DNA of 49,646 nucleotides. Origin: Anaerovorax odorimutans. Its GTDB lineage: Bacteria; Bacillota; Clostridia; Peptostreptococcales; JAAYPU01. Each line of letters begins with the position of its first letter. The first letter of the stretch is position 1. The stretch covers positions 1-49,646 of the forward strand of contig JAENZQ010000027.1 in assembly GCA_016841185.1 (NCBI GenBank), in the 5' to 3' direction. Under the pieces are notes generated by a model. That model had not been told where the DNA came from. It made no database searches and saw only the letters and a program-made list of their open reading frames with translations. This document shows, one piece after another, positions 1 to 49,646 of the stretch. The position numbers were made by a program, and so were the translations under genes.

Positions 1-357
1 GATATTGAATTCCGAAACATCAGCCAGATAGGTATTTTTATTTTTGACTTCACCGGTGTAATCTCTGTAGCCGCCTGTTATACCTGTTTTGCTGATTTCA
101 AGGCCTGTCCCGCTGTCCCATTCTGTTTCCAGTCCTAAAAACCGGCAGTCATAATAAGTCATAGGAAAATAGGTGATATCTTTATATAAGATTAACGGAT
201 ATTGGCGATAACCGTTATCCACCTGAACACCGTTTAATGATACATTAAAATTGGGCAGCGAAATCAACACATTATCTGATGCTGCAAATACTCCGGCAGA
301 CATCATACTCACCAGCAATGCTGAAATAAAGATAATCTGTCTGATCTTCTCTTTCAT
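1..357 (-). CDS. Secreted protein with copper-amine-oxidase-like (stalk) N-domain, truncated by the window edge
   Basis: The reading frame starts with ATG at 357 and runs off the left edge, giving 119 residues. An AAGGA ribosome site lies 8 bases before the ATG. The N-terminus MKEKIRQ is followed by a hydrophobic stretch and an AGVFAAS signal-peptidase-like site near residue 26, so the product is probably exported. Residues 33-90 read like the beta-rich copper amine oxidase N-terminal-like domain often found in Firmicute surface proteins: a V-x-LNG-x-x-V start, a PLILYKDITYFPM segment and an aromatic-rich GLETEWD segment. That domain usually serves as a wall-associated or binding module rather than an enzyme. 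The rest of the protein, and so its true function, lies outside the window. Confidence 0.7.
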   Translation of the reverse strand, partial: MKEKIRQIIFISALLVSMMSAGVFAASDNVLISLPNFNVSLNGVQVDNGYRQYPLILYKDITYFPMTYYDCRFLGLETEWDSGTGLEISKTGITGGYRDYTGEVKNKNTYLADVSEFNI

Positions 358-425
358 ATAATAATCCTTCAACTCCTCTACTTGATATATATTATTTGAA
401 GCTCTTAAACTTAATTCTTAATTCC

Positions 426-1598
426 TCAGATACGTGCTACTCCCGTTCTGACTGCTGCATCATATACGGCTTTTGCAACAGTTTCTCCGACTCTCTTGTC
501 GAAAGCGGGAACAATGATATATTCCTCATTCAATTCGTCATCGCTTATAAGAGACGCAATGGCTTCTGCCGCAGCTTTCTTCATTTCTTCATTGATATCA
601 CCGGCCCTGACATCCAAGGCGCCTCTGAATATTCCCGGAAAGGCCAGAACATTATTGATTTGATTTGGATAGTCTGAGCGTCCGGTACCTACTACTCTGG
701 CGCCTGCTTCTTTTGCAATATCCGGCAGAACTTCCGGATCCGGATTTGCCATTGGAAAGACAATGGCATCTTCATTCATTAAAGCCACCATATCTTTTGT
801 CACAATATCTTTAACAGATACCCCAATGAAAACGTCGGCTCCTTTCATTGCATCCGCCAATGTCCCTCTCAATTTTTGAACATTGGTCATTTCGGCAATT
901 TCCTGATGTACCCAATTGGTATATTTTTCATCCCTTGATAAAATTCCTTTACTGCTGCAAACAATAATGTCTTTTACGCCCAGACTCAAGAGCATCTTTG
1001 TGATAGAATTTCCGGCTGCACCTGCTCCGCTTAAAACCACTTTTATGTTCTCAAAGCTTTTTCCTACGATTTTCAATGCATTGATCAGTCCTGCAGACAC
1101 CACCACAGCCGTTCCATGCTGATCATCATGAAATACCGGAATATTCAATTCTTCCTTTAACCGTCTCTCTATTTCCACACATCTTGGAGATGATATATCT
1201 TCAAGATTGATGCCTCCGAAAACAGGCTCGATCATTTTGACCGTTTGAACAATCATGTCTACATCTTTTGAAGGAATACAAACAGGAAAGGCATCCACTC
1301 CTCCAAATTCTTTAAATAACACTGATTTGCCTTCCATAACCGGCAAAGCTGCTTCAGGGCCTATATCGCCAAGGCCTAAAACCGCACTTCCGTCTGTAAC
1401 AATTGCCACCATATTACCCTTTGCCGTATATTTGTAAACATCTTCCGGATTCCTGTGGATGACACGGCAAGGCTCCGCAACCCCTGGTGTATAAGCGGTA
1501 GACATATCATATTTGTTCCTGACAGGCACCTTGCTCTTTACTTCAATTTTTCCTGCCCATTTTTTATGCAGTTCCAATGCTTCTTTCTGAATACTCAT
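426..1598 (-). CDS. NAD(P)-dependent malic enzyme, short bacterial form
   Basis: This enzyme decarboxylates L-malate oxidatively to pyruvate, giving NAD(P)H and CO2 in the cytoplasm. The 390 residues fit the short bacterial class (about 390-430 residues) without the phosphotransacetylase-like tail of MaeB. Visible landmarks are the N-terminal catalytic tyrosine region (STAYTPGVAEP, 33-43), the GLGDIG loop (75-80), the catalytic Lys91 in the MEGKSVLFK segment, metal ligands E133-D134 and D158-D159 (FHDDQHGT), and the Rossmann motif GAGAAG (191-196). The ATG has an AAAGGA ribosome site about 10 bases upstream. It appears to be a single-gene unit between the gltBD terminator and the secreted protein gene. 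Cofactor preference cannot be read with confidence. Confidence 0.93.
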   Translation of the reverse strand: MSIQKEALELHKKWAGKIEVKSKVPVRNKYDMSTAYTPGVAEPCRVIHRNPEDVYKYTAKGNMVAIVTDGSAVLGLGDIGPEAALPVMEGKSVLFKEFGGVDAFPVCIPSKDVDMIVQTVKMIEPVFGGINLEDISSPRCVEIERRLKEELNIPVFHDDQHGTAVVVSAGLINALKIVGKSFENIKVVLSGAGAAGNSITKMLLSLGVKDIIVCSSKGILSRDEKYTNWVHQEIAEMTNVQKLRGTLADAMKGADVFIGVSVKDIVTKDMVALMNEDAIVFPMANPDPEVLPDIAKEAGARVVGTGRSDYPNQINNVLAFPGIFRGALDVRAGDINEEMKKAAAEAIASLISDDELNEEYIIVPAFDKRVGETVAKAVYDAAVRTGVARI

Positions 1599-1648
1599 AT
1601 TCCTACATTCCTTTCGTGCTTTATTAACTATATTCGTTATGGATTATA

Positions 1649-1703
1649 CTCTAACCTCTAACCTCTAACCTCTAACCTCTAACCTCTAACCTCTAACCTC
1701 TAA
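1649..1703. repeat. Tandem heptamer repeat (CTCTAAC)n
   Basis: Seven exact head-to-tail copies of CTCTAAC plus a partial eighth fill 1649-1703. The other strand reads GTTAGAG, that is TTAGAGG units with regularly spaced GG pairs. The array sits about 50 bases upstream of the malic enzyme start, between it and the gltBD terminator. It encodes nothing. Tandem arrays like this change length by slipped-strand mispairing, so copy number may vary between strains. Confidence 0.95.
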
Positions 1704-1752
1704 AAAAATGCTATCATTTTTTTTTTATTTTTTCCATACATAAATACAAAAT

Positions 1753-1781
1753 CCGAAAAGTAAAGCGGCTTTACAGCCGCC
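1753..1781 (-). terminator. Rho-independent terminator of gltBD
   Basis: Just after the gltD stop the minus strand folds into GCGGCT-GTAA-AGCCGC (1765-1780), followed by TTTACTTTT. This GC-rich stem with a T-rich tail closes the gltB-gltD transcript. Confidence 0.8.
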
Positions 1782-1785
1782 TAAA

Positions 1786-3210
1786 TCATTTATTATTTTT
1801 CAGATAGGTGTCGATAGCCTCTGCCGCTTTTCTGCCGTCCGCTATAGCTTTGCACACCAGAGACTGCCCGGTCCTCATATCGCCGGCAGCAAAAACACCT
1901 GAGATGTTGGTCCGGTGTTCATCATTTGTATAGACATTTCCCTTTTCATCCAAATCAACACCAATTTTTTCAAGCATATCATGATGTTCCGGATGCAGGA
2001 AGCCCATGGCAAATAATACTAAATCAGCTTCCAGTTCAAATTCACTATTTTCTATTTCTTTCATCCTCCTTGTGTTATCTGCATTTTCTGTCCATTCCAG
2101 TCTTATACAGTGTACTTTCGTCACTCTTCCGTCCTGCCCGGAGAAATATTTGGTCCCAATACCCCAATCTCTTTCTCCTCCTTCTTCATGGGACGTATTG
2201 GTACGGAGAATCATGGGCCATGTAGGCCAGGGCATTTTTTCTGTTCTTTTCAAAGGAGGCTTTGGCATCATTTCCAATTGGTAAACTTTCTTCGCCCCCT
2301 GTCGGATGGCAACGCCAAGGCAATCCGCTCCCGTATCGCCGCCGCCGATGATCACTACATTTTTCCCGTTGGCATCGATACGTTCTTCCAAAACTTGCTT
2401 TCCCCTATTGATATGATTTTGCTGAACCAAATAATCCATTGCAAAGTATATGCCCTTTAATCCCCGTCCCTTTATCCCCAAATCTCTCGGCACGGTACAC
2501 CCCCCTGCAAGACAGACCGCATCGTATTTGGCTTTGATTTCATCAACAGAAATGTTGACACCTACATTCATATTGGTTTTGAAATCTATGCCCTCCTCCT
2601 TTAATTGTCTTATTCGTCTTTCAAGGATATGCTTTTCTAATTTATAATCAGGGATTCCAATGGCCAGGATGCCTCCAATCTCTTCCGACCTTTCAAATAC
2701 AGTTACACCATGCCCGCACCTAATAAGCTGCTGGGCAGCAGCAAGCCCTGAAGGTCCTGAGCCTATAACGGCCACTCGATGACTGGTTCTGGTTAAAGGA
2801 TGCAGGGCTTTCACCCATCCTTCCCTGTAACCTTTTTCAACAACGCTCAACTCAATCTCTTTACATGTATTTGGCTGAAAATTCAGGCCTAAAGTACACG
2901 CCGCTTCACATAATGCGGGACAGAGTCTTCCCGTAAACTCGGGAAAATTATTCGTATGATGCAAAATATTAAAGGCACGCTGCCATTGTCCTTCCGAAAC
3001 CAGTTGACAGATATCCGGAATGGCATTTCCCAGCGGGCAGGCATAATTACAATAAGCGATGCCGCAGTCCATACAGCGTGAGGCCTGCTTTTGGATTTCC
3101 TCTTCTGCCTGAAGAATATGAAACTCTTTAAAATGATTTATTCTTTCTTTCACGGGTAAATTCATGGCATTTTTTCTTTCATATTTTAAAAAACCAATTC
3201 GTTTTTTCAT
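1786..3210 (-). CDS. gltD: Glutamate synthase, small (beta) subunit
   Basis: The beta subunit of NADPH-GOGAT takes electrons from NADPH through FAD and passes them through iron-sulfur centres to GltB. Its 474 residues match the family. Two N-terminal cysteine clusters are visible: C46, C49, C54, C58 and C97, C101, C105. They are followed by the FAD-binding GxGxxG at 150-155 (IGSGPSG) and a second dinucleotide fold, VVIIGGGDTGADC, for NADPH in the second half. The start lies 11 bases after the gltB stop and the ribosome site GAGGTGAG sits in that gap, so the two are translated from one mRNA. Homologous electron-transfer subunits occur in other enzymes, but direct linkage to gltB makes GltD the clear choice. 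Confidence 0.95.
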   Translation of the reverse strand: MKKRIGFLKYERKNAMNLPVKERINHFKEFHILQAEEEIQKQASRCMDCGIAYCNYACPLGNAIPDICQLVSEGQWQRAFNILHHTNNFPEFTGRLCPALCEAACTLGLNFQPNTCKEIELSVVEKGYREGWVKALHPLTRTSHRVAVIGSGPSGLAAAQQLIRCGHGVTVFERSEEIGGILAIGIPDYKLEKHILERRIRQLKEEGIDFKTNMNVGVNISVDEIKAKYDAVCLAGGCTVPRDLGIKGRGLKGIYFAMDYLVQQNHINRGKQVLEERIDANGKNVVIIGGGDTGADCLGVAIRQGAKKVYQLEMMPKPPLKRTEKMPWPTWPMILRTNTSHEEGGERDWGIGTKYFSGQDGRVTKVHCIRLEWTENADNTRRMKEIENSEFELEADLVLFAMGFLHPEHHDMLEKIGVDLDEKGNVYTNDEHRTNISGVFAAGDMRTGQSLVCKAIADGRKAAEAIDTYLKNNK

Positions 3211-3221
3211 TTACTCTCACC

Positions 3222-6200
3222 TCACTCCGAAACATTCTGATGCTCTGTAATTGCTTTATACTGCTGGTTGATAACTTTTACGAACCTGCCTTCATACTTT
3301 TCCCAATTATTAAGAATTCTTATTCCTTTGGGGCTTCCTGTATGATCTGTATGTTTTTTTATCATTTCCTTCAGTAAACGTATGTCACCCTCACCCAACT
3401 CTTCTGCGCTCACCATTTCAAAATTGCATTTTGAGGAAAAGGTCCCATCTTCATCCAATATATAAGCAACGCCTCCGCTCATACCTGCAGCAAAATTTTT
3501 CCCTGTAGGGCCGATGATTACAATACACCCGCCTGTCATATATTCACAACCGTGATCTCCTACACCTTCAACCACTGCCGATACACCGCTGTTTCTGACT
3601 GCAAATCTTTCTCCCGCCTGACCGGAAATAAATACTTCTCCTGAAGTTGCGCCATACAAAAGTGTATTTCCGGCAATGATATTTTCATCACTTTTCAATG
3701 AAGATTTCTCATGCACGGTTATACATATCTTTCCTCCGGACAGGGATTTACCCAGATAGTCATTGGCATCTCCAAAAAGCCTCAATGTAATGCCCGGAGC
3801 TAAAAACGCACCAAAGCTTTGTCCTGCTGTTCCGATAAATCTCAATTCCAGAGTATCTTCAGGTAACCCTTCTTTTCCGTAGAGTTCTGTTACCTTTCCG
3901 GACAGCATGGCCCCTACTGCACGATCTGTGTTTTTTATATTAAATGTCTTGGAAAATTTTACACCTTTTTTCAGGGCACCTGCTGCTGCCTCAATTATAT
4001 TTCTGTCAAGAACATCTCTGGCAACATGGTTTTGATCCTGTGTTTTCCTCAGACTGAACCGGTCCGGCAGTTCCGGATTATACAGAATCGCTTCTAAATC
4101 AAGAGATTTTGTCTTCCAATTGTTATTGAACGTATTCATTTCAAGCAAATCGACTCTTCCGATAAGTTCGTCAAATTTTCTGAACCCCAGTTCAGCCATT
4201 ATTTCTCTCACTTCCATGGCTAAAAACGTGAAGAAATTTATAATATGCTCCGGTCTGCCATTAAAATTCTTTCTTAATTCCGGATCCTGTGTGGCTATGC
4301 CTACTGGGCATGTATTATTGTGGCATTTTCTCATCATGATACAGCCGGATACTACAAGAGGTGCTGTGGCAAAACCAAATTCTTCCGCACCGAGTAATGC
4401 CCCGATGACGATATCCCTTCCGGTCCTCATCTGACCGTCTACCTGTACCGAGACCCGGCTTCTCAAATTATTAATGCGCAAGGTCTGCTGAGTCTCCGCC
4501 AATCCTATTTCCCACGGGATCCCGGCAGTTTTAATGGAAGTAACGGGAGATGCTCCGGTCCCGCCATCATGTCCGCTGATCAGGACCATATCCGCACCAC
4601 CTTTTGCCACGCCTGCCGCAATTGTTCCCACACCGGCTTCAGATACCAATTTCACACTGATACGTGCCTTCGGATTGACATTTTTCAGGTCAAATATCAA
4701 CTGCTCCAAATCCTCTATTGAATAAATATCATGATGGGGAGGAGGTGAAATCAGATCGATACCCGGCAAAGCATGCCGAACCCTTGCAATGTCTTCCGTA
4801 ACTTTATCCCCCGGTAAATGCCCGCCTTCCCCCGGTTTGGCTCCTTGAGAGATTTTGATTTGAAGCTCATCGGCATTCATGACATAATCTACAGTGACAC
4901 CAAACCTTGCAGCGGCGATTTGTTTGATTGCGCTGCGTTTGAAATCACCTGCTCCTGTTTTTATATACCGCCGGTCATCTTCCCCGCCTTCTCCCGAATT
5001 GCTTTTAGCGCCTATTTTGTTCATTGCAACCGCCAATGTTTCATGAGCTTCTTTGCTTAAAGAGCCAAAGGACATGGCCCCGGTGGCAAACCTTTTTACA
5101 ATGGTATATACCGATTCGACTTCATCAATGGGTATCGGGACAGTTTTTTTAAACTTTAAAAGCCCCCTGACTGTTTTTATTACTTTGGATTGATTATCGA
5201 TCAAAGCAGTATAGGCCTTAAACATCCGGTAATCGTTATTTTTACAGGAATGCTGAAGTCTGGAGATTGTTTCAGGGTCAAACAGGTGGGCATCGCTGTT
5301 TTTCCTCCAATGGATATACCCGCCTATATCAAGGTCCTGTGTGGACACTTTCATCTCAAAGGCCTTCTCATGTCTCATTAATGTTTCTTTTGCAATAACA
5401 TCCAGTTTAACACCCGATAATCTGCAAGGCGTCCCGGGAAAATAACGCTTTGATAGGTCCTTATCCAATCCGGCTACTTCAAATATCTGAGCTCCGTTAA
5501 AGCTTCTCAGTGTTGATATACCCATTTTGGAAATGATCTTTCTTATCCCGTATCCTAAAGCACGGACATAATTCATAGATGCCTGCTTCACAGAAATCGA
5601 GTCCAGATAGAGATTATTTTTGACCATGTCATTGATGGTTTCAAATGCCAGATATGGATATACTGCCGTAGCACCATATCCTAACAACAAGGCCATATGA
5701 AAGGGGTCTCTTGCTTCGCCGGTTTCAATTATTAAATCGACTTTAGTTCTCAATTTTCTTGCAATCAAATGGTTGTGTACCGTGCTGACAGCCAGAATAC
5801 TTGGAACAGGCGCCCGGTATCTGTCCACACCCTTATCACTGAGGATTAGTATTCGATAGCCCCGCATAATGCTTTCCTCAACTCTTTTTTTCAAAGAATC
5901 AAGAGCATCTGCCAAACCTCCTTCAAATTGATCTGCTTCAAAAATAATCGGTATCGTTACACTTCTTAAAGTGTCCGCTTCTAAATTTTTTATCTTTTCC
6001 ATTTTTTCAGCATATAAAACAGGCTGTTCCAGCTCAATATACTTATTTGGTTTCATCTCATCAATCATCTTCAATATATTTCCGGAACGGCCGATATATT
6101 GATTTAACGACATGACCTTTTTTTCACGTATCGGATCAATGGGAGGATTTGTCACCTGAGCAAAAAGCTGTCTGAAATAATTAAACATTAACTCCGGTTT

Positions 6201-7733
6201 ATTGGACAATACAGCGAGGGGAACGTCATTTCCCATAGAACTTATGGCTTCCTTGCTATCCTGTGCCATTGGAGAAATAACACGTTTGATTTCTTCTTCG
6301 GTATATCCGAATATTATCTGATGCTTAATGAGTTTTTCTTTATCCATTCTCAATATTTTCTTATTCAGGTCCATTTCTTTTAAATCGATCTTGTTTTCCT
6401 CTATCCATTCCCTGTATGCCTTTTGATTGGATAACAATTCTTTAACCTGATCATCTTCCAGAATTTTTTTCTTTATTGTATCCACAATTATTAATTTCCC
6501 CGGGCCCAATTTCCCTTTTTTTATTATAGACTCTTCAGGTACATTCAGCACACCGGATTCAGAAGCCAACACGACCATACCGTCTTTTGTTATAAGATAC
6601 CTTGCCGGTCTGAGGCCGTTTCTGTCAAGTGCTGCTCCAATCTGTATGCCGTCAGTGAAAACAAGCGCAGACGGACCATCCCAGGGCTCGATTATTCCTT
6701 CATGATACTCATAAAAAGCCTTTAAATCATCTCTCATTATCCGATCATACCGCCAGGCTTCGGGAATCAGCATCTTGATTGCATGCGTCATGGAATAGCC
6801 ATTTAAAACAAGCATCTCGAATACATTGTCCAAATTGGATGAATCGCTGCTGTCCGGCTGAATAACCGGAAATATTTCAGAAAAATTTTCCCCGAAGGCT
6901 TCGGACGTCATTTCCCCTTCTCTGGCATTCATCCATTTTACATTTCCTTTAATGGTATTTATCTCTCCGTTATGTGCCATATACCTGAAAGGATGCGCCA
7001 ACCTCCATGAAGGAAAAGTATTGGTACTGTATCTCTGATGTATGACCGCAATAGCGCTTTTCATTTTCTTATCTTTTAAATCAAGATAGAACTCTTCTAT
7101 CTGATGAGCCAAAAACTGTCCTTTATATACAATGGTTTTAGAAGAAAGGCTGCATACATAAAAGGATTCTGTATAAGGATTTCGGGATTTAAAAATCTCT
7201 TTCTCAACTCTTCTTCTGATCCTGTAAAGCTTCCTTTCAAAAACCTCTGTATCCTGATGCCTTTTATCAATAAATATTTGTTTTACAATGGGTCTTGTGC
7301 TTCTTGCAGACGGTCCGCATGCTTCATCATTTACCGGAACCGTTCTCCATGCAATAATACTTTGCTGCTCTTCTTTCAGGATTCTTTCAAACACGCCTTC
7401 ACAATAATATCTGGTATTGGGTTCCAAGGGCAGAAAAACCATGCCTACAGCATATTCCCCTTGACCGGGAAGACAAATGCCCTCTTTTTTAAACTCTTCT
7501 AAAAAAAACTCATGGGGAATCTGGATCAATAATCCGGCTCCATCGCCGGTTTCAGAATCAGCCCCTGTAGCACCACGATGTAATAAACTCTTCAGAACTT
7601 CCAACCCGTTTTTTATAATTTTATTGGATCTTACGCCATTGACATCCGTTACAAAACCAACTCCACAACTGTCCCTTTCGTAAACCGGATCATATAGTCC
7701 CTGTTTTTTTGAAATGTTACTTTGTTTCTTCAT
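3222..7733 (-). CDS. gltB: Glutamate synthase, large (alpha) subunit
   Basis: The alpha subunit transfers the amide nitrogen of glutamine to 2-oxoglutarate, making two glutamates. At 1503 residues it is full length. It starts with a 22-residue propeptide, and Cys23 (DSCGVGF) would become the N-terminal nucleophile of the class II amidotransferase domain after processing. A central domain follows, then the FMN and 2-oxoglutarate synthase domain with SNSGEGGED and GHDGGTGASP motifs. The [3Fe-4S] cysteines lie in a C-x5-C-x4-C motif at about residues 1130-1141, and the GXGXG beta-helix domain is C-terminal. It forms an operon with gltD and has its own consensus promoter. The GS-GOGAT pair is complete in this window. 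Confidence 0.97.
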   Translation of the reverse strand: MKKQSNISKKQGLYDPVYERDSCGVGFVTDVNGVRSNKIIKNGLEVLKSLLHRGATGADSETGDGAGLLIQIPHEFFLEEFKKEGICLPGQGEYAVGMVFLPLEPNTRYYCEGVFERILKEEQQSIIAWRTVPVNDEACGPSARSTRPIVKQIFIDKRHQDTEVFERKLYRIRRRVEKEIFKSRNPYTESFYVCSLSSKTIVYKGQFLAHQIEEFYLDLKDKKMKSAIAVIHQRYSTNTFPSWRLAHPFRYMAHNGEINTIKGNVKWMNAREGEMTSEAFGENFSEIFPVIQPDSSDSSNLDNVFEMLVLNGYSMTHAIKMLIPEAWRYDRIMRDDLKAFYEYHEGIIEPWDGPSALVFTDGIQIGAALDRNGLRPARYLITKDGMVVLASESGVLNVPEESIIKKGKLGPGKLIIVDTIKKKILEDDQVKELLSNQKAYREWIEENKIDLKEMDLNKKILRMDKEKLIKHQIIFGYTEEEIKRVISPMAQDSKEAISSMGNDVPLAVLSNKPELMFNYFRQLFAQVTNPPIDPIREKKVMSLNQYIGRSGNILKMIDEMKPNKYIELEQPVLYAEKMEKIKNLEADTLRSVTIPIIFEADQFEGGLADALDSLKKRVEESIMRGYRILILSDKGVDRYRAPVPSILAVSTVHNHLIARKLRTKVDLIIETGEARDPFHMALLLGYGATAVYPYLAFETINDMVKNNLYLDSISVKQASMNYVRALGYGIRKIISKMGISTLRSFNGAQIFEVAGLDKDLSKRYFPGTPCRLSGVKLDVIAKETLMRHEKAFEMKVSTQDLDIGGYIHWRKNSDAHLFDPETISRLQHSCKNNDYRMFKAYTALIDNQSKVIKTVRGLLKFKKTVPIPIDEVESVYTIVKRFATGAMSFGSLSKEAHETLAVAMNKIGAKSNSGEGGEDDRRYIKTGAGDFKRSAIKQIAAARFGVTVDYVMNADELQIKISQGAKPGEGGHLPGDKVTEDIARVRHALPGIDLISPPPHHDIYSIEDLEQLIFDLKNVNPKARISVKLVSEAGVGTIAAGVAKGGADMVLISGHDGGTGASPVTSIKTAGIPWEIGLAETQQTLRINNLRSRVSVQVDGQMRTGRDIVIGALLGAEEFGFATAPLVVSGCIMMRKCHNNTCPVGIATQDPELRKNFNGRPEHIINFFTFLAMEVREIMAELGFRKFDELIGRVDLLEMNTFNNNWKTKSLDLEAILYNPELPDRFSLRKTQDQNHVARDVLDRNIIEAAAGALKKGVKFSKTFNIKNTDRAVGAMLSGKVTELYGKEGLPEDTLELRFIGTAGQSFGAFLAPGITLRLFGDANDYLGKSLSGGKICITVHEKSSLKSDENIIAGNTLLYGATSGEVFISGQAGERFAVRNSGVSAVVEGVGDHGCEYMTGGCIVIIGPTGKNFAAGMSGGVAYILDEDGTFSSKCNFEMVSAEELGEGDIRLLKEMIKKHTDHTGSPKGIRILNNWEKYEGRFVKVINQQYKAITEHQNVSE

Positions 7734-7759
7734 TACTGCACCTCCGTTGCTGCATCTTG

Positions 7760-7810
7760 ATCGAACATTAATCCGTACTTTTATGTAATTAACGTTTTAA
7801 AAGTTCGATG
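7760..7810 (-). promoter_or_regulatory. Inverted repeats in the gltB leader
   Basis: The untranslated leader contains ATCGAAC and GTTCGAT as 7-bp arms about 36 bases apart. A TGTAT...ATACA inverted repeat directly follows the -10 box (about 7809-7829). Either could be an operator or a leader stem. No A1/G4 hexaloop hairpin and no terminator were seen here, unlike the glnA and amt leaders. The spacing does not fit the TnrA/GlnR consensus. Confidence 0.3.
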
Positions 7811-7828
7811 TATAAAATATTAAGATAC

Positions 7829-7857
7829 AGTATAATCAATCCGGATTTTCCTGTCAA
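7829..7857 (-). promoter_or_regulatory. Sigma-A promoter of gltBD
   Basis: On the minus strand a perfect -35 box TTGACA (7852-7857) is separated by 17 bases from TATACT (7829-7834). The predicted start lies about 90 bases before the gltB ATG. Confidence 0.8.
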
Positions 7858-7975
7858 TTTTGTAATCGTTTACTTTTTCAGATAATTTAAATTATTTTTT
7901 CAGAAAAATGAAAACGTTTACTTTTCAATGATTCATTGAATTGATTCTATCTTATTTTCCAAGTTTATATATAAA

Positions 7976-8007
7976 AATTGCACTTATCCATTTATGGATA
8001 AGTGCAA
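7976..8007 (-). terminator. Terminator after the ANTAR regulator gene
   Basis: A long stem with arms ATTGCACTTATCCAT and ATGGATAAGTGCAAT is followed on the minus strand by TTTTTATATA. It lies about 65 bases after the stop of the ANTAR gene and ends the glnA-ANTAR transcript. The remaining bases between 7858 and 7976 are AT-rich and show no further feature. Confidence 0.85.
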
Positions 8008-8070
8008 TCTTAAATAAAAGGTTTATTATATGCATTAGAAGGGATTGTTCGTGTTTTTTGAAATACTACG

Positions 8071-8673
8071 CTATCCCTTCCGGGAAACATACTGCTCATG
8101 TTCTTGAAAATATTCCTTTATAATTCGTTGGGCCATTTTTTCCATGGACAGACTCAGATCCATGCTTTTTTTTCTGATGTATCCGTAAGCTTCATTTTCA
8201 CTTATATTAAGCTTTTCCATTACCAGACCCTTTGCTTTATCTATTATTTTACGGCTTTCAAGCGTATGTTCCAGCTTCTCAATTTTTTCAGATAAAGAAT
8301 GTATCCTGCCGGAATTCATAATGACAAATTCCAGAATCTGATAAACCTGCTCCGGATTAAAAGGCTTAGTAATATAGGCATACAGGGTCATCTTTTTAAG
8401 ATAGCTGTACAAGTCGGAATCAGGGCGATTGGTTGAAAATATAACTATAGATAACTTATCTCCTTCGATGATATCAGCGACTTCGTAAGCATTGATTCCC
8501 CACAAATTTGTATCCAGAATAACAATATCCGGTCGAATGCTTCTGGCTGTTCTTATAGCTCCTGCCCCGTCCGTTGCATGATAAACTTTATATCCTTTTC
8601 TTTTAAGCAGATTGCTTATTTTTTGTCTGGAACTTTCACTGCTGTCTGCAACCACAATCCGATAGCCTTTCAT
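8071..8673 (-). CDS. ANTAR-domain response regulator (RNA-binding antiterminator)
   Basis: This 200-residue protein has a receiver domain (1-120) and an ANTAR domain (about 140-190) joined by a short helix. Phosphoacceptor Asp54 (VILDTN) and Lys103 (ITKPF) are present, while the usual acidic pair is reduced to D10-S11. The ANTAR part has the expected alanine-rich three-helix pattern (DKAKGLVMEKLNISENEAY, then an IRKKSM helix). ANTAR proteins bind paired hexaloop RNA hairpins and prevent termination. The gene starts 30 bases after glnA with its own GGAGTGAT ribosome site. The glnA and amt leaders carry matching hairpins, so control of nitrogen genes by antitermination is the likely job. No cognate kinase is visible here. 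Confidence 0.9.
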   Translation of the reverse strand: MKGYRIVVADSSESSRQKISNLLKRKGYKVYHATDGAGAIRTARSIRPDIVILDTNLWGINAYEVADIIEGDKLSIVIFSTNRPDSDLYSYLKKMTLYAYITKPFNPEQVYQILEFVIMNSGRIHSLSEKIEKLEHTLESRKIIDKAKGLVMEKLNISENEAYGYIRKKSMDLSLSMEKMAQRIIKEYFQEHEQYVSRKG

Positions 8674-8703
8674 ATCATCACTCCGACGCCTTTGAATTTA
8701 GTT

Positions 8704-10035
8704 TTAAAATTTTCGCAGATACCTTTCAATTTCCCATTGCGAAACGCTTTTTGAATATTCATACCATTCGTAAAGGGCTGCATCTATAAATTTGTTATAA
8801 ACATGGTCTCCTAACGCTGATTTAATTACTTCGTCTCTGGCAAGCTCCCTAACGGCCTCATATATATTTTCAGGCAAATGATCAATTCCTTTTTCTGTCA
8901 TTTCCTTTTCACTCATATGATAAACATTGCTGGTGACCGGTGCAGGCGGTTGGATTTTATTCTTTATGCCGTCCAACCCGGCTTTCAATACTACTGCTAA
9001 TGCTAAATATGGATTGGCGGAGGGATCTGGATTTCTCAACTCAACTCTTGTGGAATTGCCCCTTTTGGCCGGTATCCTTATTAACGGGCTTCTGTTGCTT
9101 GCAGACCAGGCAATGATTTCCGGCGCCTCATAACCGGGGGTCAATCTCTTGTAGGAATTGACTGTCGGATTGGTTAATGCCGTAAAGGATTTGGCATGTT
9201 TTACGAGCCCTCCCAGGTAATGGTATGCTGTTTCAGACAGCTTCATATTATCCTTATCATCATAAAAAGCATTTTTGCCATCAAGAGTCGCAAGTGACAT
9301 ATTGGTATGCATTCCGGAGCCATTTATGCCAAATTTAGGTTTCGGCATAAACGTAGCATGCAGCCCATGCCTCTGAGCAATGATCCTTACAACCATTTTA
9401 AATGTCATGATATTATCCGCTGTGGTCAATGCATCTTCATACTTAAAATCTATTTCGTGCTGTCCCGGAGCCACTTCATGATGAGAAGCTTCAATTTCAA
9501 ATCCCATTTGCTTCAAAGCAATGGTCATATCTTTTCTTGCATTTCCACCAAGATCAACAGGGGCTAAGTCAAAGTAACCGGCATTATCGTGGGTCTCCAG
9601 AGAAGGGTCTCCCTTCTCATCCGTATGGAACAGAAAAAACTCGCATTCCGGTCCCACATTCATAATGAATCCTAAGTCTTCGGCTTCTTTGAGTGTCTTT
9701 TTTAATACATTTCTGGGGCATCCTTCAAACGGCGTTCCATCCGTCTTATATACGTCGCATATCAGCCTTGCCTCACCCTGGGTCCACGGAAAAACCGCAA
9801 AAGTAGATAATTCCGGCTGAAGGTACATATCCGATTCTTCGATTCTTACAAAACCGTCAATAGAAGATCCGTCAAACATTATTTCATTGTTCAATGCCTT
9901 TTCCAGTTCTTCCCGGGTAATAGAGACATTTTTCATTGTACCCATGATATCAGTAAATTGTAAATGTATCAATTCCAGTTCTAATTCTTGTGCGGTTTTC
10001 AATATTTTTTCTTTGGTCAACACTTCTTTTTTCAT
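8704..10035 (-). CDS. glnA: Glutamine synthetase type I
   Basis: GlnA makes glutamine from glutamate, ammonia and ATP as a cytoplasmic dodecamer. The 443 residues fit the shorter GSI-alpha form of Firmicutes, and no adenylylation-site motif is apparent. Visible landmarks are the MFDGSSI motif (53-59), metal ligands E130 and E132 (GPECEFF), the [15 protein letters not shown]-binding region and the NRSPLIRIP segment. The start has an AAAAGGAGG ribosome site. The gene has its own promoter and a leader with an intrinsic terminator, and is followed by the ANTAR regulator. GSI-alpha enzymes are typically controlled by feedback inhibition and leader or GlnR-type regulation rather than covalent modification. 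Confidence 0.97.
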
Positions 10036-10060
10036 AATTTACCTCCTTTTCAAGTGCAAT

Positions 10061-10117
10061 AAAAAAGTCCACAACAACCTGAAACATTTATTCCAAGCAG
10101 CGTGGACATCATTGCCC
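10061..10117 (-). promoter_or_regulatory. glnA leader: A1/G4 hexaloop hairpin overlapping a terminator (ANTAR-type target)
   Basis: In the minus-strand RNA, GGGC-AAUGAU-GUCC (10104-10117) forms a small hairpin with a six-base loop having A at position 1 and G at position 4, as in ANTAR targets. Its 3' strand GUCC is also the first part of an intrinsic terminator: GTCCAC and GTGGAC arms (10067-10072 and 10102-10107), a partly paired middle and a run of six U. The two structures cannot form together. ANTAR targets normally have two hexaloops, and I could not identify a convincing second one. Confidence 0.65.
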
Positions 10118-10140
10118 ATTTGATTTATTCAATTAATATT

Positions 10141-10168
10141 ATCATACACCTGTATGTTAAAAAGTCAA
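10141..10168 (-). promoter_or_regulatory. Sigma-A promoter of glnA
   Basis: On the minus strand TTGACT (10163-10168), a 16-base spacer and TATGAT (10141-10146) make a good sigma-A promoter. Transcription would start about 25 bases before the hexaloop hairpin. Confidence 0.7.
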
Positions 10169-10205
10169 TACATTATTGCTTTTTTTATTTTTTTATAAGA
10201 AAATT

Positions 10206-10583
10206 TTACTTTTTTTCATCTGCCGGTATTAAATGCTCCAAAGCATATTGTCCTTCCTGATCGTCCCTTATCCGAATGACATTAGATATTTCATATATAA
10301 ATATTTTCCCATCTCCCGGATTACCTGTTTTTAGTACTTCTTTTACTTTGCTGATAATAGAATCTTTAAGCATCTCACAAACCACGATTTCTATTTTGAC
10401 TTTCGCAAGAAGTTTTGGCGTATAATTAACCCCCCTGTAATGATGAGCGGACACTTTCTGATTTCCACGGCCCATTACCTGAGTTACCGTCATTCCTGTA
10501 ATACCTATGCCGTTTAGGGCTTCTATAAGTTCTTCGTAATTTCTGGGGCGAGAAATGATTTCAATCTTTATAATTTTACTCAT
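10206..10583 (-). CDS. glnK: PII-family nitrogen regulatory protein
   Basis: PII proteins are trimeric sensors of ATP/ADP and 2-oxoglutarate that control ammonium transporters and nitrogen enzymes. The 125 residues keep the core: KIEIISRPRNYEELIEALNGIGITGMTV, the KVKIEIVV strand and the GDGKIFIYEI strand near the C-terminus. The T-loop keeps Tyr49-Arg-Gly (HHYRG) but is unusual upstream, with GRGNQKVSAHH instead of the classic GRQKGHTE. It begins 14 bases after amt with a GAAGGA ribosome site. This amt-PII pairing is typical of GlnK, which plugs the Amt channel when nitrogen is plentiful. The altered T-loop means a NifI-like or other PII subgroup cannot be excluded. Confidence 0.92.
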   Translation of the reverse strand: MSKIIKIEIISRPRNYEELIEALNGIGITGMTVTQVMGRGNQKVSAHHYRGVNYTPKLLAKVKIEIVVCEMLKDSIISKVKEVLKTGNPGDGKIFIYEISNVIRIRDDQEGQYALEHLIPADEKK

Positions 10584-10597
10584 GTTCTATCCTTCCT

Positions 10598-11842
10598 TTA
10601 ATTGATTTCAACATGTTCTTTTCTTAAAATATCATATCCTTCAAAATTATGTTCAACAATGTCCAGTCCTTCCTCTTCATCTCCTGCGGTAACTCTGAGC
10701 CCCAGCGTACTGTCAATCAGGCGAAACAAAATTGCAGATGTCATCACCGCCCATAAAAATACCATGACCGTACCAATACTTTGTATGATAAGAAAATCTG
10801 CATTTCCGCCATACAGCAGACCGCCATCCACTGCAAATATCCCTACGGAAATGGTTCCTACAGCTCCGCATAGCCCATGAACAGTTATGGCTCCTACCGG
10901 ATCATCTATTCTTAATAATTTGTCAAACAGTTCAATTCCAAATATAACAGTGATCCCAGCAAGGACACCGATTGAAACGGCACCTGCCGGACTAACCAGA
11001 TCTGTTCCGGCCGTTATAGCAACCAAACCGCCTAAGGCACCATTTAAAGTAATACTGACATCCGGCTTTCCATAACGAAAATATGAAAGAATCATTGCCG
11101 TTACAACTCCTGCAGCAGCAGACAAATTGGTAGTTACGAATATATGGGAAATACTGTCAATGCTCATCCCTGACAGTGTAGAGCCCGGATTAAACCCAAA
11201 CCATCCAAACCACAGGATAAATACGCCCAAAGCCCCTAAGGTGATACTGTGTCCCTGTATGGCATTTGCCTTACCAAGCTCATTGTATTTACCGATCCTC
11301 GGGCCTATGATCTTTGCTCCGACAAGTGCTGCCCAGCCACCAATGGAATGTACGACAGTAGAGCCGGCAAAATCATGGAATCCAATTTCGCTCAGCCATC
11401 CTCCTCCCCATATCCAATGACCGGCAACCGGATAGATAACTGAACATATGGCAATGCTGTAAATAATGTAAGCCGCAAATTTTGTTCTTTCTGCCATAGC
11501 ACCTGAAACAATGGTCGCCGCCGTTGCACAGAATACGGTTTGAAAAATGAGAAAAGCCTCCTTGGGAATGCTTAATCCCAAGTGCTCGAATCCTCCCGAA
11601 GAAAGCAAATTTCCTGCTCCGATAAAGCCGCTCATATCTGTTCCGAACATAATACTGAATCCAATGATCCAGAACATGATAGAACCTACGGACAGGTCAA
11701 TGATATTCTTCATGATAATATTTCCTGCATTTTTCGCCCTGGTAAACCCGGTCTCCACCATGGCAAACCCGGCCTGCATAAAAAACACCAAAGCTGCTGC
11801 CACTAACACCCAAATGGTATCAATTGCTAATGAATAATCCAA
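10598..11842 (-). CDS. amt: Ammonium transporter Amt
   Basis: Amt is a trimeric inner-membrane channel that takes up ammonium. The sequence has eleven or so hydrophobic helices and the family motifs DFAGSTVVHSIGGWAALVGA and TVHGLCGAVGTI, which contain the two pore histidines. I place the start at a TTG at 11842 because a perfect AGGAGG lies 8 bases upstream, giving MDYSLAIDTIW and 414 residues. An in-frame ATG at 11875 would add 11 residues but has no ribosome site and lies in the leader. The C-terminal cytoplasmic tail (GDEEEGLDIVEHNFEGYDI) is the GlnK contact region. It is followed directly by the PII gene, as in most amtB-glnK operons. Confidence 0.95.
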   Translation of the reverse strand: MDYSLAIDTIWVLVAAALVFFMQAGFAMVETGFTRAKNAGNIIMKNIIDLSVGSIMFWIIGFSIMFGTDMSGFIGAGNLLSSGGFEHLGLSIPKEAFLIFQTVFCATAATIVSGAMAERTKFAAYIIYSIAICSVIYPVAGHWIWGGGWLSEIGFHDFAGSTVVHSIGGWAALVGAKIIGPRIGKYNELGKANAIQGHSITLGALGVFILWFGWFGFNPGSTLSGMSIDSISHIFVTTNLSAAAGVVTAMILSYFRYGKPDVSITLNGALGGLVAITAGTDLVSPAGAVSIGVLAGITVIFGIELFDKLLRIDDPVGAITVHGLCGAVGTISVGIFAVDGGLLYGGNADFLIIQSIGTVMVFLWAVMTSAILFRLIDSTLGLRVTAGDEEEGLDIVEHNFEGYDILRKEHVEIN

Positions 11843-11983
11843 AACAATCGCCTCCTGAAAATATAATGATTTCAAATTTTTTCTAAGCTATAATCTCTTC
11901 TGCCTCATATGAAGCAGAAATAGGAAATCCATAGCTTAAAAGGATGATAATATATTAAAACCAAAAGAGAAAAAAGAAACAAA

Positions 11984-12033
11984 TTAAAAGCGTCTAAAAT
12001 ACAGTGGTTTGCTGCTATTTAGACGCCATTGCC
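11984..12033 (-). promoter_or_regulatory. amt leader element 2: A1/G4 hexaloop hairpin overlapping a terminator
   Basis: The RNA hairpin GGC-AAUGGC-GUC (12022-12033) has a hexaloop with A1 and G4. Its 3' strand is shared with a terminator formed by GGCGTCTAAAT and ATTTTAGACGC arms (right arm 12017-12026, left arm 11990-12000), with an inner GCAG/CTGT stem and a TTTTAATTT tail. It is the second of two such elements between the promoter and amt. Between it and amt (11843-11983) there is only AT-rich leader. Confidence 0.65.
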
Positions 12034-12112
12034 TTGTTATGAATTCCTGTTTCTTTTTATCGTTTTTCATCACATCCTCTTCAATTAATTACAGCTGCAT
12101 TAATTAATAAAA

Positions 12113-12158
12113 TAAAAGACGGCCCCGAATCAAGGATTTCCTGATCGGCGCCGTTGCC
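12113..12158 (-). promoter_or_regulatory. amt leader element 1: A1/G4 hexaloop hairpin overlapping a terminator
   Basis: GGC-AACGGC-GCC (12147-12158) forms a hexaloop hairpin with A1 and G4. Its 3' GCC lies inside the ascending arm of a GC-rich terminator (ACGGC at 12150-12154 pairing with GCCGT at 12119-12123 and continuing inward), followed by CTTTTATTTTATT. The element starts less than 25 bases from the predicted transcription start, about 125 bases before element 2. Confidence 0.65.
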
Positions 12159-12182
12159 TTACTTAATTAAATTATATCAACT

Positions 12183-12210
12183 ATTATAGTCTATTTATCA
12201 GCATTGTCAA
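12183..12210 (-). promoter_or_regulatory. Consensus sigma-A promoter of amt-glnK inside the 3' end of gatB
   Basis: A perfect TTGACA (12205-12210) and a perfect TATAAT (12183-12188) are spaced by 16 bases on the minus strand. The -35 box lies within the last codons of gatB. The amt-glnK genes therefore have their own strong promoter and do not depend on the T-box transcript. Confidence 0.85.
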
Positions 12211-13663
12211 TACTTTCTGAAAAATTTTTAAGATCTTCGGTCTTTCCCAGCTTTTCCGTCAAAATCTGCATTGCAAGCTTAGGATTAGCTTGACCTTTTG
12301 TAGCCTTCATCACCTGTCCCATAAGGAAAATTTTTGACTGCTCCTTGCCTCTCAAATAAGCTGCCACCGCATCAGGATTTTTCTCTATGGCTTCTGAAAT
12401 GACCTGATCTAATTGATCGGATCCGCTGATTTGCTCCAATTGCTTTTCTTTTATCACAGCTTCCGGCGTCTTTTCTGTCAACCATAATACATCAAAAACT
12501 TCTTTTGCTGCCGAACGGCTGATTCTACCGTTTTCAATCAATTTAATAAGCTTAGCCAGATATTTAGCAGGTATTTCTATATTTTCACTTTCTTTAAGCA
12601 TTCGCATGACTTCTACCTTGATCCACTTAGAAGCCTCTTTCGAACTTACTTTATAAGAAACCACATCTTCAAAATATTCTGCCAGTACCTTCTTACTGAT
12701 CAGAACTTCTGTTTCATTATCATTTAAGCCGTATTGGTTTTTGAATCGGGCTTTCTTTTCCTCCGGCATTTCGGGAACAGTATTTTGAATGGCTGCCAGC
12801 GTCTCATTTTTTATAATCACAGGCGGCAGGTCCGGCTCAGGAAAGTATCTATAATCGTGGGCATCTTCCTTTGATCTCATGGGAATAGTCCTTCCTTTTC
12901 CACTGTCCCATTTACGTGTTTCTTGTTTTATCTTATATGCTTCATTGAAATCATAGAGTTCTTTTTGCCTTTTTTCCTCCTTTTCAAGTGCTTTTAAAAT
13001 TTCTTTAAATGAGTTGATATTCTTAATTTCAACTTTTGTATTGAGTTTTTCTTGTCCTATGGGTCTCAAGGAAATATTGGCATCACACCTGAGAGATCCC
13101 TGCTCCATTTTACAATCTGACACTTCGGAATATTCAAGTATGGCTTTTAGAGCTGTTAAAAATGTCACAGCTTCTTTTGGTGAACGTATATCCGGCTCGG
13201 TTACAATCTCAATCAATGGCACGCCGGATCTGTTATAATCGATCATGGTAATAGGTTCACCTTCTGCATGGATAAGTTTTCCCGGGTCTTCTTCCATGTG
13301 TATTCTAAGGATATTAATCCTCTTGTTCATTCCCTCTATATCTATATCCACGTATCCATGCTCACAAATAGGCAAATCAAATTGTGAAATCTGATAGGCT
13401 TTGGGTAAATCCGGATAAAAATAATTCTTTCTGTCAAATTTGTTAATGGTATTGATTCTGCAATTCAAAGCTTTACCGGCCCGCACCGCCAAATTTACGG
13501 CCTCTTCATTCAGCACAGGCAATGTTCCCGGAAGTCCGATACAAACGGGACAAGTATTCGCATTCGGCTCAGCTCCAAATTCTGTGGAACAGCCGCAGAA
13601 TATTTTGGTTCTGGTATTTAATTCAACATGAATCTCAAGCCCTATTATTGTCTCCAGTATCAC
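12191..13663 (-). CDS. gatB: Asp-tRNA(Asn)/Glu-tRNA(Gln) amidotransferase subunit B
   Basis: GatB binds misacylated Asp-tRNA(Asn) or Glu-tRNA(Gln), phosphorylates the side-chain carboxylate and directs amidation with ammonia from GatA. The 490 residues have the cradle domain with the zinc-type cysteines C23, C25, C38 and C41 (IFCGCS...TCPVC), the IGLEIHVEL start, the DYNRSGVPLIEIVTEPD motif and the C-terminal helical and YqeY-like tail that holds the tRNA elbow. Translation starts at GTG directly after the gatA TAG, with an AGGGGGTGG ribosome site inside gatA. It is the last gene of the T-box-controlled operon, and the amt promoter overlaps its end. Confidence 0.96.
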   Translation of the reverse strand: MILETIIGLEIHVELNTRTKIFCGCSTEFGAEPNANTCPVCIGLPGTLPVLNEEAVNLAVRAGKALNCRINTINKFDRKNYFYPDLPKAYQISQFDLPICEHGYVDIDIEGMNKRINILRIHMEEDPGKLIHAEGEPITMIDYNRSGVPLIEIVTEPDIRSPKEAVTFLTALKAILEYSEVSDCKMEQGSLRCDANISLRPIGQEKLNTKVEIKNINSFKEILKALEKEEKRQKELYDFNEAYKIKQETRKWDSGKGRTIPMRSKEDAHDYRYFPEPDLPPVIIKNETLAAIQNTVPEMPEEKKARFKNQYGLNDNETEVLISKKVLAEYFEDVVSYKVSSKEASKWIKVEVMRMLKESENIEIPAKYLAKLIKLIENGRISRSAAKEVFDVLWLTEKTPEAVIKEKQLEQISGSDQLDQVISEAIEKNPDAVAAYLRGKEQSKIFLMGQVMKATKGQANPKLAMQILTEKLGKTEDLKNFSESIDNADK

Positions 13664-15139
13664 CTATACCACCCCCTTTAATTCCGGTACCTTATGGTAT
13701 AAGAACAGATCCTGTTCCAAAGCATAAGCGCTTTTCAAAAGTTTTTCTTCTTCATAGAAATTACCGATTATCTGCAGTCCGATGGGCAGCTGACTTCTGC
13801 TGTATCCGCATGGAATAGATATTGCGGGCAGCCCTGCAATATTCACATTTACCGTATAAATATCTGAAAGATACATTTGGAGGGGATCATTTGTTTTCTC
13901 TCCGATATCAAAAGGCAATACCGGAGACACCGGACTAATAATGGCATCATACTTTTCAAAAGCTTCTCCAAATATTTCCTTTACTTTTCTTCTGAAAATC
14001 ATAGCCTTTTTATAATAGGCATCATAATACCCGGAAGATAGTACATAAGTACCGATCATGATCCTTCTTTTAACCTCCTGTCCAAACCCTTCTGTCCGGG
14101 AATTGAGCATAAGGGTCTCGATATCCGAAAATTTCTCTGTTCGATACCCGTACCGGATACCGTCATATCTGGCAAGATTGGCACTTGCCTCAGCAGATGA
14201 AATGATATAATATGCCGAAAGACCTGTTTTCGTAATGGGAAGAGAAAATTCCTCCACTTCCCCTCCCATCCTGATAATGCGTTGAATCGATGACATAATC
14301 GAAGCCTTTATTTCTTCATCCAGCCCTTCCTGATAAAATTCTTTCGGGAGTCCGAATTTCATTCCTTTTATACCGTCTTCCAGATGAATAGTATAATCTC
14401 CGGTTATGTCACACCGAATACTGGTAGCGTCCATGGAATCATGCCCTTGAATAGCCTGAAGACCAAGAGCCGCATCCTTTACCGTCTTTGTAAAGGTTCC
14501 GATCTGGTCCAAAGAAGAAGCGAAAGCAATCAATCCATACCTGGAAACCAACCCATAGGTAGGCTTTAATCCTACATTTCCGCAAAAGGCGGCTGGTTGT
14601 CTGATGGATCCGCCTGTATCCGACCCGATAGCAAAAGGCGTAAATCCTGCAGATACTGCCGCAGCCGAACCCCCGGATGAACCGCCTGGCACTTTTCTCG
14701 AATCCCAAGGATTTCTGGTGGTTTTAAAAGCTGAGTTTTCAGTGGATGAACCCATGGCAAATTCATCCATATTAGTTTTTCCAATCAAAATAGCACCGGT
14801 TTCTCTGAGCTTTTTTATTACCGTGGCATCATAGGGCGGAATAAAATCTTCCAGCATCTTTGAAGCACAAGTGGTCCTGAGTCCTCTTGTGCAGATAAGA
14901 TCTTTGACAGCAACAGGGACCCCTTCCAGCAAACCTAATGCCTTATTGTTTTTTATTTTTTTATCCGTTTTTTTTGCTTCCTCCAAAGCGGAATTTTCAC
15001 AAAGAGATAAAAAGGCACCGATCTGTTCATCATACTCTTTTATCCTTTCAAGGTAATATGTTACCACTTCCACAGCAGAAAATTCTCCGGTCCTGTATCC
15101 TTTTTTAATCTCCTCTACGGTCATTTTTTCTATTTCCAT
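13664..15139 (-). CDS. gatA: Asp/Glu-tRNA amidotransferase subunit A (amidase)
   Basis: GatA hydrolyses glutamine and channels ammonia to GatB. The 491 residues carry the complete amidase-signature triad: Lys79 (VAVKD), Ser154 (PGGSSGGS) and Ser178 (SDTGGS). These are the positions expected in the family. The start has an AGGGGATG ribosome site 11 bases after gatC. It sits between gatC and gatB in one operon with aspS. Confidence 0.97.
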   Translation of the reverse strand: MEIEKMTVEEIKKGYRTGEFSAVEVVTYYLERIKEYDEQIGAFLSLCENSALEEAKKTDKKIKNNKALGLLEGVPVAVKDLICTRGLRTTCASKMLEDFIPPYDATVIKKLRETGAILIGKTNMDEFAMGSSTENSAFKTTRNPWDSRKVPGGSSGGSAAAVSAGFTPFAIGSDTGGSIRQPAAFCGNVGLKPTYGLVSRYGLIAFASSLDQIGTFTKTVKDAALGLQAIQGHDSMDATSIRCDITGDYTIHLEDGIKGMKFGLPKEFYQEGLDEEIKASIMSSIQRIIRMGGEVEEFSLPITKTGLSAYYIISSAEASANLARYDGIRYGYRTEKFSDIETLMLNSRTEGFGQEVKRRIMIGTYVLSSGYYDAYYKKAMIFRRKVKEIFGEAFEKYDAIISPVSPVLPFDIGEKTNDPLQMYLSDIYTVNVNIAGLPAISIPCGYSRSQLPIGLQIIGNFYEEEKLLKSAYALEQDLFLYHKVPELKGVV

Positions 15140-15150
15140 TTCATCATCCC

Positions 15151-15435
15151 CTATTCAATGACTTTTGGTATTAAAATATATTTGTCTACAAAATCTTTTG
15201 TATTTTTAAACAATTCTTCTTTATTTTCAAATGTTTCTAAAGTGTCCTCACGCAAAGAAGCTTCCCGGCCATTGGCCGGATTTCTATCTTCATGCAAAAG
15301 ATCCTCTTGATCCAGATTATTGAAATGCTCCAGTATCTCCTTGAATTCTTCTGCAAACCTTTCCGCATCATCTTCACCGAACTTCAGTTTTGCCAAAGCA
15401 GCAATATGGTTTATCGTTTTCACATCAACTTTCAT
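15151..15435 (-). CDS. gatC: Asp/Glu-tRNA amidotransferase subunit C
   Basis: GatC is the small subunit that wraps around GatA and GatB and stabilises the complex. The 94 residues have the family pattern: IAALAKLKFGEDDAERFAEEFKEILEHFNNL, then a central acidic and asparagine-containing linker (DEDRNPANGREASLREDTLE-like) and the C-terminal helix with VDKYILIPKVIE. Translation uses an AGGAGG ribosome site. It begins 11 bases after aspS. Confidence 0.94.
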   Translation of the reverse strand: MKVDVKTINHIAALAKLKFGEDDAERFAEEFKEILEHFNNLDQEDLLHEDRNPANGREASLREDTLETFENKEELFKNTKDFVDKYILIPKVIE

Positions 15436-15446
15436 TGAATAACCTC

Positions 15447-16736
15447 CTATGGTTCAATTCTTCTAATATCTCTCGGCAACAACGTACTCTGCCTGATGTT
15501 TTCCAGATCTAATAGTTTCATGGTAATACGTTCAAGTCCGATGGCAAATCCTCCATGAGGCGGCATGCCATATTTAAAGCTATCCAGATAAAAAGAAAAA
15601 TCTTCGGAATTTGCGCCAAATCTGATGATATTTTCCTTCAACCTCTCATAATCATGTATTCTAAGTCCACCTGTGGTAATCTCCAACCCTTTATAAATCA
15701 AATCAAAACTTTTCGTTGTGCCTTCCGGCTCATTATCCGGCATGGCATACATAGGCCGTTTGGATACCGGGTATTTTGTCAGAAAAACAAAATCATTATT
15801 ATATTTTTCTTTAACGTACTGAGAAAACAATATCTCCCCCTCTGCATCCAAATTGCCCATAGGTGAGTTTTTTCCATATTCATTGTCTAAGATTTCCTGA
15901 GCTTCTTTTAGCGGTATTCTCGGAATCTGATTAACCTCCTTCAATTCAACTTTCAATAGCTTCAATTCATCTGTACATGTCTGATTCAGATGACGAAAAA
16001 GGTAATTGATAAAGTCTTCCTCCAGGTCCATCAATTCATTCTCATCATCTATAAAGCCCATTTCAATATCCAAACTGACATACTCATTCAGATGCCTATA
16101 TGTGCTGTGCGGTTCTGCCCGGTATGCATGCCCTATTTCAAAAACAGATTCGAAACCTGCTCCTACCATCATTTGCTTATAGAATTGAGGGCTTTGAGCT
16201 AAAAAAGCCCTGGTATCAAAATAATTAACTGTGAACATTTCTGAACCGCCTTCGGTTCCGGAGGCAATAATTTTCGGTGTATGGATTTCCGAAAACCCTC
16301 TGCCTTTCAGATATCCTCTAAATGCCTCGACAACTTCCTCCTGTACATTAAAAACGGCACGCCTGTCGGGCCTTCTGAGACTGATGTACCTGTAATCCAA
16401 TTCTTTTTCAAGAGAAGCCTGAACTTTGGATTGATTAATGGAGAATGGCAGCAACTCATAATAGACCTGCCCGATAATATGAATACTTTCCACATGTATC
16501 TCCATGCCTTTCGGTGCTTTGCCGTTTTTCTCAAGTTTTCCTGTAACCTCAATCGCCATTTCCAGCTTTAGTTCCTTCATTTTTTTTGAATCTATTACCA
16601 GTTGTACCAGTCCGGTTTTATCTCTCAAATCAACAAAAGAAAAATTGCTAAAGTTTTTAATTTTATAGATCCATCCTTTTAATAATACCTTCTGCTTCTT
16701 CGTCTCCGGAAGATGCTGAATCATTGTCCTTTCCAT
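15447..16736 (-). CDS. aspS: Aspartyl-tRNA synthetase, archaeal-type, probably non-discriminating
   Basis: This class II synthetase has an N-terminal OB fold (about 15-100, with KGWIYKIKN and VDLRDKTG) and a catalytic domain with the GSEMFTVNYFDTRAFLAQSPQFYKQ motif 2 region and the C-terminal GIGLERITMKL motif 3. At 429 residues it lacks the roughly 100-residue GAD insertion of ordinary bacterial AspRS, so it is the archaeal/eukaryal type. Such enzymes beside gatCAB in Clostridia usually also charge tRNA(Asn) with Asp, which GatCAB then amidates. I take the ATG at 16736 because AGGAG lies 8 bases before it. The in-frame GTG at 16745 is too close to that site. Relaxed specificity is inferred from the operon. 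Confidence 0.93.
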   Translation of the reverse strand: MERTMIQHLPETKKQKVLLKGWIYKIKNFSNFSFVDLRDKTGLVQLVIDSKKMKELKLEMAIEVTGKLEKNGKAPKGMEIHVESIHIIGQVYYELLPFSINQSKVQASLEKELDYRYISLRRPDRRAVFNVQEEVVEAFRGYLKGRGFSEIHTPKIIASGTEGGSEMFTVNYFDTRAFLAQSPQFYKQMMVGAGFESVFEIGHAYRAEPHSTYRHLNEYVSLDIEMGFIDDENELMDLEEDFINYLFRHLNQTCTDELKLLKVELKEVNQIPRIPLKEAQEILDNEYGKNSPMGNLDAEGEILFSQYVKEKYNNDFVFLTKYPVSKRPMYAMPDNEPEGTTKSFDLIYKGLEITTGGLRIHDYERLKENIIRFGANSEDFSFYLDSFKYGMPPHGGFAIGLERITMKLLDLENIRQSTLLPRDIRRIEP

Positions 16737-16745
16737 AGTTTTCAC

Positions 16746-17033
16746 TCCTATCTTTTAAATTAAAAAAACCCTTCATCCCTGAAGGGACGAAAGGTTATCG
16801 CGGTACCACCCTAATTAACTGTAAACAGTTCTCTCTAATCAGTACTGAATAATACTGTCCGGTTTTTAACGGTTCGGCTCCGTCCAAGTCTACTCTCTTA
16901 ACAGATTTCGGTTGGAAACTCAAAGATGTTCTTCCCCATGTCTTCCGTGTCGGACTTCCACCATCACCAACTCTCTGAAACTTCCTGACATGGCTACTCT
17001 TCTTATCATCGTTTTTATTACTTTACTTTATTA
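16746..17033 (-). ncRNA. T-box riboswitch of the aspS-gatCAB operon, specifier GAAC (AAC Asn, overlapping GAA Glu)
   Basis: The leader carries the T-box sequence AGGGUGGUACCGCG (centred on 16799-16811), Stem I features and a terminator. In Stem I the AGUA loop-E motif is followed by CCATGTC, which pairs with GACATGG. The facing strand then reads GGAAGAACATCTTTGAG. By analogy with characterised T-boxes the specifier is AAC (16928-16930) followed by the usual A. With the preceding G it also reads GAA. Uncharged tRNA binding to the specifier and to the T-box would allow transcription. A clostridial gatCAB T-box with overlapping Asn and Glu codons has been described, and this one has the same arrangement. 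Confidence 0.92.
16764..16797 (-). terminator. Regulated terminator of the T-box leader
   Basis: The minus strand reads AACC-TTTCGTCCCT, loop, AGGGATGAAGGGTT and then seven T. This is the intrinsic terminator that competes with the T-box antiterminator just upstream. Confidence 0.9.
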
Positions 17034-17039
17034 AAGTGT

Positions 17040-17068
17040 ATTTTAACTCAAAAAAAAATGTTTTTCAA
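17040..17068 (-). promoter_or_regulatory. Sigma-A promoter of the aspS-gatCAB operon
   Basis: On the minus strand TTGAAA (17063-17068), a 17-base spacer containing nine T and TAAAAT (17040-17045) lie just before the T-box leader. They fall in the short gap after the EamA gene. Confidence 0.65.
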
Positions 17069-17094
17069 GACTTTTCTGATAATTTCCTTATTTT

Positions 17095-18054
17095 TTATTT
17101 AATATTTTTCTCTTCGCCTGAATCAACAACTTTTCTTATGAATTTTCTCAAAAACTTCAACTCTGTTTCAATTAGTATTATTGCTGAAAAGATAAATATC
17201 ATACCTAAAACCATTGAAATAGTTATGGCTTCTTTTAACATGAAATATCCCAACAGTGATGCAAAAACAGATTCCATTGAAATAATAATAACTTGTCGGG
17301 TAGCAGATGTATATTTTAAGCTGACACTGATAATCAAGTGTGCCATAACTGTTGCACCGAGTATCATATAAAAAAGAGCAATCAAGCTCCCAAATTGGCC
17401 GTTATAAGCGGGTGCCGGTTCCAAAAGAACAGCTGCAAATATATAAAGCACTGCTGTGAAGCCATCCTGAGCGATGGTGATGGCAATTGCATCTAATCTT
17501 TTTACATAGTATTCTTTTAAAATAATGGAAAATGAAAATGCTATAGCTGAACCAATACCTAATACTTCCCCCCAGCCGAACTTTAAATCTCCTTTGAAAG
17601 TTAAAAAATAAACACCCATAATGCATAAAAAAACACCGCATAAAATATACCATGGCGGCTTCCGCTTATAAATAACTACCGTTAAAGCCGGAACCCATAC
17701 CGTATAGGTGGCAACTAAAAATGCAATGGTGGCAACACTGGTATAGATCATAGCTGTAGTCATGCAGGCATAACCTATAAAGCTGGATATGGCCAAAAAT
17801 ATGGCACCCTTTATATAGCTTTTGCTGATCAATTTGATCTTTTTCCGAAATATTGCAGCCGTTATACATGTGCCCAGACAGAAACGAAATACATTTACAT
17901 ATAACGGAGAAAACGCTTTAAGTGCAAATTTAATGGCAATATATTCGCCCCCCCATAAAGCTGCAGCAAGAATCAATGCCATATCCGCATAGAAAGCCTT
18001 TTTCTTGTCAATATTGATATATTCTGCCATATCCTTTATATTTCTCCTTTTCAT
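17095..18054 (-). CDS. EamA/DMT-family transporter
   Basis: A ten-helix membrane protein of the drug/metabolite transporter superfamily with two EamA repeats, about residues 25-155 and 165-300. The first helix has the typical ALWGGEYIAIKFAL motif, and each half contains a proline- and tryptophan-bearing helix pair. Members export or import amino acids, nucleosides and other small metabolites, and substrate cannot be read from sequence. The 319 residues are standard. The gene follows a class III aminotransferase in the same direction 91 bases away, so a link to an amino acid or amine is possible. The start is uncertain: an internal ATG at 18030 is an alternative. Confidence 0.85.
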   Translation of the reverse strand: MKRRNIKDMAEYINIDKKKAFYADMALILAAALWGGEYIAIKFALKAFSPLYVNVFRFCLGTCITAAIFRKKIKLISKSYIKGAIFLAISSFIGYACMTTAMIYTSVATIAFLVATYTVWVPALTVVIYKRKPPWYILCGVFLCIMGVYFLTFKGDLKFGWGEVLGIGSAIAFSFSIILKEYYVKRLDAIAITIAQDGFTAVLYIFAAVLLEPAPAYNGQFGSLIALFYMILGATVMAHLIISVSLKYTSATRQVIIISMESVFASLLGYFMLKEAITISMVLGMIFIFSAIILIETELKFLRKFIRKVVDSGEEKNIK

Positions 18055-18145
18055 TCAGCTCAGGATTGTCGCTTTAAGAATATAAGTGTGAGTGTGAGTT
18101 TTAAATGGAACTCCTTTGGAATCAAAGCTTCCTACGCCTTCCAAA

Positions 18146-19465
18146 TCATAAATCACAGATCTTAGATTTGTCATCTGTTTCCTTTAATCTTCTCAGCACT
18201 TTGTCCAGCTTTTCAGTCATTTCTTCTATATCCGTTTCATTAATAACCAGAGGCGGCTGGAAAGCCAACACATTTCTATTAAGGCCATTTTTCCCGATAA
18301 TCATACCTTGATCCTTCATGTATTCGAGTATGCCGTCCACAGTCTCCGGGTCCGGATTTCCTTCTATATCTGTAATTTCCATACCGAGCATTAAGCCACG
18401 ACCTCTGACATCTTTTATGATTTCATATTTCTCTTTTAAACCCTCCAGTTTTTCCTGAAGATATTCCCCCAGATATTCAGCACGCTCACAAAGATTATTC
18501 TCCTTGATATAATCCAGAACCGCCAATGCCGCAGCACATGAAACCGGATTCCCTCCAAGGGTAGAAGCAGAAGGTTTATTGAAGGATTTTGCAACGGCTT
18601 CCCCTGCCGAAAATGCTGCAATGGGAATACCGTTTCCCAGAGCTTTTGCCATGGTCATGATATCCGGAACAACGTTATAGTGCTGTATGGCAAACATCTT
18701 CCCTGTTCTGGCAAAGCCTGTTTGAACTTCATCTGCAATCAGCAGAATATTGTCTTCAGCAAGTATATCCTTAAGTTCTTTAAAAAACCAATCCGGCGGG
18801 GTGATTATCCCGCCGTTTCCCTGAATTGTCTCTATAATGCAGGCGGCTATCTTTCCTTTTCGTTCTTTTATAATCTCTTTTACCTTATCCAGAGATTTCA
18901 CCGAAGAAACATCCAATGGATTTTTGCCGTCATAAATATTAGGCGCAAAATGGATACCATCATCCAGGTATGGGTCGATCCGCCACATAGGTATCCCGGT
19001 AACGCTCATGGTCAGATAAGACCTTCCATGCAGTCCTCCTTCAAAAGCAATGAATTCCTTTCGCCTTGTATGCATTCGGGCAAGGAGCATGGCGCCTTCA
19101 TTGGCTTCGGTCCCGCTGTTACAGAAAAAGGTCCTGTTGATTTCTCCCGGCAGAATACCTGCCATTTTTTCCGCCAACCGGGCCATAGGCTGCGTTAAAT
19201 ATATAATTGAGGTATGCTGCAGCTTTTTTGTCTGTTTTATGGTCTGTTCTGTAATAAAAGGGTTACAGTGCCCGCAGTTTACCACTGAAACGCCTGAAAA
19301 AAAATCTATGTATTTATTTCCTCTGTCGTCAAACAGATACTGCATATCTCCTTTTACAATTTGAGGGGGATTCCTGTAAAAATGCATGGCGTTTGGAAAG
19401 AGATACTTGTTTTTCTTTTCTATGATGCATTTACTGCCTATGTACTTTTTTATATCTTTTTCCAT
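18146..19465 (-). CDS. Class III (fold type I) PLP-dependent aminotransferase
   Basis: The 439 residues carry all class III landmarks: the FFCNSGTEANEGA phosphate-binding segment (113-125), the FEGGLHGR motif (141-148), Asp245 in IADEVQTGFARTG contacting the pyridine nitrogen and the Schiff-base Lys274 in TMAKALGNG. The family transfers omega- or alpha-amino groups from substrates such as 4-aminobutyrate, ornithine, beta-alanine or alanine to a keto acid. The pattern is closest to the GABA / alanine-glyoxylate (AGXT2-like) branch. It has an unusual N-terminal extension (about 30 residues) before the QIVKGDMQYLFDDRGN start. The EamA transporter follows. Exact substrate is unassigned. Confidence 0.88.
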   Translation of the reverse strand: MEKDIKKYIGSKCIIEKKNKYLFPNAMHFYRNPPQIVKGDMQYLFDDRGNKYIDFFSGVSVVNCGHCNPFITEQTIKQTKKLQHTSIIYLTQPMARLAEKMAGILPGEINRTFFCNSGTEANEGAMLLARMHTRRKEFIAFEGGLHGRSYLTMSVTGIPMWRIDPYLDDGIHFAPNIYDGKNPLDVSSVKSLDKVKEIIKERKGKIAACIIETIQGNGGIITPPDWFFKELKDILAEDNILLIADEVQTGFARTGKMFAIQHYNVVPDIMTMAKALGNGIPIAAFSAGEAVAKSFNKPSASTLGGNPVSCAAALAVLDYIKENNLCERAEYLGEYLQEKLEGLKEKYEIIKDVRGRGLMLGMEITDIEGNPDPETVDGILEYMKDQGMIIGKNGLNRNVLAFQPPLVINETDIEEMTEKLDKVLRRLKETDDKSKICDL

Positions 19466-19492
19466 TATACCAGCCCTCCGTCTTTTTCAATA

Positions 19493-21409
19493 TTAAAATC
19501 TTAAACTGCCCAAGGTAAATCCTCCCATGTATTTTTTCATTTTCCTGAATATTTTCTTGCATTGTTGAGGATCTGTCAATGCTTCCTTATAAACATCAAT
19601 CAATTCACCTAATACCTCCGGCGGATAAATCGCACCTTCAATTCTGACCATCTTTACTCCTGAGCAAATCAGGCTACCGAGAACAGGCATCAGGCACAGC
19701 TCTTTACAGGTATGTACATGGCCTCTTCCATATTGATCCTTGAAAACTAAAAAATCTCCTGCTTCATTGGAAAGCGCCAATATCCCTTCCCTTTCAGGGG
19801 TATATTTGTCATTAATCCACTCAAACCCGGCATCCAGATTCTCATAGAGATCATGTTCCAGATACATGGCTGCCAACGGCCCGTGTACAATCAACTCGGT
19901 ATTTTCTGTTTTGGATATCAGCCGGTAAAGATCTTCATAAGGCAATTCTATTGAAGGCGTTATTTCCGACAGGCCCATACCTTTATATGTTTTTGCAGTA
20001 ACATCATTATATATATTAAGAGGATAATCACCCGACATATTGTACTGATATTTTTTAAAGGCTTTAACAGCTCCTAAATTGCTTACAAGCAGCCCGTCAA
20101 TATCCAGAGGATATAAGCTTAAAAAATGGTGATATTGATCAAAGTACATTTCATTCATCATTCTGGGAAATCCAAGATATATCTCTGTTTCCTTTTTCAA
20201 GTCTATAATCTCATTTATTTCCTGCATTGTAAAGGGCATGTCAGGAAGATAAACATCTCCTGAAAGATAAATTCTGTCCGCTCCTTTTTCCATAGCTATC
20301 TTTGCCTGTTTTATATTGTTTACTCTGACGGACAAACCAACTGTCTGCGGCACTTTCTTACTGTCATTTACGCTTCCGCCTGTGATCTTTTCAATATGAA
20401 AATCAGAAATTTCTTCCTCTTCTGTAGGTGTACTGAACATTTTGCCTGTTGAGTAGAACTTGCCGGTTCCTTCACCCCTTGTATTGATATTCTTCAGGCC
20501 CGGCTTTCCAAATGCATAAGCAACAGATAAATCCCTTTTCCGTGTTTCAAACAGTTCCCCATAGTCTTTCTTCCTGTCAAAGCCTAAAGGATCCTCTATA
20601 TACCGGTCAATTGCATCTCCATAGATGTTTACAAGCCTTGTAATAAATTCTTTCTCCCGCATCCTTCCTTCGATTTTAAATGAATCTACGCCTGCCTCAA
20701 TCATCTCCGGCAAATACGGATACATGCACATGTCTTTGACGGCCATAGGGAATTTAGTATCATACTTCTTTCCATTATGCTTTATCTTGAACCACCATCT
20801 GCAAGGTTTCAGACATCTTCCTCTGTTGCTGCTCATTCCGAAAAGAATAGAGCTGTAATAACACTGTGAACCATGGGCAATGCACATGTCTCCATGTGTA
20901 AAATATTCAACCTCTATATCGGATTTTGTTTTAATATATCGCATATCTCCAATTGCCATTTCTCTTGACAGGACAACTCTTGACACACCTTTTTCTTGTA
21001 GGGCCTTGATGGTTTCAAGATTATGAACATTCATCATAACGGAAGCATGCAATTGAAATTTCAGTTTCAACTGCCTGATGATTTCCACCACAGCCAGATC
21101 CTGTATGATTAACGCATCGGGCCCGACCTCAGCAAGAAAAAGCAGGAATTCCTTTGCTTCATTAATGTCTTCGTCGTTTAGAAGATTATTAACGGTTATA
21201 TAAACTTTTTTTTCTTTTTCTCTTGCTAAATTGATGGCTTCTTTTATTTCATGGTCTTCAAAATTAAAACCCTTTCGTATCATTCTCATATTGAGTTTTT
21301 TACCGCCCAAATAAATGGCATCGCAGTTGCTGTTGATAATTTCTTTAAAGATTTCGAAATTACCTGCTGGAGCCAAAAGCTCCAGAAGCTTTCCATTAAA
21401 ATACCGCAT
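19493..21409 (-). CDS. U32 family peptidase (collagenase-like)
   Basis: The N-terminal half matches the peptidase U32 family, with LLELLAPAGNFE at 8-19 and the family signature around EYFTHGDMCIAHGSQCYYSS. Cysteines C176, C183, C199 and C203 are conserved and may hold an iron-sulfur cluster. In related proteins (RlhA, TrhP) this fold supports RNA hydroxylation, so the name peptidase may be misleading. At 638 residues it is a long member with an extra C-terminal TIM-barrel-like half that repeats the VGLSVRVNNIKQAKIAMEKGADRIYLSG pattern. A GGFTLGSLRF tail ends the protein. Ribosome site AAAGGA. The molecular substrate is unknown. Confidence 0.85.
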   Translation of the reverse strand: MRYFNGKLLELLAPAGNFEIFKEIINSNCDAIYLGGKKLNMRMIRKGFNFEDHEIKEAINLAREKEKKVYITVNNLLNDEDINEAKEFLLFLAEVGPDALIIQDLAVVEIIRQLKLKFQLHASVMMNVHNLETIKALQEKGVSRVVLSREMAIGDMRYIKTKSDIEVEYFTHGDMCIAHGSQCYYSSILFGMSSNRGRCLKPCRWWFKIKHNGKKYDTKFPMAVKDMCMYPYLPEMIEAGVDSFKIEGRMREKEFITRLVNIYGDAIDRYIEDPLGFDRKKDYGELFETRKRDLSVAYAFGKPGLKNINTRGEGTGKFYSTGKMFSTPTEEEEISDFHIEKITGGSVNDSKKVPQTVGLSVRVNNIKQAKIAMEKGADRIYLSGDVYLPDMPFTMQEINEIIDLKKETEIYLGFPRMMNEMYFDQYHHFLSLYPLDIDGLLVSNLGAVKAFKKYQYNMSGDYPLNIYNDVTAKTYKGMGLSEITPSIELPYEDLYRLISKTENTELIVHGPLAAMYLEHDLYENLDAGFEWINDKYTPEREGILALSNEAGDFLVFKDQYGRGHVHTCKELCLMPVLGSLICSGVKMVRIEGAIYPPEVLGELIDVYKEALTDPQQCKKIFRKMKKYMGGFTLGSLRF

Positions 21410-21479
21410 ATTAATCCTTTCAAACAGCCGTAAGGGCCGTCCCGTTCAGCCCCAGATACCTAACCCCTAAAATCTTGTA

Positions 21480-23078
21480 TTAGCCGGTTGGGGGTTGAAA
21501 CCTCTTTACTACCACTTCTGCGATCTTGATGCCGTCCACTGCGGCTGAAATGATTCCGCCTGCATACCCGGCACCTTCTCCTGCAGGGAATAAACCCCCA
21601 ATACTGCTTTCAAGCATTTTATCCCTCAGTATTCTCACCGGTGAAGAACTTCTGGTTTCTATGGCAGTAAGAACCGCATCATCCATATCGAAGTCCATGA
21701 TTTTTTTTCCCATTTCCGGTATTGCTTCTCTTAAAGAATTTACAACAAAATCCGGAAGGCATTTGCTTATATCCGTCCAGCAAACTCCGGGTCTATAGGT
21801 AGGCAATACTTTTCCTGCTTCAGTTGAAGGTATGCCCTTCAGGAAATCACCTACTCTTTGCACTGGTGCATGATAGCACGTCCCTCCTGACTCATAGGCT
21901 TTTTTCTCCCATATCCTTTGAAAGTCGATACCTGCAAGAGGATGATCACAACCAAAATCATCGGGTTTAACATCTACAAGTAATGCACTGTTGGCATTCT
22001 TCCCATCCCTCTTAAAATAGCTCATTCCATTGGTCACAACTTCATGGGTTTCTGAAGAACTTGCCACTACCAGCCCTCCCGGGCACATACAGAATGTGTA
22101 TACTCCTCTGCCGTTTTTACAGTGATAAGCCAGTTTATAATCTGCAACACCCAATTCAGGATGTCCTGCATGCTTTCCGTACTGGGAACAGTCAATAAGT
22201 TTTTGCGGATGCTCTATTCTCACCCCGATGGAAAATGATTTCTGCTCCATCCCAACACCCTTATGATAAAGCATCTCAAAGGTATCCCGGGCGCTGTGCC
22301 CTAATCCTAAAATAACACAATTGGAATCTACTTTTTCATTTCCATTAATCCCAATTGCATTTAATTGCCCATTATATACGGAGATATCTGTCATTTTACT
22401 GTTAAAACGTATTTCTCCGCCAAGATTCAAAACTTCTTTTCTTATGTTCTTAACTATTTTTTGAAGAATATCCGTACCAATATGAGGTTTTTGTTTATAA
22501 AAAATCTCATGAGGTGCACCTGCATCAACAAAAGTTTTCAGCACCTTTCTACAGCGAACCGTATCTTTTATCCGAGTAGTCAATTTCCCGTCCGAAAAAG
22601 TACCTGCTCCCCCTTCTCCGAATTGAACATTTGAATCCGTATTCAGTCTCCCCTCTTTCCAGAAGAGTTTCACATCTGTGATTCTTTCTTCAATCGGTTT
22701 CCCTCTCTCAATGACCAAAGGCCGGTATCCCATTTCCGAAAGAATAAGGGCCGAGAACATACCACTTGGCCCAAAACCAACTACGACAGGTCTGCCTTTA
22801 ATAAGGCCATCACCTTGACTGACATATTTATATGTCTCATCGGGTGATTTAGAGATTTTTTTAGATGGATTTTTTTTTAATACGGTATCTTCGTTTTCCA
22901 TCTCAACATCAATGGTATAAACAAACCAAATATCCCCTTTTCTTGCATCTATGGATTCTTTATGAATGCGGTAAGAAATAATTTGATGCTTGCTTATCCT
23001 CAGCTTGTCGCAAATTTTCTCCGGAATAGATCCGATATCTTCATCTATGGATAACTTAATTTCAGGAACACGCAACAT
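21480..23078 (-). CDS. FAD-dependent dehydrogenase, COG2509 family
   Basis: A 532-residue predicted flavoprotein. An N-terminal domain (1-85, with IPEKICDKLRISKHQI and a RKGDIWFVYTIDVE strand) resembles the ferredoxin-like region found in this family. It is followed by an FAD-binding Rossmann fold with VVGFGPSGMFSALILSEMG near residue 97, a GEGGAGTFSDGKL loop, and a C-terminal FAD motif GLFPAGEGAGYAGGI. Families of this kind are widespread in Firmicutes and their reaction is not established. The next gene downstream is another FAD oxidoreductase, but of a different family. Confidence 0.85.
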   Translation of the reverse strand: MLRVPEIKLSIDEDIGSIPEKICDKLRISKHQIISYRIHKESIDARKGDIWFVYTIDVEMENEDTVLKKNPSKKISKSPDETYKYVSQGDGLIKGRPVVVGFGPSGMFSALILSEMGYRPLVIERGKPIEERITDVKLFWKEGRLNTDSNVQFGEGGAGTFSDGKLTTRIKDTVRCRKVLKTFVDAGAPHEIFYKQKPHIGTDILQKIVKNIRKEVLNLGGEIRFNSKMTDISVYNGQLNAIGINGNEKVDSNCVILGLGHSARDTFEMLYHKGVGMEQKSFSIGVRIEHPQKLIDCSQYGKHAGHPELGVADYKLAYHCKNGRGVYTFCMCPGGLVVASSSETHEVVTNGMSYFKRDGKNANSALLVDVKPDDFGCDHPLAGIDFQRIWEKKAYESGGTCYHAPVQRVGDFLKGIPSTEAGKVLPTYRPGVCWTDISKCLPDFVVNSLREAIPEMGKKIMDFDMDDAVLTAIETRSSSPVRILRDKMLESSIGGLFPAGEGAGYAGGIISAAVDGIKIAEVVVKRFQPPTG

Positions 23079-23127
23079 GTTAACTTCCTCACTTATTATT
23101 TAAGAATTAAGCAAATGAACATCAATC

Positions 23128-24384
23128 TTAAACCTTAAACCCTCTGCAAATGGGCTTTGCGGCATTTTCTCCGGCAATATGACCGGTTGACCATGCCCAC
23201 TGAAGGTTATATCCTCCGCATATCCCGTCTACATTTATAATTTCTCCGGCAAAAAAAAGACCGGGAATTATAATCGATCCCATTGTTTGTGGATCAATCT
23301 CTTTTGTATCAATACCTCCTGCAGTCACCTGGGCATATTCCCAGGACCTGGTACCTGCAACCGGTATTTTCCACTCCTTAAATGTATGGATCATCCTGTT
23401 GATCTGTTTAGATGTAAGGGCAGAACAATTTTCATCGGATTTTTGGACAGCACTTAATTTTAAAATAACAGGTATCAATCGCTTATTTACCAGACCAGTT
23501 AAAAATTCTTCGTTGGTTTTAAATGTGGAATAGGATAATCTTTTCTGAAATATCAACTGTAACTCATCATAAGTATATTCCGGGAATATATCCACTACAA
23601 CACTGCATTTTTTCCCCTTTTTTATGCATGAATGAACATCTCTGCTGAGGTCAAAAATACATATTCCTGAAAGACCATCTTCTGTAAACTGTATTTCTCC
23701 TTTACTTTCTGATATTACGCTCTCATCGCACTGAAGTTTTGCATTTCCTTTAACCCGTACGCCTTTAAGTCTTTTATTATACCATTCATTGCAAATCATC
23801 TGTACCAGCGCCGGTTCAGGCGAAATAACGCTGTGCCCAAGAGATTCCGAAAGTATAAATCCATCTCCATGACATCCGAACTGCGGTCCAGCTTTTCCGC
23901 CACAGGCCATAACAACTGCTTCCGATGCCACAACGCTTTTATCTTTAAGATATATGCGGAATATATTGGCTTTATTTTCTATTTTAACAACCGGGTTGGT
24001 GTAGATGGTTTCAATATTTAATTCTTTTATCTTCATCTTAAGTACATCCAGAACAGAAGAAGCCTGACCTGAAAAAGGATAGACCCTCCCTTCAGACTCT
24101 ACCTTATGTAAAATACCAAGCCTGTCAAAAAAATCAACGGTTTGATCAACATTAAAGCTACGAAAAACTTTTCTTATAAAAGCCTGGTCACTTTTGTAAC
24201 AATCATGGATCTGTTCATTGAAATTTGTCATATTGCATCTGCCGTTACCGGTTGCCAGTATTTTTTTTCCCACCCGGTCCAGCTTTTCTATTATACACAC
24301 TTCAGCGCCTTTTCGGGCAGCAGCAATTGCTGCAACTAAACCGGAAGCACCTCCTCCGACAATAACAACTCTATTCGCATCCAT
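23128..24384 (-). CDS. HI0933/BaiN-family flavoprotein oxidoreductase
   Basis: The N-terminus VVIVGGGASGLVAAIAAARKGA binds FAD, followed by RVGKKILATGNGRCNMTN, the hallmark of the HI0933-like family. The C-terminus has GLFFAGEIINVDGICGGYNLQWAWSTG, the second FAD contact. BaiN from a gut Clostridium reduces bile-acid intermediates, but most homologues have no known substrate and I would not infer bile acid metabolism here. The ATG at 24384 has AAGGGTGG five bases upstream and gives 418 residues. A GTG nine bases earlier overlaps that site. Confidence 0.87.
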   Translation of the reverse strand: MDANRVVIVGGGASGLVAAIAAARKGAEVCIIEKLDRVGKKILATGNGRCNMTNFNEQIHDCYKSDQAFIRKVFRSFNVDQTVDFFDRLGILHKVESEGRVYPFSGQASSVLDVLKMKIKELNIETIYTNPVVKIENKANIFRIYLKDKSVVASEAVVMACGGKAGPQFGCHGDGFILSESLGHSVISPEPALVQMICNEWYNKRLKGVRVKGNAKLQCDESVISESKGEIQFTEDGLSGICIFDLSRDVHSCIKKGKKCSVVVDIFPEYTYDELQLIFQKRLSYSTFKTNEEFLTGLVNKRLIPVILKLSAVQKSDENCSALTSKQINRMIHTFKEWKIPVAGTRSWEYAQVTAGGIDTKEIDPQTMGSIIIPGLFFAGEIINVDGICGGYNLQWAWSTGHIAGENAAKPICRGFKV

Positions 24385-24437
24385 ATGATCCACCCTTGTT
24401 TATCAGATTTTATTTATGCTTAGATATTTTAAGATCT

Positions 24438-26285
24438 TCAATCCGACCTAATCTGCTCCTGTTCCATTTCTGTTTCAATGAAAATCTTTACAATTTCGGG
24501 GTCAAACTGTGTTCCGGAATATCTCACCAGTTCCTCAATTGCCATACCTTTTGTCATAGCTTTACGATATACCCTGTCATTGGTCATGGCATCATAGGCA
24601 TCTATTACAGCCAATATCCTGGATAATAAAGGAATCTCCTCTCCTTTTAAATGCCTCGGATACCCGGTTCCGTCCCATCTTTCATGGTGTGATAAAATAA
24701 ATTCTGCAATCTGTGTGAGTTCCGGATAAGCCTGTGCAATGCGGCATCCTATTTCAGAATGTTTTCGCATTTCATCCCATTCTCTCCCGCTCAGAATACC
24801 GGATTTATTAAGAATCACATCACTGATGGATATTTTTCCTATATCATGCAGCAGTGCAAGAAGTTCAAGGTCATTGAGTTCAGTATGGGATAATCCTATT
24901 TTTATGCCAATTTTTTTGCAAGCGGTTTTTAATCTTTCTACATGTTCCTTTGACTCTTTACTTTTCGCATATAATGTTGAAATCATAGAATTCAAAATCG
25001 TGTTTCTGTAACTTCTTCTTTCCAGCAGTTTATGTTTATACATAGCATCTTCAGCTCTTTTTATCACGTGTCGGATCTCTTCTGTCTGGTAAGTCTTTGC
25101 TTCATACCCCAGAGAAACGGATATGCCAATTCCCTTAAAGTCCACTTTTCTGCACCCATTGACGATCCTGCCACATACTGATTCAGCCTCTTGTTTTGAC
25201 GCCTTTATCAGAATAATAAATTCATCTCCGCCCCACCGGGCCGGAAAACCCTGTTTCCCGCATGAATCTTTTATAATCCCTGCAGCTAAAGTGAGGAGCC
25301 GGTCTCCTTCAAAATGCCCATAGATATCATTCATCAATTTCAATCCATTGATATCTGCCATTATCACCGAAACAGGAAATTGCTCTTTCTGATCCCATTT
25401 ATTAATCTTTTCTTCTATGTATCTCCGGTTATATAAGCCCGTCAGATGATCATTATAGCTGAGATAGACGATTTCTTTTTCAGCCTTTTTCAGATTTGAA
25501 ATATCAACAAATGTTTCCAATAGTTTTTCCTGACCATTTATAAATATACGCTTTATAGATTTCAATATCGGTAATTGTGTGCCCCCTGCCGTGATCATTA
25601 CCGATTCAATGTTATTCATCATTTTACGGTTATTCATTGCCCGGCACTTGCTCTGTGAATCCGGACATAAAAAATTATTGCAGACTTTTCCCACAATCTG
25701 TTTTTCAGGAACACCAAATCGTGAAGCCGCTTCCCGGTTTATTTCCTCTATAACATGGGTATTTGCATCAATAATTATGACGCCTGCTGCAATATTATCA
25801 ATCAATGTTTTTCGTAATGCTGTTATCTTCAGCATTTCTTCTTCTGCTCTTTTTCGATCCGTGATATCCGTATGAGATCCGCATATCCATAAAGGCCTGC
25901 CGTCATCTGTCCACGAAATAACTTTACCATGACTCTGCACCCAGACCCAGTGGCCGTCCTTATGAGCCATCCGGAATTCCAAAACATAGTAATCTCTTTC
26001 CTTCATAAAGACATGTCTTAAAGACTCTTTAGACTTCTTTAGATCCGCCGGATGCAGGAATTTTTCCCATGTATCTATATGCGGTTCGATTTCTTCTAAA
26101 GTATATCCTATTATTTCCGCCCAACGTTCATTGATTATATTTTCACCTGTCTGTACATTCCATTCCCAGGTCCCTACATTGGTGCCTTTCAGGATATTTT
26201 CCAATCTTTCACGCTGATTATTCATGGACTCTTCTTGTTTTTCCTTATTTTTTTCAAAAGCAACCATATCATTATTCTTCAACAT
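24438..26285 (-). CDS. PAS-PAS-GGDEF-HD-GYP c-di-GMP signalling protein
   Basis: A 615-residue predicted cytoplasmic protein with no membrane segment. PAS domain 1 (about 25-145) ends in the PAC-like HTDITDRKRAEEE. PAS domain 2 (about 155-270) contains a Cys cluster (VCNNFLCPDSQSKC). Next comes a GGDEF domain with intact RWGGDEF near residue 352, so cyclase activity is likely. No RxxD inhibitory site precedes it. An HD-GYP domain follows, with HDIGK near 480 and HHERWDGTGYP near 535, the phosphodiesterase signature. Both synthesis and breakdown of c-di-GMP are therefore possible in one chain. The PAS domains probably sense a cytoplasmic ligand or redox state. No partner gene is adjacent. Confidence 0.92.
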   Translation of the reverse strand: MLKNNDMVAFEKNKEKQEESMNNQRERLENILKGTNVGTWEWNVQTGENIINERWAEIIGYTLEEIEPHIDTWEKFLHPADLKKSKESLRHVFMKERDYYVLEFRMAHKDGHWVWVQSHGKVISWTDDGRPLWICGSHTDITDRKRAEEEMLKITALRKTLIDNIAAGVIIIDANTHVIEEINREAASRFGVPEKQIVGKVCNNFLCPDSQSKCRAMNNRKMMNNIESVMITAGGTQLPILKSIKRIFINGQEKLLETFVDISNLKKAEKEIVYLSYNDHLTGLYNRRYIEEKINKWDQKEQFPVSVIMADINGLKLMNDIYGHFEGDRLLTLAAGIIKDSCGKQGFPARWGGDEFIILIKASKQEAESVCGRIVNGCRKVDFKGIGISVSLGYEAKTYQTEEIRHVIKRAEDAMYKHKLLERRSYRNTILNSMISTLYAKSKESKEHVERLKTACKKIGIKIGLSHTELNDLELLALLHDIGKISISDVILNKSGILSGREWDEMRKHSEIGCRIAQAYPELTQIAEFILSHHERWDGTGYPRHLKGEEIPLLSRILAVIDAYDAMTNDRVYRKAMTKGMAIEELVRYSGTQFDPEIVKIFIETEMEQEQIRSD

Positions 26286-26417
26286 TAAAACAGCACCCTT
26301 TCAAATGATAATGATATCTATTCCCTGTTTATAAAAGGAGAGTCATGGATTTATATAGTGTCATTATATTCTAAAATTTGACAAATTTCAACATGAAAAG
26401 ACTGAATTTTCGAAATA

Positions 26418-27347
26418 CTAACCCCTCCACAATTGTGAAGCCCCGATTATTCCGGAGTCCGAACCTAAGACGGCGGCCACAATATTGGTTTTAGGAAGCG
26501 TTTTGCTATAAACCTTTTGATGGACTTTCTCTTTCAGGGGATTGATCAGGTATTCCCCTTGTCTGGATACGGCACCTCCTATAACAATAATTTCCGGCTC
26601 AAATATATTTATCAAATTGGCAAGCCCTTCTGCAAAATAGTCGGTATACCTATCAATTAATGATAGTGAGAATTTATCCCCCTGTTTCGCTGCTGAAAAA
26701 ATCATTTCACCGTTAATTTTATCAATATTATCTGATGTCATTTCTCTTAGAAAAGAATCCGCCTGATTCTTCAGCTTTCTCTTTGCTTCCCACACCAACG
26801 CCGATGTTGAAGCATACTTTTCAAAACATCCTTTTCTTCCGCAGGCGCAATCCAAACCATTTGTCTCGATGACCATGTGTCCTATTTCTCCTGCTGCGCC
26901 ATTAAACCCTCTGTAAATCCTCTTATTGATGACAATTCCTCCGCCAATTCCTGTACCGATGGTAACCATCAGAGAAGTATCATAATTTTCAGCCGCTCCA
27001 CATACAGCTTCTCCTAATGCCGCACAATTTGCATCATTATCCAGGTAAACAGGATAATCAAATTGTTGATTCAATTCATGAACAAGGCGTACGTTATGGA
27101 AATTGATATTACATGCGAAATTCACGATTCCTTGATCCCTTATGACAGTACCCGGAACCCCAACACCAATGCTTTGTATAGAATTAGATTCCAACAGCAT
27201 CTCTATAAGCCGCAGCAAATCTTTTATCACTTCTGCAGATCCTCTTTCGGCACGGGTCGGCATACTTTTTCTTGAAGATATAACGCCTTCCTCAGAAACA
27301 AGTCCGGTATCTATATTGGTTCCTCCTAAATCTATACCGATATGCAT
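26418..27347 (-). CDS. ROK family sugar kinase (glucokinase-like)
   Basis: The 309 residues start with the phosphate-binding DLGGTNIDTG loop (6-15). Asp105 (DNDANCAALGE) is the catalytic base, and the ROK signature with zinc ligands His157, Cys167, Cys169 and Cys174 (GHMVIETNGLDCACGRKGC) is complete. There is no N-terminal helix-turn-helix, so this is a kinase rather than a ROK repressor. Likely substrates are glucose or another hexose or N-acetylhexosamine. It has an AAGGAGGGG ribosome site and is separated from the iclR gene by a terminator, so it is probably not part of the acid-sugar island. Confidence 0.9.
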   Translation of the reverse strand: MHIGIDLGGTNIDTGLVSEEGVISSRKSMPTRAERGSAEVIKDLLRLIEMLLESNSIQSIGVGVPGTVIRDQGIVNFACNINFHNVRLVHELNQQFDYPVYLDNDANCAALGEAVCGAAENYDTSLMVTIGTGIGGGIVINKRIYRGFNGAAGEIGHMVIETNGLDCACGRKGCFEKYASTSALVWEAKRKLKNQADSFLREMTSDNIDKINGEMIFSAAKQGDKFSLSLIDRYTDYFAEGLANLINIFEPEIIVIGGAVSRQGEYLINPLKEKVHQKVYSKTLPKTNIVAAVLGSDSGIIGASQLWRG

Positions 27348-27445
27348 GTTACCCCTCCTTGATCTCTTATTCTGATTTATATTATAATGTATTCTCTTCT
27401 ATTTATCTCTTATTTTCTTGTTTTTAATATTTTCTCTTTATATGT

Positions 27446-27477
27446 TAAAAACATCAGGGACATCCTGATGTTTTTAT
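27446..27477 (-). terminator. Terminator of the catabolic island
   Basis: AAAAACATCAGG and CCTGATGTTTTT arms surround a small loop (GACAT). The tail after the hairpin is U-rich on either strand. It lies about 45 bases beyond the iclR stop and closes the large operon on its left side. Confidence 0.85.
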
Positions 27478-27521
27478 AATTGAGTTATATCGTAATCAAT
27501 TTAATATAATTTCTACAAAAG

Positions 27522-28292
27522 CTATCCGCCTATTGCATTAGTAATTACTTTTGCAGTTTCTTTTATTTTATTGACATATTCATCTATTTTGTCTTCCGTT
27601 ATTCTGGTAATAGGCCCGGAGATACTGACCGCTCCAACCAACTCTTTTCTATGGTTATATACAGGAACAGCAATACATCTTAAACCAATTTCCACTTCCT
27701 GATTATCTGTACTATATCCTTTTATTTTAATCTGTTCAATATCTTCTTTTAATTTATTAAAATCAGTAATGGTATTATTAGTATATTTAACGAAATTAGA
27801 ATCTTTGATATCATTTAATTCCTGTTCGGTTAAATGGGCCAGAACCATTTTTCCTACAGCGGTACAGTGCCTTTCAGCACGTTTTCCCACATGGGAAATA
27901 ATATTAAAAGATGTAGGCCCTTCAACTTTCTCTACATAAACAGCATCCATATCATCTCTCATAACCAGATGTACGGTCTCTTTAACCTCTTCCGCCAGTT
28001 TTTTCAAATAGGGTTTTGCCAATTCTCTGAGTTCAAGGCTTGTCTCAAAAATCTGCCCTATTTCAAATATTTTTAAACCCAGCTTATATTTACTTGTGGA
28101 TTCGTTAAAATCCAGATATCCCCTGTGATAGAGAGTATTGATCAATCCGTAGCAAGTGCTTTTTTTTAGTCCTAGCCTTTGTGCCAACTCTGTTACGCCT
28201 ATTTCTTTATCGGTTTTGCTGAAACATTCCAATATATTCAAAGCTCTTTCCACGGATTGTACAATAGTCCCTTTATCTTCCTGCACTCTCAT
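27522..28292 (-). CDS. IclR-family transcriptional regulator
   Basis: The 256 residues have an N-terminal winged helix (10-75: SVERALNILECFSKTDKEIGVTELAQRLGLKKSTCYGLINTLYHRGYL) and a C-terminal effector domain (85-250) with the AVGKMVLAHL and NQEVEIGLRCIAVPVYNHR signatures. IclR proteins usually repress, and sometimes activate, degradation pathways for acids and aromatic or sugar compounds. The gene is the last of the island, 31 bases after the DUF1537 kinase, so it is probably co-transcribed with the pathway. Its candidate operator is the 19-bp palindrome found three times between 42 and 46.2 kb. The effector is likely a pathway intermediate. Confidence 0.9.
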   Translation of the reverse strand: MRVQEDKGTIVQSVERALNILECFSKTDKEIGVTELAQRLGLKKSTCYGLINTLYHRGYLDFNESTSKYKLGLKIFEIGQIFETSLELRELAKPYLKKLAEEVKETVHLVMRDDMDAVYVEKVEGPTSFNIISHVGKRAERHCTAVGKMVLAHLTEQELNDIKDSNFVKYTNNTITDFNKLKEDIEQIKIKGYSTDNQEVEIGLRCIAVPVYNHRKELVGAVSISGPITRITEDKIDEYVNKIKETAKVITNAIGG

Positions 28293-28323
28293 AAACTTCT
28301 ATTCACCTTCCATAAGGATTATA

Positions 28324-29763
28324 TTACAATGTTTTTAATAATTCAACAGTTTTCCTCAGACTGTCTTCCTGACCGACATTTCCGGGAAAAATAACATAGG
28401 GAAGATTGGGAAACATACTCTCTTTATTTAATTTCCATACCGGAACACCAGGTAAGATCTGTCCCATAACTTCTGCCTTTTTTACATTTAATGCTTTAAC
28501 ACCAATATCGCTGGAGGTAATCCCACCCTTTGCGATAATATATCCCGGCTGTATTTCCAGTCCTTTAACAATTCTAACCAGTCCCTCCGAAACTTTAACG
28601 GAAAACAGCAGATTTGCTTCACTTTTACTGTTTTTTATATCTGCCTGATGATATTCCCTCGAAGTATAGACGCAAGCATCATTACCTTCTTTTAATACTT
28701 CGTTCACTCTTGCTCTCACTCGTGAAATTTCCTGTTCCATAGAAGATTGTTCTATTACTTTTCTCACATCAAATTCTATAAATTGAACTCCTTCCACCTT
28801 TTTTAGTTCCTCAAATTGTTGTGTGGTTTTTGCAACATGAGAGCCAATTATGATAAGCCCCGGGCGATTTTCCGACTGGGAACCGAGCATTTTGTCTTTC
28901 GTCAAAAGCGGTTGCGACGGCACATTTCCTATTACTTTAACAAAGGAAGCTGCCGTACGGAATAAATAATTTTTTCCGGATTTCAGCGCCTTTTTTAAGC
29001 AGCTTGAGAAAACTTCCAAATCCTCATAGTTTAGGGCATTAACAATCATTTTATTAAAATTTTCTAAACTCATTAATTTTTCAAAAATACTTTCGGTCTT
29101 TAGATTTCTAATCTCATCTAAAGTAATACAGGTTACTGTTTCAGACTTGTACTTACCTTTTGTTTTTTCTTCCACCCATTCCTTAAGATCAGAAGCTGTG
29201 TACCCGAAGGTTTTATCTCTTGCAAATTCAGTCATACCTGCAGGAATCAGTTCGTCACCATTTTTTACATAATGTACATCCTCAAAGGTGAATCTTCCTC
29301 CCTCTAAAAAAAATGGGATGATGATTTCTCCATCAAATTGGATATTGGAATTAGATTCGATCTCATTTTTCAAGACTTCAGTCTCTAAAGGATAATGTCC
29401 CCTTAAAGTGGAATCACTTCTTGAAATCAATATATATTCCTTCTTCAGTGATTTTGAAATCTTAGCTAAGTCTCTGGCAAATTGACGATGCAGCATTTCT
29501 GTATCTGAAGCAGTAAGTCCCCTTGAATTTGTCAGTATATAAACCAACTTATCAGTCCCATTTAGAATCGTATGAATGGTTTCATCATTCCATGACGTAT
29601 ATACAGGTATGGAATGTACCGTCTGAGATCCTGTGGGATCATCGTCTAATACAATAATAATTCTGTCCAGATTCTGCTGCTCGTCATTATTCTGCCAGAT
29701 TTTATATTTTGAGGGAGAAAACTTATTTATCACATCATCATATCTGATTATATTTCCATTCAT
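28324..29763 (-). CDS. Four-carbon acid sugar kinase family protein (DUF1537)
   Basis: The 479 residues show both halves of the family. The N-terminal substrate domain starts with ILDDDPTGSQTVH-type residues (about 36-50) and has the SRSDSTLRGHYP motif (about 112-125). The C-terminal nucleotide domain has IIAKGGITSSDIG and a GQILPGVPVWKL strand. Known members phosphorylate D- or L-threonate, D-erythronate or 3-oxotetronates. None of the usual partners (PdxA2, OtnC decarboxylase, OtnI isomerase or RuBisCO-like protein) is in the cluster, so the substrate may be different. It follows mhpE after 20 bases and precedes iclR. A glycerate- or tetronate-type product of the HpaI or dehydrogenase steps is a possible substrate. 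Confidence 0.87.
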   Translation of the reverse strand: MNGNIIRYDDVINKFSPSKYKIWQNNDEQQNLDRIIIVLDDDPTGSQTVHSIPVYTSWNDETIHTILNGTDKLVYILTNSRGLTASDTEMLHRQFARDLAKISKSLKKEYILISRSDSTLRGHYPLETEVLKNEIESNSNIQFDGEIIIPFFLEGGRFTFEDVHYVKNGDELIPAGMTEFARDKTFGYTASDLKEWVEEKTKGKYKSETVTCITLDEIRNLKTESIFEKLMSLENFNKMIVNALNYEDLEVFSSCLKKALKSGKNYLFRTAASFVKVIGNVPSQPLLTKDKMLGSQSENRPGLIIIGSHVAKTTQQFEELKKVEGVQFIEFDVRKVIEQSSMEQEISRVRARVNEVLKEGNDACVYTSREYHQADIKNSKSEANLLFSVKVSEGLVRIVKGLEIQPGYIIAKGGITSSDIGVKALNVKKAEVMGQILPGVPVWKLNKESMFPNLPYVIFPGNVGQEDSLRKTVELLKTL

Positions 29764-29783
29764 CTAAACACCCACCCTTATTG

Positions 29784-30791
29784 TTATTTGTTTTGATTAC
29801 TTAAAGCATAAGCGACATCTACGATCATATCTTCCTGTCCGCCTACTGTCTTTCGCTGTCCCATTTCATATAGAATATCTCTTGCATCCACTCCGAATTT
29901 ATCTGCAGCCCGCATAGCATGCAGCAGGAAACTGCCATAAACGCCTGCATACCCAATAGTCAGTGAATTTTTATCAATCATATTAGGACGATGCATTTTA
30001 GGTACTACAATATCATCTGCAACATCCATAATCTTATAAGCATCTACTCCTGTTTCGTAACCTTCCTTTTTCAATACGGAAACCAATACCTCCGTGGGGG
30101 AATTACCTGCAGCTGCTCCTATTCCTTTACAGGTACCGTCCACACTTTCTGCGCCGCATTCAATGGCTTTCAGTGTATTGCCTATTGCCAATGCCATATT
30201 GTTATGAGCATGAAATCCTATCGGCAGATTTATGGCTTTTTTAACGGCCTTAATTCTGGCCGCTACACCTTCCGGTGTTAAAGCCCCGGCCGAATCTGTT
30301 ACATAAATCCAATCTGCTCCGGCTTCTTCAAATATCTTTGCCTGCTCGACAACCTTTTCCGGCTCAACCATATGCGCCATCATTAAGAAACCAATGGCCT
30401 CCATTCCCATTTTTTTTGCAATTTCTATATGCTGAATCCCTATATCCGCTTCTGTCACATGGGTTGCTATTCTGGCTACTTTTGCGCCATATTTTGCGGC
30501 CATTTCCAGATGTTTATGCGTTCCAATTCCCGGGAGTAATAAAACATCTAATTTTGCATTTTTTATAACTTGTGAAACGGCTTTCAAATATTCTTCATCT
30601 GTATGTCGGGCAAATCCATATTGAAAGGAGGATCCGCCCAGACCGTCTCCGTGCGAAACTTCTATTGTATCAACTCCTGCTTGATCCAGCCCTTCGGCAA
30701 TTTGCATCATGTCGTCTAATGAAAATTGATGACTTACTGCATGCATACCATCTCTTAGAGTTGAATCTATAACTCTTATTTTTTTATTCAT
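29784..30791 (-). CDS. mhpE: 4-hydroxy-2-oxovalerate aldolase
   Basis: The enzyme cleaves 4-hydroxy-2-oxopentanoate to pyruvate and acetaldehyde. It is a DRE-TIM-type TIM barrel with STLRDGMHAVSHQF (10-23; Arg13, Asp14, His17 and His21 are catalytic or metal-associated), metal ligands His194 and His196 (GFHAHNN), and a C-terminal helical communication domain (about 260-335) for binding the dehydrogenase. The 335 residues match DmpG/MhpE/BphI. It begins 13 bases after mhpF, and the two proteins form a channelling complex in known systems. It normally ends aromatic meta-cleavage pathways. Here there are no hydratase, hydrolase or dioxygenase genes, so the hydroxy-oxo acid probably comes from a sugar-acid dehydratase. 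Confidence 0.94.
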   Translation of the reverse strand: MNKKIRVIDSTLRDGMHAVSHQFSLDDMMQIAEGLDQAGVDTIEVSHGDGLGGSSFQYGFARHTDEEYLKAVSQVIKNAKLDVLLLPGIGTHKHLEMAAKYGAKVARIATHVTEADIGIQHIEIAKKMGMEAIGFLMMAHMVEPEKVVEQAKIFEEAGADWIYVTDSAGALTPEGVAARIKAVKKAINLPIGFHAHNNMALAIGNTLKAIECGAESVDGTCKGIGAAAGNSPTEVLVSVLKKEGYETGVDAYKIMDVADDIVVPKMHRPNMIDKNSLTIGYAGVYGSFLLHAMRAADKFGVDARDILYEMGQRKTVGGQEDMIVDVAYALSNQNK

Positions 30792-30804
30792 TGTCTTTCC
30801 TCCT

Positions 30805-31677
30805 TTATTTTCGCAGCATTCTCATAGCTACTTCTTCTCCTACAGCTTTAGCTGCTGATGTCATAATATCCAGATTTCCGGAATATTTTGGCAAATAATC
30901 CCCGGCACCTTCTATTTCCAACATTACGGTAACTTTATTACCATCAAAAATTGGAGGAACCTTCAATGTGTATCCGGGAACATACTTCTTTACCTTTGCA
31001 ACCATTTTCTCTACAGCTAATGTAATGGCTTCTTTATCCAGATTTTTAACTTGAGTATATACGGTGTCTCTCATAATTAAAGGAGGCTCTGCCGGATTTA
31101 AAATTATAATCGCTTTTCCCCTGTCTGCTCCTCCGACTTCTACCAGACCTCTTGCAGTTGTTTCAGTAAATTCATCTATACTTGCTCTGGTTCCGGGTCC
31201 GGCACTTAAGCTTGCAATTGTTGCAACGATCTCAGCATATTCCACATCAGCAACTTCATTGATAGCTGCAACAATAGGTGTTGTTGCCTGTCCGCCGCAA
31301 GTCACCATATTAATATTTGTTTCATCTAAATGTTGATTAATATTGACAGCCGGAATAACATAAGGGCCGACAGCCGCAGGTGTCAAGTCAATTGCAATTT
31401 TATTATCGTCTGCCAGCAGCGGAGCATGGGCTTGATGAGCTCTTGCACTGGTTGCGTCAAATACAATCTTAATATCTTTATTACCTATAATCCCCTCAAC
31501 GCCTTTATCTATTGCCGTAATCCCATTTTTACGAACGATCTTTAATCCTTTTGAATTAGGATTGGCACTAACTACTGAATCCACTTCTATGTAGTCACTT
31601 CTCATCAATTTAAACATTAAATCAAGCCCAATATTTCCCGGACCGATTATTGCTGCTTTTACTTTATTGTTCATCAT
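30805..31677 (-). CDS. mhpF: Acetaldehyde dehydrogenase (acylating)
   Basis: This enzyme oxidises acetaldehyde to acetyl-CoA with NAD+ and CoA. The Rossmann motif is at [11 protein letters not shown] (10-20) and the catalytic cysteine at Cys127 ([11 protein letters not shown]). The [22 protein letters not shown] segment is also typical of the MhpF/DmpF/BphJ family. At 290 residues it is slightly shorter than its relatives (about 300-315). The gene lies between an IlvD-type dehydratase (24 bases) and mhpE (13 bases), with an AGGAGG site. Two adjacent ATG codons (31677 and 31674) are both possible starts. Related enzymes can use propionaldehyde as well. Confidence 0.94.
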
Positions 31678-31701
31678 AATTCCTCCTTTTCTCTGACTTA
31701 T

Positions 31702-33378
31702 TTAATATTTAATAACTGCTCCTTCATTAGCTGATGAAACCAGTTTTGAATAAACGGACAAATACCCTCTTTTATATCTTGGCTCAGGCCTCTTCCATCT
31801 GGATAGCCTTTGCTGAAGTTCCTTTTCACTTATATCAAGCTTTATAATTCCGTTGACCACATCGATCACGATTATATCTCCATCTTCAACAACTGCTATG
31901 GGTCCGCCCTCTGCTGCTTCAGGAGAAATATGACCTACAAAACAGCCATTATTGGTTCCGGAAAATCTGCCATCCGTAATCAAGGCCGTTGTTTTATTCA
32001 ATCCTAAACCATAAAGATATTTCATAGCCTTATACATTTCTCTCATTCCGGGTCCACCCTTGGGTCCTTCATATCGAATCACCACTACGTTGCCGTCTTT
32101 AATTTCTCTGTTTAAAATAGCTTCTTCCGCTTCTTCTTCGGAATCATACACTTTTGCTGTCCCTGCAAATATTTGTACAGAAGGATCGATTGCTCCGGGC
32201 TTACTGATACCGGTATTTGGTGCTAAATTGCCTCTCATTACAGCAACCCCTCCTGTAAAACCGAAAGGATTTTCCATGTCTTTGATGATTTCAGGGTTTT
32301 CCGGAAATTTATATTTGTATTCTTCTATATTCCTCTTCAGGCTTTTTCCCGAACATGTCATAACATCCGTATCCAATACAGACTTCATTTTTTCCATTAC
32401 TCTCGGTATGCCTCCTGCCATCCAGAAATCTTCCATATTCCATTTTGAAGCCGGATTTACCTTTGCCACCTGAGGGACTTCCTTACTCAGTGAATCAAAC
32501 TTTTCCAGCACATCAATATCCGCCTCAGCCTCATAGGCAATAGCGGTCAGGTGCATGACGGCATTGGTAGATCCGCTGGTCCCCATACAGACTTTTATGG
32601 CATTTTCTATGGATTTTTCATTGATAATCTGGCGACTGCTGATATTCTCTTGAACAAGCTCACAAATAGCCATACCCGTATCCAATGCAATACGAATCCT
32701 GTCCGGGTGAGATACAGGAATCAATGCCCCTCCGGGCAAAGTCATTCCCAAAGCTTCCGACAATGCACACATAGTATTGGCCGTTCCATAGAATGAACAA
32801 GATCCGCATGAAGGACAGCAGTTTTCTTCAAGATCAAGATATTCTTTTTCGGTTATTGTTTCTTTCTTAAGCATACCCAAACCTTCGGAGACAGAAGTCA
32901 AATCGGATTTCCTGCCTGCAAATTCCGCACCTCCAAGCATGGGCCCTCCCGGCAGCAGGATTGCCGGAATGTCTAACCGGGCTGCCGCCATAAGCATACC
33001 TGGAACAATTTTGTCGCACGATCCCAATAAAACAATGGCATCCAACTGATGGGCTTCTGCCATCACCTCTATATCATTGGCAATCAATTCACGGGAAGGA
33101 AGGATATAATGCATCCCCTTATGCCCTTGTGCTGTACCATCACAGGCACCGATGACACCAAACTCAACAACCGTTCCGCCGCCCCGATAAACACCTCTTT
33201 TTACATATTCCGCTATTTGATTTAAATTAAAATGTCCGGGAACCAGAGTGTTCCAAGAGTTGGCAATACCTATGATCGGTCTTTCCAAATCCTCGTCCGA
33301 ATAACCCAAAGATTTATAGACCGCACGGTTCATGGAAAACTCCGGACGCTTCAAAATATTTTTACTGCGTGTTGCCAT
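31702..33378 (-). CDS. IlvD/Edd family dehydratase 1 (dihydroxy-acid or sugar-acid dehydratase)
   Basis: This is a 558-residue iron-sulfur hydro-lyase that would convert a 2,3-dihydroxy acid into a 2-keto acid. Cluster-type cysteines are Cys121 (SCDKIVPGM) and the CCPSCGSC group (187-194). A PGH replaces PCN at the first position (NTLVPGH, 45-49), as in the E. coli IlvD type rather than typical [2Fe-2S] enzymes. Cys79 (GACDGTAQGH) may contribute. The C-terminal active-site signature DGRFSGTNNG is present. It could be the branched-chain amino acid enzyme, but its place between mhpF and a second dehydratase argues for sugar-acid catabolism. A 2,3,4-trihydroxypentanoate would give the MhpE substrate directly. 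Confidence 0.85.
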   Translation of the reverse strand: MATRSKNILKRPEFSMNRAVYKSLGYSDEDLERPIIGIANSWNTLVPGHFNLNQIAEYVKRGVYRGGGTVVEFGVIGACDGTAQGHKGMHYILPSRELIANDIEVMAEAHQLDAIVLLGSCDKIVPGMLMAAARLDIPAILLPGGPMLGGAEFAGRKSDLTSVSEGLGMLKKETITEKEYLDLEENCCPSCGSCSFYGTANTMCALSEALGMTLPGGALIPVSHPDRIRIALDTGMAICELVQENISSRQIINEKSIENAIKVCMGTSGSTNAVMHLTAIAYEAEADIDVLEKFDSLSKEVPQVAKVNPASKWNMEDFWMAGGIPRVMEKMKSVLDTDVMTCSGKSLKRNIEEYKYKFPENPEIIKDMENPFGFTGGVAVMRGNLAPNTGISKPGAIDPSVQIFAGTAKVYDSEEEAEEAILNREIKDGNVVVIRYEGPKGGPGMREMYKAMKYLYGLGLNKTTALITDGRFSGTNNGCFVGHISPEAAEGGPIAVVEDGDIIVIDVVNGIIKLDISEKELQQRLSRWKRPEPRYKRGYLSVYSKLVSSANEGAVIKY

Positions 33379-33393
33379 GCCATTACTTCCTTT

Positions 33394-35115
33394 CTATTCG
33401 TCCCATTCTAAATAGGCACCTTTTATGGGCGATACCGCAAGGGTCTGGAATAATCCGAGTGCCCCTTTTCGATCTTTCTCGGGCTTTTTCCAGCCTTTCT
33501 TTCTTTCTGCCAGAACATTCTGTATTTCTTCTTCGGAACAAGGTTTGCCATTAATCCCAACAATATTAATTTTTCTGTTATGGATATCCACATGGATCAA
33601 ATCCCCATCTTCTACCAACCCAATAGGACCGCCGGCAGCTGCTTCCGGTGATACATGACCGATGGCCGGTCCTCTGGTGGCTCCGGAAAATCTCCCGTCA
33701 GTGATCAAAGCAACTGTTGAAACTAATTCCGGATTATTGTATATGCCTTCGGTGGGCTTTAACATTTCAGGCATTCCATGGCCTCTGGGCCCTTCATAAC
33801 GAATAATTACCACATCTCCCGGTTTGATTTGTCCCGAATAAATCGCTTCAAAGGCATCTTCTCCACAATCAAATGTCTTTGCAGGTCCTGTATGATCATA
33901 CATGGCCGGATCTACGGCAGCATGTTTTACTACAGACCCTTCCGGAGCCAGATTGCCATAAAGAACAGCCATCCCGCCTCCTTTTTTATAAGGCTTGCTT
34001 ACCGGATTTATAATATCCCGGTATCCTACTCCATAATTATTTAAATATCCTTCTGCAGTCTTGAAATAACCGCTTTTTTCAAGTTCATCAAGATTTTCGC
34101 CAACTGTTTTACCGGTAACCGTTAAGGCATCCATATGCAGGTAATCGCTGATTTCTCTCATCAGGGCAGGCACACCTCCGGCAAACCACAGCAATTGTGT
34201 CGGCCATTTACCGCTTGTTTTCATATTGACCAGCACAGGAATTTTTTCATGGATTTCTTCAAATAAATCTACCGGTACATCCAGGCCCAATTCATGCGCA
34301 ATAGCCGGTAAATGCAAAGTGGCATTTGTTGAGCCCGATACAGCAGCATGAATCATAATCGCATTCTCAAATGCTTTCTTTGTCATGATTTTGCTTGGTG
34401 TCAGCCCTTCTTTGATCATTTCCGCCACACGTGCTCCTGCATCATAGGAAAGGTGCTCTAAACGATTTATTCCCGTCGGCATGATGGCGTTGCCGGGAAG
34501 GCTCATTCCTAGTGATTCGGACATAAGCTGCATGGTGCTCGCTGTTCCCATAAACTGGCAAGCCCCACAAGAAGGACAGGAATTCACCTGCTCCACCAGC
34601 AAATCTTCTGTTTTAAATTCTCCTCTATTTCTTTTTTCACCTAAATCATACATTTTTTCCGAGGACTGAAAATTCGGCCCGGGAAGCATCGCTCCTCCGG
34701 AAATATGAATCCCCGGCATATCCAGCCTGCCTAATGCTTTTAAGTGTGCCGGTATGGATTTGTCACAGCTTGAAACAAGAACTATACCGTCAAAAGGAGA
34801 ACTGGTTGCATGAACCTCCACCATCATGGCGATCATTTCTCTTGACAGCAAGGAATAGCTCATGCCCTCATATCCCATGGCAATTCCGTCACACATGTCT
34901 GTCACAGTATATACGCCCGGCTTACAGCCATTAGTATATAAAGAAACTCTGGCTAAATCCACAAGCTTATCCAAGTGGTAGCTTCCCGGGTGGCTTTCAC
35001 CGAATACGCTATCAATCAACACCTGCGGCTTATCAAGATCTTTTAGCGTCCAGCCTGTTCCCAGCCTTAAAGCATCACCCTGTGCATTTAGAACTCTCAT
35101 TTTTTGACTTCTCAT
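33394..35115 (-). CDS. IlvD/Edd family dehydratase 2
   Basis: A second iron-sulfur dehydratase of 573 residues, clearly diverged from its neighbour. Cys117 (SSCDKSIPAH) and Cys180, Cys183, Cys186 (SCPSCGAC) are the cluster cysteines. Cys75 (DMCDGIAMGYEGM) corresponds to Cys79 of the partner. The N-terminus has SVFGESHPGSYHL where IlvD proteins have the NSxxxxxPGH motif. DGRFSGATRG is the C-terminal substrate motif. It starts 31 bases after the hpaI-type aldolase and 15 bases lie between it and dehydratase 1. A substrate that yields a 2-keto-3-deoxy acid for the HpaI aldolase is the simplest assignment. It is not a shortened duplicate. Confidence 0.85.
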   Translation of the reverse strand: MRSQKMRVLNAQGDALRLGTGWTLKDLDKPQVLIDSVFGESHPGSYHLDKLVDLARVSLYTNGCKPGVYTVTDMCDGIAMGYEGMSYSLLSREMIAMMVEVHATSSPFDGIVLVSSCDKSIPAHLKALGRLDMPGIHISGGAMLPGPNFQSSEKMYDLGEKRNRGEFKTEDLLVEQVNSCPSCGACQFMGTASTMQLMSESLGMSLPGNAIMPTGINRLEHLSYDAGARVAEMIKEGLTPSKIMTKKAFENAIMIHAAVSGSTNATLHLPAIAHELGLDVPVDLFEEIHEKIPVLVNMKTSGKWPTQLLWFAGGVPALMREISDYLHMDALTVTGKTVGENLDELEKSGYFKTAEGYLNNYGVGYRDIINPVSKPYKKGGGMAVLYGNLAPEGSVVKHAAVDPAMYDHTGPAKTFDCGEDAFEAIYSGQIKPGDVVIIRYEGPRGHGMPEMLKPTEGIYNNPELVSTVALITDGRFSGATRGPAIGHVSPEAAAGGPIGLVEDGDLIHVDIHNRKINIVGINGKPCSEEEIQNVLAERKKGWKKPEKDRKGALGLFQTLAVSPIKGAYLEWDE

Positions 35116-35146
35116 AAAAACACCCCGCTTTCTAAGTTAAACATAT

Positions 35147-35914
35147 TTACAAAGCTTTTATTTCTTCAACTAATTTTCGTGATGATTCGTAAAAAATACC
35201 TGTGTCAATATAGGTGCTCAAGTATTGTATGCCCATATCTTTCTGCCTTTTTATATTTTCAGGCGTATCGGCAAATGAACCTACCGCTATGCCTTTATTT
35301 CTTGCCTTTTTTGTAATGGTTTCTATTGTTTTTAATACCTCCGGATGAGAAACCTGACCGGTAAGGTTCAATGCCTGGGACAAATCATAGGGCCCCAGAA
35401 ATAATACATCTATATCCGGCGTATCAAGGATCGCATCGATGTTTTCAACGCCTCCTTTACCTTCCACCTGAAGAACAACTAATGTATTTTCATTTGCCAT
35501 TTTAAAATACTGATCCCGAGGGATATTCGAATACTCGGCATTATGAGTAAACCTGCACACCCCTCTGTTTCCTTTGGGATGAAAATAGGATGCTTTTACA
35601 GATCCTGCAGCCATTTCTTCACTGTTTATCTGAGGAATCTGAACTCCTGCCGCCCCCGTATCCAATGCCCGAAGAATCATAGTTTCAGAATTTTCTCTAA
35701 CACGGATTATCGGTGATATTCCGACCATTCTTGCTGTCCTAACCAGGTTTTCTGCTTGATAGACTTCCAATGGGCCATGTTCCAGGTCAATGATTATAAA
35801 GTCAAACCCTGCATATCCGATCATCTCTATGATAGCTTGCTCAGCCATCCTGACAAAAGGCCCGGCCACATATTCTCCCTGCTTCAGTTTCTTTTTTATA
35901 TTATAAATATCCAT
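35147..35914 (-). CDS. HpcH/HpaI-type class II aldolase
   Basis: A 255-residue metal-dependent aldolase. Residues match HpcH/GarL: general base His46 (DLEHGP), pyruvate-binding Arg71 (IIRVREN), and metal ligands Glu151 (VEGKGG) and Asp177 (GPYDLS). The family cleaves 2-keto-3-deoxy-4-hydroxy acids to pyruvate and an aldehyde: succinic semialdehyde (HpaI), tartronate semialdehyde (GarL) or lactaldehyde (YfaU). The ribosome site GGGAGG is close to the ATG. Flanked by TRAP genes and a dehydratase, it most likely acts on the product of the dehydratase. A tartronate semialdehyde product would suit the GarR-like reductase of the cluster. Confidence 0.9.
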   Translation of the reverse strand: MDIYNIKKKLKQGEYVAGPFVRMAEQAIIEMIGYAGFDFIIIDLEHGPLEVYQAENLVRTARMVGISPIIRVRENSETMILRALDTGAAGVQIPQINSEEMAAGSVKASYFHPKGNRGVCRFTHNAEYSNIPRDQYFKMANENTLVVLQVEGKGGVENIDAILDTPDIDVLFLGPYDLSQALNLTGQVSHPEVLKTIETITKKARNKGIAVGSFADTPENIKRQKDMGIQYLSTYIDTGIFYESSRKLVEEIKAL

Positions 35915-36012
35915 ATTTTCCTCCCATTAAAAACCCAAGTTCCTTGTCTGCTTATTTGATCATCAGGAGTTTTTTTAATATCATTTATACATTTTTTATA
36001 ATTCCAAATTTT

Positions 36013-37332
36013 CTACATTAAATTGACTAAACATGTGGAAAGAGCCGGAAATGCCATCAATATAATTAGTGCAATAAACATCATGATTAAAAACGGGAAC
36101 GAACCTCTGAAAATTTCCTCTACTCCCATTCCACTATCCCCTACATCGCTTAAAGCAGATTTTATGGTATATACGGATAACCCAAAAGGAGGCGTCAATA
36201 AGACGGTTTCAATTGCTACAATGGACACAATCCCAAACCAGATAAGGTCCATGCCAAAAGCACTTACTATGGGACACATTAAAGGCATGGTTAACAACAA
36301 GATTGAAGTTGAGTCCAAAATACATCCGAGAATAATCATAATAAGCATAAACACTGCAATTATCATCATTGGGGCAACCTGTAACGATGTCACATAGTCT
36401 CCCATTATTCCAACCACACCGCTGATTGCAAGCATTCTTGAATACATTTGTGCGGAAATTAAAAGAAACAGTATACTTCCGGTTGTAATACCGGCCTCCA
36501 GAAATGTATCCCACAATAGTTTTAATTTGAATTTACCCTTGATGATGACTAAAAGAAATGCCCCAAATGCGCCTACGCCACCGGCTTCGGTGGGTGTGAA
36601 AAATCCCGCCCATATACCTCCTAACGTTATGACGACCAAAGCTAAAATCGACCATGTCTTAAAAACCTTTTTGAAAACACTATCATTGAATTCTTCTTGT
36701 CCTTTGCCCTGAATAATACCTGGCTTTACCCTTACCAGAGTGATAATACATACAATAAACAATACTGATAATAAAATCCCGGGTATAACACCTGCTACAA
36801 ATAGTTTTCCTATTGAAACCTCTGCCAGCATTCCATATACGATCATTAATATACTTGGCGGGATCAACATCCCCAATACGGAACTGCCGGCCACCGTACC
36901 TACTGCAAATCTTTTATTATATCCCAGTCGTGTCATTTCGGGCACTGCAATTTTAGTAAACACAGCAGCAGAAGCAATACTGACACCGGTAATAGCTGCA
37001 AAGATAGCATTTGCAATAACAGTTGCCACTCCTAATCCGCCCTTTATTCTTCGCAATAAAGCATTGGCGGCATCATACAATTCTGCACTTGCTCCGGAAA
37101 GATTGGCTAAAAGCCCCATAAGTACAAAGAGGGGGATTACACCGAATACATATTCCCTTATGGAGCTGTATGCAGTCGTTCCTAATATATTAATTGCAAT
37201 ATCAAATTTACCGGTGGTCAGGAAAATTCCTACGATGCTCATAATCATCAATGATACTGCTATATGGAATCCAAATATTATTAAAACCAGTAATAATCCC
37301 AATGATATCAATCCAACAGTTATTGGTTCCAT
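36013..37332 (-). CDS. dctM: TRAP transporter large permease (DctM), system 1
   Basis: A polytopic membrane protein of 439 residues with about twelve hydrophobic segments. It has the DctM pattern: LGMLIPPSILMIVYGMLAEVSIGKLFVAGVIPG, FTPTEAGGVGAFGAF and LTPPFGLSVYTIKSA near the C-terminus. It forms the sodium-coupled transport channel of a TRAP system. It starts 16 bases after dctQ1 with an AAAGGGTG site. It is similar to, but clearly different from, DctM2. A 98-base gap precedes the aldolase. Confidence 0.94.
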   Translation of the reverse strand: MEPITVGLISLGLLLVLIIFGFHIAVSLMIMSIVGIFLTTGKFDIAINILGTTAYSSIREYVFGVIPLFVLMGLLANLSGASAELYDAANALLRRIKGGLGVATVIANAIFAAITGVSIASAAVFTKIAVPEMTRLGYNKRFAVGTVAGSSVLGMLIPPSILMIVYGMLAEVSIGKLFVAGVIPGILLSVLFIVCIITLVRVKPGIIQGKGQEEFNDSVFKKVFKTWSILALVVITLGGIWAGFFTPTEAGGVGAFGAFLLVIIKGKFKLKLLWDTFLEAGITTGSILFLLISAQMYSRMLAISGVVGIMGDYVTSLQVAPMMIIAVFMLIMIILGCILDSTSILLLTMPLMCPIVSAFGMDLIWFGIVSIVAIETVLLTPPFGLSVYTIKSALSDVGDSGMGVEEIFRGSFPFLIMMFIALIILMAFPALSTCLVNLM

Positions 37333-37348
37333 AATTATTTCACCCTTT

Positions 37349-37849
37349 CTATTTATCTGCTATTAATAATTTTTTGACAGTTCTTATTAATAACGTTAAA
37401 TATTCTCCTAAAATCAACAGGGATCCAAAAAGTATGATGAAACGCATTGGATAAGTAGGCACACGCAAGGCGCCTTCTCCTTCAAACTCCTTTATTTCCA
37501 CTGAAGTAATAAATAAATCCCAACTTGAATAAATCAACATAACAAACAAAAATATTCCTAATAAATACGATAATAGATCTAAAATGTTTTTTCCTTTTTC
37601 CGAAAATCGGTCATAAATGATTGTTGATCTGACATGTCTGCCGACCATGAGCACATATCCGATTTGTAAAAACGCAATTCCAATAATTGAATTGCTAACG
37701 ATCTCTGGAGTCCCTATCATGGGGTGATTAAAGAAAACTCGTCCGCCTACATCATTGATAATGACAAGCATCAGCAAAAAAATCCATATTGAACCAATCC
37801 CGTTGAAAAAGGATAAAACTTTGTCATAGCTAAGTTTTTTTTGTACCAT
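37349..37849 (-). CDS. dctQ: TRAP transporter small permease (DctQ), system 1
   Basis: The 166 residues form four hydrophobic helices, as expected for the small TRAP subunit, with the RVFFNHPMIGTPEIVSNSIIGIAFLQIGYVLMVGRHVRSTII stretch that typifies DctQ. It links the receptor to the DctM channel. A good GGAGGTGG site precedes its ATG. It follows a long hairpin after dctP1 and is itself followed by dctM1. DctQ2 shares the same motif, so the two systems are paralogous. Confidence 0.92.
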   Translation of the reverse strand: MVQKKLSYDKVLSFFNGIGSIWIFLLMLVIINDVGGRVFFNHPMIGTPEIVSNSIIGIAFLQIGYVLMVGRHVRSTIIYDRFSEKGKNILDLLSYLLGIFLFVMLIYSSWDLFITSVEIKEFEGEGALRVPTYPMRFIILFGSLLILGEYLTLLIRTVKKLLIADK

Positions 37850-37882
37850 TTTTCCACCTCCAGAACATTTGCTTGTTTAAAG

Positions 37883-37915
37883 CTTGGAAGGAAGAGATAA
37901 ACTCTTCCTTCCAAG
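37883..37915 (-). promoter_or_regulatory. Intercistronic hairpin between dctP1 and dctQ1
   Basis: A 14-bp perfect stem (CTTGGAAGGAAGAG at 37883-37896 and CTCTTCCTTCCAAG at 37902-37915) with a 5-base loop lies between the receptor and membrane subunit genes. The following sequence has only a weak U-run (CTTTAAA), so it is more likely to protect the dctP mRNA or cause partial termination than to end transcription fully. The second TRAP system has a matching structure. Confidence 0.75.
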
Positions 37916-37922
37916 TTTATTC

Positions 37923-39047
37923 CTACAGTTCCCAATCTCGAGGCATTATGAATCCTCTTTCTACAAGTTTGGCAAAATACGCTTTAACAATTTCAGTTCC
38001 CGGATAATCTAACGAATTTAACTCTGCTGCAAGTTCTCCCGGAACATTAGGAATCTTTGCAACCCATTCTTCTTTGGCTTCCTGTGATAATTGAGTAATG
38101 GTCACGCCTTCAGATTCCATGGCAGCCAAATCACTTTCATAAAGATCTTTTGTATATTGTGCTTCCAGCATGGTCATGTTTTCGCCTTCTTCAAGCATGA
38201 TCTGCTGCACCTCTTCAGGCAAACTGTTCCATGTATCCATATTGATGGTAAGGCCGCCTACGATCTGTACACCAAAGTCGGCTAATAACAGATAATCAGA
38301 TACTTCGTGGATTTTAAACCTGTACATTGCGCCTGTCGGATTGATAAAGCCTTCGTAAACGCCTGTCTGCATACTGGTATATCCTTCATTTAAGTTGGAC
38401 TGAACACCAACAGTGCCTGTCCCTTCGATCCATTTAAGATTTGCACCTGCTCCGGCAATTTTCTTGTTTTCCAGATCCGATACTTCATCTACAGGAAAAG
38501 TAGTGAACAGATTATAATTATCTGAAACTGCCAAACCTAAAAACTTTTGATTATACTTTTCAAAATCAGCTTTAAATTCAGGATATTCTTCATACAGCTC
38601 CATAGCTGCTTCTGCTACAACGATGGGATCAGGACTCTGGAAAGGCATTCTGTAAGTCATTCCTTCAAGCATCAGCTTTGTAGGTTCAAATACATATACG
38701 ATCATGCCTACATCTAAAAGCCCGCCTTCAACTGCTTCAAGGACCTCTCCTAATTTTGCAACAGTACCGCCATAAGCTTCTGTCCATTGAATCTCATAGT
38801 CTGTTTCCGCAGCAACGCGTTCCTGAACATTTTTCTGGAAAAAATGTGTTACGCCATAGGTCCATTGTACGGTATCGGCCGGATGGCCTGCACCTACTAC
38901 CATTTCAATAACTTCTTTCCCGCTGCTGTCTCCGGCATCGCTGTCTGTATCCTGCTGGGATCCGCCGCATCCGCTGATGGAAGCCATCAACAGAGCCATT
39001 ACGCAGATAAGTGATAATAATTTTGAAAATCTCCTCATCTTAAACAT
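37923..39047 (-). CDS. dctP: TRAP transporter substrate-binding lipoprotein (DctP), system 1
   Basis: The 374 residues begin with a lipoprotein signal peptide: positive start, hydrophobic core and an ISGC lipobox with Cys27. A DctP fold follows: EMVVGAGHPADTVQW strand, the DLENKKIAGAGANLKWIEG hinge region, then a QTGVYEGF helix. Typical DctP proteins have an arginine in the K-[IM]-R motif at the hinge that binds the substrate carboxylate. Here the position is alanine (KIAG). DctP2 has glycine there. A neutral ligand or a different carboxylate contact is therefore possible. The gene begins with GGAGGG and is first of the dctPQM operon. Confidence 0.92.
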   Translation of the reverse strand: MFKMRRFSKLLSLICVMALLMASISGCGGSQQDTDSDAGDSSGKEVIEMVVGAGHPADTVQWTYGVTHFFQKNVQERVAAETDYEIQWTEAYGGTVAKLGEVLEAVEGGLLDVGMIVYVFEPTKLMLEGMTYRMPFQSPDPIVVAEAAMELYEEYPEFKADFEKYNQKFLGLAVSDNYNLFTTFPVDEVSDLENKKIAGAGANLKWIEGTGTVGVQSNLNEGYTSMQTGVYEGFINPTGAMYRFKIHEVSDYLLLADFGVQIVGGLTINMDTWNSLPEEVQQIMLEEGENMTMLEAQYTKDLYESDLAAMESEGVTITQLSQEAKEEWVAKIPNVPGELAAELNSLDYPGTEIVKAYFAKLVERGFIMPRDWEL

Positions 39048-39114
39048 TTTTTTCCCTCCACTAATATATATTAATTTTCAGGTCAGGCATTATGTCTCAT
39101 TAACGGGTCTCTTT

Positions 39115-40191
39115 TCACTCTTCAGGAGTTCCATATTCCCAAGATACAGCTGCTCGATATCTTTCTACATAATCCGGATAAGTATATCTTCCCATATCCT
39201 TGTCTCTCGGATATACAAACTGTGCACCAGGTTGCAGGATCACTGTCTTAAGATCCGTTCGATGCTCTTTTCTTTTCTTGTCGACAATATATTCTAAGGT
39301 AGTAGGATCTTCCTGAGAATTTGCCCAATTATCATAATGATAAGGCACCAGATATTTCGCCCCTACTGCCTGAGCCACTCTGAAAGCTTCAAAGGGTGAC
39401 ATTTTATCCGTAGCTCCCGGAGGCGCATAGCCCATATTTGTAAATACGACATCAATGTCATACTTTGCAAATGCAGCATAGCCATTATTATATAATGTAT
39501 CTGCCAGGAACAACATATTTCCTCCGTCTGTTTTGAAAAGGAAGCTCACGGCAACATCCTGAACTTTTTGAAGATCCTCCGGTGTTTTTGCACCGGTCAT
39601 AGCTGCCATAGTATCATAATTCAGAAGTATTTGTACTTCGGTATTACCAACTTTTATGGTATCCCCCGGCACGACTTCTATAATCCTATTTTCAGGTACA
39701 TTAAACTTTCTGAATTTTTCTGTTGTTACTTTTGGCCCGATATAAGGTGCATCTGTTGTTCCTAACGTTGCCTTGATGGTATAAAAGTCGCAATGATCCT
39801 GATGATGATGACTGCAGAACACACCATCCAATTTTTTAAACTCCCATGGATCTACCATCATAGGTCCAAGCCTGAGCCATTCGATTGTCGGTGCTCCGCT
39901 GGTCCTGCAAACTCCACAGTAAGAATATTCCGTATAAATGGAAGGGCCTGCATAGTTGTCGATCAGGAAAATATCTCCACTGGAGGTTTTCATTCCAAAA
40001 GATGGGCCTCCAAACCACCAGAGCGCTACCTGCCCTTTTTCCACTTTATAATTCTGCATTTCCAGATTCAATAAAGTGCCCCATTCCGGGAATACTTCAC
40101 GCAGCCAATCATCCTTCGTAATGTTGCGTTCCTCATTCAGGTAAGCACCTGACATGATTCCTCTGCCGTCACTCTTAGCTACTTTTGACAT
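39115..40191 (-). CDS. UlaG-like metallo-beta-lactamase-fold lactonase
   Basis: The 358 residues carry the MBL metal motif HxHxDH (His128, His130, Asp132, His133). The whole N-terminal region resembles UlaG, the L-ascorbate-6-phosphate lactonase: DDWLREVFPEWGTLLNLEMQNYKVEKGQVALWWFGG matches its WILSTFPEWGSWLN pattern and the region around it. The C-terminal VPYHYDNWANSQEDP and VYPRDKD parts also align. No PTS or other ula genes are present, and TRAP uptake does not phosphorylate, so a non-phosphorylated lactone is more likely. A strong AAAGGAGGAG site precedes the ATG. It stands between a beta-hydroxyacid dehydrogenase and dctP1. Confidence 0.85.
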   Translation of the reverse strand: MSKVAKSDGRGIMSGAYLNEERNITKDDWLREVFPEWGTLLNLEMQNYKVEKGQVALWWFGGPSFGMKTSSGDIFLIDNYAGPSIYTEYSYCGVCRTSGAPTIEWLRLGPMMVDPWEFKKLDGVFCSHHHQDHCDFYTIKATLGTTDAPYIGPKVTTEKFRKFNVPENRIIEVVPGDTIKVGNTEVQILLNYDTMAAMTGAKTPEDLQKVQDVAVSFLFKTDGGNMLFLADTLYNNGYAAFAKYDIDVVFTNMGYAPPGATDKMSPFEAFRVAQAVGAKYLVPYHYDNWANSQEDPTTLEYIVDKKRKEHRTDLKTVILQPGAQFVYPRDKDMGRYTYPDYVERYRAAVSWEYGTPEE

Positions 40192-40388
40192 AAAAACTCC
40201 TCCTTTTAATCTTTAGTTTCTTTTATTCTATAGCTCACTCAATTTATATAATAAATTCCCTTTTTACCACAGCTTTAGCCGTACTGGTAAAACGGACAGT
40301 ATCGCAAGCTCTGCTTGCGAAGGAGTGAAGCGTTGATGGTGAACTTATGCAAGAAAATCGCAAATTTTATATTTATAGATTTCTATTG
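40192..40388 (-). other. Structured spacer between the dehydrogenase and lactonase genes
   Basis: In this 197-base gap the minus strand can fold two hairpins: TCGCAAG/CTTGCGA with a 5-base loop (40303-40321), and TTTACCAG/CTGTGGTAAA around a TACGGCTAAAG loop (about 40263-40293). The first is not followed by a U-run. The lactonase ribosome site lies at its left end. I see no ORF. Confidence 0.4.
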
Positions 40389-41264
40389 CTAAAGCTTATT
40401 TTCTTTTTCCATAATTTTAATAATGGCGGAATGATCCTCTTTTCCTATGCCCTCTTCTTTTGCCTGATCATAAAAGTGTACGGCCGCTTCCGTTATAGGC
40501 ACTTTATAACCGACACTTTTTGCCATTTCCAAGGTCAACTTCAAATCCTTCAGCATTAACTGAAGACAGGCAGCTGACTCAAATTTTTTCGGGATAATAT
40601 ATTCAGGAACCGAACGGTCCAGCATACGGCTGCTGCCCCATGATACTGTAAGCAGATTAAACAGTTTTTCCATATCTAACTCTGCTTTCTCGGCAATCAA
40701 CATGGCTTCGCATACCGTTGCTTGATTTACACCTGTTAATAGTTGATTGATCAATTTGGTCGCTTGTCCATTACCGATTTTTCCCATATGGTTATATGTA
40801 CCGGAAAAAGACTTTATTACAGGTTCCGCTTTCTTATAAGCATCATAGTCCCCACCGATCATTACGGTCAAAGTTCCAGCTTCTGCACCACCGATCCCTC
40901 CGCTCACCGGGGCATCGAGATAGTATGCGCCTTCTTTTTCGAATAAGCTTTCCATTTCTTTTTCACAATCCAGAGAAACCGTACTGCAGTCAAATATCAC
41001 AGCACCTTCTTTAACAGCTTCAGCAGCTTTCTGGCATACATCCTTCACGGCAAAATCCGCTACCAGAGACATGCCTATAATATCTGCATCTTTAACTGCT
41101 TCCTGAATAGTATCAGCTGATTTGGCACCCTTTTCCACAAGTTTTTCAACATTGGCCCAAAAGGAATCTTTCAAATTCCAAACCGTCAAATCATATCCAG
41201 CTTTCAGTATATTGGATGCAATACCATTTCCCATGGCGCCTGTTCCTAAAAAAGCAACTTTCAT
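40389..41264 (-). CDS. Beta-hydroxyacid dehydrogenase (GarR / 3-hydroxyisobutyrate dehydrogenase family)
   Basis: The 291 residues start with the NAD(P) motif GTGAMG (7-12). Ser121 (DAPVSGGIGGAEAG, 118-130) binds substrate, and Lys170 (GNGQATKLINQ) is the catalytic lysine, with Asn173 beside it. The family includes tartronate semialdehyde reductase (GarR), L-threonate dehydrogenase (LtnD) and 3-hydroxyisobutyrate dehydrogenase. I start at the ATG at 41264 because GGAGG lies 7-8 bases upstream and the sequence MKVAFLGTGAMG begins there. The open frame extends 21 codons further up without a matching site. GarR-type activity would reduce tartronate semialdehyde from the HpaI aldolase to glycerate. 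Confidence 0.88.
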   Translation of the reverse strand: MKVAFLGTGAMGNGIASNILKAGYDLTVWNLKDSFWANVEKLVEKGAKSADTIQEAVKDADIIGMSLVADFAVKDVCQKAAEAVKEGAVIFDCSTVSLDCEKEMESLFEKEGAYYLDAPVSGGIGGAEAGTLTVMIGGDYDAYKKAEPVIKSFSGTYNHMGKIGNGQATKLINQLLTGVNQATVCEAMLIAEKAELDMEKLFNLLTVSWGSSRMLDRSVPEYIIPKKFESAACLQLMLKDLKLTLEMAKSVGYKVPITEAAVHFYDQAKEEGIGKEDHSAIIKIMEKENKL

Positions 41265-41361
41265 ATCCTTTCCTCCTTTTCTGAATTTAAAATATAGGGG
41301 TATATAGACCCGATTTAAATAAAACATATGCCTATGCTTTATTAAATCTTCAAACTTGAAA

Positions 41362-42189
41362 TTAATCTTTCTTATACATATATGAACATTTATAAGGACA
41401 ATCTCCGCATTTCTTTTTCCATGTATCTACAGATTCTTCACCTTTTACTCTGTTAAATAAACAGACTGCCTTTTCAACATTTTCTTTTTCTCCTGAAATG
41501 CTTAATGTAACAGAACCTTCCGATCCGCCGACCCCTCCTGATGCAACATGAACAGCGGTTGTATCCGTCAGCATTTTTATGGCTTCGATTTCTGTAATAA
41601 CCATTCCGTTTGTTACGGAAATATACCCGCAGCCTCTTCCGTAAGAATAATCATAGTTATGAATGCCTTTGACGGCTCTTCCTGCATCTATAACAGAAGC
41701 CACCATTTTTTCAAGACCTACCGGGATAATGAACAAACTTCCCTGAGCAGCTATCTTGGGCAGTGCCATCATAATATTGCCGCCTTCCGGATGAGCCAGT
41801 AAAAATCCTGCATTACCTTCCTTATCAACCGCATTGGCGCCTTTAATATATATGTCATCGGGGCCAAACTCTGCCATCCATTTTTCCAACTCCTCATAAT
41901 CAGAGATGTTTTCGTCTGATTGAGCAGCTTTCCCTTTATGGATCAATATGGATCTTATCCGGCTGTCCGGAGACTGACACTGAACACCATTAGTAATAAC
42001 TCCACAGGGAAATCTCTCTGTATCCATATGAACACCTAAAATTTCTTCTGCAACATAAGCGGTAGTGGTTCCATTGGAAATCAGAATTTTATTCTCATGA
42101 AGTGCGGCTTTTACCTCCGGTATCTGCGCTACGCCTATACCGATCAATCTTTTTGATTCTGACGGTGTTAAAGATATCAGAATATTCAT
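41362..42189 (-). CDS. Conserved-looking hypothetical protein of 275 residues, function unknown
   Basis: I do not recognise this family. Two features stand out. The N-terminal part has NGTTTAYVAEEILG and DDIYIKGANAVDKEGNAGF, which faintly recall the phosphate/CoA loop and GADEVD motif of the NagB/RpiA/CoA-transferase superfamily, so a related fold is possible. The protein ends with a cysteine cluster, CGDCPYKC, resembling a metal or iron-sulfur site. A repeated glycine-rich ASGGVGGSEGSVTL stretch lies near 230. The ATG at 42189 has AGGAGG 8 bases upstream. The candidate IclR operator overlaps the region just upstream of that site. It sits between dctM2 and the dehydrogenase, so a role in the same pathway is likely. 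Confidence 0.8.
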   Translation of the reverse strand: MNILISLTPSESKRLIGIGVAQIPEVKAALHENKILISNGTTTAYVAEEILGVHMDTERFPCGVITNGVQCQSPDSRIRSILIHKGKAAQSDENISDYEELEKWMAEFGPDDIYIKGANAVDKEGNAGFLLAHPEGGNIMMALPKIAAQGSLFIIPVGLEKMVASVIDAGRAVKGIHNYDYSYGRGCGYISVTNGMVITEIEAIKMLTDTTAVHVASGGVGGSEGSVTLSISGEKENVEKAVCLFNRVKGEESVDTWKKKCGDCPYKCSYMYKKD

Positions 42190-42203
42190 GTACACAACCT
42201 CCT

Positions 42204-42222
42204 TGTTCTATATTATAGAACA
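42204..42222. promoter_or_regulatory. 19-bp palindrome TGTTCTATATTATAGAACA, copy 1 (candidate IclR operator)
   Basis: A perfect inverted repeat of 9 bp around a central T lies directly upstream of the ribosome site of the 275-residue gene. The same 19 bases occur at 45701-45719 and 46154-46172. IclR regulators bind palindromes of about this size. The operon's iclR gene is the only candidate regulator of that type in the window. A promoter is not clear here. Confidence 0.7.
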
Positions 42223-42319
42223 GTGTTCCTAATTATCATTATATCTCATAGAATTCATATTGTCCATATATCTCTTAAGATTTAGTAATCAGCAGATAAC
42301 AGCCGGTTGAATAATCAAA

Positions 42320-43648
42320 TCACATCATATTTACAAGATACATAACAAGATCCGGTACTAAAACAAGAATCAGCAAAACGGTAAACATAGCCAGCAGGAA
42401 CGGAAATGAGCCTGCAAAAATATCCTCTACGGTTACATCGTCCATTTCTTTGATGCCTCCAAGTGCTGATTTCACCGTATAGACTGAAATACCAAATGGC
42501 GGTGTCAGCAAGCCCGTCTCTGTTGCAATGATACCGACAATACCAAACCAGACCAGATCCAATCCGAAGGATCGGATGATAGGAATCATAACCGGCATGG
42601 TGAGAAGTATAATGGATGTAGGATCCAGAATACAGCCCAGCGCAACGAGTATCCCCATAAATATCAGTACAATAACAATTTCCGGAACTGCAAGCCCCAC
42701 CACAAATTCCTGTACCAAGTTGATGGACCCGCTTAAAGCAAGAGCTTTTGAATACATCTGTGCAGTTACAAGAAGAATCAATACGCTTCCTGTAGTAGAA
42801 CCCGCAGAAAGAAGTGTCTGCCAGACAGCTTTCGGATATGCTTTTCTTTTAATAAATGCAATGATAAGTGCTCCAAGTGCACCGATTCCTCCAGCTTCGG
42901 TTGGTGTAAAGAACCCAAGCCAGATACCGCCCAAAGAAATAATAATAAGTACTGTAATGGCCCATGGTTTTAATACGATATTCCAAAAATTCTTTCTTTC
43001 TTCTTCTGTTAAAGGCTCTGCGGGAGGAATATCCTCTTTTTTTACAACCGCAATAATTCTTATAACGATAATAAATGCGAGAGACATGAGAATACCGGGG
43101 ATGACCCCCCCAACAAACAAAGCACCGATGGAAACCTCCGACACCGATCCATAAACAATCATCAATATACTGGGAGGAATCAACATGCCAAGTATAGAGC
43201 TTCCTGTAATCGTTCCTACCGCAAGTTTTTTGTTATAGCCCAGACGCAGCATCTGAGGTACGGCAATCTTTGTAAAAACCGCAGCAGATGCAATAGATAC
43301 TCCGGTAATGGCAGCAAAAATAGCATTAGCAATAACCGTTGCAATACCTACACCGCCTCTGACTCTCTTCAAAAGGAGACTGGCGGAATTATACAACTCT
43401 GTGCTGGCTCCGGACAAATTGGCAAAAAGGCCCATCAGCACAAATAACGGAATAACGCCAAAAGTATATTCCCGTATGGAACTGAAAGCTGTAGTACCAA
43501 GTAGTTTTACAGCAATCTCAAAGTTATCCATTGCAAAAAACATGGTAACGACACTTGTCAGCATAAGGGAAACAGAAAGATGTACACCGCTGACGACCAG
43601 AATAACAAGCAGTATCAAAGTGACAAAAAGAATCATCAAAGCACTCAT
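42320..43648 (-). CDS. dctM: TRAP transporter large permease (DctM), system 2
   Basis: The 442-residue membrane protein has the same segments as DctM1: LGMLIPPSILMIVYGSVSEVSIGALFVGGVIPG, FTPTEAGGIGALGAL and LTPPFGISVYTVKSALGG. It begins within the dctQ2 stop codon (ATGA overlap), so translation is coupled. It ends 130 bases before the 275-residue gene. Similarity with DctM1 is strong over the entire length, consistent with an old duplication of the transporter. Confidence 0.94.
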   Translation of the reverse strand: MSALMILFVTLILLVILVVSGVHLSVSLMLTSVVTMFFAMDNFEIAVKLLGTTAFSSIREYTFGVIPLFVLMGLFANLSGASTELYNSASLLLKRVRGGVGIATVIANAIFAAITGVSIASAAVFTKIAVPQMLRLGYNKKLAVGTITGSSILGMLIPPSILMIVYGSVSEVSIGALFVGGVIPGILMSLAFIIVIRIIAVVKKEDIPPAEPLTEEERKNFWNIVLKPWAITVLIIISLGGIWLGFFTPTEAGGIGALGALIIAFIKRKAYPKAVWQTLLSAGSTTGSVLILLVTAQMYSKALALSGSINLVQEFVVGLAVPEIVIVLIFMGILVALGCILDPTSIILLTMPVMIPIIRSFGLDLVWFGIVGIIATETGLLTPPFGISVYTVKSALGGIKEMDDVTVEDIFAGSFPFLLAMFTVLLILVLVPDLVMYLVNMM

Positions 43649-44190
43649 AGAACATCTCCCCCCTTATGGATATCATTTTCTTTAGTTTTACCTTTTAGTT
43701 TTAAGATTTTTTTAATAAAAATAAATATATATTCAACAATCATTAAAATTGATCCAATAATAATTGTTGCTCTTGCAGGTGTTGTAGGAACACGCAGTGC
43801 ACCTTCTCCTTCAAATTCACCTACGCTTAATGCTTTAATAAAATCAGGCCAGCTGGACTTGATCAACAGTATAAACATTACAATTCCGATAATAATGGCA
43901 ATTAGCTCCAGAATCGTCCTTAGACCCGGTTTTATTTTATCCAGAAGAATCGTGCTTCGGACATGATCGCCTCTATGAAGAACAAAAGGTATTTCAAGAA
44001 AAGCGATTGCAATTATAGAGTTACTTACCAGCTCGGGAGTCCCTTTAAAAGGCATGTTGAAGAATACTCTTCCGAATACATCTACCGCAATCAGTATCAT
44101 GAGAACAAATATCCAAAAACAGGCAATGGCGTTCAGTATTTCCAGAAGCTTTGTTTTCCCTTTGTCCAATTTTAAAAACGAATTATTCAT
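43645..44190 (-). CDS. dctQ: TRAP transporter small permease (DctQ), system 2
   Basis: A four-helix DctQ subunit with RVFFNMPFKGTPELVSNSIIAIAFLEIPFVLHRGDHVRSTIL, matching DctQ1. I start at the ATG at 44190 (181 residues), because AAAGGA lies 9 bases ahead. The ATG 9 bases upstream directly adjoins that site. A charged tail (KGKTKENDIHKGGDVL) ends the protein. The last codons overlap dctM2. Confidence 0.92.
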   Translation of the reverse strand: MNNSFLKLDKGKTKLLEILNAIACFWIFVLMILIAVDVFGRVFFNMPFKGTPELVSNSIIAIAFLEIPFVLHRGDHVRSTILLDKIKPGLRTILELIAIIIGIVMFILLIKSSWPDFIKALSVGEFEGEGALRVPTTPARATIIIGSILMIVEYIFIFIKKILKLKGKTKENDIHKGGDVL

Positions 44191-44269
44191 ATTTTTCATT
44201 CCTTTCGCTGTAACCCAAGATATAGCTGTAATTCATAGCATAGAAGAAATAAAAAACGATCATCTTGGA

Positions 44270-44307
44270 ATAATTGAGAGATAAGAAGCCTCTTATCTCT
44301 CAATTAT
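44270..44307 (-). promoter_or_regulatory. Intercistronic hairpin between dctP2 and dctQ2
   Basis: A perfect 17-bp stem (44270-44286 with 44291-44307, arms ATAATTGAGAGATAAGA) and a 4-base loop lies 23 bases after the dctP2 stop. No strong U-run follows. It mirrors the dctP1-dctQ1 hairpin, though the stems differ in sequence. Such structures commonly raise the amount of binding protein relative to the permease. Confidence 0.8.
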
Positions 44308-44329
44308 GACATTGTATCTATTGAGGTTT

Positions 44330-45445
44330 TTAATACTCCCAGTCTCTGATCTTTTCCTGCCCAAGTTTTTCAAGCTCGTTGAAATAGAAATCTGCCATTT
44401 CTCCGGCAGGATAGCCCATTTCTTCTAACTCTCCGATAAATTTTCCAAGTGAATTCGGTATTTTATTTGCCCATTCTTTCTGCTCTTCAACACTCAGCTG
44501 ATTCAGGGTTGCACCTTCAGACAGAGCCTTTTCAATAGCAGCATCATAAGTATTCATAACATACTCCGGAGATGTCTCGGTATAATTCTTCGCAGCTTCA
44601 ACAATGATCTCCTGTACTTCAGGCGGAAGTTTTGCATAAGAATCTTTGTTCATGATGAGTGCATTGGCAGGAAAGGCACCAAAGCTGGCATCAAGAATAT
44701 AAGGAGCTACTTCATGAACCTTCAGATTAATCGTTGAAACAGATGGCTGGATACCGACCTGATAAACGCCTGTCTGCAGACTTGTAAACATCTCCATCAG
44801 ATTCGATTGTACAGTTGCACATCCGCTGCCTTCTACCCACGTCAGGTTAGCACCTACTGCACCCACTTTGTATCCATCCAGATCATTTATGGAATTTATT
44901 TCATATGTAGAAAACATATTATAGGGTTCTGTAAATGCAATACCTAAGTACATAGAATTATATTCTTCAAAAATTTCAGTAAATTGTGGATATTCTTCAA
45001 ACAATGCTGTTAATGCCTGAGCTCCTAATTCTGCATCAGGAGATGCAAAAGGCATATAATAGAACATGTTCAACAGTTTCAATTTGGCAGGCTCTAACGG
45101 AAGAACCGTAATACCCATATCACAGATACCGGATTCTATTCCTTCCAATGCCTCTCCAAGTTTTAACATGGATCCGCTGAATCCTTTAATCCATTCAATC
45201 TCATAATCCGTATTCTCACTTACTTTTTGTGAAACTTCTCCGCAGAATGATTCGGATAAATAAGTGATCCATGGAGCAGTTTCAGGCTGGCCTCCGCTTA
45301 TTCGAAGCGTAATAGTTTCTTTTTCATTCGATGACGGATCTTCCGATGGTGTATCTGTACCGCCGCCGCAACCGGCCAGTAGCATCATTGCCACCATAAC
45401 ACAACTGATTAGTGCCAAAGTCTTACGAAACTTCTTTGATTTCAT
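44330..45445 (-). CDS. dctP: TRAP transporter substrate-binding lipoprotein (DctP), system 2
   Basis: The 371 residues begin with a lipoprotein signal peptide and a LLAGC lipobox, Cys26. DctP motifs follow: TLRISGGQPETAPW, the DLDGYKVGAVGANLTWVEG hinge and a LQTGVYQVGIQPS helix. The hinge arginine of typical DctP proteins is replaced by glycine (KVG). It shares stretches with DctP1, such as ANLxWxEGxG and the RDWE ending, so both belong to one atypical subgroup. The gene starts with AGGAGGG and is preceded by a long leader containing the duplicated element. Confidence 0.92.
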   Translation of the reverse strand: MKSKKFRKTLALISCVMVAMMLLAGCGGGTDTPSEDPSSNEKETITLRISGGQPETAPWITYLSESFCGEVSQKVSENTDYEIEWIKGFSGSMLKLGEALEGIESGICDMGITVLPLEPAKLKLLNMFYYMPFASPDAELGAQALTALFEEYPQFTEIFEEYNSMYLGIAFTEPYNMFSTYEINSINDLDGYKVGAVGANLTWVEGSGCATVQSNLMEMFTSLQTGVYQVGIQPSVSTINLKVHEVAPYILDASFGAFPANALIMNKDSYAKLPPEVQEIIVEAAKNYTETSPEYVMNTYDAAIEKALSEGATLNQLSVEEQKEWANKIPNSLGKFIGELEEMGYPAGEMADFYFNELEKLGQEKIRDWEY

Positions 45446-45547
45446 GATTTCCCTCCTATTTTTTTAACATTTATATATAAACCATCCTTAAAGAACAGTC
45501 TATAACAAATTTAAATTCGTTAGATTCCAACAGCGCAGTTTAATTAA

Positions 45548-45563
45548 TTGTCTGACTACATTT
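45548..45563. repeat. Left arm of 16-bp inverted repeat upstream of dctP2
   Basis: TTGTCTGACTACATTT lies at 45548-45563. Its exact reverse complement lies at 45667-45682, 103 bases further upstream of dctP2. The core TTGTCTGAC resembles operator half-sites of FadR-type GntR regulators, and no such gene is in this window. Two binding sites flanking a promoter, allowing looping, are one possibility. Confidence 0.7.
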
Positions 45564-45666
45564 ATAAACAATTAAAGGTTGACAATAAAGGCGATTATTT
45601 TTGTAGTAAAAATTACATTATTTCTTTAGTAATTATTTTCTCCAATGCAAGTTCAGAATATTTTAA

Positions 45667-45682
45667 AAATGTAGTCAGACAA
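45667..45682. repeat. Right arm of 16-bp inverted repeat upstream of dctP2
   Basis: AAATGTAGTCAGACAA is the exact reverse complement of 45548-45563. It lies 18 bases from copy 2 of the 19-bp palindrome. The DNA between the arms is AT-rich and contains no reading frame. Confidence 0.7.
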
Positions 45683-45699
45683 ATTTTAAAAATTATTAG

Positions 45700-45893
45700 C
45701 TGTTCTATATTATAGAACAGCGTTTGTATTTTTGTATTTTAACTTTATCATACTTGTAGAAAAATGTCATTAACTTTTTTAAAAAAAATCAAAAAAATAA
45801 TTAATGGCATTTGCTCATAAATCCACTGATTTCAACCCTTTTCACAAGGTATACTTCGATAATAAGGAAAAATGTTACAGACAAATATGTATC
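45700..45893. repeat. Duplicated leader element, copy A (near dctP2)
   Basis: About 190 bases are repeated in the same orientation at 46153-46351 with mostly point differences. The first 21 bases are the extended palindrome CTGTTCTATATTATAGAACAG (45700-45720). The minus strand of the unit contains a -10-like TATGATAAAG about 30 bases before the palindrome. Transcription would then pass through the palindrome toward dctP2. No gene is encoded. Confidence 0.85.
45701..45719. promoter_or_regulatory. 19-bp palindrome, copy 2 (candidate IclR operator of dctP2QM)
   Basis: This is identical to 42204-42222 and is extended here by one more paired base on each side. It lies 255 bases upstream of dctP2, just downstream of a possible -10 box, a position suited to repression. 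Confidence 0.7.
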
Positions 45894-46003
45894 AGAAACG
45901 ACACAGAAACTTTATCCCCCTACCAATATATCCTTGAGAAAATATGCCAATTTCTTTACTTGGCATATGGGACAAATTATGATTTCTCTATTACTTATGC
46001 TAT

Positions 46004-46150
46004 TAAATGCTACCATTTTTTTACTTGCAGAATATTTTACTTGTTTAAGCTTTGAAGTAAGAGATAAACTCTCCTTTCACAAATTTGGATAAATACAATT
46101 TCACTTCATTGATATCCAAAAAATTCAATTCTGCTGCAAATTTTCCTAAA
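46004..46150 (-). pseudogene. Decayed dctP 3' end with downstream hairpin remnant
   Basis: The minus strand from about 46150 to 46075 reads LGKFAAELNFLDINEVKLYLSKFVK in one frame. This matches the C-terminal VPGELAAELNSLDYPGTEIVKAYFAKLVE region of DctP1. Continuing to 46004, the DNA aligns with the dctP1-dctQ1 spacer: the AGCTT-GAAG-AAGAGATAAACTC hairpin, now imperfect, and the bases around the dctQ start (TACCATTTTT). The front of the gene is missing: copy B of the leader joins directly to the tail. This looks like a third TRAP operon removed by deletion, related to system 1. Confidence 0.7.
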
Positions 46151-46152
46151 TT

Positions 46153-46351
46153 CTGTTCTATATTATAGAACAGCGTTTGTATTTTTGTATTTTGACTTTA
46201 TCATACTTGTAGAAGAATGTCATTAACTTTTTTTAAAAAAATCAAAAAATAATTGATGGTATTTGCTCATAAGTCCACTGATTTCAACCCTTTTCACAAG
46301 CTATACTTTGTTATTAATGAAAAATCTTACAAATAATTCGACAAATATGTA
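46153..46351. repeat. Duplicated leader element, copy B (next to the dctP remnant)
   Basis: This is the direct repeat of 45700-45893. Its palindrome (46153-46173) directly adjoins the dctP remnant. The two copies share stretches such as CATACTTGTAGAA, TTTGCTCATAA and CCACTGATTTCAACCC. Small differences suggest a moderately old duplication. Confidence 0.85.
46154..46172. promoter_or_regulatory. 19-bp palindrome, copy 3 (candidate IclR operator)
   Basis: Identical to the other two copies and kept perfectly even though the gene it once controlled has decayed. It is extended to 21 bp, as at 45700-45720. Confidence 0.65.
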
Positions 46352-46352
46352 T

Positions 46353-46383
46353 AAAAAAAAGACATCAGAATTTATCTGATGCC
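46353..46383 (-). terminator. Terminator downstream of the AraC-type gene
   Basis: On the minus strand GGCATCAG-ATAAATT-CTGATGTC (46361-46383) is followed by eight T. It separates the regulator genes from the catabolic island. Confidence 0.85.
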
Positions 46384-46408
46384 TAAATTTTATAATTGTT
46401 TGTATATT

Positions 46409-46723
46409 CTAATCTTTCTTTTTTAAAGCATATGAACCAATCCAGACAATAGATGTCATCATCTTTACTTTCCATTCTTTCTTTTGCTTTCCCTCAGGAG
46501 CCTGCAGGCGGAACAATTCCGTCATCTTCGGGCCTTCAATCAACAGGTGTCGTAACACCATCTTATGAAGTCGGACGCAATCAACCAACTTAAGATGTAT
46601 TGATTACTCTTGTCCTAAGGTCAATCGACTAATAATTGCTTGGTGAGAGTTTTCGATGATAACCGTATCAATCTGTCCTTGGTTTTCTTCTTTCACCTGT
46701 GAGAAAATCCGGAGTATGCTCAT
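46409..46723 (-). pseudogene. Interrupted ORF, possible recombinase remnant
   Basis: A frame opens with ATG at 46723, eight bases after the AraC gene stop, and reads 39 residues to TAA at 46604-46606. The same frame then continues for 65 more residues to TAG at 46409. The part IDTVIIENSHQAIISR resembles the VVENTHEPIISRE segment of serine recombinases, but only over a short stretch. The second part (LHKMVLRHLLIEGPKMTELF) is not recognised. There is no ribosome site. It may be a decayed gene or simply chance open frame. Confidence 0.3.
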
Positions 46724-46731
46724 TTAGTCAG

Positions 46732-47589
46732 TTACTTCATTTTGACGGGAATCCATATCTCGCTATAGTATTTTTCATCCTGCGTCCCTTTTGGATACTC
46801 GGCAGGATCGCTGTACATTTCAATATTGCAGCCCGTCGCAATCTCATAGTCTTTGCAGTTTGGCAGCCATTCCGAAAAAATCTTTTTGTTTACATCCTGC
46901 AAGGACTGGGGCATTGCACCTTTACAGGCAAAAACAGCCCAGGTATGTGCGGGAATAACCTTTGTTACAAACCCTTCCGGTATTTCTATTGCTGGATTGT
47001 AATTATCTGCAATCAGATACTCAAATTCGTCTGATCCCATACTTTCGTCAATGTTAACCCCATACATCCCGCATACGACTCTTTCTTTTCCTATCTGATG
47101 AAGCTCCGACCAAAACTCAGGGATTTCTGTTTTCGCACTATCATACTTGAATATTTTGGACGCTCCCATAATAGTAAATGAGTCTTTTTCAACAATTTTG
47201 TAATCCATAACATAACCGCCTCCCAATGTGAATTTGATTTTCAGCGGAGCAAAAGACTTAATCATTGCTCCGTCTTTTCGAACAGCAGTCGGTGTGACAC
47301 CATGAAAACGAGTAAATGCTTTTGTAAAACTATCCGGTGATCCGTAACCATATTTAAGTGCAATATCAATAATTTTGCTGTCAGTAGCAACAAGCTCACT
47401 GCCGGCAAGAGTAAGCCTGCGTTGCCTGATATATTCTCCAACCGTAAAACCACAAAGCATTGCAAACCCTTTTTGGAAATAAAAAGGTGATATTAATACC
47501 TGATTTGCAATCTTTTCAATTGCTATTTCTTCGGTAATATTGTCCTCAATATAGCTAATAGCTTCACCGATGCATTCGACCCAACCCAT
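46732..47589 (-). CDS. AraC-family regulator with GyrI-like effector domain (1)
   Basis: An N-terminal AraC DNA-binding domain (about 5-105) has two helix-turn-helices, the second with IIDIALKYGYGSPDSFTKAFTRFHGVTPTAVRK. A C-terminal GyrI-like/effector-binding domain (about 125-285) follows, ending ATGCNIEMYSDPAEYPKGTQDEKYYSEIWIPVKMK. Such two-domain proteins bind small molecules, often hydrophobic cationic ones, and act as activators. The ATG at 47589 has AGGAGG 8 bases upstream, and the GTG nine bases earlier overlaps that site, so the product is 285 residues. The adjacent gene upstream encodes a similar protein. Confidence 0.9.
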   Translation of the reverse strand: MGWVECIGEAISYIEDNITEEIAIEKIANQVLISPFYFQKGFAMLCGFTVGEYIRQRRLTLAGSELVATDSKIIDIALKYGYGSPDSFTKAFTRFHGVTPTAVRKDGAMIKSFAPLKIKFTLGGGYVMDYKIVEKDSFTIMGASKIFKYDSAKTEIPEFWSELHQIGKERVVCGMYGVNIDESMGSDEFEYLIADNYNPAIEIPEGFVTKVIPAHTWAVFACKGAMPQSLQDVNKKIFSEWLPNCKDYEIATGCNIEMYSDPAEYPKGTQDEKYYSEIWIPVKMK

Positions 47590-47681
47590 GCACATCACCT
47601 CCTTGTCTGTGCTTATATTCTATTACTTTTAGAGCGGTTATTCCCGACTTGTTGTGCTATCTTTTGTCCTTAGATTATATA

Positions 47682-47705
47682 AGGCCCATTATGCTCATAA
47701 TGGGC
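47682..47705. repeat. Perfect inverted repeat between the AraC genes
   Basis: GGCCCATTATG and CATAATGGGCC arms with a two-base centre form a perfect 24-base palindrome. It has no T-run on either side, so it is more likely a binding site or structured element than a terminator. The rest of 47590-47879 shows only the AraC1 ribosome site. Confidence 0.6.
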
Positions 47706-47879
47706 CGCTCACATTGACACCAAACTATGTGTCATTAGTACAAAATAGATGTGTGATTCAGTTAACTCAAATCACGCAAATAAATCAATATTTCTGGAAA
47801 TTCTCATTATGCTCATTTGTCGAGGCTGCTGCATAAACGTTAAAGTAATAAGCAGCTTCAGAAACATTAGTTAATGTAA

Positions 47880-48848
47880 TTACAACTTACGCACCGGTCT
47901 GATATACTTCCAAAATTGCTCCGGATTATATGAAAAGTAAATTATTCTACCGGGGGAAGTATCAAAGCAGTAGCCGGTGCCTGCAAAATCAAAAGTTGAC
48001 ATTGCCTTTTCCATCTTTTCCTCCACACTACGATTTTCCTGCTCATAATCGAAGGGCCCATGTTCAAAAACAATATACTCGGCTTCGGGAACATCAATCA
48101 TAAGCATCTGTGGTGGTACTTCGCCATTATAATCAAAAGGAAGTCGTGCACCATAACACTCTGTACGTGGAATACCCCAATCGCAGAGTCTGCCGTTCGG
48201 GTCATTAATGTACGCCATAATCTGACCGCTGCCACCGTTAGATTCGCACCCATCATCGTCATCCAATTTGCCCTTTATACTATCGAGTAATCCGCAAATT
48301 GTTTCGCAGTCCTGTCCCGGAATAAGACTTTGCTTTTGCCAAAAATCCCAATACCCATTACTCTCATAGTTTTTAATGTGCAAAAATTTGTGTGCGGGAA
48401 TGGTTACAAAATAAATTTTAACATCATCTGTAGATTTCATCATCCCAATCTCTCCTAATCCTAAAAAGTAGCGATCGAAAGGGTTTATTTTTATACGAAG
48501 AACGACAGGCTTAGGCTTTTTTCGGTATTCACTTGGAGTTACACCATATGTTCCCTTAAAAGCTCTGGTAAAAGCTTCATGTGATGAAAACCCATAATCA
48601 AAAGCAATATCTAAAAGGCTTTTTTCACTATCCCGAACCTCTTTTAGTGCAAAAGCTAATTTTCTATGCCGCAGATAATCCCTAAATTGCATACCCGATA
48701 TTTCTTTGAATTTTCTCGTTGTATAAAATTCGGAATACCCCAGCCTGCGAGAAAGAAAGCGTAGTGTCAAGGCTTCATCATTATAATTTTTAATACATTT
48801 GTCAATTTCATCAACGATTATTTGAATTTGCTTCTGCCATTCGTACAT
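47880..48848 (-). CDS. AraC-family regulator with GyrI-like effector domain (2)
   Basis: The N-terminal AraC domain (about 10-110) includes LTLRFLSRRLGYSEFYTTRKFKEISGMQFRDYLRHRKL and LLDIAFDYGFSSHEAFTRAFKGTYGVTPSEYRK. A longer C-terminal effector domain (about 140-320) has acidic, tryptophan-rich stretches. I start at the ATG at 48848, because GAGGTG lies 9 bases before it. The GTG 12 bases upstream overlaps that site. This gives 322 residues. The gene is about 290 bases upstream of the other AraC gene and shares its architecture but not its sequence. The pair may be unrelated to the acid-sugar island. Confidence 0.9.
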   Translation of the reverse strand: MYEWQKQIQIIVDEIDKCIKNYNDEALTLRFLSRRLGYSEFYTTRKFKEISGMQFRDYLRHRKLAFALKEVRDSEKSLLDIAFDYGFSSHEAFTRAFKGTYGVTPSEYRKKPKPVVLRIKINPFDRYFLGLGEIGMMKSTDDVKIYFVTIPAHKFLHIKNYESNGYWDFWQKQSLIPGQDCETICGLLDSIKGKLDDDDGCESNGGSGQIMAYINDPNGRLCDWGIPRTECYGARLPFDYNGEVPPQMLMIDVPEAEYIVFEHGPFDYEQENRSVEEKMEKAMSTFDFAGTGYCFDTSPGRIIYFSYNPEQFWKYIRPVRKL

Positions 48849-49064
48849 TCGTCCGTTCACCTCGTTTCAACCACTCTACATTTATTATAAAGAAATAGAG
48901 AAATTACTGCTTGATTTTACTTGCGAAAATCAATGTTTTCCTTTTTGCCACAAGATAATATAAATAATCTGAAATTCAAATATTCTCTTGTCTGATTTTT
49001 AGTATAACATAAACAATCAGACTAAAGCAGATACATCCCGCATCCATTTTAGCCTGATAACTTA

Positions 49065-49083
49065 GGTGCGGATGAAGGGAGTC
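49065..49083. repeat. 19-bp duplicate of the tRNA-Leu 3' end
   Basis: GGTGCGGATGAAGGGAGTC is identical to 49366-49384, the 3' acceptor and T-stem of tRNA-Leu. It lies about 300 bases beyond the tRNA. This is the arrangement left by integration at a tRNA 3' end, but no integrase gene is present in the 300 bases between them. The rest of 48849-49364 contains short imperfect hairpins and no supported gene. Confidence 0.75.
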
Positions 49084-49324
49084 CCGTCTGCTTCGCTTTA
49101 GCTCGCATACTATTAAAACCTGTAGGTTTCGGTACCGGTCTCATTTCATTAAGCTGACAGTTTCGGCAACGAAATCGTAGATTTCTGCCTCATTGCGTTT
49201 AGCTTACATCAAAATCAAAGATTTTGTGTTAAGGCATAAAAAAAAGCGATCAGCACTTTTTCTTAACGCTTGCCGCCCTCTCGGGTTCTCCTTCCTTCAT
49301 CCATTATTCAGGATCAAAAATAAA

Positions 49325-49355
49325 AAAATCACTGGATTTATTTACCCAATGATTC
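49325..49355 (-). terminator. Terminator after the tRNA genes
   Basis: The minus strand reads AATCATTGGGTAA, loop, then ATCCAGTGATT and seven T. It lies shortly after tRNA-Leu and would end the rRNA-tRNA transcript. Confidence 0.75.
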
Positions 49356-49364
49356 TTTTTATTT

Positions 49365-49448
49365 TGGTGCGGATGAAGGGAGTCGAACCCCCACGCCGAA
49401 GGCGCTAGATCCTAAGTCTAGTGCGTCTGCCAGTTCCGCCACATCCGC
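49365..49448 (-). tRNA. tRNA-Leu (anticodon UAG)
   Basis: Reading the minus strand from 49448, the acceptor GCGGATG pairs with CATCCGC and ends ACCA, so the CCA end is encoded. The anticodon loop CTTAGGA gives UAG, which reads CUA leucine codons. A long variable arm (GCGCCTTCGGCGT) marks it as a class II tRNA. It follows tRNA-Glu by five bases and is probably co-transcribed with the rRNA operon. Confidence 0.97.
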
Positions 49449-49453
49449 ATATC

Positions 49454-49528
49454 TGGTGACCCTACCGGGGATCGAACCCGGGTTACCGCCGTGAAAGGGC
49501 GGTGTCTTAACCGCTTGACCATAGGGCC
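49454..49528 (-). tRNA. tRNA-Glu (anticodon UUC)
   Basis: The minus strand folds into a cloverleaf with acceptor GGCCCTA paired with TAGGGTC and an encoded CCA. The anticodon loop CTTTCAC gives UUC, and the T-loop reads GGTTCGATCC. It lies between 5S rRNA and tRNA-Leu. Confidence 0.97.
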
Positions 49529-49593
49529 TTATACAAATAATAATCCAGAGACTTTTCGACATTTATATGCCGAAAAGTCATCTGGAAAATCCA

Positions 49594-49646
49594 AACCAGC
49601 GACGACTTACTCTTCCGGGCGGTCTCCCGCCAAGTACCATCAGCGC
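49594..49646 (-). rRNA. 5S ribosomal RNA, 3' part
   Basis: The minus strand at the right edge reads GCGCTGATGGTACTTGGCGGGAGACCGCCC and then GTAAGTCGTCGCTGG, the conserved second half of bacterial 5S rRNA. The 5' part lies outside the window, as does any 16S-23S sequence. The exact 3' end is estimated. Confidence 0.9.

Follow-up and report, generated by a model that had tools for sequence, protein, structure and literature searches.

The gene and its product

Which function does the 275-residue protein have that is encoded at positions 41362 to 42189 of the window (the whole stretch of 49,646 nucleotides analysed here), within an island that looks like a locus for the uptake and breakdown of sugar acids? 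A sequence-only reading had described it as an unrecognised protein with weak NagB/RpiA-like motifs and a C-terminal cysteine cluster, possibly heading a regulated unit of its own, and had offered an isomerase, a CoA transferase or an iron–sulfur protein as candidate functions. The gene is real and its coordinates hold, the strand being the minus strand. The coding sequence (41362..42189, stop codon included) is supported by the open frame, the translation and full-length homologues: it starts with an ATG at 42189, the last sense codon ends at 41365 and the stop codon occupies 41362–41364. Plus-strand frame 1 across the same positions is full of stops. The sequence AAGGAGG (42204–42198) precedes the ATG by 8 bases, and a GTG two codons upstream of the ATG is an alternative start that would yield 277 residues. 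All four motifs that had been pointed out (NGTTTAYVAEE, IKGANAVDKEGN, GGVGGSEGS and CGDCPYKC) are found in the translation. Recent gene transfer, as judged by base composition, was rejected because the GC content of the gene (0.406) does not stand out from that of the window (0.396).

Library searches

Nothing in Pfam, NCBIfam, PHROGs or the PDB sequences matches the protein credibly, and the description as unrecognised has stood: no well-characterised family emerged from the libraries searched. PHROGs gave weak matches (best E 0.015), the PDB sequence search with the single protein gave none, and PDB profile searches gave weak Rossmann-type matches headed by 6-phosphogluconate dehydrogenase (E 0.012 and 0.013), which was rejected as a relative because the matches stop at the GAN motif. 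An anthrax toxin subunit match in Pfam (13 bits, E 0.1, with a cut-off of 25) was set aside as chance. Helix-turn-helix models and iron–sulfur models from Pfam and NCBIfam did not match the protein, nor did PF02589 (LUD) from Pfam at E values up to 1, nor PF01144.

When 105 members of the family described below were compared with Pfam, there was no convincing family among the matches listed, and NCBIfam gave no convincing match to 8 members, the AroM part of a fusion aside. The commonest weak Pfam match was DeoRC (PF00455; 12 of the 105 members, best E 0.0032), in competition with Formyl_trans_N (6 of 105, best E 0.00093) and NAD_binding_2 (6 of 105, E 0.0017); ten clade III members scanned singly against Pfam showed DeoRC in no case. 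The gathering cut-off of PF00455 (31.8 bits) was not reached, the window protein having no match and the members only weak ones. PF01144 is absent from the 25 of 40 families listed for the 105 members, and BMC is absent from the Pfam families listed for them. A KH-, BMC- or ACT-like C-terminal part was discarded as well, the Pfam matches being weak and scattered (KH_1 in 4 of 105 members, ACT_AHAS_ss once). There were no relatives among the 96 stretches of viral contigs that fit the search pattern, and a plasmid search gave no family match. In the accessible portions of the open-access literature on the operon, the pathway and DeoRC-like novel families, nothing was found on the family. On sequence matches, it is left unnamed by the libraries used (Pfam, NCBIfam, PHROGs and PDB).

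Distribution, phylogeny and gene neighbourhoods of the family

The search for homologues and their neighbours that had been proposed as a check brought up a real family and no named one. A scan of genome contigs gave two relatives and a partial third with 38–41% identity to the window protein. In a phylum-wide draw the family was present in 108 of 398 genomes, the organism's own included, yet among the Pfam matches listed it has no convincing model; 100 of the 108 positive genomes had one match row. The class draw gave 10 of 391 genomes (own included, with the same count for a larger profile), a draw of near relatives 4 of 98 (own included), and the protein was absent from both of the other genomes that belong to the organism's taxonomic family. 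It is therefore rare near this organism and common in other parts of the phylum.

The 96 regions fetched for further analysis are part of the places found in the phylum-wide search. Two regions (L112 and L114) were left out because picking of open reading frames yielded no homologue, L149, being identical to L116, was excluded from the 105-row alignment, and the partial L004 was used in small alignments only. A maximum-likelihood tree of 106 rows has three clades. Clade I comprises 15 rows (16 with the basal L126) and clade II 20 rows (21 with L145), both additions being our own placement from the basal forks. The window protein belongs to clade III, an open fork of 69 rows with support of 89/90, and is sister (96/96) to L120, whose branch was flagged as long.

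Clade II is accompanied by a recurring gene set. Within 5 kb of its 21 loci we count genes for DUF917-like (14 loci), hydantoin/Asp-Glu-racemase-like (13), M29-like peptidase (11), PucR-like (11) and DUF1177-like (9) proteins, an OPT-like transporter (8) and a separate AroM (8); the AroM assignment is backed by a family call, and the other names are those that we presume from the sequences. The family domain is also fused to AroM in three genomes, in one gene represented by two loci (L006/L015, called by Pfam) and in L262 and L264, as judged from the sequence. In the accessible part of a 2024 paper (PMC11055893) AroM and DUF917 are reported to be enriched in cyclodipeptide-oxidase clusters without a cyclodipeptide synthase, racemase- and hydantoinase-like roles are suggested for the two, and isomerase activity is proposed for AroM; the unnamed family goes unmentioned in that part. 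The clade II relatives are located in, or fused into, AroM-containing hydantoin/peptide gene sets, whereas the window protein is a clade III member from a TRAP acid-sugar island.

Clade III has no constant operon partner, which speaks against a role restricted to acid sugars. Its widest neighbour cluster consists of ABC ATPases (16 of 69 loci), mostly several genes away, followed by a ribokinase-like cluster (9 of 69 loci); the neighbours of 14 loci were looked at in full.

Fold and profile comparison

The structure prediction and fold search that had been suggested gave a moderate model, which led to RpiA, eIF2B and CoA-transferase chains. The AlphaFold2 model of the window protein, made from a four-row alignment, has a pLDDT of 62.5 and a pTM of 0.69, with residues 58–96 and the tail below a pLDDT of 50; a second model, that of a relative, turned out poor at a pLDDT of 50. 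In a Foldseek comparison with the PDB the 11 best matches were all RpiA (E 4.8e-5 to 2.4e-3), followed by a DUF162/LUD protein in twelfth place and then by MtnA-like, RpiA, eIF2B and ribose-1,5-bisphosphate isomerase structures; the top matches have TM-scores of 0.28–0.37 with an rmsd near 16 Å, and aminotransferases enter the list from E 0.019. The 50 matches listed by VIA have Z values of 8.3–9.9 over 135–167 residues at 3.5 to 5.9 Å. They name eIF2B, RpiA, ribose-1,5-bisphosphate isomerase and its kin, CoA-transferase subunits, the DeoR repressor 7l6l and MTHFS, which belong to one superfamily. The tool itself notes that Z values of 7 to 8 are typical of models lacking a clear match, and we therefore sought sequence evidence beside the fold matches.

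For this purpose we drew IF-2B, CoA-transferase, RpiA, LUD and DeoRC sets from genomes of the phylum and aligned them with the family in hhalign. After length and clustering cuts there remained 20 of 23 loci for IF-2B, 23 of 30 for CoA transferase (two groups), 24 of 25 for LUD (two groups), 2 of 2 for RpiA and 27 of 30 for DeoRC; 24 clusters of neighbour genes, taken as unrelated by assumption, served as controls. The best of the seven profiles for the 105-row family was DeoRC (p 1.2e-5 over 114 columns) and the second-best were the two LUD groups (p 9e-4 and 1.1e-3), while the 24 families taken as unrelated gave p 0.018 or worse. The two CoA-transferase groups (PF01144; p 0.094 and 0.2), RpiA (0.27, from two sequences) and IF-2B (0.61) did not rise above this background. 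Between families known to share the superfamily, DeoRC found the two CoA-transferase groups at p 4.3e-6 and 1.4e-4, and several true superfamily pairs gave no signal, so that a missing signal is no evidence against kinship.

Each clade on its own also had DeoRC as the best of the seven profiles, in one and the same register (p 1.8e-3 for clade I, 1.7e-5 for clade II and 5.2e-5 for clade III), and one LUD group reached p 2.4e-4 against clade III. The 72 pairs of clades with unrelated families gave p 0.017 or worse; DeoRC itself reached p 0.006 once against the same 24 families, and the value for clade I alone is therefore weak. The DeoRC-like part starts about 10 residues after the N-terminus of the window protein. 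In the alignment, which stops before the PVGLEK motif, the KRLIGIGVA helix falls on the K..I helix of DeoRC, NGTTTAYVAEE on the GTT stretch and IKGANAVD on the IGTSGI stretch of that domain. Both families have a K..IA helix, then a GTT loop and then an N-G-like motif, in one register for all three clades. They differ in that the unnamed family lacks the helix-turn-helix and has an extra conserved C-terminal alpha/beta part, the invariant residues K161 and E200, and a cysteine tail.

Taken at the level of the fold, the earlier NagB/RpiA-like hint was right, given the model matches and the DeoRC profile similarity, and the nearest sequence family is DeoRC. Model and profile support an assignment of the protein to the NagB/RpiA/CoA-transferase-like (ISOCOT) superfamily, and the profile similarity to DeoRC is an independent argument for this placement. 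The other members of the superfamily resemble the protein in different ways. LUD (PF02589, LutB/LutC) is of the same superfamily and shows weak profile similarity in the region of the GAN and PVGLEK motifs, but its cysteine arrangement is unlike that of the unnamed family; its conserved residues correspond to Y55, H201 and R204 of LutC (PMC3924224, from the portion available), which seem to lack counterparts in the unnamed family. The eIF2B/MtnA/ribose-1,5-bisphosphate isomerase group (PF01008) supplies the top VIA matches (Z as high as 9.9) but stands at p 0.61 in the profile comparison.

Conserved residues and the cysteine tail

The motifs that had been singled out are more than chance, because the GTT loop, GAN, E160-K161, E200 and the glycines of GG..G are invariant or nearly so in the 105-row alignment. 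The GTT loop (residues 40–43, GTTT; 42061..42072, minus strand) is the part that hhalign places on the GTT of DeoRC, with G40 in 104 and T42 in 103 of the 105 rows; K13 is found in 102. The asparagine of the GAN motif (residues 117–119; 41833..41841, minus strand) is present in 104 of 105 rows. Downstream of the stretch aligned with DeoRC follow E160-K161 of the PVGLEK motif (41707..41712, minus strand; 104 and 105 of 105 rows, respectively) and E200 (41590..41592, minus strand; 105 of 105), all three being conserved across the three clades. K116 is found without exception in clades I and III (85 rows), and another residue takes its place in at least 18 of the 20 clade II rows.

GAN aligns with DeoRC and also with the GAD of RpiA (PF06026), the family of the best Foldseek matches, though this last alignment is not significant (p 0.27). 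It puts K116 and N119 at the sites of the RpiA aspartates (DGADE motif), which we take to be catalytic. With these residues at the catalytic sites the known chemistry is not transferable, and the alignment suggests either that the chemistry differs from that of RpiA or that the pocket merely binds.

The C-terminal cluster CGDCPYKC (residues 261–268; 41386..41409, minus strand) has its three cysteines in the spacing C-x2-C-x3-C. We counted the tail cysteines of the family after motif-based removal of the core and find at least three in 67 of 106 members, the window protein included. All 21 members of clade II have them, 46 of 69 in clade III and none of the 16 in clade I. Of the 39 members with fewer than three, 37 have none and two have one or two. 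Since tails mostly have either at least three cysteines or zero, the tail is retained or lost as a unit, as expected of a metal-binding appendage, and its conservation makes metal binding plausible.

The island and its palindrome

A 17-bp perfect palindrome, GTTCTATATTATAGAAC, lies at 42205..42221 and is a candidate operator of the gene. Its place ahead of the gene is as the sequence-only reading had it: it sits between the ribosome-binding site, which it directly precedes, and a promoter-like TGGACA-17-TATAAT (42238..42266, minus strand; 11 of 12 consensus matches), a kind of site that shows no excess in the scanned region (25 found, 22.4 expected). Two further exact copies (45702..45718 and 46155..46171) are located upstream of the first TRAP operon. 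These three are the only exact copies in the 3.56-Mb genome, all within the island; allowing up to one mismatch, no further copy was found genome-wide, and a reversed control gave none. Shuffled windows contained on average 0.24 matches at up to three mismatches, and none of 100 shuffles had three. The candidate operator is common to the 275-residue gene and the first TRAP operon, as in a local regulon. Because the copies are confined to the island, upstream of the gene and of the importer, the two very likely form one jointly regulated set. The proposal that the gene opens a regulated unit of its own agrees with the island-exclusive candidate operator and the promoter-like site, the unit as such being a prediction from sequence.

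The palindrome is a candidate operator of a local IclR-type or AraC-type regulator. By its location the IclR-type protein (27522..28292, minus strand) is a candidate for reading it, and two adjacent AraC/Rob-like genes (46732–48860), upstream of the first TRAP operon, are the nearby alternatives.

The first TRAP importer (42320..45445, minus strand; PF03480 and PF06808) consists of DctP, a DctQ-like protein named from place and size, and DctM. Directly downstream of the 275-residue gene is a beta-hydroxyacid dehydrogenase resembling 3-hydroxyisobutyrate and L-threonate dehydrogenases (40389..41264, minus strand, start set at an internal ATG; PF03446 and PF14833); its matches to TIGR01692 (E 9.7e-62) and NF043037 (E 2.5e-60) are both below cut-off. 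Next come a UlaG-like, lactonase-like protein of the metallo-beta-lactamase fold (39115..40191, minus strand; NF008688 at 224 bits, cut-off 306) and a second TRAP importer (36013..39047, minus strand), with DctP called by PF03480 and the DctM and DctQ-like genes assigned by similarity to genes of a paralogous island. One island thus carries two TRAP importer sets, at 36013–39047 and 42320–45445. Within 28324..35914, on the minus strand, we find a HpaI/GarL-like aldolase, two IlvD/Edd-type dehydratases, an acetylating acetaldehyde dehydrogenase, a 4-hydroxy-2-oxovalerate aldolase and a D-threonate-kinase-like (DUF1537-type) protein; for the island aldolase, the second dehydratase and the kinase the model matches are below cut-off.

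Possible functions

We favour the reading, with a probability of roughly 0.55, that the protein is a ligand-binding, probably enzymatic relative of the DeoR sensor, free of the helix-turn-helix, that was recruited into acid-sugar catabolism. Lacking a helix-turn-helix, the unnamed family has in its stead a conserved C-terminal alpha/beta part, often with a short cysteine tail. Most likely the protein would work as a small-molecule-binding enzyme. Its pocket, presumably lined by the GTT loop, K13, the GAN motif, E160-K161 and E200, may receive an anionic ligand such as a sugar acid, a sugar phosphate or an oxo acid, and the likeliest reaction would be an isomerisation or a similar proton-transfer step; an isomerase, as in the sequence-only reading, is a possible function. 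The tail would likely hold a metal, be it zinc or an iron–sulfur cluster, or act as a redox latch, and the members without a tail suggest that the core can work alone. As the gene has its operator in common with the TRAP importer and forms a unit with the beta-hydroxyacid dehydrogenase, the protein probably acts at an early stage on an imported acid sugar. The island-exclusive operator sequence ties the gene to one TRAP importer, and the imported substrate should indicate the target of the protein.

Could the protein bind an effector and catalyse nothing? As a DeoR sensor without its DNA-binding half it would sense a sugar acid or sugar phosphate and act through protein partners. The DeoR sensor domain is indeed the nearest family, an asparagine occupies the site of the RpiA catalytic aspartate in 104 of 105 rows and likewise in three of four DeoRC proteins compared by eye, most positive genomes (100 of 108) have one copy, and clade III has no constant operon partner. 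In addition, one relative (L091, 1884–4013) is a 709-residue frame in which domains that we take to be of the HD type precede the family domain; the two parts are separate in its sister L084. However, E160, K161 and E200 are kept in three clades although they lie beyond the stretch aligned with DeoRC, the gene heads a catabolic unit, and three genomes carry fusions of the family domain with AroM. These fusions with a protein of proposed isomerase activity (PMC11055893) and the location in catabolic gene sets argue for an enzyme rather than a regulator, and we regard a purely sensory protein as a rather unlikely alternative.

Still less likely, and about equally so, are two more specific roles. 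The protein might replace OtnI as a 2-oxo-tetronate-type isomerase, converting the 2-oxo acid made by the dehydrogenase into the 3-oxo acid for the DUF1537-type kinase. The island does have L-threonate-dehydrogenase-like and D-threonate-kinase-like proteins, no OtnI was found among the island proteins scanned, and the fold houses sugar isomerases. Yet both the dehydrogenase and the kinase are below the model cut-offs (kinase 66.6 bits, cut-off 450), the scanned island proteins include two dehydratases and two aldolases instead of an OtnC, and the family members whose neighbours were examined are not tied to acid-sugar genes. Moreover, beside the four-step route LtnD-OtnI-OtnK-OtnC a three-step bypass exists that dispenses with OtnI (PMC12540250, in the part available). 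The other role is that of an iron–sulfur or LUD-like redox protein, with a LutB/LutC-like core and a tail cluster accepting electrons from a hydroxy acid. It would agree with LUD as the second-best profile (p 9e-4 and 1.1e-3, and 2.4e-4 for clade III), with the DUF162/LUD structure in twelfth place of the Foldseek list, with the 67 of 106 members whose tails have three or more cysteines and with the frequent association of LUD with iron–sulfur domains (PMC3924224, same portion). Against it, 39 of 106 members have fewer than three tail cysteines, including all 16 of clade I with none, the likeness to LUD is weaker than that to DeoRC, and no iron–sulfur model matches the window protein. For a CoA transferase we see hardly any chance: four subunit B chains appear at VIA Z values of 8.4–8.7, which reflects the shared fold, but the profile comparison (p about 0.09 and 0.2) is no better than for the 24 families taken as unrelated, and PF01144 matches neither the window protein nor appears among the families listed for the members. 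This proposal of the sequence-only reading was therefore rejected.

To extend the preferred reading, the DeoR-sensor relative with an enzymatic function, we venture tentatively that the family is a new ISOCOT enzyme family which joins the fold of the DeoR sensor to a detachable metal or iron–sulfur cysteine tail and catalyses an undescribed step. It might have a general role in many members of the phylum, an accessory one in the AroM-type sets and an acid-sugar role in this genome. The nearest kin are sensors and isomerases, and the function would show how the fold of the DeoR sensor moves between regulation and catalysis.

One observation stands against the favoured acid-sugar role. The same genome has a second, paralogous TRAP/UlaG-like/IlvD-like island (contig C14, L267), and this island has no copy of the 275-residue gene, which is single copy genome-wide. 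At E 1e-60 the UlaG-like protein is without a match in the other 390 genomes drawn from the class; within its own genome it has a paralogue of 49% identity, lying in the paralogous island.
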